Below are positions 1-64,000 of a stretch of 64,000 nt of DNA, piece after piece. The stretch's first letter is position 1. The number at the start of each line of letters is the position of its first letter. The notes below the pieces were generated by a model. That model saw only the letters and a program-made list of their open reading frames with translations. It was not told the origin of the DNA and ran no database searches. Source of the stretch: Caulobacter sp. FWC2 (lineage in GTDB: Bacteria > Pseudomonadota > Alphaproteobacteria > Caulobacterales > Caulobacteraceae); the NCBI RefSeq assembly GCF_002742625.1, contig NZ_PEBF01000001.1, positions 2,046,001-2,110,000 on the forward strand, in the 5' to 3' direction. A program made the translations under genes and the position numbers.

Positions 1-1504
1 AGCTGTCGTACTCGAATTTGCGCCAGTCGACGCCGGCCTTGAGCTTCAGGTTCTCGTTGGCTTCCCATTCGCCATAGACCTTGGCGGTCGAAAACTGGTT
101 CTCGACGAAGGTCGGGCGCAGGCGGACTTCCGACGTGCCGTTGGTCGCCGACCAGTTGGCCGGGTTGGTCGCGTCGAAGCCCAGCAGGATCTCCGGCGCG
201 CGCCCCTTGCGGAAGTCGTAGCTGTAGTTCTGGCTGTTGGCGCGGTCGAAGGTGACGATCGTCGAGACCGGCTGGGTGAAGGTCGAATCCGCATAGCCGG
301 CCAGGGCGCCGACGACCAGGCGGTCACCGAAGTTGTGCTTGGCCGACAGGGTGAACTGCTTGAACTCGGTGTTCAGCTCGTCATAGGCCGACTGGGTGCG
401 CAGATCGACATTGTCCATGCGGGCATAGACCAGGTCGCTGCCCTGGACGACGCCGTCGCGGATGACCGTTTCCGGTTTGCCGGTGGTGGCGCGCGACAGG
501 CCGATGGCCTGCAGTTGGGCTTCCTTCCGCACGCCCTTCAGATAGGCGTACAGCGTATCCAGCGTGATCTCGGTGTTGGCGTCCGGCTTGAACTGCAGCG
601 AGCCGGCCAGGCCCGTGCGCTTGTTCTGGATGTCGTAGCTGACATAGGCCGGGATGCGTGGGGCGAAGATGCCCGTGGTCGTGTTGGTGTTGTTGATCTG
701 GGCAAGCGTGTAGCCCGGCACGGTCGAGGCCGCGTTGAACCCGCCGTTGCTGCCGCCGACGGCCCAGCGGGTGATGTTGGCGCCCTCTTCCTTCAGGTGG
801 CGCTCTTCGTAGGCTGCCGAGATCAGGACGCCCAGCTTGCCGTCGAAGAACGTGCGGCTGGCCAGGGCGGAGAGGCGCGGCGTGGTCTTCTCGGACAGGT
901 CGTTATAGCTGCCGCCGACCGACAGCACGAGCTGGGGCTTGCGGCTGTCGAAGGCGCGCGAGGTGTTCAGGTCGACCGTGGCGCCCAGGGAGCCTTCCTC
1001 GACATCCGCCGAGGCGGTCTTGCGCACCGCGATGCTGTTGAAGAGATCCGAGGCGAAGACGTTGAAGTCGAAGCCGCGGCCGCGGTTGGTGCCGCCGCTG
1101 TTGGCCGTGCCGCCGGTGGTGGAGATGGCCTCCATGCCGTTGATCCGGACACGGGTGTATTCCGAGCCGAGGCCGCGGACCGTGATCTGGCGGCCTTCGC
1201 CATTGATGCGCGAGATCGAGACGCCCGGGATGCGTTGCAGCGACTCCGCCAGGTTCAGGTCGGGGAACTGGGCGATGTCCTCGGCCTTGATGGCGTCGAC
1301 GACGCCGCTCGAGCTGCGCTTGATGTTGATGGCGCTCTGCAGGCTGGCGCGGAAGCCGGTGACGACCACGGCCTCGACCTCGTCGGACGCCGGCTGGGCC
1401 GGCACGGCCTCCTGAGCGGTCGCCGCGCTGGCCATAGCCATCGCCAGGGCCGAGGCGCTCAGCGCCAGGGCGGCGCGCAGGACAGTCGTGTGAGTGGTCG
1501 ACAT
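1..1504 (-). CDS. TonB-dependent receptor, N-terminal part (cut by window edge)
   Basis: The frame is open from an ATG at 1504 to the left edge, giving the first 501 codons of an outer-membrane TonB-dependent receptor that imports a substrate using TonB/ExbBD energy. A GGGAGGG ribosome site precedes the ATG. Residues 1-30 are a Sec signal ending at ATAQ. A TonB-box-like EAVVVTGF lies at residues 44-51. The plug follows, with NLAESLQRIPGV and VRGLGSEYTRVRINGMEA, then the first barrel strands. The plug signatures are those of the large Caulobacter/Xanthomonas-type receptors used for oligosaccharides. Its neighbours (ACS-type transporter, keto-deoxyglucarate dehydratase) suggest a uronate- or aldarate-containing ligand; this is inference. 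The C-terminal half lies outside the window. Confidence 0.93.
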   Translation of the reverse strand, partial: MSTTHTTVLRAALALSASALAMAMASAATAQEAVPAQPASDEVEAVVVTGFRASLQSAINIKRSSSGVVDAIKAEDIAQFPDLNLAESLQRIPGVSISRINGEGRQITVRGLGSEYTRVRINGMEAISTTGGTANSGGTNRGRGFDFNVFASDLFNSIAVRKTASADVEEGSLGATVDLNTSRAFDSRKPQLVLSVGGSYNDLSEKTTPRLSALASRTFFDGKLGVLISAAYEERHLKEEGANITRWAVGGSNGGFNAASTVPGYTLAQINNTNTTTGIFAPRIPAYVSYDIQNKRTGLAGSLQFKPDANTEITLDTLYAYLKGVRKEAQLQAIGLSRATTGKPETVIRDGVVQGSDLVYARMDNVDLRTQSAYDELNTEFKQFTLSAKHNFGDRLVVGALAGYADSTFTQPVSTIVTFDRANSQNYSYDFRKGRAPEILLGFDATNPANWSATNGTSEVRLRPTFVENQFSTAKVYGEWEANENLKLKAGVDWRKFEYDS

Positions 1505-1873
1505 GGTTCCCTCCCAGTGCCCGCGTTTCGCGGGTCTCTTTCGTACCGAAGACGATCTGGCCGCCTTCTTCGTTGCCGTGAAGATAGGTGTGGATTTTCG
1601 TCCAGGGCCAATCCCAATCAGGTATGAACCTATGCGCGTTCGGCACGGATCGAGGCTGTCATCATTCGATGCAATCGACTGCACGGGGCGCTGTAGAGAC
1701 CAGCCAGCGCGATATTCGTGTACGGAGCGGGTTTGATGCCGAAAGCGGTTCGATCCATGTCCGCCTTGGATTGGTCCATAGGCGAATTGACTTAGACCTG
1801 GCTGACGAGCGCCTCTAGCGTTCCTCTGCCCACACCGACGTCAGATCGGTTTCATGAGGGAAGGGGACGAAGG
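1505..1873. other. Intergenic region between divergent TonB receptor and MFS transporter
   Basis: This 369-base stretch separates two divergent genes and I see no convincing gene in it. It holds the promoter block of the MFS gene (1770-1821, listed separately) and, nearer the receptor, a 12-base inverted repeat AGGT-ATGA-ACCT at 1620-1631. That repeat is about 115 bases upstream of the receptor start and could be an operator for it, but I found no second copy to support this. Confidence 0.5.
1770..1821 (+). promoter_or_regulatory. Promoter/operator block of MFS gene, shared with kdgD
   Basis: The block reads ATTGGTCCATAG, five bases, TTGACTTAGACC, fifteen bases, TCTA, one base, CGT. The minus-strand region upstream of the keto-deoxyglucarate dehydratase (8794 down to 8743) has the same blocks at identical spacing with two substitutions in the 24 bases of the two long blocks. 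TTGACT fits a -35 element. GGTC and GACC at 1773-1776 and 1795-1798 form an inverted repeat around it, which suggests a dimeric regulator. The regulator itself is not identified. Confidence 0.6.
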
Positions 1874-3190
1874 ATGACCGAAGCCGCCAAGCGGACGCGC
1901 GTGCGTTGGCTGATCATCACGGTGCTCTTCATCATCACCACCATCAACTATGCCGACCGCGCGACCTTCTCGATCGCCGGCCAGTCGGCGTCGAAGGAGC
2001 TGGGCCTGGACCCGGTGGCGATGGGCTACATCCTGTCGGCTTTCGCCTGGGCCTATGTCCTGGGCCAGATCCCGGGCGGGGCGCTGCTGGACAAGTTCGG
2101 CTCCAAGACGATCTACGTCATCTCGCTGTTGGTCTGGTCGCTGTTCACGGCGCTACAGGGCTTCGCGGGCTTTTTCACGGGCCTGATGGCGGCCACGGTG
2201 CTGTTCGCCATGCGCTTCGCCGTTGGCCTCGGGGAGTCGCCGTCGTTCCCGGCCAACGCCCGCATCGTCGCGGCCTGGTTCCCGAGTTCCGAGCGCGGCA
2301 CAGCCTCGGCGATCTTCAACTCGGCGCAATACTTCTCGCTGGTCGCCTTCGCGCCGCTGATGGGCTGGCTGGCCCACAGCTTCGGCTGGCGCTCGGTGTT
2401 CTGGGTGATGGGCGCGGTGGGCATCGCAGCCGCCGCCGTCTTCGCCAAGCTGATCCACAGCCCGCTGGCGCATCCGGCCGTCAACAAGGCCGAGGTCGAC
2501 TATATCGAGGCTGGCGGCGGGCTGGTGCGGATGGAAGAGAAGAACGCGGCCAATGGCGCGGCCTTCACCTGGCCAAACGTCAGGCAGGTGCTGACCAACC
2601 GCATGCTGCTGGGCGTCTATCTCGGCCAATACTGCATCAATGTGCTGACCTACTTCTTCGTCACTTGGTTTCCGATCTACCTGGTCAAGGAGCGCGGCCT
2701 GTCGATCCTGCAGGCCGGCTTTACCGCCGCCCTTCCGGCCCTGTGCGGCTTCGCCGGCGGCATCCTGGGCGGCATGATCTCGGACGGCCTGCTGAAGAAG
2801 ACCGGCAATCTGGACATCGCCCGCAAGACACCGCTGTTGCTGGGCATGGTGCTGGCCACCTGCATCATCCTCTGCAACTACGTCGAGCAGGAGTGGCTGG
2901 TCATCGTGATCATGGCCGCGGCCTTCTTCGGCAAGGGTGTGGCCTCGCTGGGCTGGGCGGTGGTGGCCGACACCTCGCCCAAGGAGATGGCCGGCGTCAC
3001 CGGCGGCATCTTCAACACCTTCGGCAATGTCGCCGGTATCGTGACCCCGATCGTCATCGGCTACATCGTCAAGGCGACCGGCTCTTTCGACGGGGCGCTG
3101 ATCTTTGTCGGAGTCCACTGCCTGATCTGCATCCTGGCCTATTTTGTGATCGTCGGGAAAATCCAGCGTCTGGACCTGAAGGCCGTCTGA
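1874..3190 (+). CDS. MFS transporter, anion:cation symporter type (sugar-acid uptake)
   Basis: A 438-residue inner-membrane transporter with about twelve hydrophobic segments. The N-terminal pattern NYADRATFSIAG followed by YILSAFAWAYVLGQIPGG with LLDKFGSK is characteristic of the ACS branch of the MFS, which carries hexuronates, glucarate, galactonate and related acids. Length is normal for the family. The ATG at 1874 follows an AAGGGGACGAAGG ribosome site. It stands between the TonB receptor (outer-membrane step) and an exported protein starting three bases after its stop, so the two are cotranscribed. Its promoter resembles that of the dehydratase at 7734-8678, which supports aldarate or hexuronate transport. 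The exact substrate cannot be read from sequence. Confidence 0.88.
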   Translation: MTEAAKRTRVRWLIITVLFIITTINYADRATFSIAGQSASKELGLDPVAMGYILSAFAWAYVLGQIPGGALLDKFGSKTIYVISLLVWSLFTALQGFAGFFTGLMAATVLFAMRFAVGLGESPSFPANARIVAAWFPSSERGTASAIFNSAQYFSLVAFAPLMGWLAHSFGWRSVFWVMGAVGIAAAAVFAKLIHSPLAHPAVNKAEVDYIEAGGGLVRMEEKNAANGAAFTWPNVRQVLTNRMLLGVYLGQYCINVLTYFFVTWFPIYLVKERGLSILQAGFTAALPALCGFAGGILGGMISDGLLKKTGNLDIARKTPLLLGMVLATCIILCNYVEQEWLVIVIMAAAFFGKGVASLGWAVVADTSPKEMAGVTGGIFNTFGNVAGIVTPIVIGYIVKATGSFDGALIFVGVHCLICILAYFVIVGKIQRLDLKAV

Positions 3191-3192
3191 GC

Positions 3193-5037
3193 ATGACTAC
3201 CCGCCGCTCCATCCTGGCCGGCGCCTCGGCCCTTGTTTTCGCCGCCCTGGCCAAGCCAGCGAAAGCCGCGCCGCTGGTGACCGTCTCAACGCCCATGGCG
3301 CCGCCCGAATGGGCGCTGCTGCAGCGCGAGCTGCTGAAGGCCAACGAGGACGCCTGCGCGGCCTTCTTCAAGCGCTATTTTGACGACCGCGGCTGGCTGC
3401 TGGCGGTCGAGCGCTGGGGCGCCAATGACGGTCCCGACGACGCCATCGAGAACGTCAATGACTGGCCGACCCTGCACGCGCTGGGCGCCGGAGACAGCCT
3501 GCTGGCCATGGCCAAGAAGGCCTTAGATGGCAATGTCGCCCAGTACACGGCCGCCAAGACCAAGTACGTGCCGTTCGCCCGCGAGGGCATGTACTACCGC
3601 GAGTTCCCGGTCATGACCGACTGGCAGCACCTGTCCGAGGGGCTGTCGGTGTTCAACCTGCTTGGCCTGTCGGATCCCTACGACGCCAAGTATCGCGAGC
3701 GGGTGAAGCGCTTCTCGGGCTTCTATACCGGCGAGGACAAGGCGGTCGCGAACTACGACCCCAAGCTGAAGATCATCCGCAGCATGATCACCGGCAGCAA
3801 GGGTCCTATGTTGCGCCCGGCCACGCCGCTGGACTGGGCCGGAGACCGGTTCGACCCGACCAACTTCTTCATGGAGCACGGCGAGAGCACCTACGAAGAG
3901 ACGCTGCATCACTACGACGAATATGGCGACGTGGTCGGCGACGCGCCGTTGAACCTGCAGGCCACCAGCCTGGTCCTCAATGCCTACATGCTGGACCACG
4001 AGCCGAAGTACCGCGACTGGATCGTGTCCTATGTCGACGCCTGGATCGACCGGGCCAAGGACAATGGCGACGTGCTGCCCAGCAAGGTGGGCCTGGACGG
4101 CAAGATCGGCGGCCCCAAGGGCCAGTGGTGGAGCGGAACCTATGGCTGGGGCTTCAGCCCGCTGGTGCCGCAGACCGGCAAGCGCGAGGACCGCAACCGC
4201 GTGCCGCGCGCCGTGGTCGGTTTCCTCAACGCCTATCTGCTGACCGGCGACGACAAGTATCTCGACGTCTGGCGTCGTCAGAACGACGTGATCAACGCCC
4301 AGAAGAAGACCATCGACGGCAAGGTCCAGACCCCGCGCATGTATGGCCCAAATGGTTGGTACGGCTATGCGCCCGGCGACTACCGGCTGAACGGGCTCGA
4401 GATCTGGTACATGTCGCAGAAGGCTAGCGACCGCGCTCGCGCCGCCGAGCATCCGTGGCTGACCTATCTGGACGGCAAGGACCCCGGCTTCCCGGCCAAG
4501 GTCCTGCGTAGCGACCTCGAACGCGTCCGCGCTCGCGCCCAGGCCCAGCGTGATGACAAGACGACCCCCGACACCCGCCTGGCCGACGCGGCCCTGGACA
4601 TCAACCCAGCCAGCGTCACCGCCCTGATCCACCTCATGGAGGGCGGCATCCAGATCGCCCGGCCGCCATGGTCGGGCACCTCGCCGGCCCAGGGCGGAGC
4701 GCTGCACTACACGCGCCTGCGCTGGTTCGATCCCGAGCGCCGCCGCGCCGGCATCCCGCCGGACGTCGCGGCCCTGGTCGAGAAGCTCGGCGAGGACGAG
4801 ACGGTGGTCACCTTGGTCAACACCAACCAGGTCATCACCCGCACCGTGACGGTCCAGGGCGGCGCCTATGCCGAGCATCAGATCCTCAGCGCGGCGATCG
4901 GCGAAGAGGCGGCGACGGAGCTCAACGCGTCCGCCTTCACGCTGCGCCTGGCCCCCGGCGCCGGCGCGCGGCTGACCTTGAAAATGAAGCGCTATGCGAA
5001 CGCCCCGACCCTGACCTTCCCGTGGGATCGGGGCTGA
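3193..5037 (+). CDS. Tat-exported protein of unknown family, possibly glycan-active
   Basis: A 614-residue protein starting at ATG 3193, two bases after the transporter stop. Residues 1-27 (MTTRRSILAGASAL, ending AKPAKAA) form a twin-arginine-type signal peptide, so it is probably periplasmic. The body is rich in Trp, Tyr, Asp and Gly in helical stretches (for example ENVNDWPTLHALGAGDSLL and FFMEHGESTYEETLHHYDEYGD) and ends in an Ala/Thr-rich, likely beta-sandwich C-terminus. That layout recalls alpha/alpha-toroid polysaccharide lyases and glycosidases, but I do not recognise a catalytic signature, so function stays open. Its place in the sugar-acid operon suggests it acts on the oligosaccharide after outer-membrane import. 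Confidence 0.75.
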   Translation: MTTRRSILAGASALVFAALAKPAKAAPLVTVSTPMAPPEWALLQRELLKANEDACAAFFKRYFDDRGWLLAVERWGANDGPDDAIENVNDWPTLHALGAGDSLLAMAKKALDGNVAQYTAAKTKYVPFAREGMYYREFPVMTDWQHLSEGLSVFNLLGLSDPYDAKYRERVKRFSGFYTGEDKAVANYDPKLKIIRSMITGSKGPMLRPATPLDWAGDRFDPTNFFMEHGESTYEETLHHYDEYGDVVGDAPLNLQATSLVLNAYMLDHEPKYRDWIVSYVDAWIDRAKDNGDVLPSKVGLDGKIGGPKGQWWSGTYGWGFSPLVPQTGKREDRNRVPRAVVGFLNAYLLTGDDKYLDVWRRQNDVINAQKKTIDGKVQTPRMYGPNGWYGYAPGDYRLNGLEIWYMSQKASDRARAAEHPWLTYLDGKDPGFPAKVLRSDLERVRARAQAQRDDKTTPDTRLADAALDINPASVTALIHLMEGGIQIARPPWSGTSPAQGGALHYTRLRWFDPERRRAGIPPDVAALVEKLGEDETVVTLVNTNQVITRTVTVQGGAYAEHQILSAAIGEEAATELNASAFTLRLAPGAGARLTLKMKRYANAPTLTFPWDRG

Positions 5038-5059
5038 GGTCCGCGACGTGTGAGGGGCG

Positions 5060-6625
5060 TTACGTCCCTTCCTTCAGGAACGGGGCGACCGAGAAGATCT
5101 CGCGTTCTTCCTTACGCGGATCATCGGCCATCGTCGACGTCTCGTTGATCACCAGCGTCGGTCGCTTCGGCAGGGTGTAAGGCTCCCAGGCCGGGACCGC
5201 CGCGCAATTCGGGTCACCCGTGCGCGCCAGCGACACGAACGCCGCGCTCATCTGATCGCGAACCTTTCGGGCTGCCGGCCCCGTCCCGGTCATCGAGCCC
5301 TTGGCGTCCAGCGTGCCGAACACCAGGGCGATGTCGTAGCTGTGATAGGCGCCCATCTTCGGGTCGGTCTGGGCGCCGAAGTCCAGCTGGTACATCCAGG
5401 CCGGCGCGCCGATCTGTGCGCGTCGTTCGGCCTGGATCAGGTGACCAGGCCATGATCGCCCCGCCGTGGTGATGGCGAAGAAGCAGTCCGAGGGGCTGTA
5501 GTTCGGATAGAGCGCGCGGTACTTCGCCACCAGGTATTCGGGCGACATGTCTAAAACGAGTTCGTTCTCCAGCCGGCCCGGCAGTTCCTCCCAGGTCAGG
5601 GCGAAGTTCTTGGGATCGCCGCCCAGGAAGGCCTTCGTCTCATCATGGGTGTTGCCGATGATCATCGGAATGTGGCCGCTTTCGCGCGGGGCGTCCGGAT
5701 AGAACGGGTGGCGCGCCAGGGCGCCGTTGTCCAGCACCGACCAGAAGATGATCCCGCCCTTGCGCTCCAGGGGATCGCGCATCTTCAGGGCCTCGACCAG
5801 CTGGGCGGCGGGCAGTGTCTTGAGCGCCTCGACCTGGTCGGGCTTGAGGCCCAGCTTCTCCATGAAGGCCTTGGCGCGGATCGTGGCGTGCAGCGGACCC
5901 ATGGCCGTGACGTGCTGGCCGCTCATGGTCGCGACCTTGTGGTAGAGGCCCGACGCGCGCGGCATGGCCATCAGCGTCACCAGCTTGCCGCCGCCGCCCG
6001 ACTGGCCGAACGCCATGACGTTGCCAGGATCGCCGCCGAACGCGCCGATATTGTCGCGCACCCATTCCAGCGCCAGGATCAGGTCGAGGTTGCCGACATT
6101 GCCGCTGTCGGCCAGTTCAGCCCCGCCCAGCCTCGCCAGATAGGCGTAGCCGAAGCAGTTCAGGCGGTGGTTCACCGTCACCACCACCACGTCGTATGTC
6201 TTGGCCAGCCAGGTCCCGTCATAGAGCGGGCTGGACCCGGAGCCATTCGCGTGCGCGCCGCCGTGCACGTAGACCATCACCGGCCGCTTCTTCCCGTCGG
6301 CGACGCCGGGTGTCCAGACGTTCAGGAACAGGCAGTCCTCGCTGGTCGGCTCATCGGCCTTCAACTGCGGGCTGGCCGGTCCGTAGGCGAGGGCGTCGGC
6401 GATCCCCTTCCAGGGCTGGGCGACATGGGCGGGCTGGAAGCGTCGTGACGCGGTGTCGGCGCCGTAGCGGACTCCCTTGAAGATCTTGATCCCATCGACC
6501 TCAGCCCCACGCACCCGGCCGGCGGTGATGGTCGCCACGGGCGCCGCGCGGCCGGCCGCGTTGACCCGTGGCGCGGCGGCGACCGCCAGGGTTCCGGCCA
6601 GCACGGCGCGGCGATCGAGGGTCAT
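5060..6625 (-). CDS. Type-B carboxylesterase (exported)
   Basis: A 521-residue alpha/beta-hydrolase of the carboxylesterase type B family. Residues 1-24 look like an export signal beginning TLDRRAVLAG. Visible signatures are EDCLFLNVWTP, the oxyanion-hole HGGAHANGSG, the nucleophile elbow GQSGGGG (family consensus GESAGG, so the Glu is replaced by Gln), an acidic triad candidate in NTHDETKAF, and a His candidate in AYHSYDIALVFG. The ATG at 6625 has a GGGAGAGACG ribosome site. It converges on the exported protein ending at 5037 with 22 bases between. In this locus it may remove ester groups from an imported sugar-acid ligand; that is inference. Confidence 0.88.
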   Translation of the reverse strand: MTLDRRAVLAGTLAVAAAPRVNAAGRAAPVATITAGRVRGAEVDGIKIFKGVRYGADTASRRFQPAHVAQPWKGIADALAYGPASPQLKADEPTSEDCLFLNVWTPGVADGKKRPVMVYVHGGAHANGSGSSPLYDGTWLAKTYDVVVVTVNHRLNCFGYAYLARLGGAELADSGNVGNLDLILALEWVRDNIGAFGGDPGNVMAFGQSGGGGKLVTLMAMPRASGLYHKVATMSGQHVTAMGPLHATIRAKAFMEKLGLKPDQVEALKTLPAAQLVEALKMRDPLERKGGIIFWSVLDNGALARHPFYPDAPRESGHIPMIIGNTHDETKAFLGGDPKNFALTWEELPGRLENELVLDMSPEYLVAKYRALYPNYSPSDCFFAITTAGRSWPGHLIQAERRAQIGAPAWMYQLDFGAQTDPKMGAYHSYDIALVFGTLDAKGSMTGTGPAARKVRDQMSAAFVSLARTGDPNCAAVPAWEPYTLPKRPTLVINETSTMADDPRKEEREIFSVAPFLKEGT

Positions 6626-6683
6626 GAACGTCTCTCCCAGGTCTCTTGTCGTTGGGCCCCAAGCCCACCGGGAGAGGGACGCG

Positions 6684-7592
6684 TCAGCGCGCGCCGGACT
6701 CCGACGGCGGGGCCTCGGCCAGGCAAAGGTCGATGAAGGTCTGCAGGATCGGGCTCTCGTTGTCCTTGCGCCAGGCCATGTAGAGCTCGACCGGGCGGTC
6801 CGGCGTGGTCTCCACGGGCCGGAACTGCACGTCGTCGAAATGCAGGCTCATGGCCGCCTCGGGCACGATCGCCGCGCCCAGGCCGGCGTGAACGAGGGCC
6901 AACATCGAGTGGATCTGGGTGACGTGCTGGATGTAGTTCGGTGACACGCCATTGGCGTCGAACAGCGTCGTCAGCATGTTGTAGAAGTAGCCCGCGCCCT
7001 CGGGCGAATACATGATCAGGGGCTGGCCATCGAAGTCCGCCAGGGTCAGCGAAGCCTTGGCCAGGCGCGCGTCGCCGGTGGGCAGGGCGGCGACCAGCGG
7101 CTCGGACAGCACGCGGGCGGTGGCGAACTCGACCCGCTCCATCGGCGGGCGGACCAGGCCGATGTCGATGCGGCCGGTCAGCAAGGCCTCGACCTGCTCG
7201 CGGGTCACCATCTCGCGCAGCGTCAGGTCGGCGTTGGGCAGGCGGGCCTTGGACAGGATCACCAGCTGAGGCAGGAAATTGTAGCCAGAGGCGGCCGTGA
7301 AGCCGATGGCGATCTGGCCGGCGTCGCCGCTGGCGATGCGGCGGGTGGCCAAGGCCGCGCTCTCGGCCAGGCGCAGGATGCGGCGGGCTTCCAGCAGGAA
7401 GGCGCGGCCGGCGGGCGTCAGGCGCACCGATCGGCTGGTGCGATCCAGCAGGGTGACGCCCAGGATCCGCTCCAGCAACTGCACCTGCCGGCTGAGCGGC
7501 GGCTGGGTCATGTTCAGCCGCTGCGCCGCGCGACCGAAATGCAGCTCCTCGGCGGTGGCCACGAAGCAGCGCAGCTGGCTCAGTTCGAACAT
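6684..7592 (-). CDS. LysR-family transcriptional regulator
   Basis: A 302-residue LysR regulator starting at ATG 7592 (MFELSQLRCFVATAEELHF). The frame stays open to 7685, but the longer start would add 31 untypical residues. The N-terminal winged helix-turn-helix is clear (FGRAAQRLNMTQPPLSRQVQ, near residues 18-40), followed by the periplasmic-binding-like effector domain. It lies between kdgD and the esterase on the same strand, 58 bases before the esterase, so it may control this sugar-acid locus in response to an intermediate. The motif shared by the MFS and kdgD promoters is a candidate target, but there is no direct evidence. Confidence 0.9.
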   Translation of the reverse strand: MFELSQLRCFVATAEELHFGRAAQRLNMTQPPLSRQVQLLERILGVTLLDRTSRSVRLTPAGRAFLLEARRILRLAESAALATRRIASGDAGQIAIGFTAASGYNFLPQLVILSKARLPNADLTLREMVTREQVEALLTGRIDIGLVRPPMERVEFATARVLSEPLVAALPTGDARLAKASLTLADFDGQPLIMYSPEGAGYFYNMLTTLFDANGVSPNYIQHVTQIHSMLALVHAGLGAAIVPEAAMSLHFDDVQFRPVETTPDRPVELYMAWRKDNESPILQTFIDLCLAEAPPSESGAR

Positions 7593-7733
7593 CGGAAAAC
7601 GCCCATCGACGACACCTTGAAGGCGTGAAGCTAGACGCTCGTTTGGACCGATCGCCAATGTCTTCTTGCCGGGCAGGGCGTTCATCGTGAGGGCGGACGG
7701 GTCGATGCGTGACGCGCATCGACCTTAAGTCCC

Positions 7734-8678
7734 TTAGCCGTTCGCGGCGCGGCGTTGGTCACCGCCATGCGCGAGGCCGATCAGGCCCTGGAGTTCGGCA
7801 TATTCGGCAGCCGTCAGCTCGGTCAACGGAAGGCGGACCGGACCGGCGTCGCGGCCGATGGCCTTCATGCCGGCCTTGACGATCGAGACCGCATAGCCTT
7901 TGCCTCTGTTGCGCAGGGTGATGTAGGGCAGCACGAAGTCGCGCAGGCCGGCCATGACCGCCTCGCGGTCGCGGGCGCGGACCGACTTGTAGAACGCCAG
8001 CGCCCATTCCGGCATGAAGTTGAAGATGGCCGACGAATAGGTCGTCACGCCCATCTCCAGATAGGGCAGGGCGAAGGTCTCGGCCGTCGGCAGGCCGCCG
8101 ATATAGGTCAGGCGGTCGCCCATGCGAGCATAGACCCGCATCATCAGTTCCAGGTCGCCGACGCCGTCCTTGAAGCCCACCAGGTTCGGATTGCGTTCAC
8201 AGAGCTTTTCCAGCGTGTCCTCGTTGAGGATAGCGTTGTCGCGATTGTAGACGATGACGCCCAGCTTGGTGGCCTTGCAGACCGCCTCGATGTGGGCGGC
8301 AAGGCCCTCCTGCGTGGCGTTGGTCAGGTATGGCGGCAGCAGCAGAACGCCGTCGGCGCCGGCGGCTTCCGCGTCGGCGGCCAGGTCGGTGGCGATGGCC
8401 GTGCCATAGCCGCAGCCGGCGATCACCGGTATCCTGCCATTGGTCTCGGCGACGGCGGCGCGGACCACCTGGCCGACTTCCGAGGGACGCAGCGAGAAGA
8501 ATTCGCCCGTGCCGCCGGCGGCGAACAGGCCGGCGAGGTCCCGCTCCAACATCCAGCCGCAGTGCTCGCGGTAGGGGGCTTCCACGAACTGGTGTTGCTC
8601 ATCGAAGTGGGTGACGGGGAACGACAGCAGGCCGCCGCCGAGCTGGCGGGCCATTTCCGTCGGCGACATTCGGCTCAT
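7734..8678 (-). CDS. kdgD: 5-dehydro-4-deoxyglucarate dehydratase
   Basis: A 314-residue TIM-barrel enzyme of the DapA/NAL family. It is expected to dehydrate and decarboxylate 5-keto-4-deoxyglucarate to alpha-ketoglutarate semialdehyde in glucarate, galactarate or oxidative uronate breakdown. The start is ATG 8678 behind GGAGAGG; an upstream ATG at 8744 lacks a comparable site. The family marks are [13 protein letters not shown] near residue 50, the conserved Tyr in [10 protein letters not shown], and the Schiff-base Lys in [11 protein letters not shown]. The subgroup call rests on the YNRDNA and FKDGVGDLE context, which I associate with KdgD rather than DapA. It is the clearest catabolic enzyme in the locus and ties the transporter and receptor to sugar acids. 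Confidence 0.85.
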
Positions 8679-8742
8679 GAAGTCCTCTCCGAGCGGCGGC
8701 CCTTGGCGCGGATCATTCGCGCGGGGCCGCTTCTTGATCGTC

Positions 8743-8794
8743 ACGGTAGAGAGGGCCGCCGTCGCGGTCTAAGCCAAAGGTGCTATGGACCGAT
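8743..8794 (-). promoter_or_regulatory. kdgD: Promoter/operator block of kdgD, shared with the MFS gene
   Basis: Read on the minus strand: ATCGGTCCATAG, five bases, TTGGCTTAGACC, fifteen bases, TCTA, one base, CGT. This matches the block at 1770-1821 with the same internal spacing and lies 65-116 bases upstream of the dehydratase start. It suggests joint control of transporter and enzyme genes that are almost 7 kb apart. Confidence 0.6.
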
Positions 8795-8850
8795 GCGGGA
8801 ATTGGCTTGATCCGCGCCAGGCGGTCCCAACTTGCTCAGGAGCCTACGCT

Positions 8851-9462
8851 ATGACCGACGAAGCCGACCTCAACGCCAGGCACAACGCCAAGATGGCCAA
8901 GGTCCAGGTCGCTCGCGCCAAGATGATGGCCGAGCGGCAGATCGAGAAGGGGCTGCTGATCGTCAATACCGGTCCGGGCAAGGGTAAGACCACCGCGGCC
9001 CTGGGCATGGTCTGCCGCGCCATCGGCCACGGCCAGCGGGTGTCGGTGATCCAGTTCGTGAAGGGCGCTCTGCAAACGGGCGAGAAGGTCGTGTTCGACG
9101 CCTTCCCCGACCATGTGGAATTCAAGCCCATGGGGGAAGGCTTTACCTGGGACACCCAGGATCGCGCCCGCGATATCGCTGTGGCGCGCGAGGCGTGGGA
9201 AGCGGTCAAGGCGCGCATCGCCGATCCCGAGATCGACATGGTGGTGGCCGACGAACTGAACATCGTCCTGCGCTACGACTATCTGCCGGTCGAGGAGGTG
9301 GTCGAGGCGATCGTCAACCGTCCCGAGGGCAAGCACGTCATTGTCACCGGCCGCAACGCGCCCCAGGCGCTGATCGACGTGGCCGATCTCGTCACCGAGA
9401 TGACGCAGGTCAAGCATCCGTTCCGATCGGGCGTGAAGGCCCAGGCGGGTATCGAGTTCTGA
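8851..9462 (+). CDS. cobO: Cob(I)alamin adenosyltransferase, CobO/BtuR type
   Basis: A 203-residue cytoplasmic enzyme that transfers the adenosyl group of ATP to the reduced corrinoid cobalt, making adenosylcobalamin. The family P-loop GPGKGKTTAALGM lies near residues 42-54, followed by VIQFVKG, the VVADELN acidic segment, VIVTGRNAP, and the usual C-terminus HPFRSGVKAQAGIEF. The ATG at 8851 follows CAGGAG. The longer frame from 8785 lacks a better start. It stands alone: neighbours are unrelated, no other cobalamin gene is visible, and I see no room for a B12 riboswitch in the 172-base gap before it. Confidence 0.95.
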   Translation: MTDEADLNARHNAKMAKVQVARAKMMAERQIEKGLLIVNTGPGKGKTTAALGMVCRAIGHGQRVSVIQFVKGALQTGEKVVFDAFPDHVEFKPMGEGFTWDTQDRARDIAVAREAWEAVKARIADPEIDMVVADELNIVLRYDYLPVEEVVEAIVNRPEGKHVIVTGRNAPQALIDVADLVTEMTQVKHPFRSGVKAQAGIEF

Positions 9463-9574
9463 CTCTGGTCGGTCGAGCGGCCGCTCACTGTGCCTGATTG
9501 CCGACGCGATGCTTTGCATGTTGCTCGGCCTCGCGCCTTGGCGTTTGCCATCGCGCTGAGCGATCGGCTTTTTT

Positions 9575-9586
9575 TGGTATAGTCCA
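9575..9586. promoter_or_regulatory. GntR/HutC-type operator (TGGTATAGTCCA)
   Basis: The 12-mer sits in a longer inverted repeat, TTTGGTATAGTCCAAA at 9573-9588. It matches the 19550-19561 site at eleven of twelve positions and lies about 250 bases upstream of the receptor start. Confidence 0.6.
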
Positions 9587-9799
9587 AATTGCGAGGATTG
9601 GTGCGGCCCGGACGGTCTTTCGGGTCCGCCGCCTCTTAGCCGGCCTACAAGGTCAGCCGATCGATCCAGACGCAGACACCCAACCCCTGGTGTCGTATCC
9701 GCGAACGTCGTCATCCGGATAAGCGCTCCCTCCGAGCAAATTCCCGCGCCGAAGCCGGCCACTGTCACGCTGATGTCGCCACAGCTGTTTAAAGCGCTC

Positions 9800-9811
9800 T
9801 GGTCCATACCA
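9800..9811. promoter_or_regulatory. GntR/HutC-type operator (TGGTCCATACCA)
   Basis: Extends to a 5-base-arm palindrome CTGGT-CCAT-ACCAG at 9799-9812. It lies 21 bases before the receptor ATG, just upstream of its ribosome site, a position that would block transcription or initiation when bound. Confidence 0.68.
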
Positions 9812-9832
9812 GTTGGGGCAGGGGAACCACTC

Positions 9833-12632
9833 ATGTCGATTCGATATCCCGTTCGAGCCGCAGGCCCGAACCTGAAGAGCCTTTTGCTGGCGACCGTTGC
9901 GGCGCTGGCCGTCGGCGCCCATTCATCGGCCGCTTTCGCGCAACAGACCGCCAGTGAGCCGGCCGCCGCGGACACGGTCGACGCGGTTGTCGTCACCGGC
10001 TTCCGTAAATCGCTGAGCGACGCGCGCGCCATCAAGCGAGACTCGGTCATCCAGAAGGACGCCATCGTCGCCGAGGACATGGCGAAGTTTTCGGAGCTGA
10101 ACCTGGCCGAGTCGCTGCAGCGCCTGCCGGGCGTGCAGATCAGCCGCGAGGCCGGCGAAGGTCGCCGCATCTCGCTGCGGGGCCTGGGTCCCGATTTCGC
10201 GCGCGTGCAGCTGAACGGCATGGAAGTGCTGGGCAATGTCGACTCGGCGCAGGACAGCCGCGGCCAGCGCTCGCGCGACCGCGCCTTCGACTTCAATATC
10301 TTCGCCTCGGAGCTGTTCTCCAAGGTGGAAGTCGAGAAGACCTTTGAGGCGGCCCAGAACGAAGGCGGCATGGCCGGCACGGTCGGGCTGTTCACCGGCA
10401 AGCCGTTCGACTACGCCCCCGGCGCCAAGGGCGCGATCTCGGTCAAGGCTGGCACCAACCAGTATACCAAGGACACCCAGCCGCGCGTCGCCGGCCTGTT
10501 CAGCTACAACTGGACAACAAGTTCGGCGTGGCGGTTTCGGTCGCCTACAGCAAGCGCGAGACCACCGAGCAGGGCCACAACACCTATAACTACGACAAGC
10601 TCAGCGCCGCAGACATGCGCAAGCTGGTCACCAACGGCCTGGACATCTCGCACCTGAGCGCCGCCCAGCAGGCCAAGTTCCTGTCCGGCGACCTCTATAT
10701 CGCCGACGGCAACCGCATCTCGTCCTGGAACTCCAAGGCCGAGCGTCTGGGCCTGACCGGCGCCCTGCAGTGGAAGCCCGTGGACAATCTGCTGCTGACG
10801 CTGGACGTCCTGCACGGCGAGTTCACCACCCACCGCGACGAGTATCACCTGGCTACGCGTCCGCTGGGCTCGGGCACGAAGTCGTTCGCGTTCGACACCC
10901 CGGCCGGCGGCGTGTGGCCGTCGCAGTTCCAGAAGGGCTCGGTGCTCAACAACCTGGCGTGGGACAGCAGCAACTACGTCACCATGACCGATGTCACGGG
11001 CACGACCTTCGGCAGCGAGCATCGTCGGTCGCTGAACGAAAACCGCTTCAACCAGGTCGCGCTGACCGGCAAGTGGGACCTGTCCGATCGCTTCTCGATC
11101 GATGGTCACGTCGGCTACGAGAAGTCGACCTACAAGACCCCCTATGACGACAAGCTCTATATGCGCGCCAAGGGCAACATGATCGCCAACTACGGCGCTT
11201 ACGGCCAATCGGCGACGTTCTCCTATCCGAACTTCGACGCCACCAACGCGGCCAACTACGCGCTGGATTCCTTCTACTATCGCGGCTTCAACAACCAGTC
11301 GGAACTGAAGGAAGGCGTACTGAACGCCAAGTATGAGCTGAACGACACGTGGACCCTGCGCGCTGGCTTGGCCTACCACAAGTTCACGCAAGGCGGCCGG
11401 GACCTGTTCTATGACGACAACGTCAACGGAACCCGGTCCAAGATGCGCGGCCAGTCGGTCGCGGGCGTGACCTCGGTGTTCACCAACGCCTTCGGCTCGT
11501 GGCTGGTCGGCGACTACGACAAGACCTTCGCCAAGTACAACGAGTACCACCGCTTCGGTCCTAACAAGGACGGCACGGGCGGCGCGCTGCAGGACATCGA
11601 GAACGTCTACGAAACCTCGGAAGCGACCGTGTCCGAGTATGTGCAGGCGGACTGGGACAGCGAGCTTTTCGGCAAGCGCTTCCGCGGCAATGTCGGCCTG
11701 CGCGGCTATCAGACGACACCCACGGCACCGGCTGGATCCAGGGCGACAGCTACGCCTATCTGGGCACGACGGACGTGAAGGGCAGCTATGACGGCGTGCT
11801 GCCGGCCATGAACTCGGTTCTGGAGCTCACGCCGCAGGTGATGGTGCGCTTCTCCGCCACGCAAAACCTCAACCGTCCGGGTCTGGGCTCGATGGCGGCC
11901 AAGGGCAGCGCGTTCCAGTCCGACAGCGGCGACATCACGGCCTCGCGCGGTAACCCGAACCTGAAACCCTACAAGGACAGCACGCTGGACCTGGCGGCGG
12001 AATACTACTTCGGCCAGGACGGGTTGCTCTCGGCGAGCGTGTTCCACAAGAGCCTGAAGAACTTCATCGGCACGCAAACGCTCGAGAACGTGCCCTTCAG
12101 CCAGACGGGCGTGCCCTACAGCACGATCCCGGGCGCGACGGCGACTTCGATCGTCAAAGAGTTCGAGATGCCGATCAATATCGCCGGTACGAAGCAGCTG
12201 ACCGGCGTCGAACTGGCCGCGCAGGGCCAGTTCTCGTTCCTGCCGGCGCCGTTCGACAAGCTGGGCGCGGTGGTCAACTACACCTATGTGGACGCCGACG
12301 AGGCGCTCACCGGCATCTCCAACACCAGCTATAACGCCACGCTCTACTACGAAACCGAGCGCTGGGGCCTGCGCAGCTCCTTGAGCCATCGCAACAAGTG
12401 GTTCACCGGCCACAGCGACAGCCTGATGAGCGCCAGCACGCGCGGGTTCGAGGGATCCACCTATGTGGACGCCTCGGCCTTCCTGAACGTATCGAGCGCG
12501 CTGCAGCTCACGCTGAACGCGATCAACCTGACGAACCAGAAGGACACCCAGTTCTGGGGTCAGAACGAGTATCTCTATAACCAGACCCAGAGCGGCGCGA
12601 CCTATATGGTCGGTCTTCGCTACAAGTTCTAA
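9833..12632 (+). pseudogene. TonB-dependent receptor with two single-base frameshifts
   Basis: An outer-membrane TonB-dependent receptor in three pieces: 9833-10510, about 10511-11715 and about 11716-12632, each in a different frame. Start ATG 9833 follows GGGGAA; a signal peptide ends AAFAQ, then DAVVVTGFRKSL and the plug signature NLAESLQRLPGVQISRE. Adding one base near 10510 (AAC-TGGAC reading as AAC-CTGGAC) and one near 11715 (ACG-ACACC reading as ACG-GACACC) rejoins the frames into a 933-residue receptor with the normal C-terminus ending GLRYKF. Codon use and conservation look intact outside the two points. It is either a recent pseudogene or contains two sequencing errors; both defects shorten a two-base run, which makes an assembly fault realistic. 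It heads the sulfotransferase/AspH operon and carries operators of the phosphonate-type regulon. Confidence 0.85.
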
Positions 12633-12644
12633 GACGACTATACT

Positions 12645-12656
12645 TGGTCAATACCG
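12645..12656. promoter_or_regulatory. Weak GntR/HutC-type operator (TGGTCAATACCG)
   Basis: Eleven of the twelve bases fit a TGGT-N4-ACCA layout (last base G instead of A). It lies between the receptor stop at 12632 and the sulfotransferase start at 12700, so it could give the sulfotransferase operon its own regulated promoter. Confidence 0.45.
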
Positions 12657-12699
12657 CGCCCCGACCCGCCTTCCCGGTGGGGAGGGGCGCCCCCTTTGC

Positions 12700-13350
12700 G
12701 TGGGTCCGAACGTGATTGTCTCCCATCGCCATCGCTTCATCTTCGCTGCGGTGCCCAAGACCGGCACCCACTCGGTGCGGCGCGCCCTGCGCGAACAGCT
12801 CGGCGACGAGGATGTCGAACAGGTCGGCCTGTTCCTCAACAAGCGCTTCCCCTGGCAGGACCTAGCCGAGATCCAGCATGGCCATCTGTCGCTGGAGCAG
12901 GTCAGGCCGCATCTGGGCGAGGACGCCTTCGGCGGCTATTTCAAGTTCGCCTTCGTCCGCAACCCGTTCGACCGCTTCGTGTCCTACTGCGCCTTCATGC
13001 TGCGCGGCGGCGATGTCTTCCAGCAGCGTCCGCGCGATGTGATGCGCCACTTTCTGTTCGCCCAGCCGCCGGAGCAGCACATCCTGTTCAAGCCGCAGGC
13101 CTCGCTGCTGGTCGGCGACGACGGCGCGACCCTGCTGACCGACGCGATCGGCCGGGTCGAGGATATGCAGGCCTCCTACGACGCCATCTGCGCCCGCATC
13201 GGCATTCCCTCCCAGCCGCTTGAGCACGTCAACGGCAGCCAGCACGGCGATTATCGCCAATACTACGATCAGGCCCTGATCGACGGCGTCGCCGCGCGCT
13301 ACGCCCAGGATCTGGAGCTGTTCGGCTATACCTTCGAAGGCATGCGATGA
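12700..13350 (+). CDS. Sulfotransferase family protein
   Basis: A 216-residue PAPS-dependent sulfotransferase-fold protein. The 5'-phosphosulfate loop is VPKTGTHS at residues 18-25 and the 3'-phosphate-binding segment is FVRNPFDRF around residues 85-93. The GTG start at 12700 follows GGGGAGGGG; a second GTG at 12712 is possible. There is no signal peptide, so it acts in the cytoplasm on an unknown acceptor. Its stop overlaps the next ATG by four bases, which makes it the first gene of a coupled four-gene set with two AspH-type oxygenases and a second sulfotransferase. The small size matches the sulfotransferase family 2 group, which also contains carbohydrate sulfotransferases. Confidence 0.82.
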   Translation: MGPNVIVSHRHRFIFAAVPKTGTHSVRRALREQLGDEDVEQVGLFLNKRFPWQDLAEIQHGHLSLEQVRPHLGEDAFGGYFKFAFVRNPFDRFVSYCAFMLRGGDVFQQRPRDVMRHFLFAQPPEQHILFKPQASLLVGDDGATLLTDAIGRVEDMQASYDAICARIGIPSQPLEHVNGSQHGDYRQYYDQALIDGVAARYAQDLELFGYTFEGMR

Positions 13351-13967
13351 GCGCCATGCCGGCCGCCAATCCGCGCAAGACGACGACGGTTCGCCAGCTC
13401 GGACCGGTCGACATCGTCGCGCTGCGAGACGCCGTGCTGGCGATCCCCGAGGACGTCTGGGCGGCGGAGAACGCCGGCAAGCCGAACCGGTTCGAGGCGC
13501 TGGGCGCGACCCGCCACATCGTCTTCCGCTTCATCGACAGCCCGCGCGACTGGCGCGGATCGCACGATCGTCCGGCCTGGGCTCCATGGCGCGATCTGCT
13601 GGAGCCTGTGCTCGCCCAGGCGGTGAAAGACTACGGCTATGGGCGAGGCGTGTTTCCGCGGGTGATGCTGGCCCGCATGCCGCCGGGCGGGGTGATCCAC
13701 CCGCATATCGACGCCAATCCCGCCGCGAAGTGGCCGCACAAGATCCATGTGCCGCTGACGACCAATCCCGGCGTGGTGTCATTCTTCGCCGGCGAAGAAC
13801 GCCATTTCCCCGTGGGCGAGGCGGTGGAGGTCGACAATCTCGGCCCACACTGGGTGCGCAACGACGGCGACACCGACCGCATCCACCTGATCTTCGAATA
13901 CTATGCCGCCGACCAGCCGGATCCTGACTGGCTGGCGCCGTTCCTGGCGGCGAGCGGGGCGCGGTGA
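13347..13967 (+). CDS. Aspartyl/asparaginyl beta-hydroxylase-domain protein (first copy)
   Basis: A 206-residue Fe(II)/2-oxoglutarate oxygenase of the AspH fold. The metal triad is visible as H120-x-D122 (in IHPHID) and H180 (in RIHLIFEYY). The stretch KIHVPLTTNPGVVSF and the VRNDGDTDRIHL ending are typical of the family. AspH enzymes hydroxylate Asp/Asn side chains in proteins, and bacterial relatives also act on free or peptide-bound substrates. It overlaps the sulfotransferase upstream and the TPR-sulfotransferase downstream by four bases each, which implies stoichiometric expression. The substrate is unknown; adjacency to a TonB receptor suggests a receptor, peptide or ligand modification. 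Confidence 0.85.
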   Translation: MSAMPAANPRKTTTVRQLGPVDIVALRDAVLAIPEDVWAAENAGKPNRFEALGATRHIVFRFIDSPRDWRGSHDRPAWAPWRDLLEPVLAQAVKDYGYGRGVFPRVMLARMPPGGVIHPHIDANPAAKWPHKIHVPLTTNPGVVSFFAGEERHFPVGEAVEVDNLGPHWVRNDGDTDRIHLIFEYYAADQPDPDWLAPFLAASGAR

Positions 13968-15865
13968 CGGACCGCGACGCCTTGCTGCGCGAAGCCCAGG
14001 ACCTGCGCGCTAGCCGGCGCGTCCCGGACGCCCTGGCCGCGCTGGCGCGGCTGGAGGCGCTGGACCCCCGGTTCAGCCGTCTCCACCAGGAGCGAGGTCA
14101 CTGCCATATCCTGCTGCGCGCGGGGCCGGCGGCGATCGCGGCGCTGCAGGAGGCCGTGCGCCTGAACCCGAGCCTGCCGGCCAGTTGGGACATGCTGGAG
14201 CAGCTCTATCGGATGCAGGGCGACACCGCTCAGGCGGCCGTGGCGGGCCAGCATCTGGCGATCCTCAAGCAGCTGCCGCCGGCGGTGGTGATGGCCAGCA
14301 GCCTGCTGGCCGATGGCGACCTGGAGCCGGCGGAGGCGGTCCTGCGCGACTATCTGCGCCAGGATCATCTCAATGTCGGCGCGCTGCGCCTGCTCGCGCG
14401 GATCCGCCAGGAGCGCGGCGATCTCGCCGAGGCCGAGGCGCTGCTGGAGCCGGTGGTCGAGCGCGCGCCGGACTACCACGCCGCCCGCTTCGACTACGGG
14501 ATGGTGCTTTTGCAGCGGCAGAAGCCGGCCCAAGCGCGGCAGGAGGCCGAGCGCCTGCTGCGAGACGATCCAGACAACCGCGACTATCTCAAGCAGTACG
14601 GCGCGGCCTGCGTCGCCCTGGGCGACCACGAGCCGGTGATCGATCTCTATGCGCGGCTGCTGGACGGTCTGCCCCCGACGGGTCCGGAAGTCGCCGACCT
14701 GCGCCTGTGGCGCGCCAACGCCCTGAAGATCACCGGCCGGTCAGCAGAGGCCATCGCCGACTACCAGGCCTCGCTGGCGGCGCGGCCCGACAACGGCGTG
14801 GCCTGGTTCAGTCTCGCCAACCTCAAGACCTATCGCTTCACCGACGACGAGGTGGCGCGGATGGACGCCCTGGAGGCCCGGAACGACCTTCAGGACATGG
14901 ACCGCGTCTATCTCGGCTTCGCGATGGGCAAGGCGCTGGAGGATCGTGGCGAGTACGACGCATCCTGGCGCGCCTACGCTCGCGGAAATGCGGTGCGCCG
15001 CGGCCTCGGTCGCTGGCGGCCGGAGGTGGCGGAGGCTTACGCGGCTCGGCTGAAGCAGGTCTTCACCGCCGAGGTCTTCGCCGAACGCGCCGGCTGGGGC
15101 GCGGACGATCCGGCCCCGATCTTCGTCCTGGGCCTGCCGCGTTCGGGATCGACCCTGATCGAACAGATCCTAGCCTCCCATTCCCAGGTCGAGGGCACGC
15201 AGGAGCTGACCGAGATCGGCCGCTATTCGGGCGAACTCTGCGGTCGCGATCCGGACTGCGGCCTACCGCTAGAGCCCGAGGCGCTGCTGAACCTGACAGC
15301 GGAAGAGGCGAGGGCGCTGGGCGAGCGTTTCCTGGCCGAGACCCGCACATATCGACGGCTGGGCCGGACGTTCTTCATCGACAAGATGCCGAACAACTTC
15401 TGGCACATCGGTCTGATCCACCTGATCCTGCCGCGCGCGACGATCCTCGACGTCCGGCGCGAACCGATGGCCTGTGGCTTTTCCAACCTCAAGCAGCTGT
15501 TCGGCACGACCAACCAGGAATTCACCTACGGGGTCGACGATGTCGCCCGCTATTACCGGACCTATCTTGAGGTCATGCGGCACTGGGACAAGGTGCTGCC
15601 GGGACGGGTGCTGAGGGTCTCGTACGAGGACGTGGTCGACGATCTCGAAGGCGGCGTGCGGCGGATGCTGCGCCATGCGGGGCTGCCCTTCGAGCCGGCC
15701 TGCCTGACTTTCCACGAAACGCACCGCAGCGTGCGCACGCCCAGTTCCGAGCAGGTGCGCCAGCCCCTTGGCCGGGAGGGGCTGACCCAATGGCGGAACT
15801 ACGCGCCGTGGCTTGCGCCACTACGCGATGCGCTGGGCGACGCCTTGACCGGCTACAAGGACTGA
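13964..15865 (+). CDS. TPR-repeat sulfotransferase (tyrosylprotein-sulfotransferase-like)
   Basis: A 633-residue two-domain protein beginning at a GTG (GTGA overlap with the gene before). Residues 1 to about 370 are tetratricopeptide-like helical repeats (for example AVRLNPSLPASWDMLEQLYR, AEALLEPVVERAPDYHAARF), which usually bind a protein partner. The C-terminal third is a sulfotransferase: PAPS loop LPRSGST at residues 391-397, acceptor-side DKMPNNFWHIG, and the 3'-phosphate motif around RREP at 498-501. This TPR plus sulfotransferase layout is widespread in alphaproteobacteria and related to protein-tyrosine sulfotransferases; no signal peptide is visible. Coupled to the AspH genes on both sides. 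Confidence 0.87.
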   Translation: MTDRDALLREAQDLRASRRVPDALAALARLEALDPRFSRLHQERGHCHILLRAGPAAIAALQEAVRLNPSLPASWDMLEQLYRMQGDTAQAAVAGQHLAILKQLPPAVVMASSLLADGDLEPAEAVLRDYLRQDHLNVGALRLLARIRQERGDLAEAEALLEPVVERAPDYHAARFDYGMVLLQRQKPAQARQEAERLLRDDPDNRDYLKQYGAACVALGDHEPVIDLYARLLDGLPPTGPEVADLRLWRANALKITGRSAEAIADYQASLAARPDNGVAWFSLANLKTYRFTDDEVARMDALEARNDLQDMDRVYLGFAMGKALEDRGEYDASWRAYARGNAVRRGLGRWRPEVAEAYAARLKQVFTAEVFAERAGWGADDPAPIFVLGLPRSGSTLIEQILASHSQVEGTQELTEIGRYSGELCGRDPDCGLPLEPEALLNLTAEEARALGERFLAETRTYRRLGRTFFIDKMPNNFWHIGLIHLILPRATILDVRREPMACGFSNLKQLFGTTNQEFTYGVDDVARYYRTYLEVMRHWDKVLPGRVLRVSYEDVVDDLEGGVRRMLRHAGLPFEPACLTFHETHRSVRTPSSEQVRQPLGREGLTQWRNYAPWLAPLRDALGDALTGYKD

Positions 15866-15868
15866 CCG

Positions 15869-16807
15869 ATGCGGCTCTCGCGCCCCTTCTTCCAGCTTCC
15901 CGTGCTCTTCGACGTGGCCCGCCTTCAGGCCGAGGTCGCGGCTTTGCCGAGCGAGGCCTGGGTCCCTCACCCGGATCGCCTGCCCGGCAACAGCGCCGCT
16001 CGGTTGATCAGCGTTGGCGGGGCCGAGACGGACGCCGTCCACGGCCAGATGCTGCCGACGCGCTGGCTGGAGAGCATGCCCTATCTGCTGCAGGTGCTGG
16101 CGGGATTCGGTGTCGTCTGGAGCCGCTCACGGCTAATGCGGCTGGCGCCCGGCGCGGGCGTGCCCGAGCACGCCGACATCAACTACCATTGGCACACGCG
16201 GGTGCGCCTGCACGTCCCGGTCTTCACCCAGCCGGCGGTGCGGTTCCATTGCGACGGAGAGGCCGTGCACATGGCCGCCGGCGAGGCCTGGATCTTCGAC
16301 AACTGGCGGCGCCACCACGTCGAGAACAACGCCGACGCCGACCGCATCCACCTGGTCGCCGACACCACCGGCACGGCGGCGTTCTGGCGGCTCGCCTGCG
16401 GACCGACGCCGCCGCGCGCCGAGTGGAGGACGGTGACCTGGGAGCCGGGCGCGTCTCCGGATCTTCTCACCGAGGACGACCAACGCTCACCGGTGATGCC
16501 CGCCGCCGAGGTGCAATGGCTGATCGACGACCTGCGCGCTGAGCTGGCGGCGGCCGTCGACACCGCCGAGGCCGGGGTCCGCATCGCGCGCTTTGGCAAG
16601 CTGCTGGAGAGCTTCGTGTTCGACTGGCGTCAGCTGTGCGCGTTGCACGGCGTCAGCGGGCGGGGACGACCCGACTTCCAACGCCTCGCCGTCGCCGTCC
16701 GCAAGGCCGCCGAGCCGCTCGCCGAGGGGCTGGTCATGCGCACCAACGACGCCAGCGCGCTGCTGGTGCTGGAGAAACGCGTGCTGCAGCACCTCGTTGC
16801 GGACTAG
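15869..16807 (+). CDS. Aspartyl/asparaginyl beta-hydroxylase-domain protein (second copy)
   Basis: A 312-residue protein three bases after the TPR-sulfotransferase. The N-terminal two thirds are an AspH-type Fe(II)/2-oxoglutarate oxygenase with H101-x-D103 (in PEHADINYHWHTRVRLH) and H161 (in ADRIHLVAD). The C-terminal 100 residues are a helical extension not seen in the first copy, of unknown role. The two AspH genes are clearly diverged, so they probably act on different positions or substrates rather than being a recent duplication. The stop codon overlaps, tail to tail, that of the HD-domain gene on the other strand, so nothing is shared between the two operons here. Confidence 0.84.
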   Translation: MRLSRPFFQLPVLFDVARLQAEVAALPSEAWVPHPDRLPGNSAARLISVGGAETDAVHGQMLPTRWLESMPYLLQVLAGFGVVWSRSRLMRLAPGAGVPEHADINYHWHTRVRLHVPVFTQPAVRFHCDGEAVHMAAGEAWIFDNWRRHHVENNADADRIHLVADTTGTAAFWRLACGPTPPRAEWRTVTWEPGASPDLLTEDDQRSPVMPAAEVQWLIDDLRAELAAAVDTAEAGVRIARFGKLLESFVFDWRQLCALHGVSGRGRPDFQRLAVAVRKAAEPLAEGLVMRTNDASALLVLEKRVLQHLVAD

Positions 16808-17379
16808 AGCCGACCTTCGCGATCGATCAGGTCGCGGAGAAGGTCGTGATAGGTTTCGAAGCCCGCCACCTCGGCGTCCGGGGACTTGCCGGCCTCATCG
16901 TAGCCGCGCAGCCGCAGAGCGGTCTGGGCAGCCGGATCGGCCAGGAAGTCCTCGATCTCGGCAGGCGACATCGGTCCGCCTTGCAAGGCCAGGCTCTGCA
17001 GCGAAGCGGGGCTGAGGCGCTGATGGTAAGCCGGATCCACCGTGACCCGATAGCGCTTGGCCGCCACGTGCAGGCGGATCGGCTCAGTGACGCCGGGGCC
17101 GAAGGCGCGGGCCAGATAGCCGGCGCTGATGTGTTCGTGGCGGGTGTCGATGCCCAGGTCGGCGGCGTTCTCGCCGAGCTTCTGCATCATGTGGCCGACG
17201 TCGTGCAGCAAAGCGGCGGCGACCAGTTCCGGCGGCGCGCCGTCCAGCTTGGCGTGGTGCGCGGTCTGTACCGCGTGCTCCATCTGGCTGACGCCCTCGC
17301 CGTAGTGCAGGCCGCCCAGGCGCGTGAAAAGGTCGGTCAGTTCGGCCACGTAAGCGTCGGCCGCGGGACGAGAAGTCAT
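16804..17379 (-). CDS. HD-domain mixed-valent di-iron oxygenase, PhnZ/TmpB-like
   Basis: A 191-residue HD-domain protein of the group associated with phosphonate breakdown. By eye the ligand pattern matches PhnZ well: H35, H59-D60 (in LLHDVGH), H83, H104 and D161, with K108 also present and a Y26/E28 pair in the N-terminal loop resembling the Tyr/Glu gate of that family. PhnZ cleaves 2-amino-1-hydroxyethylphosphonate to glycine and phosphate; TmpB does the trimethylated analogue, giving glycine betaine. Neither usual hydroxylating partner (PhnY, TmpA) is visible nearby, so the substrate is undecided. It lies 22 bases after the phospholipase C gene, on the same strand, with a weak ribosome site. 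The regulon context strongly supports a phosphonate role. Confidence 0.82.
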   Translation of the reverse strand: MTSRPAADAYVAELTDLFTRLGGLHYGEGVSQMEHAVQTAHHAKLDGAPPELVAAALLHDVGHMMQKLGENAADLGIDTRHEHISAGYLARAFGPGVTEPIRLHVAAKRYRVTVDPAYHQRLSPASLQSLALQGGPMSPAEIEDFLADPAAQTALRLRGYDEAGKSPDAEVAGFETYHDLLRDLIDREGRL

Positions 17380-17401
17380 CGAATATCCGTGTACTGAAGG
17401 C

Positions 17402-19525
17402 TTAGAGTCGCATCCGGCCGATGCCAGGATCGGTGCGGCTTGCGCGGCCGGTTTCCAGGTGCCCGGCCAGACGTTGGGTGAAGCTGGAATCGTCGGCCAG
17501 GGTCAGGGTCAGGTCGTACCAATGGGCGCTGCCGCGCAGGTCCCAGACCGAGCGGAGGATTTCCTTGGGCTTCAGCGTCAGGGTCTCGCGGGCTTCGCCC
17601 TCGGCCAGCGGATACTCCTCCGCCATGCGGAGAGTCGCCTGGCCGGCGCCGTGCAGACTGACGACCAGGCGCGCGCGGGCGTCGGCGGCGACCGTGACGA
17701 TCGGCTGGGGCTTGGACGTATCGCCCGTGAAGCGGCGGTAGAAGCCGTTCGGACCGTGGACCGTCAGGTCGTAGGGCCCCGGCGCTCGGCCCGCCTTGTT
17801 CCAGTGACCCGCGGCGTGTTTCTGACCCGCCGCCAGGGTGAAGCGCCAGGGCCCGTCGCGGTCGGTGTTGTCGAACACCTGGAATACCGCCCCGGCCCGG
17901 CCGGCGTTGATCAGGTCGATCCACAGCGCGCCATCCGCGACGCGTGCATCGGCCGACAGGACGTAGGGCAGGGGACGCGCGCCGCGCTGCGGGCCGTCCT
18001 GCACCGAGGGGCTCTGCTTGACGGGGATTTTCAGGCTCGCCGCAGCCTTGGAGCGGGCCACGCGCTGCATGTAGTCGGCGGTGGCGGGCAGGGTCAGCGC
18101 CGTCCAGTCCTGGTTCGGCGTGGCGAAGTCGAAGGCCGAGGTCAGGTCGCCGCAGACCGCGCGGCGCCAGTCGCTGATATTGTCCTCGCGCACCCCAAAG
18201 CGTCTCTCCAGGAACTTGAGCGTCGAGGTGTGGTCGAACACCTCCGAGCAGACGAAGCCGCCACGGCTCCAGGGCGAGACGATGATAGCCGGCACGCGGA
18301 TGCCCAGGCCCAGGGGATAGGCGCCCTTGTTGGCACCCTCGGCGTCAGGTCCATAGGTCTTGGCCTCGCCGGCGACCGACACCGAACTCCAGCCTTGCTC
18401 GGACGTCAGCGGCGGCATCGGCGGCTGCATGTGGTCGTAGAAGCCGCCGGCCTCGTCGTAGTTGACGATGAAGACCGTCTTGGCGAACACCTCGGGGTTG
18501 TCGACCAGGGCCTTGATCAGTTCGGCGCAGACGTGCTCGCCTTTCGACGGCTCAGCCTGAGGGTGTTCGGACAGGTCGGCGGCGGTGACGATCCAAGAGA
18601 CCTGCGGCAGGCGGTCGGCGGCGACGTCAGCGCGGAAGGCCTCGACCAGTTGCTGGCCGTCCGAGCGCTTGCGATCGGCGCCGGACTTGTCTTCGCTGAC
18701 CCAGGAACGGCCGCGCGCATAGAGTTCGGAGTCCTTGGCGCAGGGTCGGAAGGGCTTGAATACCGACAGGATGTTGTCGCCGAAATTGTCGTACTCTTGA
18801 TAGACCTTCCAGCTGACGCCGGCCGCCTGGAGGCGCTCGGCGTAGGTCGTCCAGTCGTGCGGCCCGTTGGCCATGACCTTGTCTTCGGCCATGTCGGCGC
18901 TGGGCGTCTCGTCCTCGCCGTAGTTGCTCATCTCCGGATCGCCGCCGACCTTGCCGCCGCCGTTGCAGCCTGTCCAAAGGTGCAGGCGGTTCGGATAGGT
19001 CTGGGTCAGGGTCGAGCAGTGATAGGCGTCGCAGACCGTGAAGGCGCTGGCCAGGGCGTGGTAGAACGGCAGGTCCGAGGCCTTGTAGTAGACCATCCGC
19101 TTGTGCAGTTCGCCCGAGTGGCCCCACTGGTCGTAGCGGCCGCCGTTGACGATGGTGATCGCCGCCTGGTGGCCCTGGTCCGAGCCGTCGACGGTGTAGG
19201 CGTTGGTGGCCGAGGCGTCGCCGTGGAACGGCGCGACGAAGCCGTCGGGGTGCTCCTTGCTCGGCTGGCGCCAGACCGAGGCCCCGCCCGGCAGGCGCTG
19301 CGGGCGCGGATCGCCCAGGCCGCGCACGCCGTTCAGCGCTCCGAAATAGTGATCGAACGAGCGGTTTTCCTGCATGAAGATCACGACGTGCTCGACGTCC
19401 ATGATCGTGCCGGTGCGATAGCGCGCAGGAATGGCCATGGCCTTGGCCACCGTGGCCGGCAGCAGGCCGACAGCCGCGCTGGCCGTGGCGGCGGCGCGCA
19501 GGAAAGAGCGGCGGTCGGTCGGCAT
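17402..19525 (-). CDS. Phosphocholine-type phospholipase C (exported)
   Basis: A 707-residue phosphoesterase of the acid-phosphatase-like phospholipase C family, which removes phosphorylated head groups such as phosphocholine from lipids in the periplasm or outside. The start is ATG 19525 behind GGAGATGGGCC; upstream codons to 19591 are in frame but unlikely. A twin-arginine signal (TDRRSFLRAAATASA) comes first, then VEHVVIFMQENRSFDHYFG, which supplies the catalytic/metal Glu-Asn-Arg segment. Later come FIVNYDEAGGFYDH and IIVSPWSRGGFVCSEVFDHTS, followed by two C-terminal beta domains of the family. Length and layout are those of full haemolytic/non-haemolytic PLC. It shares an operon with the HD oxygenase and has an operator just upstream, so the released head group may feed phosphonate or phosphate metabolism. 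Confidence 0.9.
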   Translation of the reverse strand: MPTDRRSFLRAAATASAAVGLLPATVAKAMAIPARYRTGTIMDVEHVVIFMQENRSFDHYFGALNGVRGLGDPRPQRLPGGASVWRQPSKEHPDGFVAPFHGDASATNAYTVDGSDQGHQAAITIVNGGRYDQWGHSGELHKRMVYYKASDLPFYHALASAFTVCDAYHCSTLTQTYPNRLHLWTGCNGGGKVGGDPEMSNYGEDETPSADMAEDKVMANGPHDWTTYAERLQAAGVSWKVYQEYDNFGDNILSVFKPFRPCAKDSELYARGRSWVSEDKSGADRKRSDGQQLVEAFRADVAADRLPQVSWIVTAADLSEHPQAEPSKGEHVCAELIKALVDNPEVFAKTVFIVNYDEAGGFYDHMQPPMPPLTSEQGWSSVSVAGEAKTYGPDAEGANKGAYPLGLGIRVPAIIVSPWSRGGFVCSEVFDHTSTLKFLERRFGVREDNISDWRRAVCGDLTSAFDFATPNQDWTALTLPATADYMQRVARSKAAASLKIPVKQSPSVQDGPQRGARPLPYVLSADARVADGALWIDLINAGRAGAVFQVFDNTDRDGPWRFTLAAGQKHAAGHWNKAGRAPGPYDLTVHGPNGFYRRFTGDTSKPQPIVTVAADARARLVVSLHGAGQATLRMAEEYPLAEGEARETLTLKPKEILRSVWDLRGSAHWYDLTLTLADDSSFTQRLAGHLETGRASRTDPGIGRMRL

Positions 19526-19549
19526 CGGCCCATCTCCGAAATTCAGCTT

Positions 19550-19561
19550 TGGTATAGACCA
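19550..19561. promoter_or_regulatory. GntR/HutC-type operator (TGGTATAGACCA)
   Basis: Lies 25 bases upstream of the phospholipase C start. The 12-mer is, as I recall, identical to the consensus reported for the mycobacterial GntR/HutC regulator PhnF, and it resembles the dre sites of DasR/NagR. It is the best single argument that the regulator at 19710 controls this operon. Confidence 0.72.
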
Positions 19562-19624
19562 GATAGTCGAGGGCTTCGGCGAAACTTTCATGACACCGTG
19601 ACGAGTGGCGGGTGTGCTTGCGTC

Positions 19625-19636
19625 TGGTCCAATCCA
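19625..19636. promoter_or_regulatory. GntR/HutC-type operator before the regulator (TGGTCCAATCCA)
   Basis: Imperfect palindrome, extended to CTGGT-CCAA-TCCAG (19624-19637), 74 bases upstream of the GntR start. Suggests autoregulation. One half-site base deviates from the others. Confidence 0.5.
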
Positions 19637-19709
19637 GTTCCTTGACCCTGGGGGAGCGCCCTCCCATCCTCGTCGCTTGGCGGGATTCGACCGCTGGCCA
19701 GGTCGCCCG

Positions 19710-20429
19710 ATGCAGCAGCCCGAAAGCCTTCAGTATATCGGCGTGCGCGACGAGATCGCCGCGCGCATCGCTGGCGGCGAGTTCAAGCCGGGCGAACGCC
19801 TGCCGTCCGAGCGCCAGATGCAGATTGGCGGCGGCGTCGCCCGCGGAACCGTCCGCGAAGCCCTGTTCCAGCTAGAGGCCGAGGGGGTCGTCTACCGCAA
19901 GGAGCGTAGCGGCTGGTACGTTTCGCCGCCGCCGGTGGTGTACGACCCGACTCGCTGGGAAGGCTTCATGTCGTATGTCGAGGCTCAGGGGCGTCAGCCC
20001 TCGACCGAGACCCTCAGCAAGATCGAGATCGCCTGCGACGGCGTGCTGGCCGAGATCTTCTCGCGCCCGGTCGGGGCGCCCATGTACTGGATCCGCCGTC
20101 GGCGTTCGGTGGATGGTCGAGCGGTGCTGTTCGAGAGCATCATCGTCGACGCGTCTCTGACGCCGGGCCTGATCGAGCACGACCTGAACGGGTCGCTGAC
20201 CAGCGTGCTAAAGTCGGTCTATGGCATTGGCGTCGCGCGCAACAAGGTCGATATGCGCCCCTGCGCCCTGACTGGAGAAGAGGCCGAGGCCCTGAGGGTC
20301 AAGTCCGGCCTGCCGGGTCTGAATCTGGTTCGGGTCTGCTATGACGCGCAAGGCCGGGTGGTCGAGTTCGACCGCGAGCACTGGCGTCATGACGCCGTGA
20401 AGATCAGCGTCGACATCCGCGTTCGTTAA
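19710..20429 (+). CDS. GntR/HutC-family regulator with UTRA domain
   Basis: A 239-residue regulator. Residues 1-75 form the GntR winged helix (YIGVRDEIAARIAGGEFKPGERLPSERQM, then ARGTVREALFQLEAEGVVYRKERSGWYV). Residues from about 95 form a UTRA ligand domain ending IRVR. Length is usual for the HutC group. ATG 19710 is chosen because the GntR domain begins there; the frame is open back to 19605. It sits between a phospholipase operon and a phosphonate operon and has a TGGT-N4-type palindrome upstream of itself and of each neighbouring unit. HutC-group proteins such as PhnF, DasR and NagR bind this motif type, so it is most likely the local repressor, released by an organophosphorus ligand or intermediate. 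Confidence 0.88.
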   Translation: MQQPESLQYIGVRDEIAARIAGGEFKPGERLPSERQMQIGGGVARGTVREALFQLEAEGVVYRKERSGWYVSPPPVVYDPTRWEGFMSYVEAQGRQPSTETLSKIEIACDGVLAEIFSRPVGAPMYWIRRRRSVDGRAVLFESIIVDASLTPGLIEHDLNGSLTSVLKSVYGIGVARNKVDMRPCALTGEEAEALRVKSGLPGLNLVRVCYDAQGRVVEFDREHWRHDAVKISVDIRVR

Positions 20430-20462
20430 CCGTGCGCGGCCGTCACCGAGGTGACATGTAAT

Positions 20463-20474
20463 TGGTCTAGACCA
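20463..20474. promoter_or_regulatory. GntR/HutC-type operator (TGGTCTAGACCA)
   Basis: A perfect 12-base palindrome, TTGGTCTAGACCAA at 20462-20475 when extended, 25 bases before the transporter ATG. This is the most symmetrical copy in the set and matches the DasR-type dre core. Confidence 0.72.
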
Positions 20475-20499
20475 AAACGCTCCATTGAGGGGCGTTCCC

Positions 20500-21831
20500 A
20501 TGACGACTGGTCCGAAGCGCTGGCTGGAGCGGGCCAACCCGCTGGTCTTCACCCTGTTCGCGGGGCTGGCCGGCTTCTGCGCCTATTTCTCGATGTACGC
20601 CTTCCGCAAGCCTTTCGCGGCGGCGACGTTCGGGGCGGTGGAGGGCTGGCATTTCGCGGTCGACTACAAGATCGCCCTGGTCCTGGCCCAGGTCGCGGGT
20701 TACGCCGCTTCCAAGATGATCGGGGTCAAGGTGATCTCCGAGATCGCGCCGCGCCATCGCGGCGTCGCCATTCTGGGCCTGATCGGCATTTCGTGGGTGG
20801 CGCTGCTGGCCTTCGCGGTCACGCCCGCGCCGTGGAACGTCGCGGCGCTGTTTTTGAACGGCCTTCCGCTGGGCATGATCTGGGGCCTGGTGTTCGGCTT
20901 CATGGAAGGCCGCCGCACGTCTGAAGTGCTGGGGGCCATTCTCTGCGCCAGCTTCATCCTGTCGTCGGGCGTGGTGAAGTCCGTCGGCAAGTGGCTGATG
21001 GTCGATCTCCACGTCTCGCCGTTCTGGATGCCGGCCGCCACCGGCGCGATCTTCATGCCGCTACTGGCCGTCTCGGTCTGGGCGCTGGTCCAGATGCCGC
21101 CGCCCAACGCCGCCGACGAGGCCGCTCGCGTCCGTCGCCAGCCGATGGACCTGGTCCAGCGCCGCGCCTTCCTGGCCACCTACGCGCCCGGCATCGTGCT
21201 GCTGGTGCTGGCCTATATCCTACTGACGGCCCTGCGTGACTTCCGCGACAACTTCGCCGCCGAGATCTGGACGGCCCTGGGCTTCGGCGAGGCCTCGGGC
21301 GTGTTCACCGCCAGCGAGCTGCCGGTGGCGGTCGTCTCCCTGGCCGTGATGGGCGCGGTGATGCTGGTGCGCGACAACCTGCGGGCCCTGCTGGTCATGC
21401 ATGGCGTGATCCTGGCCGGCTTCCTGGTGCTGGGCGGCTCGACCCTGGCGTTCCAGGCCCATATGCTGACGCCCTTGACTTGGATGATCCTGACCGGCGC
21501 GGGGCTCTACATGGCCTATACCCCGTTCAACGCAATGCTGTTCGACCGCATGATCGCCTTCAGCGGCCGGGTCGGCACGGCGGGCTTCCTGATCTATGTG
21601 GCCGACGCCTCGGGCTATCTGGGCAGCGTCGCTCTGCTGGTCTGGCGCAACTTCGCCATGGTCGATCTCGACTGGCTGAGCTTCTTCATCAACAGCGCCT
21701 ACGCCACCAGCGCAGTGGGCGCCGTCTGTACGCTGTTCGCAGGCCTCTACTTCCTGCGCCAGCGCGTCAGGTCCGACGGTGGGCAGGGCGCGGCGACCTT
21801 CCAGGCTGCCAGCCAGCCGGTCGAGTCGTGA
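20500..21831 (+). CDS. MFS-like membrane transporter, DUF5690-type, probable phosphonate importer
   Basis: A 443-residue integral membrane protein with about twelve hydrophobic segments. It starts at ATG 20500 (an in-frame TTG lies at 20485). The N-terminal segment FCAYFSMYAFRKPFAAATF resembles the DUF5690 family and more distantly the organophosphate:phosphate antiporters (UhpT/GlpT), which keep an Arg-Lys pair in a similar place. It is the first gene of a coupled operon with an FAD oxidoreductase and phosphonoacetaldehyde hydrolase (stop overlaps the next GTG), and an operator precedes it. I infer uptake of 2-aminoethylphosphonate or an N-substituted relative across the inner membrane; the family name is from memory. 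Confidence 0.78.
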   Translation: MTTGPKRWLERANPLVFTLFAGLAGFCAYFSMYAFRKPFAAATFGAVEGWHFAVDYKIALVLAQVAGYAASKMIGVKVISEIAPRHRGVAILGLIGISWVALLAFAVTPAPWNVAALFLNGLPLGMIWGLVFGFMEGRRTSEVLGAILCASFILSSGVVKSVGKWLMVDLHVSPFWMPAATGAIFMPLLAVSVWALVQMPPPNAADEAARVRRQPMDLVQRRAFLATYAPGIVLLVLAYILLTALRDFRDNFAAEIWTALGFGEASGVFTASELPVAVVSLAVMGAVMLVRDNLRALLVMHGVILAGFLVLGGSTLAFQAHMLTPLTWMILTGAGLYMAYTPFNAMLFDRMIAFSGRVGTAGFLIYVADASGYLGSVALLVWRNFAMVDLDWLSFFINSAYATSAVGAVCTLFAGLYFLRQRVRSDGGQGAATFQAASQPVES

Positions 21832-22970
21832 CCGTGGAGCGCACCTTCGATCTTGCCGTGGTCGGCGCCGGCATCGTGGGCTTGGCCCATGCCCTGGCCG
21901 CCGCCCGGCTGGGCAAGCGTGTAGTGGTCGTTGACCGCGACGCCCAGGCCAATGGCGCCTCCGTGCGTAACTTCGGCTTCGTGACGGTGACGGGCCAGGC
22001 GCGGGGCGAGGTCTGGCGGCGCGCGCGGCGCTCGGCGCGGGTGTGGGACGAGATCGCCGGTCCGGCCGGGATCGAGGTCGTTCAACGGGGGCTGACCATG
22101 GTCGCCCGCCGCCCCGAGGCCAGGGCCGTGCTGGAAGCCTTCCTCGAAACCGAGATGGCCGAAGGCTGCGCCTGGCGCGACGCCGTCGATCTCGGCGATC
22201 GTTTGCCAGGCCAGGGCGAGGTGCTGGGAGCGCTGACGAGTTCGGTCGATCTGCGGGTGGAATCCCGCACCGCCATACCGCGCCTGGCCGCGTGGCTGGA
22301 AGCCGCGCATGGCGTGACCTTCCTGCGCGGCGTCGCCGTGCAGGGAGTCGAGACCGGTCGCCTCGAGACGTCCGCCGGCGCCGTTTCCGCCGAGACCGTC
22401 GTGGTCTGCCCCGGCGATGACCTGATCACCCTGTTCCCCGACGCCTTCGCCCAGGCCGAGGTGACACGCTGCAAGCTGCAGATGCTGCGCCTGGCCGCGC
22501 CGGGCTGGCGACTTCCCGGGCCGGTGATGTCGGACCTCGGCCTGGTTCGCTACCTCGGCTATGCGGCCCTGCCGGAGGCCGCCGCCCTCCGCGTGCGACT
22601 TGAGGCCGAGCAGCCGGCGCATCTGGAGCACGGCGTCCACCTGATCGTGGCGCAGAGCGCCGACGGCTCGCTGGTGGTCGGCGACAGCCACCACTATGCC
22701 GCCACACCCGATCCCTTCGCCCGCGACGATGTCGACGCCCTGATCCTCGACGAGTTCGCCAAGGTGTTCGGCCAAGCGCCGCCGCCGGTGCTGGAGCGTT
22801 GGACCGGCACCTACGCCTCGGCCGCCGGCCACAGCCTCGTCGAGGCTCCGATGCCACGCGTGCGTCTGGTGACCGTGACCAGCGGCACCGGCGCTTCGAC
22901 CGCCTTCGGCTTGGCCGAGGACGTGATCGCGGGCCTCTACGACCTTCCGCGCCAAGGAGCCGCCGCATGA
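21828..22970 (+). CDS. FAD-dependent oxidoreductase of phosphonate operons (PbfC-like)
   Basis: A 380-residue DAO-type flavoenzyme starting at GTG 21828, overlapping the transporter stop by four bases. The dinucleotide fold is clear (DLAVVGAGIVGLAHALAAA, then VVVVDRD at the second strand), followed by NGASVRNFGFV, and the C-terminal FAD segment TSGTGASTAFGLAEDV. It matches the phosphonate-associated oxidoreductase group once listed as TIGR03364, for which oxidative deamination of N-substituted or free aminoethylphosphonate to phosphonoacetaldehyde has been described (PbfC). It directly precedes phosphonoacetaldehyde hydrolase, and no PhnW transaminase is present, so it is the likely source of that intermediate here. 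Confidence 0.83.
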   Translation: MTVERTFDLAVVGAGIVGLAHALAAARLGKRVVVVDRDAQANGASVRNFGFVTVTGQARGEVWRRARRSARVWDEIAGPAGIEVVQRGLTMVARRPEARAVLEAFLETEMAEGCAWRDAVDLGDRLPGQGEVLGALTSSVDLRVESRTAIPRLAAWLEAAHGVTFLRGVAVQGVETGRLETSAGAVSAETVVVCPGDDLITLFPDAFAQAEVTRCKLQMLRLAAPGWRLPGPVMSDLGLVRYLGYAALPEAAALRVRLEAEQPAHLEHGVHLIVAQSADGSLVVGDSHHYAATPDPFARDDVDALILDEFAKVFGQAPPPVLERWTGTYASAAGHSLVEAPMPRVRLVTVTSGTGASTAFGLAEDVIAGLYDLPRQGAAA

Positions 22971-23776
22971 GCCCGATTCAAGCCATCGTCTTCGACTGGG
23001 CCGGCGCCATGATCGACTTCGGCTGCCGGGCGCCGGTCCTGGCCCTGAGCGAGGTGTTCGCCGAGGCGGGGGTCTTGATCTCGGAGGCCGAGGCTCGCGC
23101 CGACATGGGCAGGGCCAAGCGCGATCACGTGCGGGCCTTGCTGGCCAAGCCGCGCGTCGCCACCCTCTGGACGGAGCGCCACGCCGCGGCGTCGACGGAG
23201 GCGGATGTCGACCGTCTGCACGACGACGTCGAACCGAAGATGCGCGCCGCCGCCCGCGACTGCGCCCGGCTGATTCCCGGTGCGGCTGAACTCGTCGCCG
23301 ACCTGCGGGCGCGAGGCGTCAAGATCGGCTCCACGACCGGCTATACCCGCCCGATGATGGTCGACATCCTGCCGCTGGCGGCGGAGCAGGGCTACGCGCC
23401 GGACGTCGTCGTCTGTGCCGGCGAGACGGCGGCAGGCCGGCCTTCGCCCCTGATGATGTGGAAGGCCCTGGTCGAGCTGGGCGCCTGGCCGGCCCGGGCC
23501 TGCGTCAAGGTCGACGATGCGGTCGTCGGCATCGGCGAGGGGCTGGAAGTCGGCGCCTGGACGGTGGGCCTGTCGGCCTCGGGCAATGGTGTCGGACTGT
23601 CGCGCGAGGACCTCGCCCTGCTGCCAGAAGCCGAGCGCAGCGCCCGGATCGAAGCCTCCGCTCAGGCCCTGCGCGACGCCGGCGCGCACTATGTGGTCGA
23701 TAGCGTCGCCGACCTTGGGCCTGTTCTGGCCGAGATCGAGGCGCGGATCGCGCGCGGCGAACGTCCGGCGGCCTGA
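22967..23776 (+). CDS. phnX: Phosphonoacetaldehyde hydrolase (phosphonatase)
   Basis: A 269-residue HAD-superfamily enzyme that splits phosphonoacetaldehyde into acetaldehyde and phosphate. ATG 22967 follows AAGGAG and overlaps the flavoenzyme stop by four bases. D10 and A12 in VFDWAGAMIDFG are the nucleophile and the Ala that replaces the second Asp of ordinary HAD phosphatases. K51 in MGRAKRDHVR is the Schiff-base Lys that marks this family. GSTTGYTRPMM and CVKVDDAVVGIGEG are motifs II/III and the C-terminal signature. The usual Thr after AG (AGT) is Ala here (AGA). Length equals characterised phosphonatases. It ends the operon; the next gene converges on it. Confidence 0.93.
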   Translation: MSPIQAIVFDWAGAMIDFGCRAPVLALSEVFAEAGVLISEAEARADMGRAKRDHVRALLAKPRVATLWTERHAAASTEADVDRLHDDVEPKMRAAARDCARLIPGAAELVADLRARGVKIGSTTGYTRPMMVDILPLAAEQGYAPDVVVCAGETAAGRPSPLMMWKALVELGAWPARACVKVDDAVVGIGEGLEVGAWTVGLSASGNGVGLSREDLALLPEAERSARIEASAQALRDAGAHYVVDSVADLGPVLAEIEARIARGERPAA

Positions 23777-23789
23777 TCTCGGGACGACC

Positions 23790-24200
23790 CTATTCCGCCG
23801 CCAGGGCCACGCCGCTGAAGCGCTGGGCGCGGGCGGCGCTGGAACGCAGGTCCGAGAAGCTCTGCGCCACCAGCGGATAGTCGGCCGGCAGGCCCCACTT
23901 GGCGCGATACTGGTCCTCGGTCAGGCCGAGCTGGTTCAGGTGCCGGCGCAGCGAGCGATAGCGGCGACCGTTCTCGAAGCTGACAAGGGCGTCGGCGGTG
24001 ATGCTGGCGGCGATCTGGTCAGGCGTGGGCGGCTCGACGGGCGAGACGATGGTCGCCGGGCTGGCGAAGACGGCTTCCAGCGCCGAGTAGGTGCGGGCGC
24101 CCAGCGCCGGCAGATCGTCCGCCGACACCTTATTGCGGCTGAGATAGGCGCACAGCACCTGGGCGGCGATCTCGGCGGCGCGTTCCTGGGCCTTGGTCAT
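23790..24200 (-). CDS. MucR/Ros-type regulator lacking most zinc ligands
   Basis: A 136-residue regulator of the MucR family. The start is ATG 24200 behind GAGGGAT; an in-frame ATG at 24311 is less likely. The conserved core reads SLRRHL, LTEDQYRAKWGLPADYPLVAQSF and DLRSSAAR near residues 80-125. In typical Ros/MucR proteins a Cys (in CLEDG) and a His pair (in RHLRTHY) hold zinc. Here the first position reads VSFENG and the second RHLNQLG, so the Cys and the last His are gone. Some rhizobial MucR relatives fold and bind DNA without zinc, so it may still function. It sits alone between phnX and the SulP gene. Confidence 0.85.
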   Translation of the reverse strand: MTKAQERAAEIAAQVLCAYLSRNKVSADDLPALGARTYSALEAVFASPATIVSPVEPPTPDQIAASITADALVSFENGRRYRSLRRHLNQLGLTEDQYRAKWGLPADYPLVAQSFSDLRSSAARAQRFSGVALAAE

Positions 24201-24279
24201 GAAATCCCTCAAGATGTTGGGAAGAAACCCAGGGGCGCTGGGATCGCGCCCCTGGGCCAGTTGGCGGACGAACGGTGGG

Positions 24280-25830
24280 TCAGTGCGCGCCCGCGGCTCG
24301 GAGGCGATCACCGAAGGCGCAGGCCGGCGGCAGCTCGACCTTCACCCCGGCGCGCGCCTTGCCTTTCAGCCAGTCGCTGAGGGCCTCGGCGACGGTGTGG
24401 TCCAAGCTGGTGAGGCCCCGTGTGTCCAGCTTCACCCGGCCGTTGTTCGGCGCGCCGTCGAGGACCTTGGCGATCTTCGGCAGCTGGATGAACGTGGCTG
24501 CGCCCTCCAGTCGGATCTCGCTCTCGTCGGGACCCAGTTCGTGCTGAGAGACGCTGAGGCGCATCTTCTTCAGGTTCGGGATCAGCTCCAGCAGCGTCAT
24601 GCCCATGCCGACCAGCACGCCGGTCAGGAGGTCCGTCGCCACAACCATCACGAAGGTCGCCGCCCAGATCATTGCCGGCAGCAGACCGTAGCGGGCGAAC
24701 AGGTGACGGACGTGCTGCAGGCTGACCAGCTTCCAGCCCGTGACGACCAGCACGCCGGCGAGGGCGGCGCTGGGCGCCATGCGAAGCAGCCAGGGCAGCA
24801 GGGCGACGAAGGCCAGGATCCAGACGCCATGCAGGATCGCCGACATGCGGGTCATGGCGCCGGCCTGGACGTTGGCCGAACTGCGCACGATCACGCCGGT
24901 CATCGGCAGGGCCCCAACGAGGCCGCACAACATGTTGCCCACGCCCTGGGCGCCCAGCTCCTTGTTGTACTTGGTGCGCTCGCCGTCATGCATGCGGTCG
25001 ACGGCGGCGGCTGACAGCAGGGTTTCCGCCGAGGCGATGAAGGCCACCGCGATGGCGGTCACCAGCAGCATCGGATCGGCCATGCGGGCGAAGTCCGCGA
25101 CGCCAGGAATGGCGATCGCCGCGGCGATCGATTCCGGCACGACGATCTTCTGGACGTCCAGACCCAGCACCGTGGCCAGCACGGTGCCGGCGACGACGCC
25201 CAGGAGCGCGCCCGGGACCAGCTTCAGCGCCTTGGGACGGAACTTCTCCCACAGAAGGATCGAGCCGATCGTCACCACGCCGACCGCCAGGGCGGCTTCG
25301 ACCTGGGTCAAGGTCGCGAATTGAACGCCGGCCAGGGCCGACGGAATAGCCGCCAGATTCTGCAGGCCGTGAGCCTTGGGCGAGTCGCCGAACAGGACAT
25401 GGAACTGGCCCGCCACGATCAGCACGCCGATGCCGGCCAGCATGCCGTGCACGACGGCGGGCGAGATGGCGCGGAACCAGTTGCCCAGCTTGGCGGCGCC
25501 GGCGATCAGCTGGATCAGACCGGCGACCACCAGGATCGGGCCCAGCATGGTCAAGCCATGCTTGGCGACGATCTCGAAGACGATGACGGCCAGGCCAGCG
25601 GCGGGGCCGCTCACCTGCAGGGGCGAGCCGGCCAGGGCGCCGACGACGACGCCGCCGATGATGCCGGTGATCAGGCCGCGCTCGGCCGGAACGCCGGAGG
25701 CGACGGCGATGCCCATGCAGAGGGGCATCGCCACCAGGAAGACAACGATCGAGGCGATGAAGTCACGCGACAGGATCGTCGAGAAACCAGGCTTCACACC
25801 CTGGGGAGAGGAGGCGACAGCTTGGGTCAT
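24280..25830 (-). CDS. SulP-family anion transporter (probable bicarbonate)
   Basis: A 516-residue SulP/SLC26-type membrane transporter with about eleven hydrophobic segments (signatures FLVAMPLCMGIAVASG, PLQVSGPAAGLAVIVF, FIASAETLLSAAAVDR). The C-terminal STAS-like region begins near residue 430 (EIRLEGAATFIQLPKI, DTRGLTSLDHTVAEALSDWL). Its start codon overlaps the stop of a beta-carbonic anhydrase by four bases. SulP-carbonic anhydrase pairs are known as bicarbonate or CO2-handling units, so bicarbonate is more likely than sulfate; no sulfate-assimilation gene is nearby. The STAS domain is a usual regulatory element of the family. Confidence 0.9.
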   Translation of the reverse strand: MTQAVASSPQGVKPGFSTILSRDFIASIVVFLVAMPLCMGIAVASGVPAERGLITGIIGGVVVGALAGSPLQVSGPAAGLAVIVFEIVAKHGLTMLGPILVVAGLIQLIAGAAKLGNWFRAISPAVVHGMLAGIGVLIVAGQFHVLFGDSPKAHGLQNLAAIPSALAGVQFATLTQVEAALAVGVVTIGSILLWEKFRPKALKLVPGALLGVVAGTVLATVLGLDVQKIVVPESIAAAIAIPGVADFARMADPMLLVTAIAVAFIASAETLLSAAAVDRMHDGERTKYNKELGAQGVGNMLCGLVGALPMTGVIVRSSANVQAGAMTRMSAILHGVWILAFVALLPWLLRMAPSAALAGVLVVTGWKLVSLQHVRHLFARYGLLPAMIWAATFVMVVATDLLTGVLVGMGMTLLELIPNLKKMRLSVSQHELGPDESEIRLEGAATFIQLPKIAKVLDGAPNNGRVKLDTRGLTSLDHTVAEALSDWLKGKARAGVKVELPPACAFGDRLRAAGAH

Positions 25831-26522
25831 TCGGCGGCGATGCCCAGGTGGTCGGCGGCGACCATGCGGCGTGAGGGACGCTGGGCGACGGGCAGCGGCG
25901 AGCCTTCGTAGACCTGCTCGAACTGGCCGGTGTCGCCGTTATAGGCCTGGATCTGGCCGGTCTCGATCTCGAAGAACCAGCCGTGCAGCGTCAGCTTGCC
26001 CTGGGCGATCGCCGAGGCCACCGACGGGTGGGTGCGCAGGTGGTTCAGCTGGACGACGACGTTTTCCAGCGACAGCGCGCGGGTCGTGCCGTGCTCGTCC
26101 AGGCCGTGATAGGCGTTGCAGACGACGCTGTGGGCGGCGTGGGCGTGGCGCAGCCAGGCGGCGACGTTGGGCATCTTTTCCAGAGCCGCCGGGTTCGAGA
26201 ACGCCTTCATCGCGCCGCAGTCCGAGTGGCCGCAGACCACGATGTCGCGAACGCCCAACGCCATGACGGCGTACTCGACCGCCGAGGAGACGCCGCCGTT
26301 GGCTTGGCTGAACGGCGGAACGATGTTGCCGGCGTTGCGGCAGACGAACAGGTCGCCGGGCGCGGCCTGGGTGATCAGTTCGGGGACGACGCGGGAGTCG
26401 GCGCACGAGATCATCAGGGCCGAGGGGCTCTGACCGTGGCTGGCGAGGCGTTCGTAGAGGGCGCTCTGAGCGGGGAAGACCTGGCCGCGAAAAAGCGCGG
26501 CGCGTTCGAGAAACTGTTCCAA
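25827..26522 (-). CDS. Beta-class carbonic anhydrase
   Basis: A 231-residue zinc enzyme converting CO2 and bicarbonate. The zinc ligands are visible: Cys in MISCADSR, with the Asp-Arg dyad, and His and Cys in CGHSDCGAMKA. The start is a TTG at 26522 with GGAGG just upstream; the ATG eleven bases earlier is out of frame. TTG initiation may hold expression low. It overlaps the SulP gene by four bases, and about 150 bases separate it from the histidine kinase gene downstream of its promoter. Role inferred: supply or removal of bicarbonate together with the transporter. Confidence 0.93.
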   Translation of the reverse strand: MEQFLERAALFRGQVFPAQSALYERLASHGQSPSALMISCADSRVVPELITQAAPGDLFVCRNAGNIVPPFSQANGGVSSAVEYAVMALGVRDIVVCGHSDCGAMKAFSNPAALEKMPNVAAWLRHAHAAHSVVCNAYHGLDEHGTTRALSLENVVVQLNHLRTHPSVASAIAQGKLTLHGWFFEIETGQIQAYNGDTGQFEQVYEGSPLPVAQRPSRRMVAADHLGIAAE

Positions 26523-26679
26523 GGGACCTCCATGAACTGATCGCCGCGACGCCCAAAAGGGGGGCGGGCGCCGCGGCGAGCGTCACGGCGAGAAGCGCCG
26601 GATGCGTCGATGAAGGTCGTTTGGGGTCTTTGCTGCGATGCAGCGGCTTTGTGACAAAGAATGTCTTGGGGCGAGCCGC

Positions 26680-28002
26680 CTAGAGCGCGGGCAGGCGGAT
26701 CTCGACGCGCAGACCGCCTTGCGGGCGGTTCCGCAGGACCAGGGTTCCGCTTTCGCGCTGTAGGATCTGCTGGACGATGGTCAGGCCCAGACCAAGGCCA
26801 GCCGTGTTGCGGGTCCGGGCGCTGTCCAGGCGATGGAACGGCTGCAGCACATGGACCATCTCGGCCTCGGGGATGCCGGGCCCGTTGTCCTCGATCGCCA
26901 GCACGGCGGTATCACCTTCACGGGTGAGGGTGAGCGCGGCGTCGCCGCCATAGTGCAGGGCGTTCTCGACGATGTTGCTGATCGCTCGCTTCACCGACAA
27001 CGGACGGGCCAGCACGGGCAGATGGTCGAGGCCGGCATAGCTTGCTGGCCGTTCCGCGTCGGCGGCGTCATTGACGAGGGTCATGGCGATGGCGGCCAGG
27101 TCCGTCCGCCGACGGGGCTCGGGATCCTCCTGACCGCCCAGATAGGCCAGCAGCGAGTCCAGCATGGAGGTCATCTCGTCGACATCGGCCTCCAGCGCTT
27201 CGCGCGCGTCGGGGTCCGTCACGAAACCGGCCCGTAGCCGCAGGCGCGCCAGGGGCGTCCTCAAATCGTGGCCGACGGCAGCCAAGGCCTCGGTGCGGGT
27301 ATTCAGCAGGCCGGCGATGCGGTCCTGCATGGCGTTGAACGCCTTGGCCACCAGCTTGAGGTCGCCGGCGCCGCTCTCGGCGATCCGGACCTGGGCGCCC
27401 TTGCCGACCTTGTCGGCGGCCTCTGCCAGCGCCCGCAATGGGCGGCTGAGATTGCGCAGCACCAGCGCCGCGGCGACGATCACGCCCAGGCCCAGGGTGA
27501 AGGCCGAGCCGACGCCGCTGAGCAGCACCGCCCAAGGCGCGACGTGGATGCGCGTGTTCAGCGCCATCCAACTGCCGTCGCGTAGCTTCAGCGCCACCTT
27601 CAGATGGGTGTCGCGCGGCACGGCGTGATCGATGTCGGCGCGCAGGCGCAGGTCACGACCGCGCAGGCCCGGCTCCGCCTCGAGGAACTCCTCGCGGAAC
27701 TCTTCTTCGGCGTCGCGCCCGCCGTCCACCAGGGTAGGCAGGACCGACCAGCTCAGCTGGGTGATCCGAGTGGACATGACGGCCGCCCGCGCGGCGCGCT
27801 CGTCCGGGGATGCGTCCTCCAGAAGCGTCTCGGCGGTGACCAGTTGTTCGGCCACGCGCCTGGTCTGGTTTTCGAGATCGGGATAGAGGCGGCTGCGCTC
27901 GAACAGCAACGAGCTGCCGATGAACTCCAGGGCCACGGCCAGCATCAGGACCAGGGTGACCTGGCCGACCAGACGCTGCGGCCATAGCCGCAAGGGCTTC
28001 AT
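26680..28002 (-). CDS. Two-component sensor histidine kinase (EnvZ-type)
   Basis: A 440-residue membrane kinase. A transmembrane segment lies at residues 12-33, a periplasmic domain of about 130 residues follows, and a second transmembrane segment lies near 158-183. Then come a HAMP linker (LSRPLRALAEAADKVGKG), the phospho-acceptor H-box AAVGHDLRTPLARLRLR, the N-box NIVENALHYGG, and the ATP-lid motifs DNGPGIP and GLGLGLTIV. It starts at ATG 28002 with GGGAGCG, 13 bases after the response regulator stop, so the pair is cotranscribed. The periplasmic domain is rich in Arg and acidic residues; the stimulus is unknown. Confidence 0.93.
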   Translation of the reverse strand: MKPLRLWPQRLVGQVTLVLMLAVALEFIGSSLLFERSRLYPDLENQTRRVAEQLVTAETLLEDASPDERAARAAVMSTRITQLSWSVLPTLVDGGRDAEEEFREEFLEAEPGLRGRDLRLRADIDHAVPRDTHLKVALKLRDGSWMALNTRIHVAPWAVLLSGVGSAFTLGLGVIVAAALVLRNLSRPLRALAEAADKVGKGAQVRIAESGAGDLKLVAKAFNAMQDRIAGLLNTRTEALAAVGHDLRTPLARLRLRAGFVTDPDAREALEADVDEMTSMLDSLLAYLGGQEDPEPRRRTDLAAIAMTLVNDAADAERPASYAGLDHLPVLARPLSVKRAISNIVENALHYGGDAALTLTREGDTAVLAIEDNGPGIPEAEMVHVLQPFHRLDSARTRNTAGLGLGLTIVQQILQRESGTLVLRNRPQGGLRVEIRLPAL

Positions 28003-28015
28003 CGACGCTCCCAGT

Positions 28016-28786
28016 TCATCGACGTTCTACCGTGGCCGTGAAGATGTAGCCGACGCCGCGCACGGTGCGCAGCAGCGGTTCGGCCTGGCCGACGACGGCC
28101 AGCTTGCGACGCAGGCGGCTGACCAGCACGTCGATGCTGCGGTCCGAGGCGTCGGAGAAGCGCGCGCGCGACATCTCCAGCAGGCGCTCGCGGCCGATCA
28201 CCCGCTGGGGCGAGCTAACGAAGGCCAGCAACAGGTCGAACTCGGCGCCCGACAGGTCGACGAAGGCCCCGTCCGGCGACAGCAGTTCGCGTCTGCCAGG
28301 ATCCAGGCTCCAGCCGGAGAAGGTCATGCGCTGGTGACCGCGCGGTTCGCTGGCCTGCGAGCCGCTCTTGGTCCGCCGCAGGATGGCGCGGATGCGGGCG
28401 ATCAGCTCCTTCTTGCTGAAGGGCTTGCCGATATAGTCGTCGGCGCCGAGTTCCAGGCCAATCAGGCGGTCGGTCTCGTCCTGGCGGGCGCTGAGCATGA
28501 CGATCGGCACGTCGCTCTCCCGGCGCACCAGGCGACAGAGATCGAAGCCGTTGCTGCCCGGAAGCATGACGTCCAGCAAGATCAGGTCGACCGTGTTGGT
28601 CTCCAGCACTCGGGCCATTTCCGCGCCGTGGCCTGCGCTGAGCGGCTGGAAGCCTTCCTCGCGCAGGAGGCGCATCAGCAGGGTGCGCAGAGCCGGATCG
28701 TCCTCGACGATGAGGATGGTGGGCGCAAGCGGCGCGGTCGCCAAGTCGCGCGGCAAGGCGGTTAGTCCGTGGCCAGAAGAATCCAT
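28016..28786 (-). CDS. OmpR-family response regulator
   Basis: A 256-residue regulator. The receiver domain begins after a 20-residue leader (TILIVEDDPALRTLLMRLL), with phospho-acceptor Asp in LILLDVMLPGSNG, the switch Ser/Lys regions in VPIVMLSARQDE and YIGKPFSKKELIARI. The C-terminal winged helix runs from about residue 155 (LSGAEFDLLLAFVSSPQRVIGRERLLE to RTVRGVGYIF). It is first in an operon with the kinase. The promoter region carries several inverted repeats (28803-28936). Confidence 0.93.
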   Translation of the reverse strand: MDSSGHGLTALPRDLATAPLAPTILIVEDDPALRTLLMRLLREEGFQPLSAGHGAEMARVLETNTVDLILLDVMLPGSNGFDLCRLVRRESDVPIVMLSARQDETDRLIGLELGADDYIGKPFSKKELIARIRAILRRTKSGSQASEPRGHQRMTFSGWSLDPGRRELLSPDGAFVDLSGAEFDLLLAFVSSPQRVIGRERLLEMSRARFSDASDRSIDVLVSRLRRKLAVVGQAEPLLRTVRGVGYIFTATVERR

Positions 28787-28802
28787 ATGCTCGGGCTAGT
28801 TA

Positions 28803-28936
28803 GGCGCCATGGCGCCGGGAACAAGGCCGGAGCCGACGATTTCTCGCCGGCTCCGCGCCAAAACTGGGGATGCCCAAGGCATCCCGCGAAACTGGGCCCT
28901 CGCGCGCATTTTGCAGGTAGGGGAGCACGCGAGGGC
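28803..28936. other. Cluster of inverted repeats upstream of the response regulator
   Basis: Within 134 bases: GGCGCCATGGCGCC, a perfect 14-base palindrome (28803-28816); a GGAGCCG/CGGCTCC stem next to it; the hairpin at 28867-28885 (listed separately); and GCCCTCGCG (28896-28904) pairing with CGCGAGGGC (28928-28936). They lie between the small exported gene and the two-component operon. They could be terminator, operator or a small structured RNA. I see no coding frame. Confidence 0.5.
28867..28885 (-). terminator. Probable rho-independent terminator of the small exported gene
   Basis: An eight-base perfect stem, GGGATGCC with GGCATCCC, and a three-base loop. On the minus strand it is followed by CAGTTTT, a short T tract, about 100 bases beyond the stop of the gene ending at 28984. 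Confidence 0.5.
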
Positions 28937-28983
28937 GGGCCGCCGCTGACGATGAAGCTACGGCGACCGTCTCTGATACCGCG

Positions 28984-29211
28984 CTAGCCGGCGCGGCAGG
29001 TGTCGAAGGGGGCGGCGCCAGGCGTGGCCGCCTCAGCGGCCTGGGCCTTCGGCGCGGGGCAGTCGACGGCCGCCTGGGCCTTGGCGGCGCGTTTCTGGAA
29101 GTTCTTCTTGGCGACTTCTTCGGTGAAGGTCAGGCCGGTGCCGGCGGGGCCCGCGAGGGCAGGGGAGGCCAGCAGGCAGGCGGAGAGGCCGAAGGATGCG
29201 AGGATTTTCAT
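28984..29211 (-). CDS. Small exported protein, unknown
   Basis: A 75-residue protein with a clear Sec signal (MKILASFGLSACLLASPALAG, cleavage after ALA). The remaining 55 residues are rich in Ala and Lys with two Cys near the C-terminus (VDCPAPKAQ and FDTCRAG) that could form a disulfide in the periplasm. I recognise no family. It lies on the same strand as, and 31 bases after, another exported hypothetical protein, so they are probably cotranscribed, and a hairpin follows it. Confidence 0.6.
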   Translation of the reverse strand: MKILASFGLSACLLASPALAGPAGTGLTFTEEVAKKNFQKRAAKAQAAVDCPAPKAQAAEAATPGAAPFDTCRAG

Positions 29212-29242
29212 AAGCGGTACAGACTCCGGGGAACTTTTAGGA

Positions 29243-29890
29243 CTAACCGCCCGCAGCGGTGTCGGCTTGCGCCTGGACGGCGGGCAGGGCGCGGCGGTAG
29301 GTGTCGACGGCCTTCAGCAGGCCCTCGATCTCGGCATGGGTGATGGCGGTCCGGTGCTCGTAGCCCTTGGCCGAGGTGAACTTGAACGCCCACGCGCCTG
29401 GCGCGGCGGCGGCGCGGCGCAGTTCGTTCTCGGCGACGCCGAACGAGACCTCCTCGCGGCAGACTTCCGGCGCTTCGAAGAGGAAGCAATGGCTGGCGTT
29501 GTCGCGGATCTTGGTCAGCGGCGCGGCGACCGGCCATTGACCCGTCTGGTGCGAGACCTCGCTGTAGCCACGGATCGAGCCCGGATAAATCAGGGTCTGG
29601 CGGACCTCGAAGCGCGTGGCGCCTGAGCGCTTGTCGACAACCGCTCGCAGGTGGTTGTCGTTGCGGGGCGACTTGAAGACGCCCTTGCCCGTCTGGAAGC
29701 CTCGCTCGGTGCTGATCACCGTCTCGATATCCAGCGGATCGTCGATGACCTGGGTGCGGGCGTGGAAGTGGTCGGCGGTCAGCGCGGTCTGCTTCGCGGG
29801 CAGGCGGACGGTCTCGGCGCTCGCGGCGCCGGCGACGGCGAATCCAGCGACAGCGGCCAGGGCCAACAGGCGGGTATGGGTCTTGCTCAT
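29243..29890 (-). CDS. Exported protein, unknown
   Basis: A 215-residue protein starting at ATG 29890 with GGGAGAACAAGG upstream (an in-frame ATG at 29989 is poor). Residues 1-25 form a Sec signal ending GAASAE. The mature part has two Cys (HCFLFEAP and EVCREEVSF) that could pair, and a mix of beta and helical segments. No catalytic motif or known family is evident. Probably periplasmic and cotranscribed with the 75-residue exported protein. Confidence 0.65.
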   Translation of the reverse strand: MSKTHTRLLALAAVAGFAVAGAASAETVRLPAKQTALTADHFHARTQVIDDPLDIETVISTERGFQTGKGVFKSPRNDNHLRAVVDKRSGATRFEVRQTLIYPGSIRGYSEVSHQTGQWPVAAPLTKIRDNASHCFLFEAPEVCREEVSFGVAENELRRAAAAPGAWAFKFTSAKGYEHRTAITHAEIEGLLKAVDTYRRALPAVQAQADTAAGG

Positions 29891-30029
29891 CCTTGTTCTC
29901 CCGAACAGGGGCCGCGCCAACGGGGGCGGCCTTTCAACGGTTCGAGAGTGGCGAGGTCGCCTTGCGGCTCTGCATCGCGATTGTGACAAAGCATGACAGG
30001 CGACGATCGCCTGCCAAAAACGCCTGAGG

Positions 30030-31196
30030 CTAACCCGGCAGGCGCACCGCGCCGGCCTCGCGCAGGGCCTTGATCGTCGGGAAACCGTCGACAGCCATCA
30101 ACAGATCCGCCTCGGCCAGGAGCGAGCGCAGGACGTGGACCGCGCCTTCCGTCCCGCCCAGGGCCAGGCCGTACGAATAGGGACGGCCAACGCCGACCGC
30201 CGTCGCGCCGATCGCCAGGGCCTTGGCGACATCGCTGCCCGAGCGGATGCCCGAGTCGAACAGCACTGGCGTGTCGCCCGCCGCCTCGACCACGCCGGGC
30301 AGCATGTCGATCGCGGCGATTCCGCCGTTAGCCTGTCGGCCGCCGTGGTTGGAGCAGTAGATGCCGTCGACGCCCTCGTCCTTAGCGCGGCGCACGTCGT
30401 CGGGATGGCAGATGCCCTTCAGCACGATCGGCAGCTTGGTCAGCGACCGCAGCCATGGCAGGTCAGCCCAGGTCAGCACCTTTCCGAAGGTCGCCGCCCA
30501 GGTCATGACCGAGGTCTGGAGGTCCGACTTCGGGTCCTTGCCGACCATGGCGCGAAAGCGCGGGTCCGAGAAATAGTTCTCCAGCACATGACCGCGCAGT
30601 TGCGGGAAATTGGAGTCGTTGAGGTCGCGGGGCCGCCAGCCGGTGACCCAGGTGTCCAGGGTCACGACGATGGCCTTGTAACCGGCCGCTTCGGCGCGGC
30701 TGACCAGGCTGGCGGCCAGTTCCGGGTCCTTGGGCGTATAGAGTTGGAACATCCCCGGCGTGTCGCCCAAGGCGGCGGCGACGTCCTCCAGCGGATCGTT
30801 GGTCAGGGTCGAGACCACCATCGGCACGCCCGTCGCGGCGGCGGCGCGGGCGGCGGCCAGGTCGCCATGGCCATCCTGGGTGCAGAGCCCCGTCACCCCG
30901 ATCGGGGCCATGAACAGGGGACTTGGCAGCTTCATGCCGAACAGGTCGATGGAGAGGTCGCGGGCGGAGCAGTCGACCATCATCCTTGGGATCAAACCCC
31001 AGTGCTTGAAGGCCGAGGCGTTGGCGTCCTGAGTGTGTTCGTCGCCGCAGCCGCCTTGGACATATTTCAGGGTCGAGGGCGACATGGCCGCCTGGGCGCG
31101 CGCCAAGAGGCCGGCGAAGTCGACGGGATATTTCGGCAGCACGCCGCGCAAGCCCTGGAAATAGATCTCGGTCTGGTAGTCGCCGTAGTGCGGCAT
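30030..31196 (-). CDS. Lactate 2-monooxygenase-like FMN enzyme
   Basis: A 388-residue FMN-dependent alpha-hydroxyacid-oxidising enzyme. GDYQTEIYFQGLRGV at the N-terminus, YVQGGCGDEHTQ, APIGVTGLCTQDGHGD, VTLDTWVTGWRPRDL, the FMN-binding Lys in IVLKGICHPDD, the catalytic His-Gly-Gly-Arg in CSNHGGRQANGG, and LFDSGIRSGSD are all present. The first two and the GWRPRDL stretch match mycobacterial lactate 2-monooxygenase (lactate plus O2 to acetate and CO2) better than lactate dehydrogenase LldD. There is no membrane segment. ATG 31196 follows GGGGGAG. It stands alone between unrelated genes. Dehydrogenase or oxidase activity cannot be excluded. Confidence 0.85.
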   Translation of the reverse strand: MPHYGDYQTEIYFQGLRGVLPKYPVDFAGLLARAQAAMSPSTLKYVQGGCGDEHTQDANASAFKHWGLIPRMMVDCSARDLSIDLFGMKLPSPLFMAPIGVTGLCTQDGHGDLAAARAAAATGVPMVVSTLTNDPLEDVAAALGDTPGMFQLYTPKDPELAASLVSRAEAAGYKAIVVTLDTWVTGWRPRDLNDSNFPQLRGHVLENYFSDPRFRAMVGKDPKSDLQTSVMTWAATFGKVLTWADLPWLRSLTKLPIVLKGICHPDDVRRAKDEGVDGIYCSNHGGRQANGGIAAIDMLPGVVEAAGDTPVLFDSGIRSGSDVAKALAIGATAVGVGRPYSYGLALGGTEGAVHVLRSLLAEADLLMAVDGFPTIKALREAGAVRLPG

Positions 31197-31283
31197 GGTT
31201 CACTCCCCCGGGGCTGCTCGACGGTCTGGGCGTCGATGCGTCGATCCGATTTGACGCGATCGCGCGGCCGGCCGCTAGTCCCC

Positions 31284-32990
31284 TCAAGTGCTTGATCGAC
31301 GCTCCAGCCACCACAGAAGGCCGAGCACGGCCAGCAGGCCGGCCGCCCAGGGCCAGGACGAACCCGGTGTCGTGCGGCTGGCGCGGGCGCCGCGCGTGGC
31401 GCTGGCCGCCACTGCATCGAGCGTCGCGGCCCGGTTGGCGGCCTGGGCCAGCGAAGGCGCGGCGTCGGCGGGGTGGACGTAGAAGGTCGCGCCGTCCGAG
31501 ACGCTGTGCCAGCCGGTCTGGCGGGGCCAGTAGGCGGCGCAAGCGGCGGGACCGGTCGCCGGATCGACGATCGGCCGGCTTTCGACGCCATCCGGGGCGA
31601 CGACACGGATCGATCCGCTGACGCCGCAGAGCGCCGCGCGTTGGCCTACCCGGGCGATGCCATCCAGGCTAACGCCCGTGCCGTCGCTGGGACGCGCCAG
31701 GGCGGAGAACAGTTCGCTCCAAAGCTCGCCATAGCGATCGGCATGGCCAGCCAGGGTCAGGCCATAGCTGTCGGCCACGATCCAGAGCGCCACGCGACCC
31801 TGGCCTCGGGGCCGCCAGGCGGCCAGCGGCGCGCTGGTCTTGTCGCGGATCATCGGCACGCCGTCGCGCTGGGCTTGCGCCAGGTCGTAGCGGCTGAGTT
31901 CCAGGTCGTTCGCACCGCCGAGCCGGAAGGCCTGGACCTCGCCGTCGCCGGCGGTCGCCATGCCGAGATTCGTCCAGTCGCGTCGGGTGGCGGCTGGGAG
32001 CGGACCGGTCGGCCGCAGCAGCAGGCCGAGGCCATCCTGCGTCGCCGCGGCCAGGGTGGCCCGAGCGGCGGTCGACAGGCTTTCCCAGCGGCGATCGTCG
32101 ACCACGACGAGATCGATCTCGGCCAGGCTCGCCCGGGTGATCGGGGTCGGCGGATCGCCCAGGACCACGCCGCCGCCTACGTCGATGTCCAGGCTCAGTG
32201 CGATGCCGGCGTCCTGGCCCCAGCGGCGCAGATACTTGGTCTCGGCGCTGGGCGCGCCGGCCAGGACCAGCACGCCCGGCTGGTGCTGAGCGCGGGTCTC
32301 GAGGGGGATCTCGATGCGCTCGACAAAGCGGCCGGCGGTGTCCCTCAGGCGCAGGTCGAACAGCGCCAGGCCGGGTGCGCGGGCGGCGGCCGACAGCTGG
32401 AAGCGGCCATTGGCGGCCACGGCGGTCTGGTCGACCACGGCGCCGGCCGGATCGAGCAGTTCGACGGTTCCGGCGCCCCCGACCTGTCCGGTGACCGTGA
32501 AGCGAGCGCCCGGGGCGACGGGCTTCGGCGGAGTCAGGTCGAGAAGGCCGCGCGGGGGCGGTGAGGCCGCGAACGTTGCGGGGCGATCCAGCGGGATCCT
32601 GTCGCGCTGCGTCAGGCCGTCGCCCTCGATCAGAAGGCGGCCAAGCTCGGGATAAAGCCGCAGGGCCGAGCCGAGGTCGGGCAGACGGACCGCGCCGGGC
32701 AGCGGGCCGGCTTCAGGCAGGGCGACGAGCACATCGCCAGACGCGGGCGCCGCAGGCTCCGCGCCCCGCGTGGCGACCACGAGGCGACCGGGCGCTGTAC
32801 CGACCGAAGGCGGGAAGAGCGTCAGATAGAGCAGCGCGCCGCCCAGGATCTGCAGAGCGATCAGCGCGGCGAAGCGCCAGACGGGAGCGCGTGCGTCGGC
32901 TGATCGCCGCCGCAGAACCGTCCGCGCGATGCTCCCTGTCGTGGCGACCGCGATCAGGATCGCCGTCCAGAGTTCGAAGCTCCCCGTCAT
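31284..32990 (-). CDS. Large membrane protein of the MoxR operon (unknown)
   Basis: A 568-residue protein, last gene of the eight-gene operon, starting at ATG 32990 in overlap with the DUF4175 stop. It has hydrophobic segments at residues 6-22 and 42-62 and a C-terminal one (WPWAAGLLAVLGLLWWLERR), with a long extracytoplasmic middle of beta-rich, Ig-like character (ARFTVTGQVGGAGTVELLDPAGA, GLALFDLRLRDTAGRFVERIEI) and a region resembling a glutamine-amidotransferase-like fold around residues 250-330. Similar membrane proteins accompany MoxR/DUF58 genes in many alphaproteobacteria; function unknown. Confidence 0.75.
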   Translation of the reverse strand: MTGSFELWTAILIAVATTGSIARTVLRRRSADARAPVWRFAALIALQILGGALLYLTLFPPSVGTAPGRLVVATRGAEPAAPASGDVLVALPEAGPLPGAVRLPDLGSALRLYPELGRLLIEGDGLTQRDRIPLDRPATFAASPPPRGLLDLTPPKPVAPGARFTVTGQVGGAGTVELLDPAGAVVDQTAVAANGRFQLSAAARAPGLALFDLRLRDTAGRFVERIEIPLETRAQHQPGVLVLAGAPSAETKYLRRWGQDAGIALSLDIDVGGGVVLGDPPTPITRASLAEIDLVVVDDRRWESLSTAARATLAAATQDGLGLLLRPTGPLPAATRRDWTNLGMATAGDGEVQAFRLGGANDLELSRYDLAQAQRDGVPMIRDKTSAPLAAWRPRGQGRVALWIVADSYGLTLAGHADRYGELWSELFSALARPSDGTGVSLDGIARVGQRAALCGVSGSIRVVAPDGVESRPIVDPATGPAACAAYWPRQTGWHSVSDGATFYVHPADAAPSLAQAANRAATLDAVAASATRGARASRTTPGSSWPWAAGLLAVLGLLWWLERRSST

Positions 32991-35113
32991 CGCAGCGCGT
33001 CCAGATAGCGTCGGCCGCGCGCGTCGGCGGCATCGCGGCGGTGGACGGCGGCTGGCGGGCGCTCCAGGGCGGTCCACAGCAAGGCGCGCAGCTTGCGGCG
33101 GCAGTCCTGGCACTGGGGCTCGTTACGGACCGTGTCGATCGCGGCCGACAGGGCCAGGGGATCGGCCAGGCGCTTCTTGTTGGCGTTCACCCAGCGGGCC
33201 AGGGCCTCGAGCGGGAGCGGCGCGTTGGGACGATCCCCCAGCGCGCGCCAGACGTCGACCGCCGGCGTATCGGCGCTATCGCGGGCCGTCGGCGGCAGCC
33301 GGCCCGGCACGATGCCCTCCCGCTTGCCGGTCAGGCGACGGGACAGGTCGACAGGCGGCAGCTTCGGCGGCGTGCGCGCCAGGAAAATACGTCCGGCCTG
33401 CTGGGCGGTCTTCAGCAGGTTCAGGGCCTTGTAGGCGTGGGGCAAGGCGTCCTTGGGCTTGCCCTGCCGCAGGGCGCGCTCGGAATCCCACATGGCGTCC
33501 AGCGCCTGGGCCAGGGTCGAGCGCGTGCCCGGGTCGAACAGCGTCGCGGCGTCGCCCGTGTCGTGGGCGTGGCCGTATTTGGCGACGACGTCGGTCATGT
33601 CGTTGAGATTGGCCCCGCCGCCATGGTCGTGGCCGTCATCGTCGTCGTGATGCGCCTCGGCCTTGGCTGGCGTGGCGGGGGCGTCGTCCGTCGGCAGGGC
33701 GGGCGCGTCATTGGTCGGCAGGTCCAGGCCGCCACCGCCGCTTTCGCCTTCGGCCTTCTCGCCCATGAACTGGCCGTAGCGCAGGCGCAGTTGGGCCTGG
33801 TCGGCGCCGAGGCTGTTCGAGCGGTCCAGGAAGGCGTCGGGGGTGAGCTTGCCGCGCTGGGCGATCAGGGCCTCGGCGTCGATGATGATCTGGCGCTGGC
33901 TGCGGAAATAGACGGGCATCACCTGCTTGGCCATGCCGTCCAGACCCTCGGCCAGGCCCATCGCGGTCGGCCAGCGCAGGATCACGCTGGGGCTCTCGAC
34001 GGTCTGGCGGCGCGGGCTGCGATTGTCGCTGACCACCAACTGCACGATCATGTCGCCACCGGGCGCCAGGCCCTCGCGCGCCAGGTCGAGGGCGGCGGTG
34101 AAGCGCTTGAGCCGCGCGGCGCCCTGGCCGACGAGAGGCTGGATCCGCTGTGTGGTGGTGATGTTTTCGCCTTCGCCCTTGGTGACGGTGATGCGCAGTT
34201 GGGCAGCGCCGTCGACGCCATAGTCGTCGCGGACCTCGAACACCGGCGCCCACCGGCTCTGGCCCGGCATGATCAGGGTCAGCGAACTATCCGGCGTCAC
34301 GACGCGGACGACCGGCGGGGCGTCCGGGATCAGTTCCAGCCGGTGCAGGCGCTGGCGGGCCAGGCCGGGGGCCTCAACGCGATAGAGCGCCGAGCGCTCG
34401 AACACCCGCCCGCCCAGCCAGCGTCCGCCGTCGCGGCGCAGCGGCAGGACGGCTTCGCCCGGGAAGCTCAGGCTGGCGGCGTCGGGATGCGGCCGGAAGT
34501 TCACGACCCACTCGATGCGCGAGCCCTCGGGCGCGCGGGCGTCCAGACCGCCTTGCTCGAAGGAGCGCTGGCCGGTGTAGGCCGGCGGGGTAATCCGCAG
34601 CTTGGCGCCGGTCACCGTGGGCGCGCCGGGCGCGGACGCGGTTTCCGCCTCTTGGGGGCCGAGCACGACGCCGGATGCGGGCGGCCAGAACAGGGCGGTG
34701 AGGATCACCAGCGCGCTGACGCCGGCGGTCCAGGGGATCCAGCGACTAGACCAGTCGGGACGCATATCGACCGCGGCCGCTTCGGCGAGGCGCGCCTCAA
34801 GGCGGGCGCGTTGCAATGCGGCCAGTCCGTCGACGGAGGGTTGGAACAGCAGGGCGCTGCTGTCCTCCAAGCCAGGCGCTTGGGCGTCGAGGGCAGCGAT
34901 GAGCCAGGCCTGGTCGAAGCGTTGGATGCGTCGGATGGCGATCCAGCCGATCACGAGGGCGCCGATCACGAGGGCGACTACCGCCCCCATGACCTCGAAC
35001 CCACGCAGAGTCAGCGCAGCGAGCGCCAGGACGACGGGCAGGCCGACGGCCAGCGTGTCGAGGACGCTCCGTTGCCGGGCCGCGCGCAGATGACGGGCGA
35101 GGGCGGCGATCAT
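32987..35113 (-). CDS. DUF4175-type membrane protein of the MoxR operon
   Basis: A 708-residue protein starting at ATG 35113, overlapping the BatA-like stop. Two transmembrane helices lie in the first 60 residues and one near residue 135, followed by a large periplasmic part with [11 protein letters not shown], typical of DUF4175 proteins, and long helical segments. Around residues 510-550 is a low-complexity, His/Asp-rich stretch ([16 protein letters not shown]) that could bind metal ions. A Cys pair, CQDC, occurs near the C-terminus. DUF4175 proteins are regular neighbours of MoxR/DUF58 genes. No enzymatic motif is visible. Confidence 0.82.
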
Positions 35114-36267
35114 GCGGCCACCGGTCGGTCGCGCCGCGTCGCCAGCCAGCGCTCGGCGGCGACGATCAGGGCGATGAGCAGGGCCAGCCAAGGTCGCAGG
35201 CTGACGGGATTCGGGTTGTAAGCCATGCCGCCGGCCGCTGGGCGGACGCTCGGCGCATAGTCGGTCGCCGCGACTCGGCTCGGCGCGGGCGGCGGGGCCA
35301 GCAGCGTCCAGAGCTGCGCGGGGAAGTCCGGCTCGACCAGGACCGGCATGGCGCTGGGTTCGAGCGGCCGGGTCAGGCGCAGCACGCGGCCCTCGCCGAA
35401 GCGGCCGGCCGTGGCCAGCGGCGCGCCTTCGGCGTCGCGCCAGGCCGTAGGTTGTGCGCCTTCGACGGGCGAAGGGGCGTCGTGGCCCAGCAGGGCGACG
35501 CCGCCGGCCTCGATCCAGTCGAGCGTCGCCGCCGGCATGGGTGCGCCCGAGAGCCAGACAAGATAGCGCGCGGTGCGAGGGATCGGGCTGTCTGCGGCTG
35601 CGGCGTCGAAGGCGGGCGGCTTGCCGCCCTCGGCGTAGGCGGTCGCCGCCGCTCGGAAATAGCCGACGGCGCGTTCGTTGCCCGGGGCGTAGCGGACGGT
35701 CAGTGCGGGCGGTGTTGGTACGGTGACCGTCTTCGAGCGCGCGGGCGCCGCACCGATCCGCCAGTCGACCTTGCGCGAAAGATACAGCCGCTCAGCGTCG
35801 GCGCCGGTCAGTTCCGGCGGCGCAACGACCGTGATCGCCGTCTTGGCGGACGTCTCGGCGTCCAGTTGGCGCAAGAGGCTGGCGAAGTCCGCCGACGGCG
35901 CGGGCGCTGGCCGGTCGAGGCTCGGGAAGCCGGGGGCGAGCCACACCCGCCGCTCGCCATGATCCGGGACGGTCTTGGCGTCGACCGCTGGGGAGACGGC
36001 GATCACGGGGCGGCCATCGCCGGTCGGCCGCAGTACGGGTTCGGCCAGAGCCAGGACGACTGCGATCACCAAGGCGATCCGCACCACCAGCAGCAGCCTC
36101 TCGTCTAGGCGTAGCCGCTGGACGGGCTTGGGGTTCGGGTTCAGCCAGCGCAGGGCGGCGAAGTCGATAACTTGCGTCTCGGTGCGGCGGGCGATGTGGA
36201 TCGCCAGCGGGACCAGGACCGCGAGCAGGGCGCCGAGCGCGGCGGGGGCGAGCAGGGCGGGGATCAT
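35110..36267 (-). CDS. BatA-like membrane protein
   Basis: A 385-residue membrane protein starting at ATG 36267, four bases overlapping DUF58. The N-terminal region (LLAPAALGALLAVLVPLAIHI then IDFAALRWL with RLRLDERLLLVVRIALVIAVVLALAEPVL) is the BatA N-terminal signature: two membrane helices around an R-rich loop. The middle is a periplasmic domain with a von Willebrand-like or amidotransferase-like look but lacks the MIDAS motif DxSxS. A last helix near residue 360 anchors the C-terminus. In many relatives this protein continues into a DUF4159 domain; here DUF4159 is a separate gene (38188-38907). Confidence 0.82.
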   Translation of the reverse strand: MIPALLAPAALGALLAVLVPLAIHIARRTETQVIDFAALRWLNPNPKPVQRLRLDERLLLVVRIALVIAVVLALAEPVLRPTGDGRPVIAVSPAVDAKTVPDHGERRVWLAPGFPSLDRPAPAPSADFASLLRQLDAETSAKTAITVVAPPELTGADAERLYLSRKVDWRIGAAPARSKTVTVPTPPALTVRYAPGNERAVGYFRAAATAYAEGGKPPAFDAAAADSPIPRTARYLVWLSGAPMPAATLDWIEAGGVALLGHDAPSPVEGAQPTAWRDAEGAPLATAGRFGEGRVLRLTRPLEPSAMPVLVEPDFPAQLWTLLAPPPAPSRVAATDYAPSVRPAAGGMAYNPNPVSLRPWLALLIALIVAAERWLATRRDRPVAA

Positions 36268-37151
36268 CCGCGCGCTACCGGGCGGGACAGGTCCTGGATC
36301 GGCTGGTCCGGATCTCGGTCGCTGAAGTGCTCGACGAACCGCGCGCCACGGGCTTCCAGCCGGGCGCGCAGGGCGGCGCGGGCCTCGGCGAAGCGGGCCA
36401 GGAAGTCGGCGCGTAGAGCCCGGCCGTCGCCGGCGACCTTCGCGTCGCTTTCCGGGTCGCGGAACAGCAGGCTGCGGTCGAACGGGAAGTCGCGTTCGTC
36501 GCCGGTCAGCAGTTGAACGAACGACACGTCGCGACCGGACGCGGCCAGGCGTTCGGCGGCCGCCACGCAAGCGTCGTCGAAGCCGTCGGAAATGAAGATC
36601 ACGAGATCGCCGGGCGAAATCCGCTCGCCCAGCACCTTCAGGTCTCGCTCCCATTGCGGAGCACCCTCGGGCCGAAGGGGACCCAGCGCCAGGCGGATGC
36701 GGTCGCGGTGGCGGCTGTCGCTGGACGGCGGCAGGACGATCGCGCCCTCGGCCCTAGCCACGACCACCCCGAAGCGATCCCCCTGCTGGAGGGCGACTTC
36801 GATGATCGCGGCGGTCAGACGGCGGGCGGCGTCGAAGCGCGTCCAGCCGGGCTTGCCCAGATCGGCCTGGGCCATAGAGGCGCTGGCGTCCAGCACGACC
36901 CAGATCGCCACCGGGCTCTCACGCTCGGCGTCGCGGACGAAGAACTTGTCCGAGCGCGAATAGAGCTTCCAGTCGATGCGCCGCAGATCGTCGCCGCGCT
37001 CGTAGGCGCGGTACTGGGCGAACTCCATGGCCCCGCCGCGATTGCGGCTGGCATGGTGGCCTTCCCCGATCAGCACCGCGGCCGCTCGCGGCGTCAGCGA
37101 CAGACGTCGCAGACGACTACGCAGGTCCGGGGGCAGGTCGAACGGGGACAT
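36264..37151 (-). CDS. DUF58 protein (von Willebrand-type, MoxR partner)
   Basis: A 295-residue cytoplasmic protein. The DUF58 core is GEGHHASRNRGGAMEFAQYR with YERGDDLRRIDWKLYSRSDKFFVRDAE. A von Willebrand-type MIDAS follows as VLDASASMAQ (DxSxS), suggesting metal-mediated partner binding. Length is normal. It begins six bases after the MoxR stop and overlaps the BatA-like gene. DUF58 proteins work with MoxR AAA+ ATPases in assembling or activating envelope or metalloenzyme complexes; the client here is unknown. Confidence 0.9.
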   Translation of the reverse strand: MSPFDLPPDLRSRLRRLSLTPRAAAVLIGEGHHASRNRGGAMEFAQYRAYERGDDLRRIDWKLYSRSDKFFVRDAERESPVAIWVVLDASASMAQADLGKPGWTRFDAARRLTAAIIEVALQQGDRFGVVVARAEGAIVLPPSSDSRHRDRIRLALGPLRPEGAPQWERDLKVLGERISPGDLVIFISDGFDDACVAAAERLAASGRDVSFVQLLTGDERDFPFDRSLLFRDPESDAKVAGDGRALRADFLARFAEARAALRARLEARGARFVEHFSDRDPDQPIQDLSRPVARG

Positions 37152-37157
37152 CTTCTG

Positions 37158-38159
37158 TTAGTCGCGGGCCGGCGCGGGCAGGGCGGCCAGCAGGGCGGCG
37201 ACCACGTCGTCGGTCGACTTGCGTTCGGCCTCGGCGGCGAAGGACATCAGGATGCGGTGGCGCATGACCGGTGCGGCCAGGGCCTTCACGTCGTCGCGCG
37301 TGGCGGCCAGGCGTCCGTGCAGCAGGGCGCGGGCCTTGGCGGCCAGCACCAGGGCCTGGCCGGCGCGGGGGCCAGCGCCCCATCGGACATACTCCTGGAC
37401 GGTGGCGGGCGCGTCCGGGCCGGGACGGGTGGCGCGGATCAGCGACGTGATCCAGGTCAGCAGGCCGTCGCTGACGTGCACCTGGCGCACCCACTTCTGA
37501 AGTTCGACGATGTCTTCGCCCGTCATCACCGCCGCCGGGGCGGCGATGGCGCCGCCGGTGGTCAGGGTGAGAATGGCGCGCTCTTCTTCCGCCGTCGGAT
37601 AGCCGACGCGGATGTTGAGCAGGAAACGGTCAAGCTGGGCCTCGGGCAGGGGATAGGTTCCGGCCTGCTCCAGGGGGTTCTGGGTGGCCAGCACGAAGAA
37701 AGGTTCGGAGAGCCGGTGGGTGACGCCGGCGTAGCTGACCTGGTGTTCCTGCATGGCCTCCAGCAGCGCCGCCTGGGTCTTGGGGGGCGTGCGGTTCAGC
37801 TCGTCGGCCAGGAAAAGGTGGGTGAAGACGGGGCCGGGCTGGAAGCGGAAGTGACGGTGACCGGTGCCATGGTCTTCCTCCAGCACCTCGGTGCCAAGGA
37901 TGTCGCTGGGCATCAGGTCGGGGGTGAACTGCACGCGGCGGAAGTCCAGCGACAGCGCTTGGCCCAGGGTTCGGACCAGCAGGGTCTTGCCCAGGCCCGG
38001 AACGCCCTCGATCAGGCAGTGGCCGCCGGCCAGCAGGCCGATCAGTAACTGCTCCACGACCTCGTCCTGGCCGACGATGGCCTGGCCGATCGCCGCGCGC
38101 AGCTGGCCCAAGCGCTCGAGCTTGGCCGCGATATCGGCTTCGGTGGGGGTGACGCTCAT
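37158..38159 (-). CDS. MoxR-family AAA+ ATPase
   Basis: A 333-residue AAA+ ATPase of the MoxR group. Walker A is GVPGLGKTLLVRT, Walker B is LFLADELNRTPPKTQAALLEAM, and the sensor region is FFVLATQNPLEQAGTYPLPEAQLDRF. ATG 38159 follows GGAGTTCCG. MoxR ATPases act as chaperones in the maturation of multi-subunit enzymes and in stress tolerance, together with VWA-domain partners like the adjacent DUF58 protein. It lies in the middle of the TldD-to-DUF4175 operon. Confidence 0.95.
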   Translation of the reverse strand: MSVTPTEADIAAKLERLGQLRAAIGQAIVGQDEVVEQLLIGLLAGGHCLIEGVPGLGKTLLVRTLGQALSLDFRRVQFTPDLMPSDILGTEVLEEDHGTGHRHFRFQPGPVFTHLFLADELNRTPPKTQAALLEAMQEHQVSYAGVTHRLSEPFFVLATQNPLEQAGTYPLPEAQLDRFLLNIRVGYPTAEEERAILTLTTGGAIAAPAAVMTGEDIVELQKWVRQVHVSDGLLTWITSLIRATRPGPDAPATVQEYVRWGAGPRAGQALVLAAKARALLHGRLAATRDDVKALAAPVMRHRILMSFAAEAERKSTDDVVAALLAALPAPARD

Positions 38160-38187
38160 CGGAACTCCGGACAGGTCGTAGGGCGGA

Positions 38188-38907
38188 TCAGGCCGTTAGG
38201 GCGTATAGGACGATATTGACCGCGAACTTGGTGTTGTCCTCGGCCAGGAAGCGCTTGTTGCGCCAGTCGTAATCCCACTCGCAGCCGTAATCCTTGTTGC
38301 TGTAGAGCACCCCGAGGCGCCCATTGATCTCGATGCCCTTCAGGTAGTCATGGACGAGATCGTCGCCCCAGCCATTCAGCTCGAAGCTGGTGGCGGGCGG
38401 GCCGTCGAACTTGAAGAAGCTGCGATAGATCGGATGGTCGTTGGCCAGCTTCTTCAGGGCGTCGCCGCCGAACAGCTTGGCCATCTGGCGCTCGAACGAC
38501 TTGGCGAACAGGCCGTCGATGTCGTGGTTGCAGTCGTCCACAAGCACGAAGCCGCCGTTGCGGACATAGCGTTGGAAGTTGGCGGCCTCGGCGGGGCTGA
38601 ACTCGACCAGCTTGTGGCCGGCCAGGTAGCAGAACGGCGCGGTCAGCATGGCCGGGTCCGAGAGGCGCACGACGCGTTCCTCGGTGTCCACGCGCAGGTT
38701 GGTGTAGTCGACCAGCGAAGTCAGGATGTTGGACGGCATCCGCTGGTCGACGTCCCAGTCGCCGGAGTCGTAGCGCAGGCGCGTGAACCAGAAGTCGTAG
38801 GTCGGCGCGGCTTCAGCGGCGCGTGGTCGGCTGGCGAGCCAGCTCCCCATCGCGCCGCCCGCCAGCAGACGCAGGCACTCGGTACGCGTTACGCTTCTAC
38901 TCGGCAT
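38188..38907 (-). CDS. Stand-alone DUF4159 protein (exported)
   Basis: A 239-residue protein with an N-terminal export signal (RLLAGGAMGSWLASRPRAAEA). DUF4159 follows: FWFTRLRYDSGDWDVDQRMPSNI, VRLSDPAMLTAPFCYLAGH and FVLVDDCNHDIDGLF. The fold is amidotransferase-like, with Cys in VDDCNH, but no proven activity. In many alphaproteobacteria DUF4159 is the C-terminal domain of a BatA-like protein; this operon encodes the two as separate genes. It starts eight bases after the TldE-like stop. Confidence 0.85.
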   Translation of the reverse strand: MPSRSVTRTECLRLLAGGAMGSWLASRPRAAEAAPTYDFWFTRLRYDSGDWDVDQRMPSNILTSLVDYTNLRVDTEERVVRLSDPAMLTAPFCYLAGHKLVEFSPAEAANFQRYVRNGGFVLVDDCNHDIDGLFAKSFERQMAKLFGGDALKKLANDHPIYRSFFKFDGPPATSFELNGWGDDLVHDYLKGIEINGRLGVLYSNKDYGCEWDYDWRNKRFLAEDNTKFAVNIVLYALTA

Positions 38908-38914
38908 ATGAGCG

Positions 38915-40246
38915 TCAGACGGCGTCCGACAGCGAGGTGAAGGTGAAGTCCCGCAGGCGCATGGCGGGGACCATCATCTGCATGCGACCGCCCTCGCTGA
39001 CTCGGACCGGACGGCCCAGGTCATCGATGTTGTTCAGCATGATCACCGGCGACTCGTTGAAGCGGAAGTTCTTCACCGGGTGCTTCAGCTGGCCGTTCTC
39101 GATGTAGAAGGTGCCGTCGCGGGTCAGGCCGGTCAGCAGCACGGTCTGCGGGTCGACCATGCGGATGTACCAGGTGCGGGTCACCAGGATGCCGCGCTCG
39201 GTCTCGCGCACCAGATCGGCGGTGGATTTCGTGCCGCCCGACATGACGATATTGCCCGGACGGCCGGTGACCTTCTTGCCCTGCTTCTGGGCCCAGTAGG
39301 GGCTGTAGAGCAGGTTGGCGATCTTGCCGTTCTCGACCAGCGGCATGCGCTCGCGCGGACGGCCCTGTTCGTCCCACGGGTACACCGGCAGTTCCTTGTC
39401 CCACGGGTCGGCCATGAAGGTGACGCGCGGATCGAAGACCTGTTCACCCAGCTTGTTGCCGCCGCCCTTCTTGGACAGGAAGCTGCGGCCTTCGTCGGCC
39501 TGGCGGGCGTCGAAATAGTTGAACATGAACGAGATCAGGCCCGAGGCCGCGTTCGGCTCCAGGATCACCGTGTACTTGCCGGGTTCAAGCGCCTGGGCCT
39601 CGGCCGAGGCGCTGGCCTTGCGCATGGCGATCTCGATGTCGCTGGCCGCCTTGAAGCCGCTCGAGTCCTGCAGGTTGCGGGCGACCCAGCCCGAGCCGCG
39701 GCCATCGGCCGTGCGCACGGTGCAGGTGTAGTCCATCGCCGTGGCGCGCTGATAGCCGAACGCGCCCTTGCTGTTGGCGAAAGCCACGAAGCTCTGTTCA
39801 TCCTGCAGGAAGCCGGCGGCGACCAGCTTCTCGGCGCGGCACGGGGCGATCGAGGCGCGGGCCACCTCGGCCCGCTGATCGGGCGTGATCGCCGCGGTCG
39901 CCGGGCTGAAGGTGTCGCTGGGCTTGTAGGTGGTCGCCTCCACCGCCGTGACGAACTCGGGGTTCTCGGGCGCCAGCTTGGCCAACTCCTCGGCGCGCTT
40001 GACCACGCGGGCCAGGGCCGAGTCCGAGAATTCGTTGATCGTCGCCGTGCCGACGCGACGCCCGAAGGCGACGGTGACGGCGAGGTCGATGTTGCTGACG
40101 ACGCCACTGGTGGAGACGTTGTTCAGGGCGAAGCGGATATTGCCCTCGATCGAACCGGTCAGCTGCGCGGTGCACTCATCGGCCGTCGACAGCTTGATGA
40201 CTTTCGCGAGGATCGTCTTGGCCTCGGCTTCGGTCATGATGCTCAT
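38915..40246 (-). CDS. TldE/PmbA-family protein
   Basis: A 443-residue member of the TldD/PmbA (U62) family. It lacks the HExxxH metal motif, as TldE/PmbA subunits do. Recognisable segments are GFQ-less KYTVILEPNAASGLISFM, NKLGEQVFDPRVTFMADPWDKELP, and the C-terminal GNIVMSGG and VLLTGLTRDGTFYIENG. ATG 40246 follows GGGGAAG. TldE pairs with TldD to form a heterodimeric metalloprotease that trims unfolded peptides and some modified peptides (microcin B17) and antitoxin CcdA in Escherichia coli. It follows the TldD-like gene by 22 bases. Confidence 0.9.
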   Translation of the reverse strand: MSIMTEAEAKTILAKVIKLSTADECTAQLTGSIEGNIRFALNNVSTSGVVSNIDLAVTVAFGRRVGTATINEFSDSALARVVKRAEELAKLAPENPEFVTAVEATTYKPSDTFSPATAAITPDQRAEVARASIAPCRAEKLVAAGFLQDEQSFVAFANSKGAFGYQRATAMDYTCTVRTADGRGSGWVARNLQDSSGFKAASDIEIAMRKASASAEAQALEPGKYTVILEPNAASGLISFMFNYFDARQADEGRSFLSKKGGGNKLGEQVFDPRVTFMADPWDKELPVYPWDEQGRPRERMPLVENGKIANLLYSPYWAQKQGKKVTGRPGNIVMSGGTKSTADLVRETERGILVTRTWYIRMVDPQTVLLTGLTRDGTFYIENGQLKHPVKNFRFNESPVIMLNNIDDLGRPVRVSEGGRMQMMVPAMRLRDFTFTSLSDAV

Positions 40247-40268
40247 TGGATAATCTTCCCCGAACCGA

Positions 40269-41900
40269 TCAACCGAGCGAACGCGCGGTGTTGATGACGT
40301 TGATGCCGTTGAACCGCGTGGTCGACGAGCCGTGGCTCACGGCCGAGACTTGGCTGGGCTGGCCCTTGCCGTCGAAGAACGAGCCGAACAGGCGATAGTC
40401 GCGCTCGTCGCAGATCGCCGAGCAGGCGTTCCAGAACTCGGGCGTGCGCATCTGGTAGGCGACGTCTTCCAGCGGCTGGGTGATCTTGCCGTTCTTGATC
40501 TCGTAGAACAGCGTGCCGCCGAACTGGGCGTTGTAGCGCTGCTGGTCGATCGAGAACGACCCGCGGCCCAGGATGTAGATGCCATCCTCGACGCCCGCGA
40601 TCATGTCGTTCAGGCTGAGCGGCGTCTTGCCCGGCTGCAGCGAGACGTTGGGCATCCGCTGGAACTGCACGGTCGACCAGGAGTCGGCGTAGGAGCAGCC
40701 GTCGCTCTCGGTCTTGCCCAGGATGTGGGCCTGGTCGCGGGTCGTCTGGTAGTCGACCAGCTTGCCGTCCTGGATCAAAGGCCAGTTCTTGGTCTTGACG
40801 CCTTCGTCGTCGAAGCCCACGGCCCCGAGGCTGCCGGGCTGCAGCTTGTCGGCCACGATGTTGACGATGTCGCTGCCGTATTTGAAGTGCGCCGCGCGCT
40901 TGTCCAGCGTGGCGAAGCTGGTGCCGGCGTAGTTGGCCTCGTAGCCCAGCACGCGGTCCAGTTCGAGCGGGTGGCCCACGGACTCGTGGATGGTCAGGCC
41001 CAGGTGGTTGGGATCCAGGACCAGGTCGTAGCGGCCCGGCTTGACCGACTTGGCGGTTAGCTTCTCGCGCGCCTGCACGGCGGCGGCCTGGGCGTCCTCG
41101 ACCATGTCGTAGGACTTGCCATAGCTGATGATGCCGTTCGGCGAGAGGGTCTTATCCTTGGCCTGTGGGTCAAGGTACTCGTAGCCCATGCCCATCGGGG
41201 CCGAGAGGCCTTCGCGTGAGCGGAACTTGCCGGTGGTCTTGTCGACGGCCGTGACGGTGAACGGCGACCAGATGCGGTGAACGTCCTGGTCGATGTACGA
41301 GCCGTCGGTGCTGGCGAAGTACTTCTGCTCGTTGATCAGGAACAGGCTGGAATTGACGAAGTTGGCGCCCGCCTTGAGCGCCGCGCCATTGACCCGCATC
41401 AGCAGGTCGACCTTTTCCTGCAGCGAGACCTCCATGCCGTTGCGGCGCAGCGGCGTGGCCCACCTCACCTCGCCGACGCCCTTGGTCTGGGCCAGCTGCA
41501 CGGGGGCGGTCTGGTTCTTGGCGTTGGCCTTGGCGATGGCGACCGCCAGGCGGGCGGTGTCGGCAATCGCGTCGACCGACATGCTGTTGGTGGCCGCGAA
41601 GCCCCAGGCCCCACCGGCGATGACGCGAACGCCGACGCCGCTGGATTCAGTGTTGGTCACGCCCTGGACATTGGCTTCGCGCGTCTGGATGAACTGGCGC
41701 AGGTAGCGGCCCACGCGCACGTCGCAATAGCTGGCCCCGGCGGCCGTGGCGGCGCTCATGGCCGCGTCGGCCAGGCGCTTCTTGACAGCCACGTCGAGGG
41801 TCTCGAGCAGCTGTTCTGCGGCGATGGCGCGGCCGAAGCCGGGCAGCAGCACGCCGCCGGCGCCGATCCCGCAGGCGGCAAGGAACTGACGTCTATCCAA
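40269..41900 (-). CDS. TldD-family metalloprotease (exported form)
   Basis: A 543-residue TldD-family protein with the active-site HESVGHPLE (HExxxH type) and GSDIVNIVADKLQPGSLG. The start is a TTG at 41900 behind GGGGAGAAG; the frame extends to 42020, but the ribosome site supports TTG. Residues 1-28 (DRRQFLAACGIGAGGVLLPG) form a twin-arginine-type signal, unlike cytoplasmic Escherichia coli TldD, so this copy is probably periplasmic. It is the first gene of the eight-gene operon. That places a peptidase pair at the head of a MoxR/DUF58 chaperone-like set, possibly for processing an exported client. Confidence 0.88.
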   Translation of the reverse strand: MDRRQFLAACGIGAGGVLLPGFGRAIAAEQLLETLDVAVKKRLADAAMSAATAAGASYCDVRVGRYLRQFIQTREANVQGVTNTESSGVGVRVIAGGAWGFAATNSMSVDAIADTARLAVAIAKANAKNQTAPVQLAQTKGVGEVRWATPLRRNGMEVSLQEKVDLLMRVNGAALKAGANFVNSSLFLINEQKYFASTDGSYIDQDVHRIWSPFTVTAVDKTTGKFRSREGLSAPMGMGYEYLDPQAKDKTLSPNGIISYGKSYDMVEDAQAAAVQAREKLTAKSVKPGRYDLVLDPNHLGLTIHESVGHPLELDRVLGYEANYAGTSFATLDKRAAHFKYGSDIVNIVADKLQPGSLGAVGFDDEGVKTKNWPLIQDGKLVDYQTTRDQAHILGKTESDGCSYADSWSTVQFQRMPNVSLQPGKTPLSLNDMIAGVEDGIYILGRGSFSIDQQRYNAQFGGTLFYEIKNGKITQPLEDVAYQMRTPEFWNACSAICDERDYRLFGSFFDGKGQPSQVSAVSHGSSTTRFNGINVINTARSLG

Positions 41901-42158
41901 GTTTCTTCTCCCCAACGGCCCAACAACACAGGCTTTCGCGCTGGTCTCCGCTCCCGACGGAATCCAAGCGCACGAAGTTCTGTGCCGGCCATCGTCCGAG
42001 GTCAAATCTTTCCCGAACATCGGGTGCGGGTATGATCAGATTGCGCGCATCGGCGGCTAGGCCCTGTGCGGCGCGCCGAGCGAGGGTGTCGCGCGGGCCG
42101 GTAGTGTCCGTCCGGCGGCGGCGCCTGTAAGGTCGCTGACTTCGGAAAAGGGGGCGTC

Positions 42159-43055
42159 ATGGATCGCTGGCAGGCGATGAGAGTGTTCGTGAAGGTCGCC
42201 GAGACCAAGGGCTTCGCCGAGGCCGCGCGCCGTCTGCACATGAGCCCGCCGGCCGTGACCCGGGCGATCGCCACTCTGGAGGAGACAATCGGCGCCCGCC
42301 TGCTGGTCCGCACGACCCGCTCTGTGACCCTGACCGACGCCGGCGCGCGGTTCTTCGAGGACTGCTCGCGGATCCTGGCCGACCTCGCCGAGGCCGAAGC
42401 CAGCGCCGCGGGCAGTTTCGCCACGCCCACCGGCGCGCTGACCATCACGGCCTCGGTGATGTTCGGCCATCAGTACGTCCTGCCGATCATTTTGGACTAT
42501 CTGGCGGAGCATCCGCAGGTCAGCATCCGCACCCTGTTCGTCGATCGCATGGTCAACCTTGTCGACGAGGGCGTGGACCTGGCGGTGCGGATCGGCAACC
42601 TGCCGAATTCGGGGTTCAGCGCCTTGCGTGTCGGTGCGGTGCGTCGCGTAGTGTGCGGTTCGCCCGGCTATCTAGAGACGAACGGCGAGCCCGCGACGCC
42701 GGCGGACCTCGCCGACCACTCGGTGATCGCCGCGACCAGCGCCTGGGCCTCGACGGAATGGCGCTTCGGCCAGGACCAGAAGATCATCGTCCACGTCCAT
42801 CCACGCCTCTACTGCAACACCAACGACGCGGCGCTGCAGGGGGCGATCAAAGGGTTTGGCCTGACGCGTGTGCTGTCCTACCAGGCCGCGCCGTCACTGG
42901 CGTCCGGCGCGCTGCGGACGGTGCTCTCGGCCTATGAGGAGCACCCGCTGCCGGTTCACATCGTCCACCCCGAAGGCCGGCACGCGCCCGCCAAGGTCCG
43001 CACCTTCATAGACTTCGCGGCAGAACGGCTACGGGCGGATCGGCGGATCAACTAG
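42159..43055 (+). CDS. LysR-family transcriptional regulator
   Basis: A 298-residue LysR protein. The helix-turn-helix is near residues 16-40 (GFAEAARRLHMSPPAVTRAIATLEE), then the effector domain (ALTITASVMFGHQYVLPIILDYL, VNLVDEGVDLAVRIGNLPNSG). The latter pattern belongs to the large group that often controls oxidoreductase or transferase genes. ATG 42159 follows AAGGGGGCG. It is divergent from the TldD operon over 258 bases, and the glutathione transferase gene follows 394 bases later on the same strand, which could be a target. Confidence 0.92.
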   Translation: MDRWQAMRVFVKVAETKGFAEAARRLHMSPPAVTRAIATLEETIGARLLVRTTRSVTLTDAGARFFEDCSRILADLAEAEASAAGSFATPTGALTITASVMFGHQYVLPIILDYLAEHPQVSIRTLFVDRMVNLVDEGVDLAVRIGNLPNSGFSALRVGAVRRVVCGSPGYLETNGEPATPADLADHSVIAATSAWASTEWRFGQDQKIIVHVHPRLYCNTNDAALQGAIKGFGLTRVLSYQAAPSLASGALRTVLSAYEEHPLPVHIVHPEGRHAPAKVRTFIDFAAERLRADRRIN

Positions 43056-43056
43056 G

Positions 43057-43227
43057 TCAGAGCAGGCCCATCCACGCGATCGCATCGACGGTCTGGCCCT
43101 CGCTGAGTTTGAGAAACATGTCATGCAGACTGGCCTTCGGCTTCCATGCCCGGAGGCCGAACTGAGAGATCGGCTTTGTCTCGCTGATTGACCTGCGAAG
43201 CCGGCCATCGATTAGCGCGCTATTCAT
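43057..43227 (-). CDS. Small protein, unknown
   Basis: A 56-residue frame on the minus strand beginning at ATG 43227 with GGAGGCGACG directly upstream; the larger frame to 43338 lacks such a site. The product is basic, with a helical C-terminal half (SLHDMFLKLSEGQTVDAIAWM) and no membrane segment or known family. It converges on the LysR gene with one base between. Ribosome site and position support it being real, but there is no homology evidence. Confidence 0.4.
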   Translation of the reverse strand: MNSALIDGRLRRSISETKPISQFGLRAWKPKASLHDMFLKLSEGQTVDAIAWMGLL

Positions 43228-43297
43228 CGTCGCCTCCAGGCGTGGGAACATCGTGGAGGATGGCGCCCGGCAGCGGCCGCAAGAACGGCGAACCGGA

Positions 43298-43336
43298 GGA
43301 ATGGATTGTTCCGGGTTTCGGAACGCGAACCATTCC
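43298..43336. promoter_or_regulatory. Nested hairpin/operator before glutathione transferase
   Basis: The outer arms GGAATGG (43298-43304) and CCATTCC (43330-43336) enclose the inner arms GTTCCG (43308-43313) and CGGAAC (43319-43324) around a five-base loop. It lies 114 bases before the transferase start and 71 bases before the small minus-strand gene, with no T tract. A regulator binding site is more likely than a terminator. Confidence 0.45.
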
Positions 43337-43449
43337 ACTGCGCGGAATAGTGCCTTTCCTCCGTCGCGGCTTCAGCTCGTCCGGCGGAAGGAGTGTTCTT
43401 GGCTCACCGGATGGACGCCGTGTCCAGCCGCTCCGCAAAGGACACGACG

Positions 43450-44061
43450 ATGCGCCTCTATTACCACCCGCTGTCAGGCCACGCTCACCGAGCTCACCTG
43501 TTCCTGTCGCTGATCGGGGCGGACTTCGAACTGGTCGAGGTCGATCTGGTCGCGGGCGAACACAAGACGCCCGAATTCCTGAAGCTGAACCCCTTCGGCC
43601 AGGTGCCGGTGCTGGACGACGACGGCGTCATCGTCTCGGATTCCAACGGCATCATGGTCTATTTGGCGCGCAAGTTCGGCAAGACCGACTGGCTGCCGGA
43701 GGGCGCCATCGAGGCCGCCCAGGTGCAGCGCTGGCTGTCGGTGGCCGCTGGCGAGCTGGCCTATGGCGCGGCCGCCGCCCGCTTGATCACCGTGTTCGGA
43801 GCCAAGCGCGACGCCGATGAGGTCATTGGGCGCGGCGCCGCGTTGCTGACCACCCTGGACGGTCAGCTGGCCGGGCAGGCCTGGCTGGTCGCCGGCCGCC
43901 CGACGATCGCGGATGTGGCGCTCTACAGCTATACGGCCCGCGCGCCGGAGGGGAACGTCGATCTTCAACCCTACCCGGCCGTCCGCGCGTGGCTGGCGCG
44001 GGTCGAGGCCCTGCCGGGCTTCGTGCCGTTCCGCCAGACGCCTGTCGGCCTGGCGGCGTAA
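43450..44061 (+). CDS. Glutathione S-transferase family protein
   Basis: A 203-residue GST. The thioredoxin-fold N-terminus ([21 protein letters not shown]) and the [25 protein letters not shown] segment, with cis-Pro and the gamma-glutamyl-binding Ser-Asn, are clear. The helical C-terminal domain ends [13 protein letters not shown] 43450 follows AAAGGAC; the frame is open upstream but begins poorly. It probably forms an operon with the flavin/iron-sulfur fusion 24 bases later. GSTs conjugate or reduce electrophiles; substrate unknown. Confidence 0.9.
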
Positions 44062-44085
44062 CGTCGAGCGCCGGGGAGCGGGCCC

Positions 44086-46134
44086 ATGACCACCATCGAC
44101 AAGCCCTCTCCCTGGCATCGCGGCGAGGTCGAGATCCAGCGCAGCGTCGGCGTCGAGGCGCGGATGGACGGCATTGGCAGTCGCGTCATCCGCGACTTCC
44201 TGCTGGACCAGCACCGCGCGTTCTTCCCGCAGCTGCCGTTCCTAGTGGTCGGAAGCGTCGATCCGACCGGCGCGCCCTGGGCGACGATCGTCGCCGGCCA
44301 GCCGGGCTTTGTCACCTCGCCTGATATCCACACCCTGGCGATCAAGGCAGTGCGCCAGTCCACCGATCCCGCCGACGCGGGCATGGAGGACGGCGATGCT
44401 GTCGGCCTGCTGGGCATCGAGCTGCATACCCGCCGCCGCAACCGCATGAACGGGACCGTGCGCCGTCAGGCCTACGGCTTCGACGTCACGGTGGGGCAGA
44501 GCTACGGAAACTGCCCGCAATACATCCAGCTGCGCGACTTCGCGGTGGTGGGCGACCCTGCCGCGCCCTATGCCGGCGAGGTCGAGACCTCCTCGGATCT
44601 GGACGCCGAGGCCCGCCGGGTAATGGGCGCCGCCGACGCCTTCTTCGTGGCGTCGTACAGTGATGAGAACGGCCGGCAGGTCGATATCTCGCACCGGGGC
44701 GGCAAGCCCGGCTTCGTGCGGATCGGCGAGGACGGCGTCCTGACCATCCCGGACTTCGCCGGCAACCTGTTCTTCAACACGCTGGGCAACATCCGGCTGA
44801 ACGGCAAGGCGGGGCTGGTCTTTGTCGACTTCTCGTCTGGTGACCTGCTGCAACTGACCGGCCAGGCCGAGGTCGTGCTGGACTCGCCGGAGATCGCGGC
44901 TTTCCAGGGCGCGGAGCGTCTATGGCGCGTGCGTCCGACCAAGATCGTCCGTCGTCGGAGTTTCCTGCCAGTGCGCTGGGTCGACCAGGCCAATGGGGCC
45001 TCGCCCAACGCCCTGATCACCGGCGACTGGGATGCGGTGGCGGCACGCCTCAAGGCCGCCGAGCTGGCCGGTCGCTGGCGGCGGTTCCGCGTCAGGAAGA
45101 TCACCCGCGAGAGCGCGACGATCCGGTCGTTCGAACTGGAGCCGGCCGACGGCGTGGCCGCCATCCCGCACCTGGCCGGCCAGCACCTTCCGATCCGCGT
45201 CCAGCTTCCGGGCGATCAGCGGCCCGTCATCCGCACCTACACCCTGTCGGTCGCGCCCTCGGATTCTTTCTACCGGATCAGCGTCAAGCGCGAGGGGGCG
45301 GTCTCTCGATACCTCCACGACCATGTGCGCGAGGGCGACCTGATCGAGGCCCGCGCCCCGGCCGGCGACTTCACCATCGACGCCAAGGAAAAGCGCCCGG
45401 CGGTGCTGCTGGCGGCCGGCGTCGGCATCACCCCGATGATCGCCATGGCCCGACATCTCCTGTTCGAAGGCTTCCGCACGCGCGGCATTCGGCCGACCTG
45501 GATCTTCCAGGCCGCGCGGACCAAGGCCGAGCGGGCGTTTGACGAGGAACTCTCGGCCTTGGTCGAGGCTGGGCAGGGGGCGATCCACCTGACGCGCATC
45601 CTCAGCAACACGGAGGGCGCGGACGGTGACGACTACGACCTGCTGGGACGGCTCGACATGGACGCCCTGCGCGCCGAGCTGCCGTTCGATGACTACGACT
45701 TCTATCTGTGCGGCCCACCGGCCTTCATGCAGGCGATCTATGACGGCTTGCGCGGCCTGAACGTCGCGGACAAGCGCATCCACGCCGAGGCGTTTGGTCC
45801 CGCGTCGCTGCAACGCACGCCGGACACCGGGTCCGCGCCTGCTAAGACCGTCCCGCCGCCGGCGACAAGCTCCAAGCCGGTGTTCTTCATGGAGTCCTCC
45901 AAGGAGGCCCGTTGGGAACCTGGCTCTGGCACGCTCCTGGAGCTGGCCGAGGCCCGCGGACTGCAGCCTGAGTTCAGCTGCCGAACCGGAAGTTGCGGTT
46001 CATGCAAGACCAGGGTGCTGCAAGGCGTTGTTTCCTATCTCACGCCGCCAACCGCTGCGGTCGCCGAGGACGAAGCGCTGATCTGCTGCGCCGTTCCGGC
46101 GGCCGAAGGCGAGACGCTGCATCTGGCCCTTTGA
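44086..46134 (+). CDS. PNPOx-like / ferredoxin reductase / 2Fe-2S fusion protein
   Basis: A 682-residue three-part redox protein. Residues 1 to about 330 are a pyridoxamine-phosphate-oxidase-like FMN-binding domain ([36 protein letters not shown] and [19 protein letters not shown]). Residues 335-590 are an FAD/NAD(P)H ferredoxin-reductase module (RTYTLSVAP for [22 protein letters not shown] and [12 protein letters not shown] for NAD). The last 90 residues form a plant-type 2Fe-2S domain, [14 protein letters not shown] with the last ligand in ICCAVP. Together this gives an NAD(P)H-to-FMN electron chain in one chain. Its DUF1348 and GST neighbours suggest detoxification; no substrate is known. 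Confidence 0.9.
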
Positions 46135-46150
46135 TCCCAAGGAGAAACCC

Positions 46151-46615
46151 ATGTCCCGTCCGCCGCTGCCCCCGTTCACCCGCGAAACCGCCATCGAGAA
46201 GGTCCGCCTGGCCGAGGATGGCTGGAATAGCCGCGACGCCGCCAAGGTCGCCCTGGCCTATACGACCGACACACACTGGCGGAACCGCGCCGAGTTCCTG
46301 ATCGGCCGTGATCAGGCCCAGGCCTTCCTGGAGCGCAAGTGGGTCAAGGAGCTGGACTATCGGTTGATCAAGGAGCTTTGGGCGTTCGAGGGCAATCGCA
46401 TCGCCGTCCGCTACGCCTACGAATATCACGACGACAGCGGCAACTGGTTCCGCGCCTACGGCAACGAGAACTGGGAGTTCGACGCCGACGGCCTGATGCG
46501 CAACCGCCACGCCAGCATCAACGAGCAGCCGATCGCCGAGGCTGACCGCAAGTTCCACTGGCCGCTGGGCCGGCGGCCTGACGATCATCCCGGCCTGAGC
46601 GACTTCGGCTTCTGA
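46151..46615 (+). CDS. DUF1348 protein (NTF2-like fold)
   Basis: A 154-residue cytoplasmic protein. [33 protein letters not shown] and [20 protein letters not shown] are typical of DUF1348, a SnoaL/NTF2-like family of unknown function. ATG 46151 follows AAGGAG. It lies 16 bases after the fusion protein, so GST, fusion and DUF1348 form one operon. Such proteins often accompany redox enzymes. Confidence 0.9.
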
Positions 46616-46671
46616 CCGCGCTCTTCCAGATCATAACCCGTCTCGGGCCAAGCCCCGAGCCGCGGCGCTCG

Positions 46672-47568
46672 CTAGGCTTCGTCGAGCAGGGCCAGGACAT
46701 TGGCCAGGGTGGGGGCGAAATCGTCACGCCGCCAGGCCAGGCCCGTCTCCAGCATCGGCGCCGCGCCGGCCAGAGGGACGTAGCGGACGCCCGCCCGCGC
46801 CAGGTTGCGCAGCGAGGCCGGCACGAGGGCGATCCCCAGGCCGCTGGAGACCAGGCTGATGATGGTCTGCATCTGGATCGCCTCCTGGACGATCCGCGCC
46901 GTTCCGCCCAGCGAGGCGAAATAGCCGGTAACCAGGTCATGGAAGGCCGGGGCCACGTGCTTGGGAAACAGGATCAGCGGCGAGGCCAGGACCTCGGCGC
47001 TGGAGAGCTCGGTCTCGCGGGCGATGCGGCCGTCCTCGATCCAGGCGCTGGGCACGGCGGCGACCAGAGGCTCGCGCAACAGCCGGCGATAGGCGAGGGC
47101 CGGCGGCAGGGGATGATCGGCGGGCGGGATGATGATGCCGGCATGGCGTTCGCCGCTGACGATGGCCGGGATCTGCACGTCGCTGGTGGCCTCGAACAGG
47201 CGGATCTCGACGTCCGGATAGGCCTGGGAGTAGCGCCGCACCAGCGAGGGCAGGACGCTGTAGTCGGCCGTGCTGACGAACGACAGGGCCAGATAGCCGG
47301 TCTGACCATCGCGCATCCGCTGGGCCAGGGCGGGCAGACCGTCCAGCGCCGCCAGAGTTTCATGCACGTACGGTAGCCACTGCTCGCCCAGGGCGGTCAG
47401 GCGAACGCTGCGTTTGGTGCGCTCGAACAGCGGCGCGCCCAGGTCGCGCTCCAGGCTCATGATCGATTGGCTGAGTGGCGGCTGGGTCATGCCCAGCCGC
47501 TCGGCGGCGCGGCCGAAGTGGAGGGTCTGGGCCACGGCCACGAAGTGGCGGAGCGGGCGAGCGTCCAT
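46672..47568 (-). CDS. LysR-family transcriptional regulator
   Basis: A 298-residue LysR regulator. The helix-turn-helix is FGRAAERLGMTQPPLSQSIMSLE near residues 16-38, followed by a typical effector-binding domain (LAQRMRDGQTGYLALSFVSTADYSVLPSLV). It is divergent from ilvD across 95 bases and converges on the DUF1348 operon. The DNA-binding half is close in kind to the LysR at 6684, but the rest differs. Target could be ilvD, itself, or neither. Confidence 0.92.
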   Translation of the reverse strand: MDARPLRHFVAVAQTLHFGRAAERLGMTQPPLSQSIMSLERDLGAPLFERTKRSVRLTALGEQWLPYVHETLAALDGLPALAQRMRDGQTGYLALSFVSTADYSVLPSLVRRYSQAYPDVEIRLFEATSDVQIPAIVSGERHAGIIIPPADHPLPPALAYRRLLREPLVAAVPSAWIEDGRIARETELSSAEVLASPLILFPKHVAPAFHDLVTGYFASLGGTARIVQEAIQMQTIISLVSSGLGIALVPASLRNLARAGVRYVPLAGAAPMLETGLAWRRDDFAPTLANVLALLDEA

Positions 47569-47572
47569 TGAT

Positions 47573-47616
47573 ATTCTCAGTGACCTAATGATGCTGAACT
47601 AATATATTTTGAGAGT
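47573..47616. promoter_or_regulatory. AT-rich promoter region with inverted repeat (LysR/ilvD)
   Basis: The arms ATTCTCA (47573-47579) and TGAGAGT (47610-47616) flank an AT-rich stretch including TAATATATTTT that is unlike the GC-rich surroundings. One base in seven mismatches. It lies between divergent LysR and ilvD, 48 bases before the ilvD start. Confidence 0.35.
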
Positions 47617-47663
47617 GGGTGAAACGGCCTTAAATAACCCCATCGCCGACATTGAGATTTGCC

Positions 47664-49511
47664 ATGCCTCCCTATCGCTCACGCACCTCGACCCACGGCC
47701 GCAACATGGCGGGGGCCCGCGGCCTCTGGCGCGCGACGGGCATGAAGGACGAGGACTTCGGCAAGCCGATCATCGCGGTGGCCAACAGCTTCACCCAGTT
47801 CGTCCCGGGCCACGTGCACCTGAAGGACCTGGGCCAGCTGGTCGCCCGCGAGATCGAGGCGGCCGGCGGCGTGGCCAAGGAGTTCAACACCATCGCCGTC
47901 GACGACGGCATCGCCATGGGGCACGGCGGGATGCTGTACTCGCTGCCCAGTCGGGAGCTGATCGCCGACAGCGTAGAGTACATGGTCAACGCTCACTGCG
48001 CCGACGCCATTGTCTGCATCTCCAACTGCGACAAGATCACGCCGGGCATGCTGATGGCCGCCATGCGCCTCAACATCCCGGTGGTCTTCGTCTCCGGCGG
48101 CCCGATGGAGGCCGGCAAGGTGCGGGTGAAGGGTGAGATCCGCGCCCTGGACCTGGTCGACGCTATGGTCGTGGCCGCCGACGACAAGTATACCGACGAG
48201 GAAGTCACCGCGATCGAGAAGGCCGCTTGCCCCACCTGCGGTTCGTGCTCGGGGATGTTCACCGCCAACTCGATGAACTGCCTGACCGAGGCCCTGGGTC
48301 TGTCTTTGCCGGGCAACGGCTCGGTCCTGGCCACTCACGCCGATCGCGAGGCCCTGTTCAAGGAGGCCGGCCGCCTGGTCGTCGACCTCTGCCAGCGCTG
48401 GTACGAGCAGGACGATCCCACGGCGCTGCCGCGCGGCATCGCCACGCGGGCGGCGTTCGAGAACGCCATGAGCCTGGACATCGCCATGGGCGGCTCGACC
48501 AACACCGTGCTGCACCTGCTGGCGGCCGCCCAGGAAGGCGGGGTCGACTTCAAGATGGAAGACATCGACCGTCTGTCGCGCCGCGTGCCGTGCCTCTCGA
48601 AGGTGGCCCCGGCCAAGGCCGACGTGCACATGGAGGACGTCCACCGCGCCGGCGGCGTCATGGCCATCCTGGGCGAACTGGAGCGCGGCGGCCTGATCGA
48701 CACGACCCAGCCGACCGTCCACGCCACGACCATGGCCGAGGCGCTGGCGCGCTGGGACATCGGCCGCACCAACAGCGCGACCGCCCACGAGCTCTTCCGC
48801 GCCGCGCCGGGCGGCAAGCCGACCCAGATCGCCTTCAGCCAGGCCGCTCGCTGGGAGAGCCTGGACCTGGACCGCGAGAAGGGCGTCATCCGCTCGGTCG
48901 AGCATCCGTTCTCGAAGGACGGCGGCCTGGCTGTTCTGTTCGGCAACCTGGCCCCCGAGGGCTGCATCGTGAAGACGGCCGGGGTCGACGACTCCATCCT
49001 GACTTTCCGGGGGACGGCCCGCGTCTATGAGAGCCAGGAGGCCGCGGTCAGCGGCATCCTGGGCGGTCAGGTCAAGGCCGGCGAGGTCGTGGTCATCCGC
49101 TACGAAGGTCCCAAGGGCGGGCCGGGCATGCAGGAGATGCTGTACCCGACCACCTATCTGAAATCGAAGGGCCTGGGCGCGGCCTGCGCCCTGATCACCG
49201 ACGGTCGCTTCTCGGGCGGCACCTCGGGTCTGTCGATCGGCCACGTCTCGCCGGAAGCGGGCGAGGGCGGCTTGATCGCCCTGGTCGAGACCGGCGACTC
49301 GATCCTGATCGACATCCCCAATCGCGGCATCACGCTTGAGGTGTCGGACGCCGTCATCGCCGAGCGCCGCGAGGCTCAGCTGGCTCGGGGCGCCAAGGCC
49401 TGGAAGCCCCTGGACCGCAAGCGCGAGGTCAGCCCGGCCTTGCGCGCCTACGCCGCCATGACCACCAACGCCGCCCGCGGCGCGGTGCGTGACGTGAGCC
49501 AGGTCGAGTAG
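47664..49511 (+). CDS. ilvD: Dihydroxy-acid dehydratase
   Basis: A 615-residue enzyme of branched-chain amino acid synthesis, converting 2,3-dihydroxy-isovalerate and -methylvalerate to the 2-oxo acids. The N-terminus [22 protein letters not shown] is that of the long enterobacterial-type IlvD. Iron-sulfur ligands lie in [11 protein letters not shown] and [37 protein letters not shown] and [14 protein letters not shown] are further signatures. The 616-residue E. coli enzyme has the same length. It could be read as an Edd/sugar-acid dehydratase relative, but the N-terminal and cysteine patterns favour IlvD. ATG 47664 is chosen; an in-frame TTG lies at 47652. Confidence 0.95.
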
Positions 49512-49520
49512 AGCCAAAGG

Positions 49521-50468
49521 CTAGAGCTGGGCCGCTGCTTCCCGGCAGAGGTCCAGCAGCCAGCCATTGGGCGAGTCCGCCGCGTCGCTGGCGCGCAGCA
49601 CCGCGCCGAACGGCATGGGGGGCGGGGCGTTCGGCGGTTCGACCATGAACACCTTGCCGCGATCGGCGGCCAGCTGGGCCAGGCGCCGGGGCAGGATGCA
49701 GGTCATGTCCGAGCGGCCGACCATGTTCATGGCGCTGAACGAGTCCTGCACGGTGAACGGCTGATAGGGGTTGTCGCCCAGGGCGTAGGTGTCGCCCCAT
49801 GAGGTCACGCGCCGCAGGCCCAGGTGCCCGGCCGAGGTGCGGTCGGGATCGTCGTTGCCGCCGCCCGAGACGCCCAGGCGCGGCAGGCGGGCCAGGGTGT
49901 CGTAGTCGACGCCGCTCGCGACCATCGGGTGGTCGGCGCGCAGCACCCACACGCCGGTCTCCTCGAACAACGGACTGTAGGAAAACCGTCCCGGGATCGC
50001 CTCGAAGCAGCCGACGACCATGTCGAGGCGACCAGTGTCGAGGTCCTCGGTCATGCCGGCATAGAGGTTGTGGAAGTGGATCTGAACGTTCGGCGCGCTG
50101 GCGATCACCCGCTCGGCGATCAAAGGGCCCAGGACGTAGGAAATATAGGTCCCGGCAGCGATGTTGAAGGTGTGCGTATCGACCGCCGGATCGAACCGAT
50201 GGTTGGTGACGGCGCTCTCCAGCAGCTTCAGGGCGGTGCGCGCGGTTTCGGCGATCTCCAGCGCGCGCGGCGTCGGGCGCAGTCCCGTCTGGCCGCGTAC
50301 AAAGAGGTCGTCGCCGACCATTTCGCGCAGGCGGCGCAGCGAATGGCTCACTGCCGATTGCGAGAGGCCCAGGCGCTCGCCGGCGCGCGTGGCGTTCTTC
50401 TCTTCCAGCAGGGTGACGAACACCCGGAAGAGGTTGAGGTCGGCGGTTCTGAAATTAATGGCATTCAT
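49521..50468 (-). CDS. LysR-family regulator of the efflux operon
   Basis: A 315-residue LysR protein of the NodD/NahR type (NLFRVFVTLLEEKNATRAGERLGLSQSAVSHSLRRLREMVGDDLFVRGQTGLRPTPRA). The C-terminal domain is typical. It is divergent from the EmrA-type gene, and an inverted repeat lies just before its start codon, so it very likely controls that efflux operon and itself. Many such regulators respond to aromatic ligands, which fits a drug or aromatic-acid pump. Confidence 0.92.
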   Translation of the reverse strand: MNAINFRTADLNLFRVFVTLLEEKNATRAGERLGLSQSAVSHSLRRLREMVGDDLFVRGQTGLRPTPRALEIAETARTALKLLESAVTNHRFDPAVDTHTFNIAAGTYISYVLGPLIAERVIASAPNVQIHFHNLYAGMTEDLDTGRLDMVVGCFEAIPGRFSYSPLFEETGVWVLRADHPMVASGVDYDTLARLPRLGVSGGGNDDPDRTSAGHLGLRRVTSWGDTYALGDNPYQPFTVQDSFSAMNMVGRSDMTCILPRRLAQLAADRGKVFMVEPPNAPPPMPFGAVLRASDAADSPNGWLLDLCREAAAQL

Positions 50469-50470
50469 GG

Positions 50471-50504
50471 CTGTCGTGAAGACATATCATTTCTCTCATG
50501 ACAG
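50471..50504. promoter_or_regulatory. Inverted repeat, likely LysR operator
   Basis: CTGTCGTGA (50471-50479) and TCATGACAG (50496-50504) are inverted arms with eight of nine positions pairing and a 16-base centre. It starts three bases upstream of the LysR ATG and about 86 bases before the efflux gene, the usual position for a LysR target that also gives autoregulation. Confidence 0.6.
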
Positions 50505-50589
50505 GCCGAGCCCTATCTGAGGGCCAAGGTTCGCGAGCCGAACGAACCTCAACGATTCCCCAAAAACCTATCGAGACGTGGAGCAGCGC

Positions 50590-51672
50590 GTGAGCGACGC
50601 TGAAGGTTACGACGCCATTGCCGAGGCCGAGGTCGGCGCGGCCAACAGGCGGCGCGAGAAGACCCTGGGCCAGCGGCTGCGCTGGCCGCTGATGATTGGC
50701 GTGCCGCTGGTCGTGCTCGCGGGCATTGGTGTTTTCGTGGTGCTGACGGGCGGCAAGTCCGAGACCACCGACAACGCCTACGTCCAGTCCAGCCGCACCG
50801 GCATTTCCACCAGCATCGACGGCCGCGTGGTCGAGATCGACGTCCAGGAGAACCAGCGTGTGGCCAAGGGGCAGGTGCTGTTCCGCCTCGACCCGGCCGA
50901 CTACCAGGTGGCGGTGTCACAGGCCGAGGCCGCCCTGGCCCAGGCTCGCTTCGACGTCCAGGGCAAGCGCGCGGTCTATAACCAACGCCTGGCCGATCTG
51001 GCCGCCGTGCAGGAGACCGCCGGCTATGCCCAGCGCGAGGCCGCTCGCCAGCGCGATCTCGCCGCCGCCGGCGTCGCCACCAAGGCGCAAGCGGACGAGG
51101 CTCGCCACGCCGCCGACCAGGCCCAGCGTCAGGTCGCCGTCGTCCAGCAGCAGATCGCGACGGCCCTGGCCGACCTCGGCGGTCGCGCTGACCTCGCCAC
51201 CGAGCAGCAGCCCGGCGTGCTGGAGGCGTCCGCCAAGCTGGAGCGCGCCAAGCTGGATCGCTCATATGCCGCGGTGGTCGCCCCGACCGACGGCGTCATC
51301 GCCAAGGTCGAGCAACTGCAGGTCGGCCAGCGCGTCGAGGCGTCCAGGCCTTTGTTCTTCCTGATCTCGGGCAAGCCCTGGATCGAGGCCAACTTCAAGG
51401 AAGACCAACTGGCCCATATGCGAGTCGGCCAGCCGGCGACGATCAAGGTCGACGCCTACGACAAGCCGCTAAAGGCCCATGTCGCCAGCTTCAGTCCTGG
51501 CACCGGCGCCAGCTTCGCGCTGCTGCCGGCCGAGAACGCCACGGGCAACTGGGTCAAGGTCGTCCAACGTGTGCCCGTGCGCCTGACCCTGGACCAGGCA
51601 GCGCCGAGCAATCTCAGCGCTGGTCTCAGCGCCAAGGCGACCGTGGACATTCGTTCGGGCAAGCACGGATGA
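50590..51672 (+). CDS. EmrA/HlyD-type membrane fusion protein
   Basis: A 360-residue periplasmic adaptor of a tripartite efflux pump. One transmembrane segment lies at about residues 28-50 (LMIGVPLVVLAGIGVFVVL). A biotinyl-lipoyl half follows (ETTDNAYVQSSRTGISTSIDGRVVEIDVQENQRVAKGQVLFRLDPADYQ), then a long coiled-coil hairpin, then the second lipoyl half (SYAAVVAPTDGVIAKVEQLQVGQ). GTG 50590 follows GGAGC; GTG 50578 is an alternative. It overlaps the EmrB gene by four bases. EmrAB pumps export hydrophobic, acidic drugs. Confidence 0.92.
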   Translation: MSDAEGYDAIAEAEVGAANRRREKTLGQRLRWPLMIGVPLVVLAGIGVFVVLTGGKSETTDNAYVQSSRTGISTSIDGRVVEIDVQENQRVAKGQVLFRLDPADYQVAVSQAEAALAQARFDVQGKRAVYNQRLADLAAVQETAGYAQREAARQRDLAAAGVATKAQADEARHAADQAQRQVAVVQQQIATALADLGGRADLATEQQPGVLEASAKLERAKLDRSYAAVVAPTDGVIAKVEQLQVGQRVEASRPLFFLISGKPWIEANFKEDQLAHMRVGQPATIKVDAYDKPLKAHVASFSPGTGASFALLPAENATGNWVKVVQRVPVRLTLDQAAPSNLSAGLSAKATVDIRSGKHG

Positions 51673-53207
51673 CTCCCAAGGCGCTCCAGGAAGGGCGCGC
51701 CCGCGACGTCGCCAATCGCACGCCGATCACCATCTCGGTGATGCTGGCGACGATCATGATCTCGCTGGACACCACGATCGCCAACGTCGCCTTGCCGCAC
51801 ATCCAGGGCAGCGTCTCGGCCTCGACCGACCAGATCACCTGGGTGTTGACCTCCTACATCGTGGCCTCGACGATCATGACGCCGCTGACCGGCTTCCTGA
51901 CGGAGCGGATGGGCCGCAAGATGGTGTTGATCGTCTCGATCATCGGCTTCACCGCCGCCTCGATGCTGTGCGGCGTGGCCCAGAACCTGGTCGAGATCGT
52001 GCTGTTCCGCCTGCTGCAAGGCCTGTTTGGAGCCGCGCTGATCCCGTTGTCCCAGGCCGTGCTGCTGGACATCAATCCGCCCGAGCGCCACGGCCAGGCC
52101 ATGGCCGTGTGGGGCGCCGGCGCGGTGCTGGGTCCGCTGCTGGGGCCCGGCCTGGGCGGTTGGCTGACCGACAATCTCGACTGGCGGTGGGTGTTCTTCA
52201 TCAACCTGCCGATCGGCATCCTGGCCTTCTGCGGCGTGTTCTTCTTCCTGTCCGAGAAGAAGAGTAGCGAGAAGCGCAAGTTCGACACCTTGGGCTTCCT
52301 GGCTCTGGCCATCGCCATCGGCGCCTTCCAGCTGATGCTGGACCGAGGTCCGAGCCAGGACTGGTTCGGCTCGCGCGAGATCTGGGTCGAGCTGATCGTC
52401 GCCGTCATCGCGCTGTGGGTGTTCGGCGTGCAACTGGCCACGGCCGAGAAGCCGTTCGTGGCGCGTGAGCTGCTGGCCGACGGCAACTTCATCACCTGCT
52501 GCCTGTTCGGCTTCTTCATCGGCATTCTGCTCTACAGCACCCTGGCCCTGCTGCCGCCGCTGATGCAGACCCTGCTGGGCTATCCGGTCGCCTTCACGGG
52601 CCTGGTGTCCATGCCGCGCGGCCTGGGCTCGTTCATCGCCATGTTCGCGGTGGGTCAGCTGATGGGCTGGATGAACATCAAGCTGCTGCTCAGCATCGGC
52701 CTGGCGATCAGCGCGCTCTCGCTCTGGCAGATGAGCCACTACAATCTGCAGATGGACACGACCCTGCTCGTGACCTCGGGCTTCCTGTCGGGCGTCGGCA
52801 CGGGCCTGATCTTCGTGCCGCTCAGCACCATCGCCTTCGCCAAGGTCATGCCGCAGCACCGGGCGGAAGGCGCGGGTCTCTTCACCCTGATCCGCAACAT
52901 CGGCTCGGCGGCGGGAATCTCGATCATGCAGGCCCTGTTCGTCAGCGGCATCGAGAAGCACCACGCGGTGCTGGTCGAGCACGCCCGGCCCGACAACCCG
53001 CTGTACCAGGCCTACGCCCCGAACGTGTTCTCGACCGAGGCCGCCATGGCCGCGTTCAACGGCGTCATCGGTCGGCAGGCGGCGATGCTGTCCTATCTCG
53101 ACGACTTCCGGCTGATGCTGGTGATCACCATCGCCTGCGCGCCGCTCATCCTTCTCATGCGTACCCCGAAGCCCGGGGCGAAGGCCGCCAATGTCTCCGA
53201 CCACTAA
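51669..53207 (+). CDS. EmrB/DHA2-type MFS drug efflux transporter
   Basis: A 512-residue inner-membrane drug:H+ antiporter of the 14-helix DHA2 group. The signature segments are LDTTIANVALPHIQG in helix 1, LTSYIVASTIMTPLTGFL, and RLLQGLFGAALIPLSQAV; WVFFINLPIGI is typical of EmrB. It overlaps the adaptor before and the outer-membrane component after (17 bases), giving a compact EmrA-EmrB-outer membrane operon. Confidence 0.94.
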   Translation: MTPKALQEGRARDVANRTPITISVMLATIMISLDTTIANVALPHIQGSVSASTDQITWVLTSYIVASTIMTPLTGFLTERMGRKMVLIVSIIGFTAASMLCGVAQNLVEIVLFRLLQGLFGAALIPLSQAVLLDINPPERHGQAMAVWGAGAVLGPLLGPGLGGWLTDNLDWRWVFFINLPIGILAFCGVFFFLSEKKSSEKRKFDTLGFLALAIAIGAFQLMLDRGPSQDWFGSREIWVELIVAVIALWVFGVQLATAEKPFVARELLADGNFITCCLFGFFIGILLYSTLALLPPLMQTLLGYPVAFTGLVSMPRGLGSFIAMFAVGQLMGWMNIKLLLSIGLAISALSLWQMSHYNLQMDTTLLVTSGFLSGVGTGLIFVPLSTIAFAKVMPQHRAEGAGLFTLIRNIGSAAGISIMQALFVSGIEKHHAVLVEHARPDNPLYQAYAPNVFSTEAAMAAFNGVIGRQAAMLSYLDDFRLMLVITIACAPLILLMRTPKPGAKAANVSDH

Positions 53208-54636
53208 GCTCATCGCGGCCCTGCTGGCCGCTTCCAGCCTGACCGCCTGCACGACGGTCGGCCCGGACTTCAAGGCGCCCGACGCCCCCGAGACCACTTC
53301 GACCCTGGGCGCGGGCGAGACGGCCCCCGCCGCCGCGCGCCTCGAGGCCGAGGCCGCCAACGCCGGTCCGTGGTGGACAGCCCTGAACTCGCCCGAGCTG
53401 GACGCCGTCATCCGCCAGGCGCTGAAGGACAGTCCCACCCTGGCCGAGGCCGACGCCACCCTGGCGCAATCGCAATCGGCGTTGGCGCAGGCGCGCGGCG
53501 TGGCGGGGCCTCAGGTCACCGGCAACGCTGGCGTCGCCCGTGAACGCGCCAACCTGCAGGCGTTCGGCTTCACGGGCTTTGGCGACATCAAGCTCAGCAA
53601 CCCGACCTTCAGCCTCTATTCGGTCGGCGGGGCGGTCAGCTACGACCTCGACCTCTGGGGCGGGAACAGGCGCCGCATCGAGAGCGCGACCGGTCGCGCC
53701 GAGGCCGAAGGTCGCCGCGCCGAGGCGGCCTATCTCAGCCTGACCGCCAATGTCGCCCTGCAAGCCGCGACCATCGCCACGCTGCGAGCCCAGATCGCCA
53801 GCGTCGAGCGGATGATCGCCGACGACCAGGCCAATATCGAGCTGATCCACAAGGCCAACGCCTTGGGCGGGTCGACCAGCCTGGCCAAGGTCTCGGCCGC
53901 CAGCCAGCTGGAAGAGGACCGCGCCCAGTTGCCGGCTCTGCAAGGCGAACTCGCCGCCGCCCGTCACGCCCTGGCCGTGCTGGTCGGCAAGGCCCCGGCC
54001 GACTGGAGCGCGCCGGCCTTCGATCTGTCGACGATGGCCCTGAGCGCGCCCGTGCCGGTCACCCTGCCGTCGCAACTGGTCCGCAAGCGGCCGGATATCC
54101 TGGCCGCCGAGGCTGAGCTGCACGCCGCCACCGCCGATATCGGCGTGACGACGGCCGACCTCTATCCGAACCTGAAGCTGACCGCCTCGCTGACCCAGGG
54201 CGCGCTGAAGCCGGGGGATATCTTCTCTTACGACGCCAGCGGCTGGGACCTGGGCGCTGGCCTGACCGCCCCGATCTTCGACGGGGGCGCCCTGAAGGCC
54301 CGTCGCCAGCAGGCCCGCGAGGCCGCCCGCGCCGCCAGCGCCCGCTACCAGCAGACCGTGCTGACCGCCTTCGGCCAGGTCGCCGACACGCTGTCGGCCC
54401 TATCGTCCGACGAGGCGGCGCTCGCCGCGCACGCCCGCACCGAGCAGCAGGCGACCGAACGCCTGCGCCTGGCCCGGGTCGCGTTCGACAAGGGCGGCGG
54501 CACGCTGCTGGAGGTGGTCGACGCCCAGCGCACCCTCAACGCCACCCGCTCGGCCCAGGCCCGCGCGAAAGGCCAACGCCTGGTCGACGCCATCCGCCTG
54601 TTCGCCGCGACCGGGGCCGATTGGCGCACCGGCTGA
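53191..54636 (+). CDS. NodT-family outer-membrane efflux lipoprotein
   Basis: A 481-residue outer-membrane channel. The signal peptide ends in a lipobox, SSLTAC, with Cys near residue 18. Two repeats of the outer-membrane efflux (TolC-like) coiled-coil domain follow, with VGPDFKAPDAP, WWTALNSPELDAVIRQALKDSPTL, DLWGGNRRRIESA and DIGVTTADLYPNLKL. It is the third component of the pump; the inner part of the operon makes it specific to EmrAB. In Caulobacter, NodT-type proteins work with such pumps. Confidence 0.93.
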   Translation: MSPTTKLIAALLAASSLTACTTVGPDFKAPDAPETTSTLGAGETAPAAARLEAEAANAGPWWTALNSPELDAVIRQALKDSPTLAEADATLAQSQSALAQARGVAGPQVTGNAGVARERANLQAFGFTGFGDIKLSNPTFSLYSVGGAVSYDLDLWGGNRRRIESATGRAEAEGRRAEAAYLSLTANVALQAATIATLRAQIASVERMIADDQANIELIHKANALGGSTSLAKVSAASQLEEDRAQLPALQGELAAARHALAVLVGKAPADWSAPAFDLSTMALSAPVPVTLPSQLVRKRPDILAAEAELHAATADIGVTTADLYPNLKLTASLTQGALKPGDIFSYDASGWDLGAGLTAPIFDGGALKARRQQAREAARAASARYQQTVLTAFGQVADTLSALSSDEAALAAHARTEQQATERLRLARVAFDKGGGTLLEVVDAQRTLNATRSAQARAKGQRLVDAIRLFAATGADWRTG

Positions 54637-54749
54637 CCGAATAAGGGGACGCCTCAATTCTGACGGCTTCACCTCGTCTTTCCGAGCGGCTAGTTTCGCG
54701 CGCCCCGAGGGGCGAGCCCGCTGGCGCAGCCGATGAGAGAATAGCCGTG

Positions 54750-55211
54750 ATGAGCCGAAACATGACGCGTGGACTGGTTGTAGCGCTGGCGCTGTGGGCC
54801 GGTGCGGGAGCCGCCACGGCTCAGACCGGAGCCGCGCCGCGGGCGGGCGACATCTACGGCGTGTGGCGCAACCCCAAGGGCAGCGTCCATATCGAGATCA
54901 AGCCGTGCGACACCCGCACCTGCGGCGTCGTCGTCTGGGCCAATGCCGACGCGCGCGAAGACGTCAGGAAGAAAAAGAACCAGGACCTGGTCGGCATGCA
55001 GTTGCTGCGCGACTTCGCCGTTTCCGATCCCAACGAGTGGAAGGGTCGCGTCTATGTGCCCGACCTGGACATGACCTTCTCGGGCCAGGTCAAGCTGTTG
55101 GACCGCGCCTCGCTGAAGGCCAAGGGCTGCCTGCTGCCCAACATCCTCTGCAAGTCGCAGACCTGGACCCGGGTCGACACCGCGACAGCGGGCACGGCGA
55201 AGGCGTCCTAG
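54750..55211 (+). CDS. DUF2147 exported protein
   Basis: A 153-residue protein with a signal peptide (LVVALALWAGAGAATAQ). The mature part has the DUF2147 pattern GDIYGVWRNPKGSVHIEIKPC, with CGVVVWAN and WKGRVYVPDLDMTFSGQVKLLD, a beta-barrel-like small domain. ATG 54750 is preferred to GTG 54747. Family function is unknown; members are periplasmic or secreted. It converges on the small Tat subunit gene with a four-base overlap of stop regions. Confidence 0.87.
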   Translation: MSRNMTRGLVVALALWAGAGAATAQTGAAPRAGDIYGVWRNPKGSVHIEIKPCDTRTCGVVVWANADAREDVRKKKNQDLVGMQLLRDFAVSDPNEWKGRVYVPDLDMTFSGQVKLLDRASLKAKGCLLPNILCKSQTWTRVDTATAGTAKAS

Positions 55212-55537
55212 GTCTCGAACGACAGCAGGGCCAGCAGCGCGCCTTCGGTGTCCGACAGTCGCCAGCCGCGATAGGCGAAGACCGATCCTTTTCGGAAGTC
55301 GGTCGCGGCTTGATCCCGCAGCCGGGGAAGGGCGGCGAGACCGCGTCCGACCGGGAACAGGCGCCTGGCCAGCACGGCCGCAGTGACGTTCGGATGCAGC
55401 TCGCGCCACGCCTTGCCGATCCGCTGGACGGCTCCTGCGTCGAGGCCGGCGAAGGCGTCGGGTGTCGCAGCGCGGGCCAGGGCTGGCGTGGCGGCCAGCG
55501 CCACCAGGGCGGCCAGGAGATCGCGGCGGCTGGTCAT
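55208..55537 (-). CDS. Small Tat-exported subunit of GMC dehydrogenase
   Basis: A 109-residue protein starting at ATG 55537 with a twin-arginine signal (MTSRRDLLAALVALAATPAL). The remainder is helical and resembles small subunits of membrane sugar or sorbitol dehydrogenases (subunit 3-type), needed for export or maturation of the flavin subunit. It overlaps the GMC gene by four bases. I cannot distinguish the exact partner family. Confidence 0.65.
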   Translation of the reverse strand: MTSRRDLLAALVALAATPALARAATPDAFAGLDAGAVQRIGKAWRELHPNVTAAVLARRLFPVGRGLAALPRLRDQAATDFRKGSVFAYRGWRLSDTEGALLALLSFET

Positions 55538-57057
55538 TGTGCGGTCTCGCTCTTCAGGTGGTCGGCCAGGCGCATGCATAGCGCCAGGATGGTCAGGGTC
55601 GGATTGACGATGCCCGACGTCGGGAACACCGAACTGCCGGCGACATAGAGGTTCCTGGCCTCGTGCAGGCGCAGGTCGGCGTCGACGACCCCCTTCTTCG
55701 GATCGTCGTGCATCCGCGTCGTCCCCATGTGGTGGCGCGAGGCGCTGGACGTCGCCAGCAGCTTGTCGCGCGGGATCGACCAGCACAGCCGGCCCTGGCC
55801 GGCGGCGCCGAGCGCGTCGGCAAGACCCGCCACCGACCGCTCCAGGTCGGCATAGTCCTTCTCGCCATAGGCCCACGTCAGGCGCACGCGCGGCATGCCC
55901 AGCGGGTCCTTGTGTTCCGGATCCAGGGTCACGCGGCTGTCGGGATTGGGGAAGTGCTCGGTCATGGCGAAATAGCCCAGCAACTGGGCTTCGTCCTGGC
56001 CGGCGACGCGGCCGCTGGTCCGGCGGATCGTTTGTGTGTCGGCGCCGACCTTGGTCTCGGTCCCCGAAGGCGTGGACTTGTAGAGGGTGGCGGTGAAGTT
56101 GCCGGTCTTCATCCGCGCCTGGGCCTTCAGGCCCGAGCCGATCACGCAATGGGCCGCCAGGCGCTTGGCGGGCGCGTAGAGCTCCATCGGCGCCGCGCGG
56201 GTGACGGCCACGGCCGAGCCTTCGGTCTCGGCGTCGCCGTCGTTCGAATAGGTCACGTGGCCCTGGAAGAACCGCCCGACCAGGTCGTGGCCGTTGCCCA
56301 GGTCGTCGGAGGCCAGCAACAGGCGGACGTTCTCGATGCCGCCTGTCGCCAGCACGTAGCGCTTGGCCTTGGCGGTGTGGCGCGAGCCTTTGAGGCAGGC
56401 GACATCCAGCCCAACGATTTCAGCGCCTTGGCGGCGGATTTTCACGACATTGGCGTACAGATAGACCGTGATGTTTGGGGCCTCGGCGAACTTCGTGCGC
56501 CAGGCGTCGAAGGCCGCCTTGTCGCCGCCGCCGGAGAACTTCGAGAACACGCGCGGCGCCGGGAAGAAGCCGTCGGCAGGGTCCAGCGCCAGGGGCTGGC
56601 GGTCTGGCTCGGCGGGCCTTGGCATCTCCAGCGGGAAGCGTGGGATCTCCAGCAGGTCGCAGGCCCGGTCGTAATAGGCCTGCATCTGCGGGCGGGTGAC
56701 CGGCCAGCCGCTGTAGGGGATCCAGGACCGCTCGGCGAAGTCGGCGGGATCCAGAGGTCCGCACTTGCCGCCCCAGACGTGGCCCGAGCCGCCCAGAGCC
56801 CTGATGCGGGACTGTGCCGGATAGTTGTCGAACGGCCGGTCGGGATTGCCGGGCGCCGTCTGGACGCCGGAGCCGGCGTAGAGGGCCTGGTTCTCCATGT
56901 CGATTTCCAGGCCGCCGCTCTCCAGGATCGCGACCTTCAGCGGGCCGCCGGCCAGCTCCTTGGCCAAGGTGATGCCGGCCAGGCCGCCGCCGATGATCAC
57001 GAGATCGGCTTCGATCCGGCTGGCGTCAGGCAAGGTTCGGGCGTCGATGATCGCCAT
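55534..57057 (-). CDS. GMC-family FAD oxidoreductase
   Basis: A 507-residue flavoprotein of the glucose-methanol-choline family. The N-terminal FAD fold is DLVIIGGGLAGITLAKELAG. Later come GGSGHVWGGKCGPLD, YVLATGGIENVRLLL, the active-site region SRHHMGTTRMHDDPKKGVVD, and the C-terminal FAD/Asn segment NLYVAGSSVFPTSGIVNPTLT. There is no signal peptide of its own; with the Tat small subunit it is probably carried to the periplasm as a complex, where it would oxidise a sugar or alcohol and pass electrons on. A cytochrome subunit is not visible nearby. Confidence 0.9.
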   Translation of the reverse strand: MAIIDARTLPDASRIEADLVIIGGGLAGITLAKELAGGPLKVAILESGGLEIDMENQALYAGSGVQTAPGNPDRPFDNYPAQSRIRALGGSGHVWGGKCGPLDPADFAERSWIPYSGWPVTRPQMQAYYDRACDLLEIPRFPLEMPRPAEPDRQPLALDPADGFFPAPRVFSKFSGGGDKAAFDAWRTKFAEAPNITVYLYANVVKIRRQGAEIVGLDVACLKGSRHTAKAKRYVLATGGIENVRLLLASDDLGNGHDLVGRFFQGHVTYSNDGDAETEGSAVAVTRAAPMELYAPAKRLAAHCVIGSGLKAQARMKTGNFTATLYKSTPSGTETKVGADTQTIRRTSGRVAGQDEAQLLGYFAMTEHFPNPDSRVTLDPEHKDPLGMPRVRLTWAYGEKDYADLERSVAGLADALGAAGQGRLCWSIPRDKLLATSSASRHHMGTTRMHDDPKKGVVDADLRLHEARNLYVAGSSVFPTSGIVNPTLTILALCMRLADHLKSETAQ

Positions 57058-57103
57058 CGTTGAAAAACTCGCTGATTATTGGGGAAAGTGCGGGGCGGGT
57101 CCC

Positions 57104-58579
57104 TTAGGACCGCGCGCCCCGGGTCTTCAGGTAGTTCACGACGGCGCCGTGGCCGTTCTTGCGGGCCTGGCCGAGCGGCGAGCGCATCTCGCCTTCATTG
57201 GCCTCGACCGCGCGGTTCACGTCGGCGCCGTGCTCGACCAGGTAGGTAACGATGGGCAGGCTGCCGGCCTGGGCCGCGTTGATCAGCGGGGTCTCGTCGC
57301 CGGGGACGAAGATCTCGACATTGGCGCCGCGCGCCACCAGGGCCTGGACGATGTCGAGGTGGCCGGACAGCGAGGCCTGGATCAGCGGGGCGCCGTCGCC
57401 GCGCACGGCCAGGTTAGGATCGGCGCCGGCGGTCAGCAGGGCCTGGACGATGTCCATCCGGCCGCGACGGGCGGCCTCGATCAGCGGCGAGCCGTCGCCG
57501 ACCACCACCGTGTTCACATCGGCCCCAAGGGCGATCAGTTCGCGCACGGCGGCGATGTCCTTGGCGCGCACGGCCTCGAACAGCGGTTGGCCCAGGTGAC
57601 GGGCGACGGCTGACTTGGCTTGGTCGGGGCTCCGCTGGACGACTTGGGCCGGCTGGGCGGCCCAGGCGGCGACGCCGGCAGAGAGGCTGAGGACCGCGAC
57701 GGCGGCCGCGCCGGCCAGGTGGCGGCTCCGTTGGGCATGGTGACGGGTAAGCAAGGTGAAGCGCTCCTTCAGTTGGTTGTTGGCCGAGGCGGGCCAATGA
57801 CAGCCCATCGGCGGGGCGAAGGCGGCCAGCTGGGTCTTCAGCATGGCTTCGCCATAGGCGCGGCGGGTCTTGGGGTGATGGGCCAGGACGGCGGCGTCAC
57901 AGGCGATCTCCTGATCGATCCGCAGCACGGCCGCGCCCAGATGGACGAAGGGATTGAACCAGAACAGGCACCGCAGGCCGGTGACCACGGCGTTGATCTG
58001 GGCGTCGCCGACGGCCAGGTGGTTGCGCTCGTGGGCGATGATCAGCGCCTGCTCCTCGGACGTGAAGCGCTCGGCGAAGTCGGCGGGCAGCACCACGCAG
58101 GGCGCCAGGGCCCCAATCACGGCCGGGCCGACGCCCGGACGCTCCGCCAGCAGCAGGCGGGCGTCGTCGGTGACGCTGAGCCGGCCCAGCGACCGGACGA
58201 AGCGGCGCTGGCGCTCGGCCTGGACGATCAGGCCGGCGAAGGCGACGAAGGCCCACAGGCCCAACACGATCTCGGCGATCGGGATAGCGCTGACCTGCCT
58301 TGGTGCGGGGATCGGCGAAGGCGCGGCCTTGGTGGATAAGGGTGCCTGGGTCCCGATGACTGAAGCAACCGGCTCGGCGCTGACGGGCGCGGGCAGGGTG
58401 ATGGTGCGGGCCGGGATCAGCAGGGCCAGGATCGACAGCGGTACGATCAGCCACAGGGCATAGGCGCTACGGGCCCCGAAGGCGGCGCGGACCGGCTTGC
58501 GAAGGACCAGCACCAGCACGACCGCCGCCGCCAGGGCGAGATTGGCCTTGGCCATGAAGAGGATAAGGTCACTGGTCAT
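57104..58579 (-). CDS. M56/BlaR1-type membrane peptidase with ankyrin repeats
   Basis: A 491-residue protein. The N-terminal two thirds form an M56 membrane metalloprotease with several helices and the zinc motif HERNH (in LIIAHERNHLAVGD). The C-terminal third, about residues 330-490, has four or five ankyrin repeats (for example GDGSPLIEAARRGRMDIVQALLTAGADPN). Classical BlaR1 instead carries a penicillin-binding sensor domain. The pair of this gene with a BlaI repressor (11-base overlap) resembles a BlaR1-BlaI system in which the sensing domain has been swapped for a protein-binding module. Confidence 0.88.
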   Translation of the reverse strand: MTSDLILFMAKANLALAAAVVLVLVLRKPVRAAFGARSAYALWLIVPLSILALLIPARTITLPAPVSAEPVASVIGTQAPLSTKAAPSPIPAPRQVSAIPIAEIVLGLWAFVAFAGLIVQAERQRRFVRSLGRLSVTDDARLLLAERPGVGPAVIGALAPCVVLPADFAERFTSEEQALIIAHERNHLAVGDAQINAVVTGLRCLFWFNPFVHLGAAVLRIDQEIACDAAVLAHHPKTRRAYGEAMLKTQLAAFAPPMGCHWPASANNQLKERFTLLTRHHAQRSRHLAGAAAVAVLSLSAGVAAWAAQPAQVVQRSPDQAKSAVARHLGQPLFEAVRAKDIAAVRELIALGADVNTVVVGDGSPLIEAARRGRMDIVQALLTAGADPNLAVRGDGAPLIQASLSGHLDIVQALVARGANVEIFVPGDETPLINAAQAGSLPIVTYLVEHGADVNRAVEANEGEMRSPLGQARKNGHGAVVNYLKTRGARS

Positions 58580-58952
58580 CGTCGATCCTGTCCAGCAGGC
58601 GGCGCAGTTCGGCGATGTCTTCGGGGTTCAGCTTCTCGCGCTTGGAGAAGTGGCTGACCAAGGGCGCCAGGCGGCCGTCGAACAAGCGGTCCAGCAGGCC
58701 CTGGCTCTCGGAGTCCACATAGTCCTCGCGACCGACCAGCGGGCGGTAAAGGAAACGACGGCCATCCTTGTCGGCGGCGATCGCGCCCTTCTTCAAAAGG
58801 CGGTTCAGCAGGGTCTTCACCGTGCCCTCGGCCCAGCCGTGGTCCTTGGCCAGGATGGCCAGCACGTCCTCGGCGGGCTTTGGGCTGTCGGCCCAGAGCA
58901 CTTTCATGACTTCGCTCTCGGCGGCGCTGATGCGTTGCGGGTTCGTATCCAT
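58569..58952 (-). CDS. BlaI/MecI/CopY-family transcriptional repressor
   Basis: A 127-residue winged-helix repressor. ISAAESEVMKVLWADSPKPAEDVL and HGWAEGTVKTLLNRLLKKGAIAADKDGRRFLYRP are family signatures; a C-terminal dimerisation helix follows. In BlaR1/MecR1 systems the membrane protease triggers cleavage of this repressor. The upstream sequence carries two TTACG-type palindromes that should be its own targets. It overlaps the M56 gene at its end. Confidence 0.93.
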   Translation of the reverse strand: MDTNPQRISAAESEVMKVLWADSPKPAEDVLAILAKDHGWAEGTVKTLLNRLLKKGAIAADKDGRRFLYRPLVGREDYVDSESQGLLDRLFDGRLAPLVSHFSKREKLNPEDIAELRRLLDRIDDDQ

Positions 58953-58962
58953 GCTCTAACGA

Positions 58963-58974
58963 TTACGCACGTAA
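58963..58974. promoter_or_regulatory. BlaI-type operator 1 (TTACGCACGTAA)
   Basis: Imperfect 12-base palindrome with TTACG/CGTAA arms, ten bases upstream of the repressor start. The second copy (58996-59007) begins 33 bases away, three helical turns, allowing two repressor dimers on the same face. Confidence 0.65.
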
Positions 58975-58995
58975 ATGATCGCGTCAAGCCAACGA

Positions 58996-59007
58996 TTACG
59001 CATGTAA
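58996..59007. promoter_or_regulatory. BlaI-type operator 2 (TTACGCATGTAA)
   Basis: Same layout as operator 1 apart from one base. With it, the longer shared sequence CGATTACGCAYGTAAA is repeated directly. Between the repressor gene and the ligase-like gene at 59093, so it may also affect that gene. Confidence 0.65.
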
Positions 59008-59092
59008 ACGAATTGTAATGCCCGGGGTGTCGCGGGCGGTTGGACGCGAACCCGAAGCGGCTTAACCCTGGCGGCGAGACAGGAGGCGCCGG

Positions 59093-59674
59093 ATGGCCGA
59101 GACATTGCAGATGGGCCTGCCGGGCTTCGACCCGCCGACGCCGACCGACCGGCTGATGTTCCTGCTGTATCCGGATGCCGCCACGGCGGAACGGATCGCC
59201 GCCGAGGCGCGCCGGCTGAAAGAGGCCCTGGGTCTGCGCGGTCAGCCGTTGCTGACGGACCGCTTCCACATCACCCTGCATCACCTGGGCGACTATGTGG
59301 GTCTGCCCAATGACATCGTGGCCAAAGGCAAGGACGCCGGGGCGGCGCTGAAGGCCGCGCCGTTCGAGGTCACGTTCGATCAGGCCGTCAGCTTCGCCAA
59401 CCGGCCGGGGAACAGCCCCTTCACGCTGCAGGGCGGGGAGGGCGTGCAAGACCTGATCGCGTTCCAGAAGGCGCTTGGCGAGGCGATGGCTTGGGTAAAG
59501 CTGAAGCCCGACAGCGGCTTCACCCCACACATCACGCTGCTCTACGACGGCCAGGTGATCCCGGCCCAGGCCATCGCCCCGATCCGCTGGACGGTGGATC
59601 GCTTCGTGCTGGTGCAGAGCAAGCTGGGCCAGACCCAGCACATCGTGCTCCAGGCCTGGGATCTGACCGGCTAG
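59093..59674 (+). CDS. 2'-5' RNA ligase/cyclic phosphodiesterase-like protein
   Basis: A 193-residue protein of the 2H phosphoesterase superfamily. The two HxT motifs are FHITLHHLGD (near residue 62) and TPHITLLYDG (near residue 145). Length and spacing fit ThpR-type RNA 2'-5' cyclic phosphodiesterases; the substrate is undefined. ATG 59093 follows AGGAGG. It is divergent from the BlaI-type repressor and precedes the ArsC-like gene. Confidence 0.87.
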   Translation: MAETLQMGLPGFDPPTPTDRLMFLLYPDAATAERIAAEARRLKEALGLRGQPLLTDRFHITLHHLGDYVGLPNDIVAKGKDAGAALKAAPFEVTFDQAVSFANRPGNSPFTLQGGEGVQDLIAFQKALGEAMAWVKLKPDSGFTPHITLLYDGQVIPAQAIAPIRWTVDRFVLVQSKLGQTQHIVLQAWDLTG

Positions 59675-59706
59675 GATCGGGGAGATTCGCTCCCGGAGAC
59701 CCGGCC

Positions 59707-60054
59707 ATGACCCCTACCATGTATGGCATCAAGAACTGCGACACGGTCGCCAAGGCGCGCAAGTGGCTGGAAGCGCGCGGCCAGGCCTATGACTTCCACG
59801 ACTACAAGGCGGTCGGGATCGATCGCGCGACGCTGGAAGGCTGGGTCCAGGAACACGGCTGGGAGACGATCCTGAACCGCGCGGGCACGACCTTCCGCAA
59901 GCTGGACGAGGCCGATCGCCAGGACCTGAACGCCGACAAGGCCATCGCCCTGATGCTGGCCCAGCCGTCGATGATCAAGCGCCCAGTGCTGGACCTGGGC
60001 GACCGCCGGCTGGTCGGCTTCAAGCCCGAGATCTACGAAGCCGCAATCGGCTAG
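59707..60054 (+). CDS. ArsC/Spx-family protein (YffB type)
   Basis: A 115-residue thioredoxin-fold protein. MYGIKNCDTVAKARKWLEARG holds the CDTV Cys typical of YffB-like proteins, then FHDYKAVGIDR and KRPVLDLGDRRLVGF with the conserved Pro. These relatives of arsenate reductase are thought to use glutathione-dependent thiol chemistry rather than arsenate reduction. ATG 59707 is 32 bases after the ligase stop, so the two may be cotranscribed. Confidence 0.9.
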   Translation: MTPTMYGIKNCDTVAKARKWLEARGQAYDFHDYKAVGIDRATLEGWVQEHGWETILNRAGTTFRKLDEADRQDLNADKAIALMLAQPSMIKRPVLDLGDRRLVGFKPEIYEAAIG

Positions 60055-60181
60055 TCCGCGAACCCGTCCAGGCCTTCCCTCGCGCTGTGAGAGAAGTTTA
60101 AGACGACAATTTCCAGGGGATCAGTCTATCACTGGACGGAAGGTCTCGCGTCGTGGCGAGCCATTAGGGGGTTTTTGAAGC

Positions 60182-60847
60182 GTGGGGGACGCTGTCTCGC
60201 GATACGAGCTGGTCATCTTCGATTTCGACGGCACGCTGGCCGACAGCGCGGCGTGGATGATGCGGGCTGTCAATCCGATGGCGCGCCGGTACGGCTTCAA
60301 GACCGTCACCAACGAAGAGATCGAGATGCTGCGTGGCCGCAGCACCCGAGAGGTCATCCGCTATCTCGGCGTCTCGCCCTGGAAGCTGCCGCTGATCGCC
60401 CGCGCCGGCAAGAAGTTGATGGCCGCTGACGCCCACACCATTCCGCTGTTCCCCGAGACCGCCCGCATGCTGCGCGCCCTGCACGCGGCCGGCGTGAAGA
60501 TCGCGGTGGTCAGCTCCAACAGCGAGGCGGTGATCCGTCGCGTGCTAGGCGAAGAGCTGGGCGACCTGATCAGTCTCTATGCCTGCGGGGCGTCGCTGTT
60601 CGGCAAGGCCCGCAAGTTCAAGCAGGTCACGGCCCGAGGCGTCAGCCGCGACAAGGTCATCTGCATCGGCGACGAAACCCGCGACATCGAGGCCGCCCGC
60701 GCGGTGGGCCTGGACTGCGGCGCGGTCGGCTGGGGCTACGCCAAGCCCTCGATCCTGGCCCAGCACCAGCCGACGGTGTCGTTCGCCACGATGTCGGAAA
60801 TTATTTCGTACGTCTCTGCATCCAGCCCGGCGGTCGGCGGCGACTAA
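60182..60847 (+). CDS. HAD-family phosphatase
   Basis: A 221-residue HAD hydrolase. Motif I is VIFDFDGTLADS (DxDxT), motif II VSSNS, motif III Lys in GKARKFKQV, and motif IV CIGDETRDIEAARAVG. Resembles phosphoglycolate phosphatase-type enzymes, with a helical cap from about residue 30. The start is GTG 60182; upstream GGGGGTTTTTGAAG is a weak ribosome site. Substrate unknown. Confidence 0.9.
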   Translation: MGDAVSRYELVIFDFDGTLADSAAWMMRAVNPMARRYGFKTVTNEEIEMLRGRSTREVIRYLGVSPWKLPLIARAGKKLMAADAHTIPLFPETARMLRALHAAGVKIAVVSSNSEAVIRRVLGEELGDLISLYACGASLFGKARKFKQVTARGVSRDKVICIGDETRDIEAARAVGLDCGAVGWGYAKPSILAQHQPTVSFATMSEIISYVSASSPAVGGD

Positions 60848-60892
60848 CCTTCGAAAGCGCGAATGATCGCGCCCTGATCGAAGGAGCTGACC

Positions 60893-61072
60893 GTGGCCGA
60901 CCTGTTCTCTGACTTCTGGTGGCTGATGTTCCCGATCGGCGCCATGGCGCTGGGCGCCTTCCGGTCGTGGATGGACTACCGCGCCCGCCGTGAAGTTGTG
61001 GAGGCCCTGCGAGACCTGGCCGCCAAGGGCCAAGAGCCGCCGGCCGCGCTGCTGGCGCAGCTGCAACGCTGA
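60893..61072 (+). CDS. Small membrane protein, member of local family (copy 1)
   Basis: A 59-residue protein starting at GTG 60893 with AAGGAG upstream. One hydrophobic segment (FWWLMFPIGAMALGAF) precedes a basic linker and a helical tail with AKGQEPPAALLAQL. The same pattern (FWW-x-FPI, then R-x-E and xGx-PP-x-LL) occurs in the next gene and the tail is also found in the DUF6249-like protein at 62434. Ten bases separate it from the next start. Function unknown; probably an accessory of the sigma-factor modules that follow. Confidence 0.75.
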   Translation: MADLFSDFWWLMFPIGAMALGAFRSWMDYRARREVVEALRDLAAKGQEPPAALLAQLQR

Positions 61073-61081
61073 GGACGCGAA

Positions 61082-61495
61082 ATGTTCGAAGACCTTTTCC
61101 GTCAGTTCTGGTGGCTGATCTTCCCGATCAGCGCTTTCATGGTTGGAGCGTGGCGCAGCTGGCTGTCCTACCAGGCCAATCGCGAAACGCTGGACCTGAT
61201 CAAGACCTACGCCGCCGCCGGCCGCGATCCCCCAGCCGAGCTGCTGAGCAAGCTCGAGCGGCGCTGGCCCGACGAAAGCCTGGATGATCATCGACCCCGC
61301 TATCGTCGCCGGCGCGAACGCAGCTGGTATCAGGTGGTGCTGTTCGGTCTGTTGAGCGCGGGGTTCGCGGTCTCGGCGGCCACCGACCTCTATGGCTCGG
61401 GTGAGGCTTTCACGATCGTGGCCTTCGTTCTCGGAGCCCTTTGCGTGGCGACCCTGGTTCAGGTGCTGCTCGACCGAAACGGCCCGACGATCTGA
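61082..61495 (+). CDS. Membrane protein, member of local family (copy 2)
   Basis: A 137-residue protein with three hydrophobic segments: FWWLIFPISAFMVGAW near residues 9-25, and two near the C-terminus (VVLFGLLSAGFAVSAA, TIVAFVLGALCVATLVQVLL). The linker NRETLDLIKTYAAAGRDPPAELLSKL matches the motif of the preceding 59-residue protein. Its stop codon shares a base with the ATG of the sigma factor (TGATG), so the two are coupled, and this protein is a candidate membrane input to it. Confidence 0.8.
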   Translation: MFEDLFRQFWWLIFPISAFMVGAWRSWLSYQANRETLDLIKTYAAAGRDPPAELLSKLERRWPDESLDDHRPRYRRRRERSWYQVVLFGLLSAGFAVSAATDLYGSGEAFTIVAFVLGALCVATLVQVLLDRNGPTI

Positions 61496-62010
61496 TGGAC
61501 GCCGCGCTCGTCAGGCAGGCGCGCGCGGGCTCCCAGGCGGCCTTCGCCCGGCTGGTGGCGATCCACGAGAAGCCTCTGCGAGGTTTTCTTCGCAAGAGCG
61601 GCTGGACCGAGGCAGACGACATCGCCCAGGAGGCCTTCGTGGCGGCTTGGGCGGGCTTGCCCAGGCTGCGTGAGGACGAGGGCTTCCGGGCCTGGCTCTA
61701 CGGCGTGGCCTGGAAGAAAGCCCTGTCGCAGCGACGGGGCGCCCAGCGCGCCGCCGCCCGCGACGAGGCCTGGCGGGGAGAGCAGGAGCTGGAGGCGGCC
61801 GCCGAGGTCGGGGCCGAGGACCGTATGGCCCTCGAAAAAGCCCTCGCGACCCTGCCGGAAGACCAGCGCGCCTGCGTCACCCTATGCCTGGGCCAAGGCT
61901 GGTCCCACGCCGAGGTCTCCGATGCGCTCGGGCTTCCCCTCGGCACCGTGAAATCGCATGTTACCCGTGGCCGCGAGCGGCTGCTGTCTGTTCTTGGAGG
62001 TTCCCAATGA
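61495..62010 (+). CDS. ECF-type RNA polymerase sigma factor (first module)
   Basis: A 171-residue sigma-70 family factor. Region 2 is seen in FARLVAIHEKPLRGFLR with TEADDIAQEAFVAAW, and region 4 in LEKALATLPEDQRACVTLCLGQGWSHAEVSDALGLPLGTVKSHVTRGRERL. The linker between them is short, as in ECF factors. ATG 61495 shares the last base of the preceding stop. It overlaps the following small membrane protein by four bases, the common ECF-anti-sigma arrangement. Confidence 0.93.
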   Translation: MDAALVRQARAGSQAAFARLVAIHEKPLRGFLRKSGWTEADDIAQEAFVAAWAGLPRLREDEGFRAWLYGVAWKKALSQRRGAQRAAARDEAWRGEQELEAAAEVGAEDRMALEKALATLPEDQRACVTLCLGQGWSHAEVSDALGLPLGTVKSHVTRGRERLLSVLGGSQ

Positions 62011-62315
62011 ACCTGGACGATCAACTCTCGGCGTTCCTGGGCGAAGAACCCAAACAGAGCCGCGCCGACGTCTTCACCGCCGAGGTGATGAAGCGGATCG
62101 AGCGCCAGGTTTTCGTGGACCGCCTGACGGCGAGCGCCGCCGGGGCGGCGGTCATCGCTCTGGTGATGTGGGCGTGCGCGCCGATTTTGACGAAAGCGGT
62201 GGAGATCATTGCGCCGGGGCTGGCGCCTGTCGCGGCCTTGGGGACTTTCGTCGCTGCGCTCTTGATGGTCGGCGGCTCTTCGGTATGGCGTCGTCTGGGC
62301 CTCGCGATCGGCTAG
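62007..62315 (+). CDS. Small membrane protein, candidate anti-sigma factor (first module)
   Basis: A 102-residue protein. The cytoplasmic N-terminus (LDDQLSAFLGEEPKQSRADVFTAEVMKRIERQ) is followed by two hydrophobic segments (AGAAVIALVMWACAPIL and LAPVAALGTFVAALLMVGGSSV). It is too short for a classical ZAS-type anti-sigma and lacks the HxxxCxxC motif. Its position and start overlap suggest it holds the sigma factor at the membrane. The layout, acidic D-x-LS-x-hydrophobic N-terminus then F-x-AEV-x-K, recurs in the second module (63434-63814). Confidence 0.75.
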   Translation: MNLDDQLSAFLGEEPKQSRADVFTAEVMKRIERQVFVDRLTASAAGAAVIALVMWACAPILTKAVEIIAPGLAPVAALGTFVAALLMVGGSSVWRRLGLAIG

Positions 62316-62433
62316 TTTTCTGGCCTTACGAAAGTTTCATCCCGGCGGGCGCCTCCAATCTGGACCGTGAACGCCTCTTACTAGTGAAGGCGGCGCGGGG
62401 GCGTCGTCCAAACAACTCGTTGGAGGATTTAAA

Positions 62434-62820
62434 ATGGGTCCTGAAATCATCGTTCCGATCGGCGCCTTCGCCATGATCGTCGCCATCGTGGTGCTGCCGT
62501 TCTACTTCAGGAGCCGCGAGCGTCGTGAAATGCAGCGCACCCTGCGCGTGGCCATCGAGAAGGGTCAGCCGGTCCCGCCCGAGGTGATCGAGGCCATGAG
62601 CCGCAGCGTGAAGACGCCGCCGACCCGCCTGCGCGATCTGCGCACCGGTGTGATCTGGTTGGCCGTCGGCATCGGCATCGCCGGCGCCACCTACTTCGGC
62701 GACTTCATCCATGGCGGCAACGACTTTGACGGTTTCGGCTTCGCCTGCATCCCGGTCGTGATCGGCGTGGCCTTCATCGTCCTCAGCTTCTTCAATCCGA
62801 ACAAGGAAGAGCGGGTCTAG
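62434..62820 (+). CDS. DUF6249-like membrane protein, local family (copy 3)
   Basis: A 128-residue protein with one N-terminal hydrophobic segment (IIVPIGAFAMIVAIVVLPFYF), a helical RSRERREMQRTLRVAIEKGQPVPPEVIEAMSR segment and two C-terminal membrane segments. The GQPVPPEVI part matches the motif of the two proteins at 60893-61495. ATG 62434 follows TTGGAGGATT. It is separated by 118 bases from the first module and by 33 bases from the second sigma gene, so it may belong to the second module. Confidence 0.78.
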   Translation: MGPEIIVPIGAFAMIVAIVVLPFYFRSRERREMQRTLRVAIEKGQPVPPEVIEAMSRSVKTPPTRLRDLRTGVIWLAVGIGIAGATYFGDFIHGGNDFDGFGFACIPVVIGVAFIVLSFFNPNKEERV

Positions 62821-62853
62821 GCGGCTCGCGAGCCTTGGGAGGGGCATGATCCA

Positions 62854-63441
62854 ATGGGCACGGAACGCCCGCCAACTGGTCACGACGTCGAGCTCGCCGC
62901 GCAAGCAGCGGCGGGCGATCGCCGGGCTTACGGGGAGCTGGTGCGCAGGCACGGCTCGGTTGTCCGGGGTCTCCTGAGACGCATGGGCGCCGACTCGGCC
63001 ACCGCCGACGACCTGGCCCAGGACGCCTTCATGACCGGTTTTGAACAGGCGGCCGAGTTTCGCGGGGAAGGGACCTTCGGGGCCTGGATCAGGAAGATCG
63101 CCGCGCGGCTCTATCTGAAGAAGGTCAAGCGCGAGGCGCGTCTGATCTTCTCGGACACCATCGAGCCGGTCGAGGATGTCATGGTGCGCGACGCGTCGAA
63201 GGACGCGGCCAGCCGCATCGACCTCGACGAGGCCCTGAAGTCGCTGTCACGCGGTGAGCGCCTGTGCGTTTCCCTGTGCTACGGCGCCGACTGGTCCCAC
63301 GCCGAGGCGGCCGAGGCCTTGAATATCCCGATCGGCACGGTCAAATCCCATGTCAAACGTGGTTTGGATAAACTCCGGGCGAAACTCGCCCGGCCAGAAG
63401 ACCAACCTGAGAAAGGCGCGAGGAGGGAAGCTCATGGCTGA
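62854..63441 (+). CDS. ECF-type RNA polymerase sigma factor (second module)
   Basis: A 195-residue sigma factor. Region 2 is RAYGELVRRHGSVVRGLLRRMG with TADDLAQDAFMTGFEQAAEF, and region 4 is LDEALKSLSRGERLCVSLCYGADWSHAEAAEALNIPIGTVKSHVKRGLDKL. Region 4 is close to that of the first module (WSHAE-x-x-x-ALN/G-IPxGTVKSHV-RG), pointing to ancestral duplication. It overlaps the next gene by eight bases. Confidence 0.93.
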   Translation: MGTERPPTGHDVELAAQAAAGDRRAYGELVRRHGSVVRGLLRRMGADSATADDLAQDAFMTGFEQAAEFRGEGTFGAWIRKIAARLYLKKVKREARLIFSDTIEPVEDVMVRDASKDAASRIDLDEALKSLSRGERLCVSLCYGADWSHAEAAEALNIPIGTVKSHVKRGLDKLRAKLARPEDQPEKGARREAHG

Positions 63442-63814
63442 ACCCGATTTCGAAGCCCAGCTGAGCCGCATGTTCGCTGAGCCGCCGTCGTTCCCCGACG
63501 CGGCCCTGTTCAATGCCGAGGTCGCGGCCAAGCTCGACCGTGGCTGGGCGATGCGGCGACTCTTCATTGCCGTGGCGGGGGGCGCGGCGGGGCTGGTCGC
63601 GGCCTTCCAGATATTGTCGACCCGCTTCTCCAGTGAAGTCGCGCAGCTGTCGAAGAACGGCAGCCACACGCTGGAAAACGAGATCAGCGCTGGCGTGGCC
63701 AAGTTCAACGCCGTGCTGACGACTCCGTCCAGCGCCGAGGCGGTCTGGCTGGCGGCGGGCCTGGCGGTGGTGGCGCTGGCGTTCTTCGTGACGCGCGCGG
63801 TGGAGGACTTCTGA
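63434..63814 (+). CDS. Small membrane protein, candidate anti-sigma factor (second module)
   Basis: A 126-residue protein starting at ATG 63434 behind AGGAGG. The N-terminus (PDFEAQLSRMFAEPPSFPDAALFNAEVAAKLDRGW) is followed by hydrophobic segments near residues 40-60 and 103-120. It has the same overall plan as the 102-residue protein of the first module. No zinc motif is present. Role inferred only from coupling to the sigma factor. Confidence 0.75.
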   Translation: MAEPDFEAQLSRMFAEPPSFPDAALFNAEVAAKLDRGWAMRRLFIAVAGGAAGLVAAFQILSTRFSSEVAQLSKNGSHTLENEISAGVAKFNAVLTTPSSAEAVWLAAGLAVVALAFFVTRAVEDF

Positions 63815-63940
63815 CGCGGCGGGGCCAAGGTCGGACGCGCCGCGCCGTGCTGAACGGTTATCGCTGTTCATGTTGCGGCGAGGCGCGTTCCAGCCCACAA
63901 ACGGCCTCTCAAAAGACCCGCTTCAGGGAGCGAACGCCTG

Positions 63941-64000
63941 TCAGCCCATCGTGAAGAGTCGGTCCGCCGTCTGGCCGCCCCCGACATCACCGCCCGCAAG
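63941..64000 (-). CDS. Possible C-terminal end of a gene running off the right edge
   Basis: A frame open from the right edge for 19 codons (tail QTADRLFTMG) to a TGA at 63941-63943. The sequence is too short to identify. Upstream on the left, 63815-63940 has no gene that I can see. Confidence 0.2.
   Translation of the reverse strand, partial: LAGGDVGGGQTADRLFTMG

Follow-up and report, generated by a model that had tools for sequence, protein, structure and literature searches.

A predicted HutC-type regulon for aminophosphonate acquisition in Caulobacter

Control of aminoethylphosphonate (AEP) use has been described, in the available portions of two studies, for Pho, Ntr, Cbr and LysR systems (PMC8316502, PMC10574752), and PbfD together with PhnX forms a known hydrolytic route for AEP and N-methyl-AEP in the accessible sections of a third, in which TIGR03364 corresponds to PbfD1 (PMC10590968). 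Insofar as the sources at hand describe it, the Salmonella phnVUTSRWX locus (TIGR03337) likewise places a HutC-type GntR regulator, PhnR, beside AEP uptake genes and phnX, but it uses ABC transport and PhnW where the cluster reported here has DUF5690, PbfD, a TonB receptor and phospholipases. The accessible parts of the literature examined describe no operator for PhnR. HutC regulators share the consensus operator NyGTMTAKACNy (PMC4494728), and the dre element of DasR reads A(G/C)TGGTCTAGACCA(G/C)T. Here we analyse a 64,000-nucleotide stretch of Caulobacter sp. FWC2 DNA (the window), in which, with a probability of roughly 0.72, we recognise an aminophosphonate (perhaps phosphonolipid) acquisition regulon under one PhnR-like HutC repressor, probably with PhoB gating.

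The proposed repressor is encoded on the plus strand at 19710..20429 and combines the GntR winged helix (PF00392, 60.5 bits) with a UTRA domain (PF07702, 109 bits), the architecture of the HutC subfamily to which the first-pass annotation had rightly assigned it. Its best NCBIfam model is TIGR03337 PhnR at 234.8 bits, and as this falls below the cut-off of 296.75 we label the protein PhnR-like only. The earlier likening to PhnF was abandoned, TIGR02325 reaching 75.2 bits against a cut-off of 156.8. Orthologues of the regulator (identity at least 59%) occur in 25 of 199 family genomes, the next match lying below 35%.

Six palindromes had been claimed as operators around this gene, and three of them are exact TGGT-N4-ACCA sites: TGGTCTAGACCA at 20463..20474, 37 bp upstream of the DUF5690 start (20500); TGGTATAGACCA at 19550..19561, 36 bp upstream of the phospholipase C start (19525, minus strand); and TGGTCCATACCA at 9800..9811, the proximal receptor site, 33 bp upstream of the receptor start (9833). 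A fourth, the distal receptor site TGGTATAGTCCA at 9575..9586, carries a mismatch in one arm and is conserved as TGGT[AC]TAGTCCA upstream of the receptor in all 10 same-genus genomes with the regulator. The other two are imperfect and not conserved: TGGTCAATACCG at 12645..12656 (2 mismatches) was rejected, since a likeness was found in 1 of 13 loci, that one being the window itself, and TGGTCCAATCCA at 19625..19636, upstream of the GntR gene, was dropped with a 2-mismatch likeness in 3 of 25 loci. In a scan of 19380-20560 for sigma-70 promoters and terminators none was found.

The pattern TGGTNNNNACCA occurs five times in the window against 0.29 expected, and 0 of 100 shuffles contained at least five; two of these exact matches, 4814 and 53119, lie inside long open frames. 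Whether matches appear elsewhere at background frequency had been raised as the decisive question, and a whole-genome search with IUPAC patterns answers it: in the 5.5 Mb genome of the strain the exact core TGGTMTAKACCA is confined to 19550 and 20463, about 0.3 occurrences being expected from base composition alone. The wider pattern TGGTHYANACCA is found at 11 distinct places in this genome, 7 of them inside mechanically called ORFs. We did not retain TGGTCTATTCCA-type sites as operators, because they are frequent in genomes both with and without the regulator. In the same genome, a candidate site reading TGGTTTAGACCA lies 57 bp upstream of a PAS-kinase ORF.

Across genomes the exact core follows the regulator, being present in 24 of the 25 family genomes that encode an orthologue and in 2 of 25 genomes that do not (chosen from the listed family genomes, 22 of the same genus and 3 of the same family), a contrast whose Fisher values, like those of the other with/without comparisons, ignore shared ancestry. 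The conserved core equals the HutC consensus, and the earlier likening to the DasR dre is borne out in that TGGTCTAGACCA is identical. In a first locus set from the 25 genomes (alignments below 45% identity or starting only after residue 60 dropped), the exact core precedes the phospholipase at all 18 usable loci, and over the 18 distinct promoters the core is 100% identical against 39% and 36% for the flanks. Upstream of DUF5690 it occurs in 15 of 20 usable loci, and in the five loci that lack it the operon begins with the phospholipase, itself provided with two sites. For the receptor, exact TGGTN4ACCA precedes 13 of 19 orthologues in genomes with the regulator and 0 of 8 in genomes without it, a contrast that is confounded because all 8 belong to a single genus in which 0 of 5 genomes with the regulator have the exact site.

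A second locus set comprised the best 80 of 91 relatives (alignments below 40% identity, starting after residue 70 or with fewer than 150 bases dropped) and is not independent of the first, since the 80 share members with those 25 genomes, Caulobacter sp. 602-1 among them. Its loci contain 72 exact cores against 0 for reversed controls, and 36 of these 80 best loci are without an exact core. TGGTN4ACCA is found upstream of the receptor in 21 of 24 cases, of DUF5690 in 46 of 61 and of the phospholipase in 19 of 55; outside the Caulobacterales, only 2 of 36 phospholipase loci have one. A DeoR gene and the receptor block also co-occur with the regulator. Some genomes without the regulator retain the cluster, and in one of these a LysR gene has as its nearest model TIGR03339, the AEP-associated LysR.

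The TonB-dependent receptor gene (9833..12632, plus strand) shifts reading frame twice in the window, whereas TonB barrel and plug domains are both present in a relative that is intact. On its 3' side and conserved together with it lies a plus-strand block (12700..16807) encoding a sulfotransferase (PF03567), an Asp-hydroxylase-like protein (PF05118), a TPR-sulfotransferase (PF13469) and a further Asp-hydroxylase-like protein (PF05118), which is presumed to share the receptor transcript. The regulon had been proposed to rest on a single operator throughout, and a predicted HutC-type operator does link the genes for the receptor, the phospholipase, DUF5690 and C-P cleavage; the separate sulfotransferase operator, by contrast, falls away, as none was detected in 28 upstream regions of sulfotransferase ST1 and the genes follow the receptor.

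On the minus strand, 17402..19525 encodes a phosphocholine-specific-type phospholipase C (TIGR03396, 763.4 bits, cut-off 580.25) whose N-terminus contains DRRSFL, read from the sequence as a Tat-like signal; the family is named after phosphocholine, not phosphonates. The adjoining minus-strand gene (16804..17379) encodes an HD protein, which we call PhnZ/TmpB-like on account of its sequence kinship to the solved TmpB (114 bits) and PhnZ (96). Further operator copies had been guessed to exist, and they do. A second phospholipase C, 2.27 Mb away in the same genome (TIGR03396, 896 bits, cut-off 580.25), has a site in 6 of 10 genomes with the regulator versus 0 of 11 without, in a search of 15 of the 25 genomes with and all 25 without; 2 of 10 same-genus second phospholipases (78-80% identity) have no site despite the regulator. 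A secreted-type phosphodiesterase in four relatives has the site in 4 of 4.

The third unit, on the plus strand, begins with DUF5690 (PF18943; 20500..21831). Its profile gave no match to PDB sequences, and its AlphaFold2 model (pLDDT 85.4) adopts an MFS fold, with G6PT/SLC37A4 ranking first in structure comparison. The protein is a predicted MFS transporter, perhaps close to the carriers of organophosphates. It is followed by a PbfD-type FAD oxidoreductase (21828..22970; TIGR03364, 408.2 bits, cut-off 285.1), whose gene adjoins phnX, and by PhnX phosphonoacetaldehyde hydrolase (22967..23776; TIGR01422, 330.1 bits, cut-off 220), for which solved relatives exist. The first-pass gene labels were correct with two exceptions: the "transporter" is DUF5690, a family with no assigned function, and the "HD oxygenase" falls slightly short of the Phn-HD cut-off (TIGR03276, 202.6 bits versus 214.6).

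PHO-box-like repeats lie directly upstream of operators, at 9762..9779 before the receptor and at 20440..20457 before DUF5690 (both plus strand), each scoring 10/14 against a PHO-box consensus. By this consensus and mononucleotide shuffles such repeats appear enriched at unit heads, the phospholipase case being weak, and a score of at least 10 is reached upstream of DUF5690 in 27 of 61 loci. Their position beside the operators suggests PhoB co-control of these promoters, such that induction may need both phosphate shortage and substrate.

We base the aminophosphonate reading on the core being found in 24 of 25 against 2 of 25 genomes, on its invariance between variable flanks and its HutC match, as well as on PbfD and PhnX scores above cut-off and the AEP-type LysR gene in a regulator-less cluster. 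Against it stand the sparse phospholipase sites outside the Caulobacterales, the loci with no exact core, the confounded receptor contrast, the second phospholipases that lack a site, and the co-occurrence of the regulator with DeoR and the receptor block. Comparison between genomes supports the predicted operators, their targets and the near-absence of the exact core where the regulator is lacking; binding, repression, the inducer, the transport and lipid substrates and PhoB control we infer. The PhnR-like repressor would bind TGGT-N4-ACCA sites located about 30-38 bp ahead of the coding start in each of three units: the operon led by the TonB receptor, where two operators stand 225 bp apart, the operon for the exported phospholipase C and the HD protein, and the DUF5690-PbfD-PhnX genes. 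The second phospholipase C would be a further target. Once its UTRA domain is occupied by an aminophosphonate, whether AEP, N-methyl-AEP or a product, the repressor would leave the DNA. The exported phospholipase, or the phosphodiesterase in some relatives, would then free head groups, the TonB receptor would admit the released product, DUF5690 would carry it across the inner membrane, PbfD would oxidise it to phosphonoacetaldehyde and PhnX would liberate phosphate, while the HD protein may process hydroxylated forms. If PhoB activity is also required, expression would be limited to phosphate shortage in the presence of substrate. More tentatively, and at somewhat below even odds, the whole could form a full phosphonolipid-use system with phospholipases C or interchangeable phosphodiesterases, the receptor and its sulfotransferase/hydroxylase block, DUF5690 as a new aminophosphonate carrier family, and PhoB and HutC gating.

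The targets could instead serve general phospholipid scavenging, with a phosphocholine or glycerophospholipid product as the signal and PbfD-PhnX merely widening the diet: two targets are phospholipases C of the phosphocholine-specific family, and in C. crescentus PhoB has a phospholipase C as well as TonB receptors under its control, according to the part of the source available. We consider this unlikely, though the least so of the alternatives, given that the regulator is closest to PhnR, that the DUF5690-PbfD-PhnX promoter is the steadier target across orders (46/61 versus 19/55) and that a cluster without the regulator has an AEP-type LysR gene. An amino-sugar response of the DasR/NagR kind, of which the phosphonate genes would be one branch, appears very improbable: YvoA/NagR and DasR are the regulator's closest solved structures and dre matches the operator core, but these genomes contain few exact cores, located at the phosphonate cluster, and PhnR is the best family model. 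We give least credence to palindromes arising by chance or belonging to another regulator, for which one can cite that the operator role is a sequence-based prediction and that most TGGTHYANACCA places fall within called ORFs; the sites form conserved islands in variable flanks and track the regulator across genomes, and other palindromes are near-absent from the second-set upstream search (3 of 482 regions).

Under the aminophosphonate reading, the analysis proposes a role for DUF5690, which is not named in the open-licence literature searched, ties exported phospholipases C to phosphonate use, predicts a two-signal promoter and suggests how Caulobacter-type bacteria mine phosphonates. It also suggests an outer-membrane route for aminophosphonates, of which we know none. 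These proposals are testable in cultured Caulobacter or Brevundimonas. Additions made here are the PHO-box-like repeats beside operators, the MFS model of DUF5690 and the regulator-less clusters, one with an AEP-type LysR gene.

The combination of genes in this regulon was not found in the accessible open-licence literature, supplementary tables aside. The PbfD-PhnX route (PMC10590968) matches the present cluster in pairing PbfD (TIGR03364) with PhnX without PhnW; the accessible text contains no "regulator", nor were links to phospholipase, receptor or DUF5690 seen in it. AepR/LysR-controlled AEP clusters (PMC8316502, PMC10574752) are similar, in the portions available, in that the uptake and cleavage of AEP are controlled in response to substrate, but AepR is a LysR regulator whereas the one here is of the HutC type, and "TonB" and "phospholipase" are absent from both papers. 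GlpT/SLC37 organophosphate antiporters have the MFS fold in common with the DUF5690 model. DasR and NagR share with the regulator the operator core TGGTCTAGACCA and the HutC fold family, but they serve an amino-sugar regulon, whereas here the operators precede phosphonate genes.

The operator shape TGGT-N4-ACCA occurs five times in the 64 kb window against 0.29 copies expected. Exact copies stand at 9800, 33 bp before the start codon of the TonB-dependent receptor (9833..12632, plus strand), at 19550, 36 bp before that of phospholipase C (17402..19525, minus strand; start codon at 19525), and at 20463, 37 bp before that of DUF5690 (20500), the head of the DUF5690-PbfD-PhnX run (20500..23776, plus strand). 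The first-pass annotation had listed six operators; these three are exact, but the one at 9575, before the receptor, has one arm mismatch and those at 12645 and 19625 are imperfect. The proposed repressor (19710..20429, plus strand) has GntR and UTRA domains by domain profile search; its best family is PhnR (TIGR03337, 234.8 bits, under the cut-off of 296.75), and its PhnF score (75.2 bits) falls far short of this.

Regulator matches of at least 59% identity occur in 25 of 199 family genomes, own genome included, the next-best matches having less than 35% identity for the greater part of their length. In the window and in stretches taken from 24 of these 25 genomes, the exact core, TGGTMTAKACCA, is found no more than 200 bp upstream of phospholipase C in 18/18 usable loci and of DUF5690 in 15/20; in the five misses the gene order is phospholipase-PbfD-PhnX-DUF5690, with DUF5690 last and two sites at the head of the run. 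The 18 distinct phospholipase promoters share one unvarying core, their flanks being 39% and 36% identical; core identity is 0.96 versus 0.61 and 0.46 for the flanks of DUF5690 promoters (n = 15), and 0.88 versus 0.37 and 0.41 for receptor promoters (n = 8).

The exact core is present in 24/25 genomes with the regulator (49 places) versus 2/25 without it (2 places, both within called ORFs; Fisher p ~1e-10, computed without regard to ancestry). The cluster stretches account for 41 of the 49 places, and a further one (genome G053) is on a different contig, in a phospholipase/HD stretch. Among the other seven, the core precedes a phosphodiesterase in two (G096, G121) and the second phospholipase in one (G170); three fall in called ORFs and one is intergenic. 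The window's own genome has the exact core at 19550 and 20463 only, and the wider pattern TGGTHYANACCA at 11 distinct places: three at the promoters under study, one before a PAS-kinase ORF and seven within ORFs called mechanically. One of these seven is covered by nothing more than a short ORF flanked by larger genes. The PAS-domain kinase ORF (contig C1:4240943, locus L003) is preceded at 57 bp by TGGTTTAGACCA.

Additional operator copies, whose existence had been supposed, were found before a second phospholipase C and a PF01663 phosphodiesterase. The former (C1:4334932 in the window's own genome, 896 bits to TIGR03396) carries TGGTCTAGTCCA 74 bp upstream, and its orthologues (at least 68% identity) have the site in 6/10 genomes with the regulator versus 0/11 without. 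The phosphodiesterase, present in 4/25 genomes with the regulator, has TGGTN4ACCA ~70-100 bp upstream in all four, two being exact cores; in G131 and G190 it adjoins the regulator, the position held by phospholipase in other genomes. The proposed HutC operator system is conserved, with a larger target set than listed and a corrected list of sites.

At the receptor, the proximal site is exact in 13/19 orthologues from genomes with the regulator versus 0/8 without, a contrast confounded by genus: the eight are all from g15, and 0/5 regulator-bearing g15 genomes are exact there. Two of these five carry a one-mismatch distal site, and in four another receptor gene (28-31% identical) adjoins the regulator, with TGGTTTACACCA upstream. 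The proposed site at 9575 has a counterpart, TGGT[AC]TAGTCCA, before the receptor in 10/10 same-genus genomes with the regulator; TGGTATAGTCCA occurs in 11/25 genomes with the regulator versus 0/25 without. The receptor gene in the window has two reading-frame changes (sequencing error or decay) and is intact in close relatives. The two sulfotransferases and two Asp-hydroxylase-like genes at 12700-16807 are receptor-linked, kept alongside it in many relatives.

A wider set, the best 80 of 91 named loci (1.23 Mb; Caulobacterales, Sphingomonadales, Acetobacteraceae and a few others), holds 72 exact cores in 44/80 loci, with 0 occurrences of the reversed control sequence. In these 80 loci, with taxon groups read from record titles, TGGTN4ACCA lies upstream of the receptor in 21/24 cases, DUF5690 in 46/61, the PhnZ/TmpB-like HD gene (16804..17379, minus strand) in 17/68, PbfD in 10/45 and PhnX in 1/43; two other palindrome shapes gave 3/482 upstream regions. 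Phospholipase C has it in 19/55, divided into 17/19 for the Caulobacterales group and 2/36 for the rest, so that support for its putative operator control is confined to Caulobacterales. Since the count is 0/28 for the sulfotransferase ST1, 0/27 for the TPR-sulfotransferase and 0/25 for the Asp-hydroxylase-like AspH2, the sulfotransferase genes are without an operator of their own, contrary to what was proposed for 12645.

Eight g15 genomes without the regulator still carry HD, DUF5690 and the receptor block, either in one place or distributed over different contigs; PbfD-PhnX is in seven and was not seen in the stretches fetched for the eighth (G094). Gene-by-gene reading of three such clusters (loci L110, L113 and L114) shows a DeoR-like gene ahead of the receptor in each and, in two of them, a LysR gene ahead of HD, the L110 LysR being closest to the aminoethylphosphonate (AEP)-associated TIGR03339 (213.5 bits, under the cut-off of 341). 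The DeoR-like gene is no simple substitute for the regulator, because it is also found in 8 of the best 80 loci with the regulator.

PbfD (TIGR03364), PhnX (TIGR01422) and phospholipase C (TIGR03396) all exceed their family cut-offs, and the HD protein falls narrowly short of that of TIGR03276, with TmpB as its closest solved structure and PhnZ next. Between Y and GE of its N-terminal Y-x-GE it has one residue fewer than TmpB/PhnZ, possibly reflecting a different substrate lid. According to PMC10590968, PbfD1 carries the TIGR03364 annotation, PbfD enzymes convert N-methyl-AEP and AEP to phosphonoacetaldehyde, and the commonest partner of pbfD outside the D1 group is phnX alone. The boldest part of our reading is that lipid-bound phosphonate would be the natural substrate. 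DUF5690 gains a testable role in the proposed system. This gene has other contexts, because a 56% identical paralogue in the window's own genome (C1:555683-556924, L109) has no phospholipase, PhnX or PbfD gene near it within the 20 kb retrieved. At 24280-26522 a SulP-family transporter adjoins a carbonic-anhydrase-like gene, both under their family cut-offs and perhaps a bicarbonate pair.

Aligned promoters also display a repeat of 11-bp period upstream of the operator. Scored against a PHO box consensus (at least 10 of 14 matches, shuffles as background), PHO-like repeats precede DUF5690 in 27/61 cases versus 1.5% in shuffles, the receptor in 11/24 versus 2.9%, phospholipase in 15/55 versus 1.8%, HD in 12% of 68 versus 2.3% and PbfD in 7% of 45 versus 2.7%, with 0/150 before PhnX, ST1, AspH1, TPR-sulfotransferase and AspH2. 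Most of those of DUF5690 and the receptor lie 58-76 bp upstream; those of phospholipase are scattered, making a weaker case. Pho input to the operator-bearing promoters is likely: PhoB would activate them and the repressor would block them. TonB receptors, a phospholipase C and a nucleotide pyrophosphatase are among the reported members of the C. crescentus PhoB regulon (PMC11208175).
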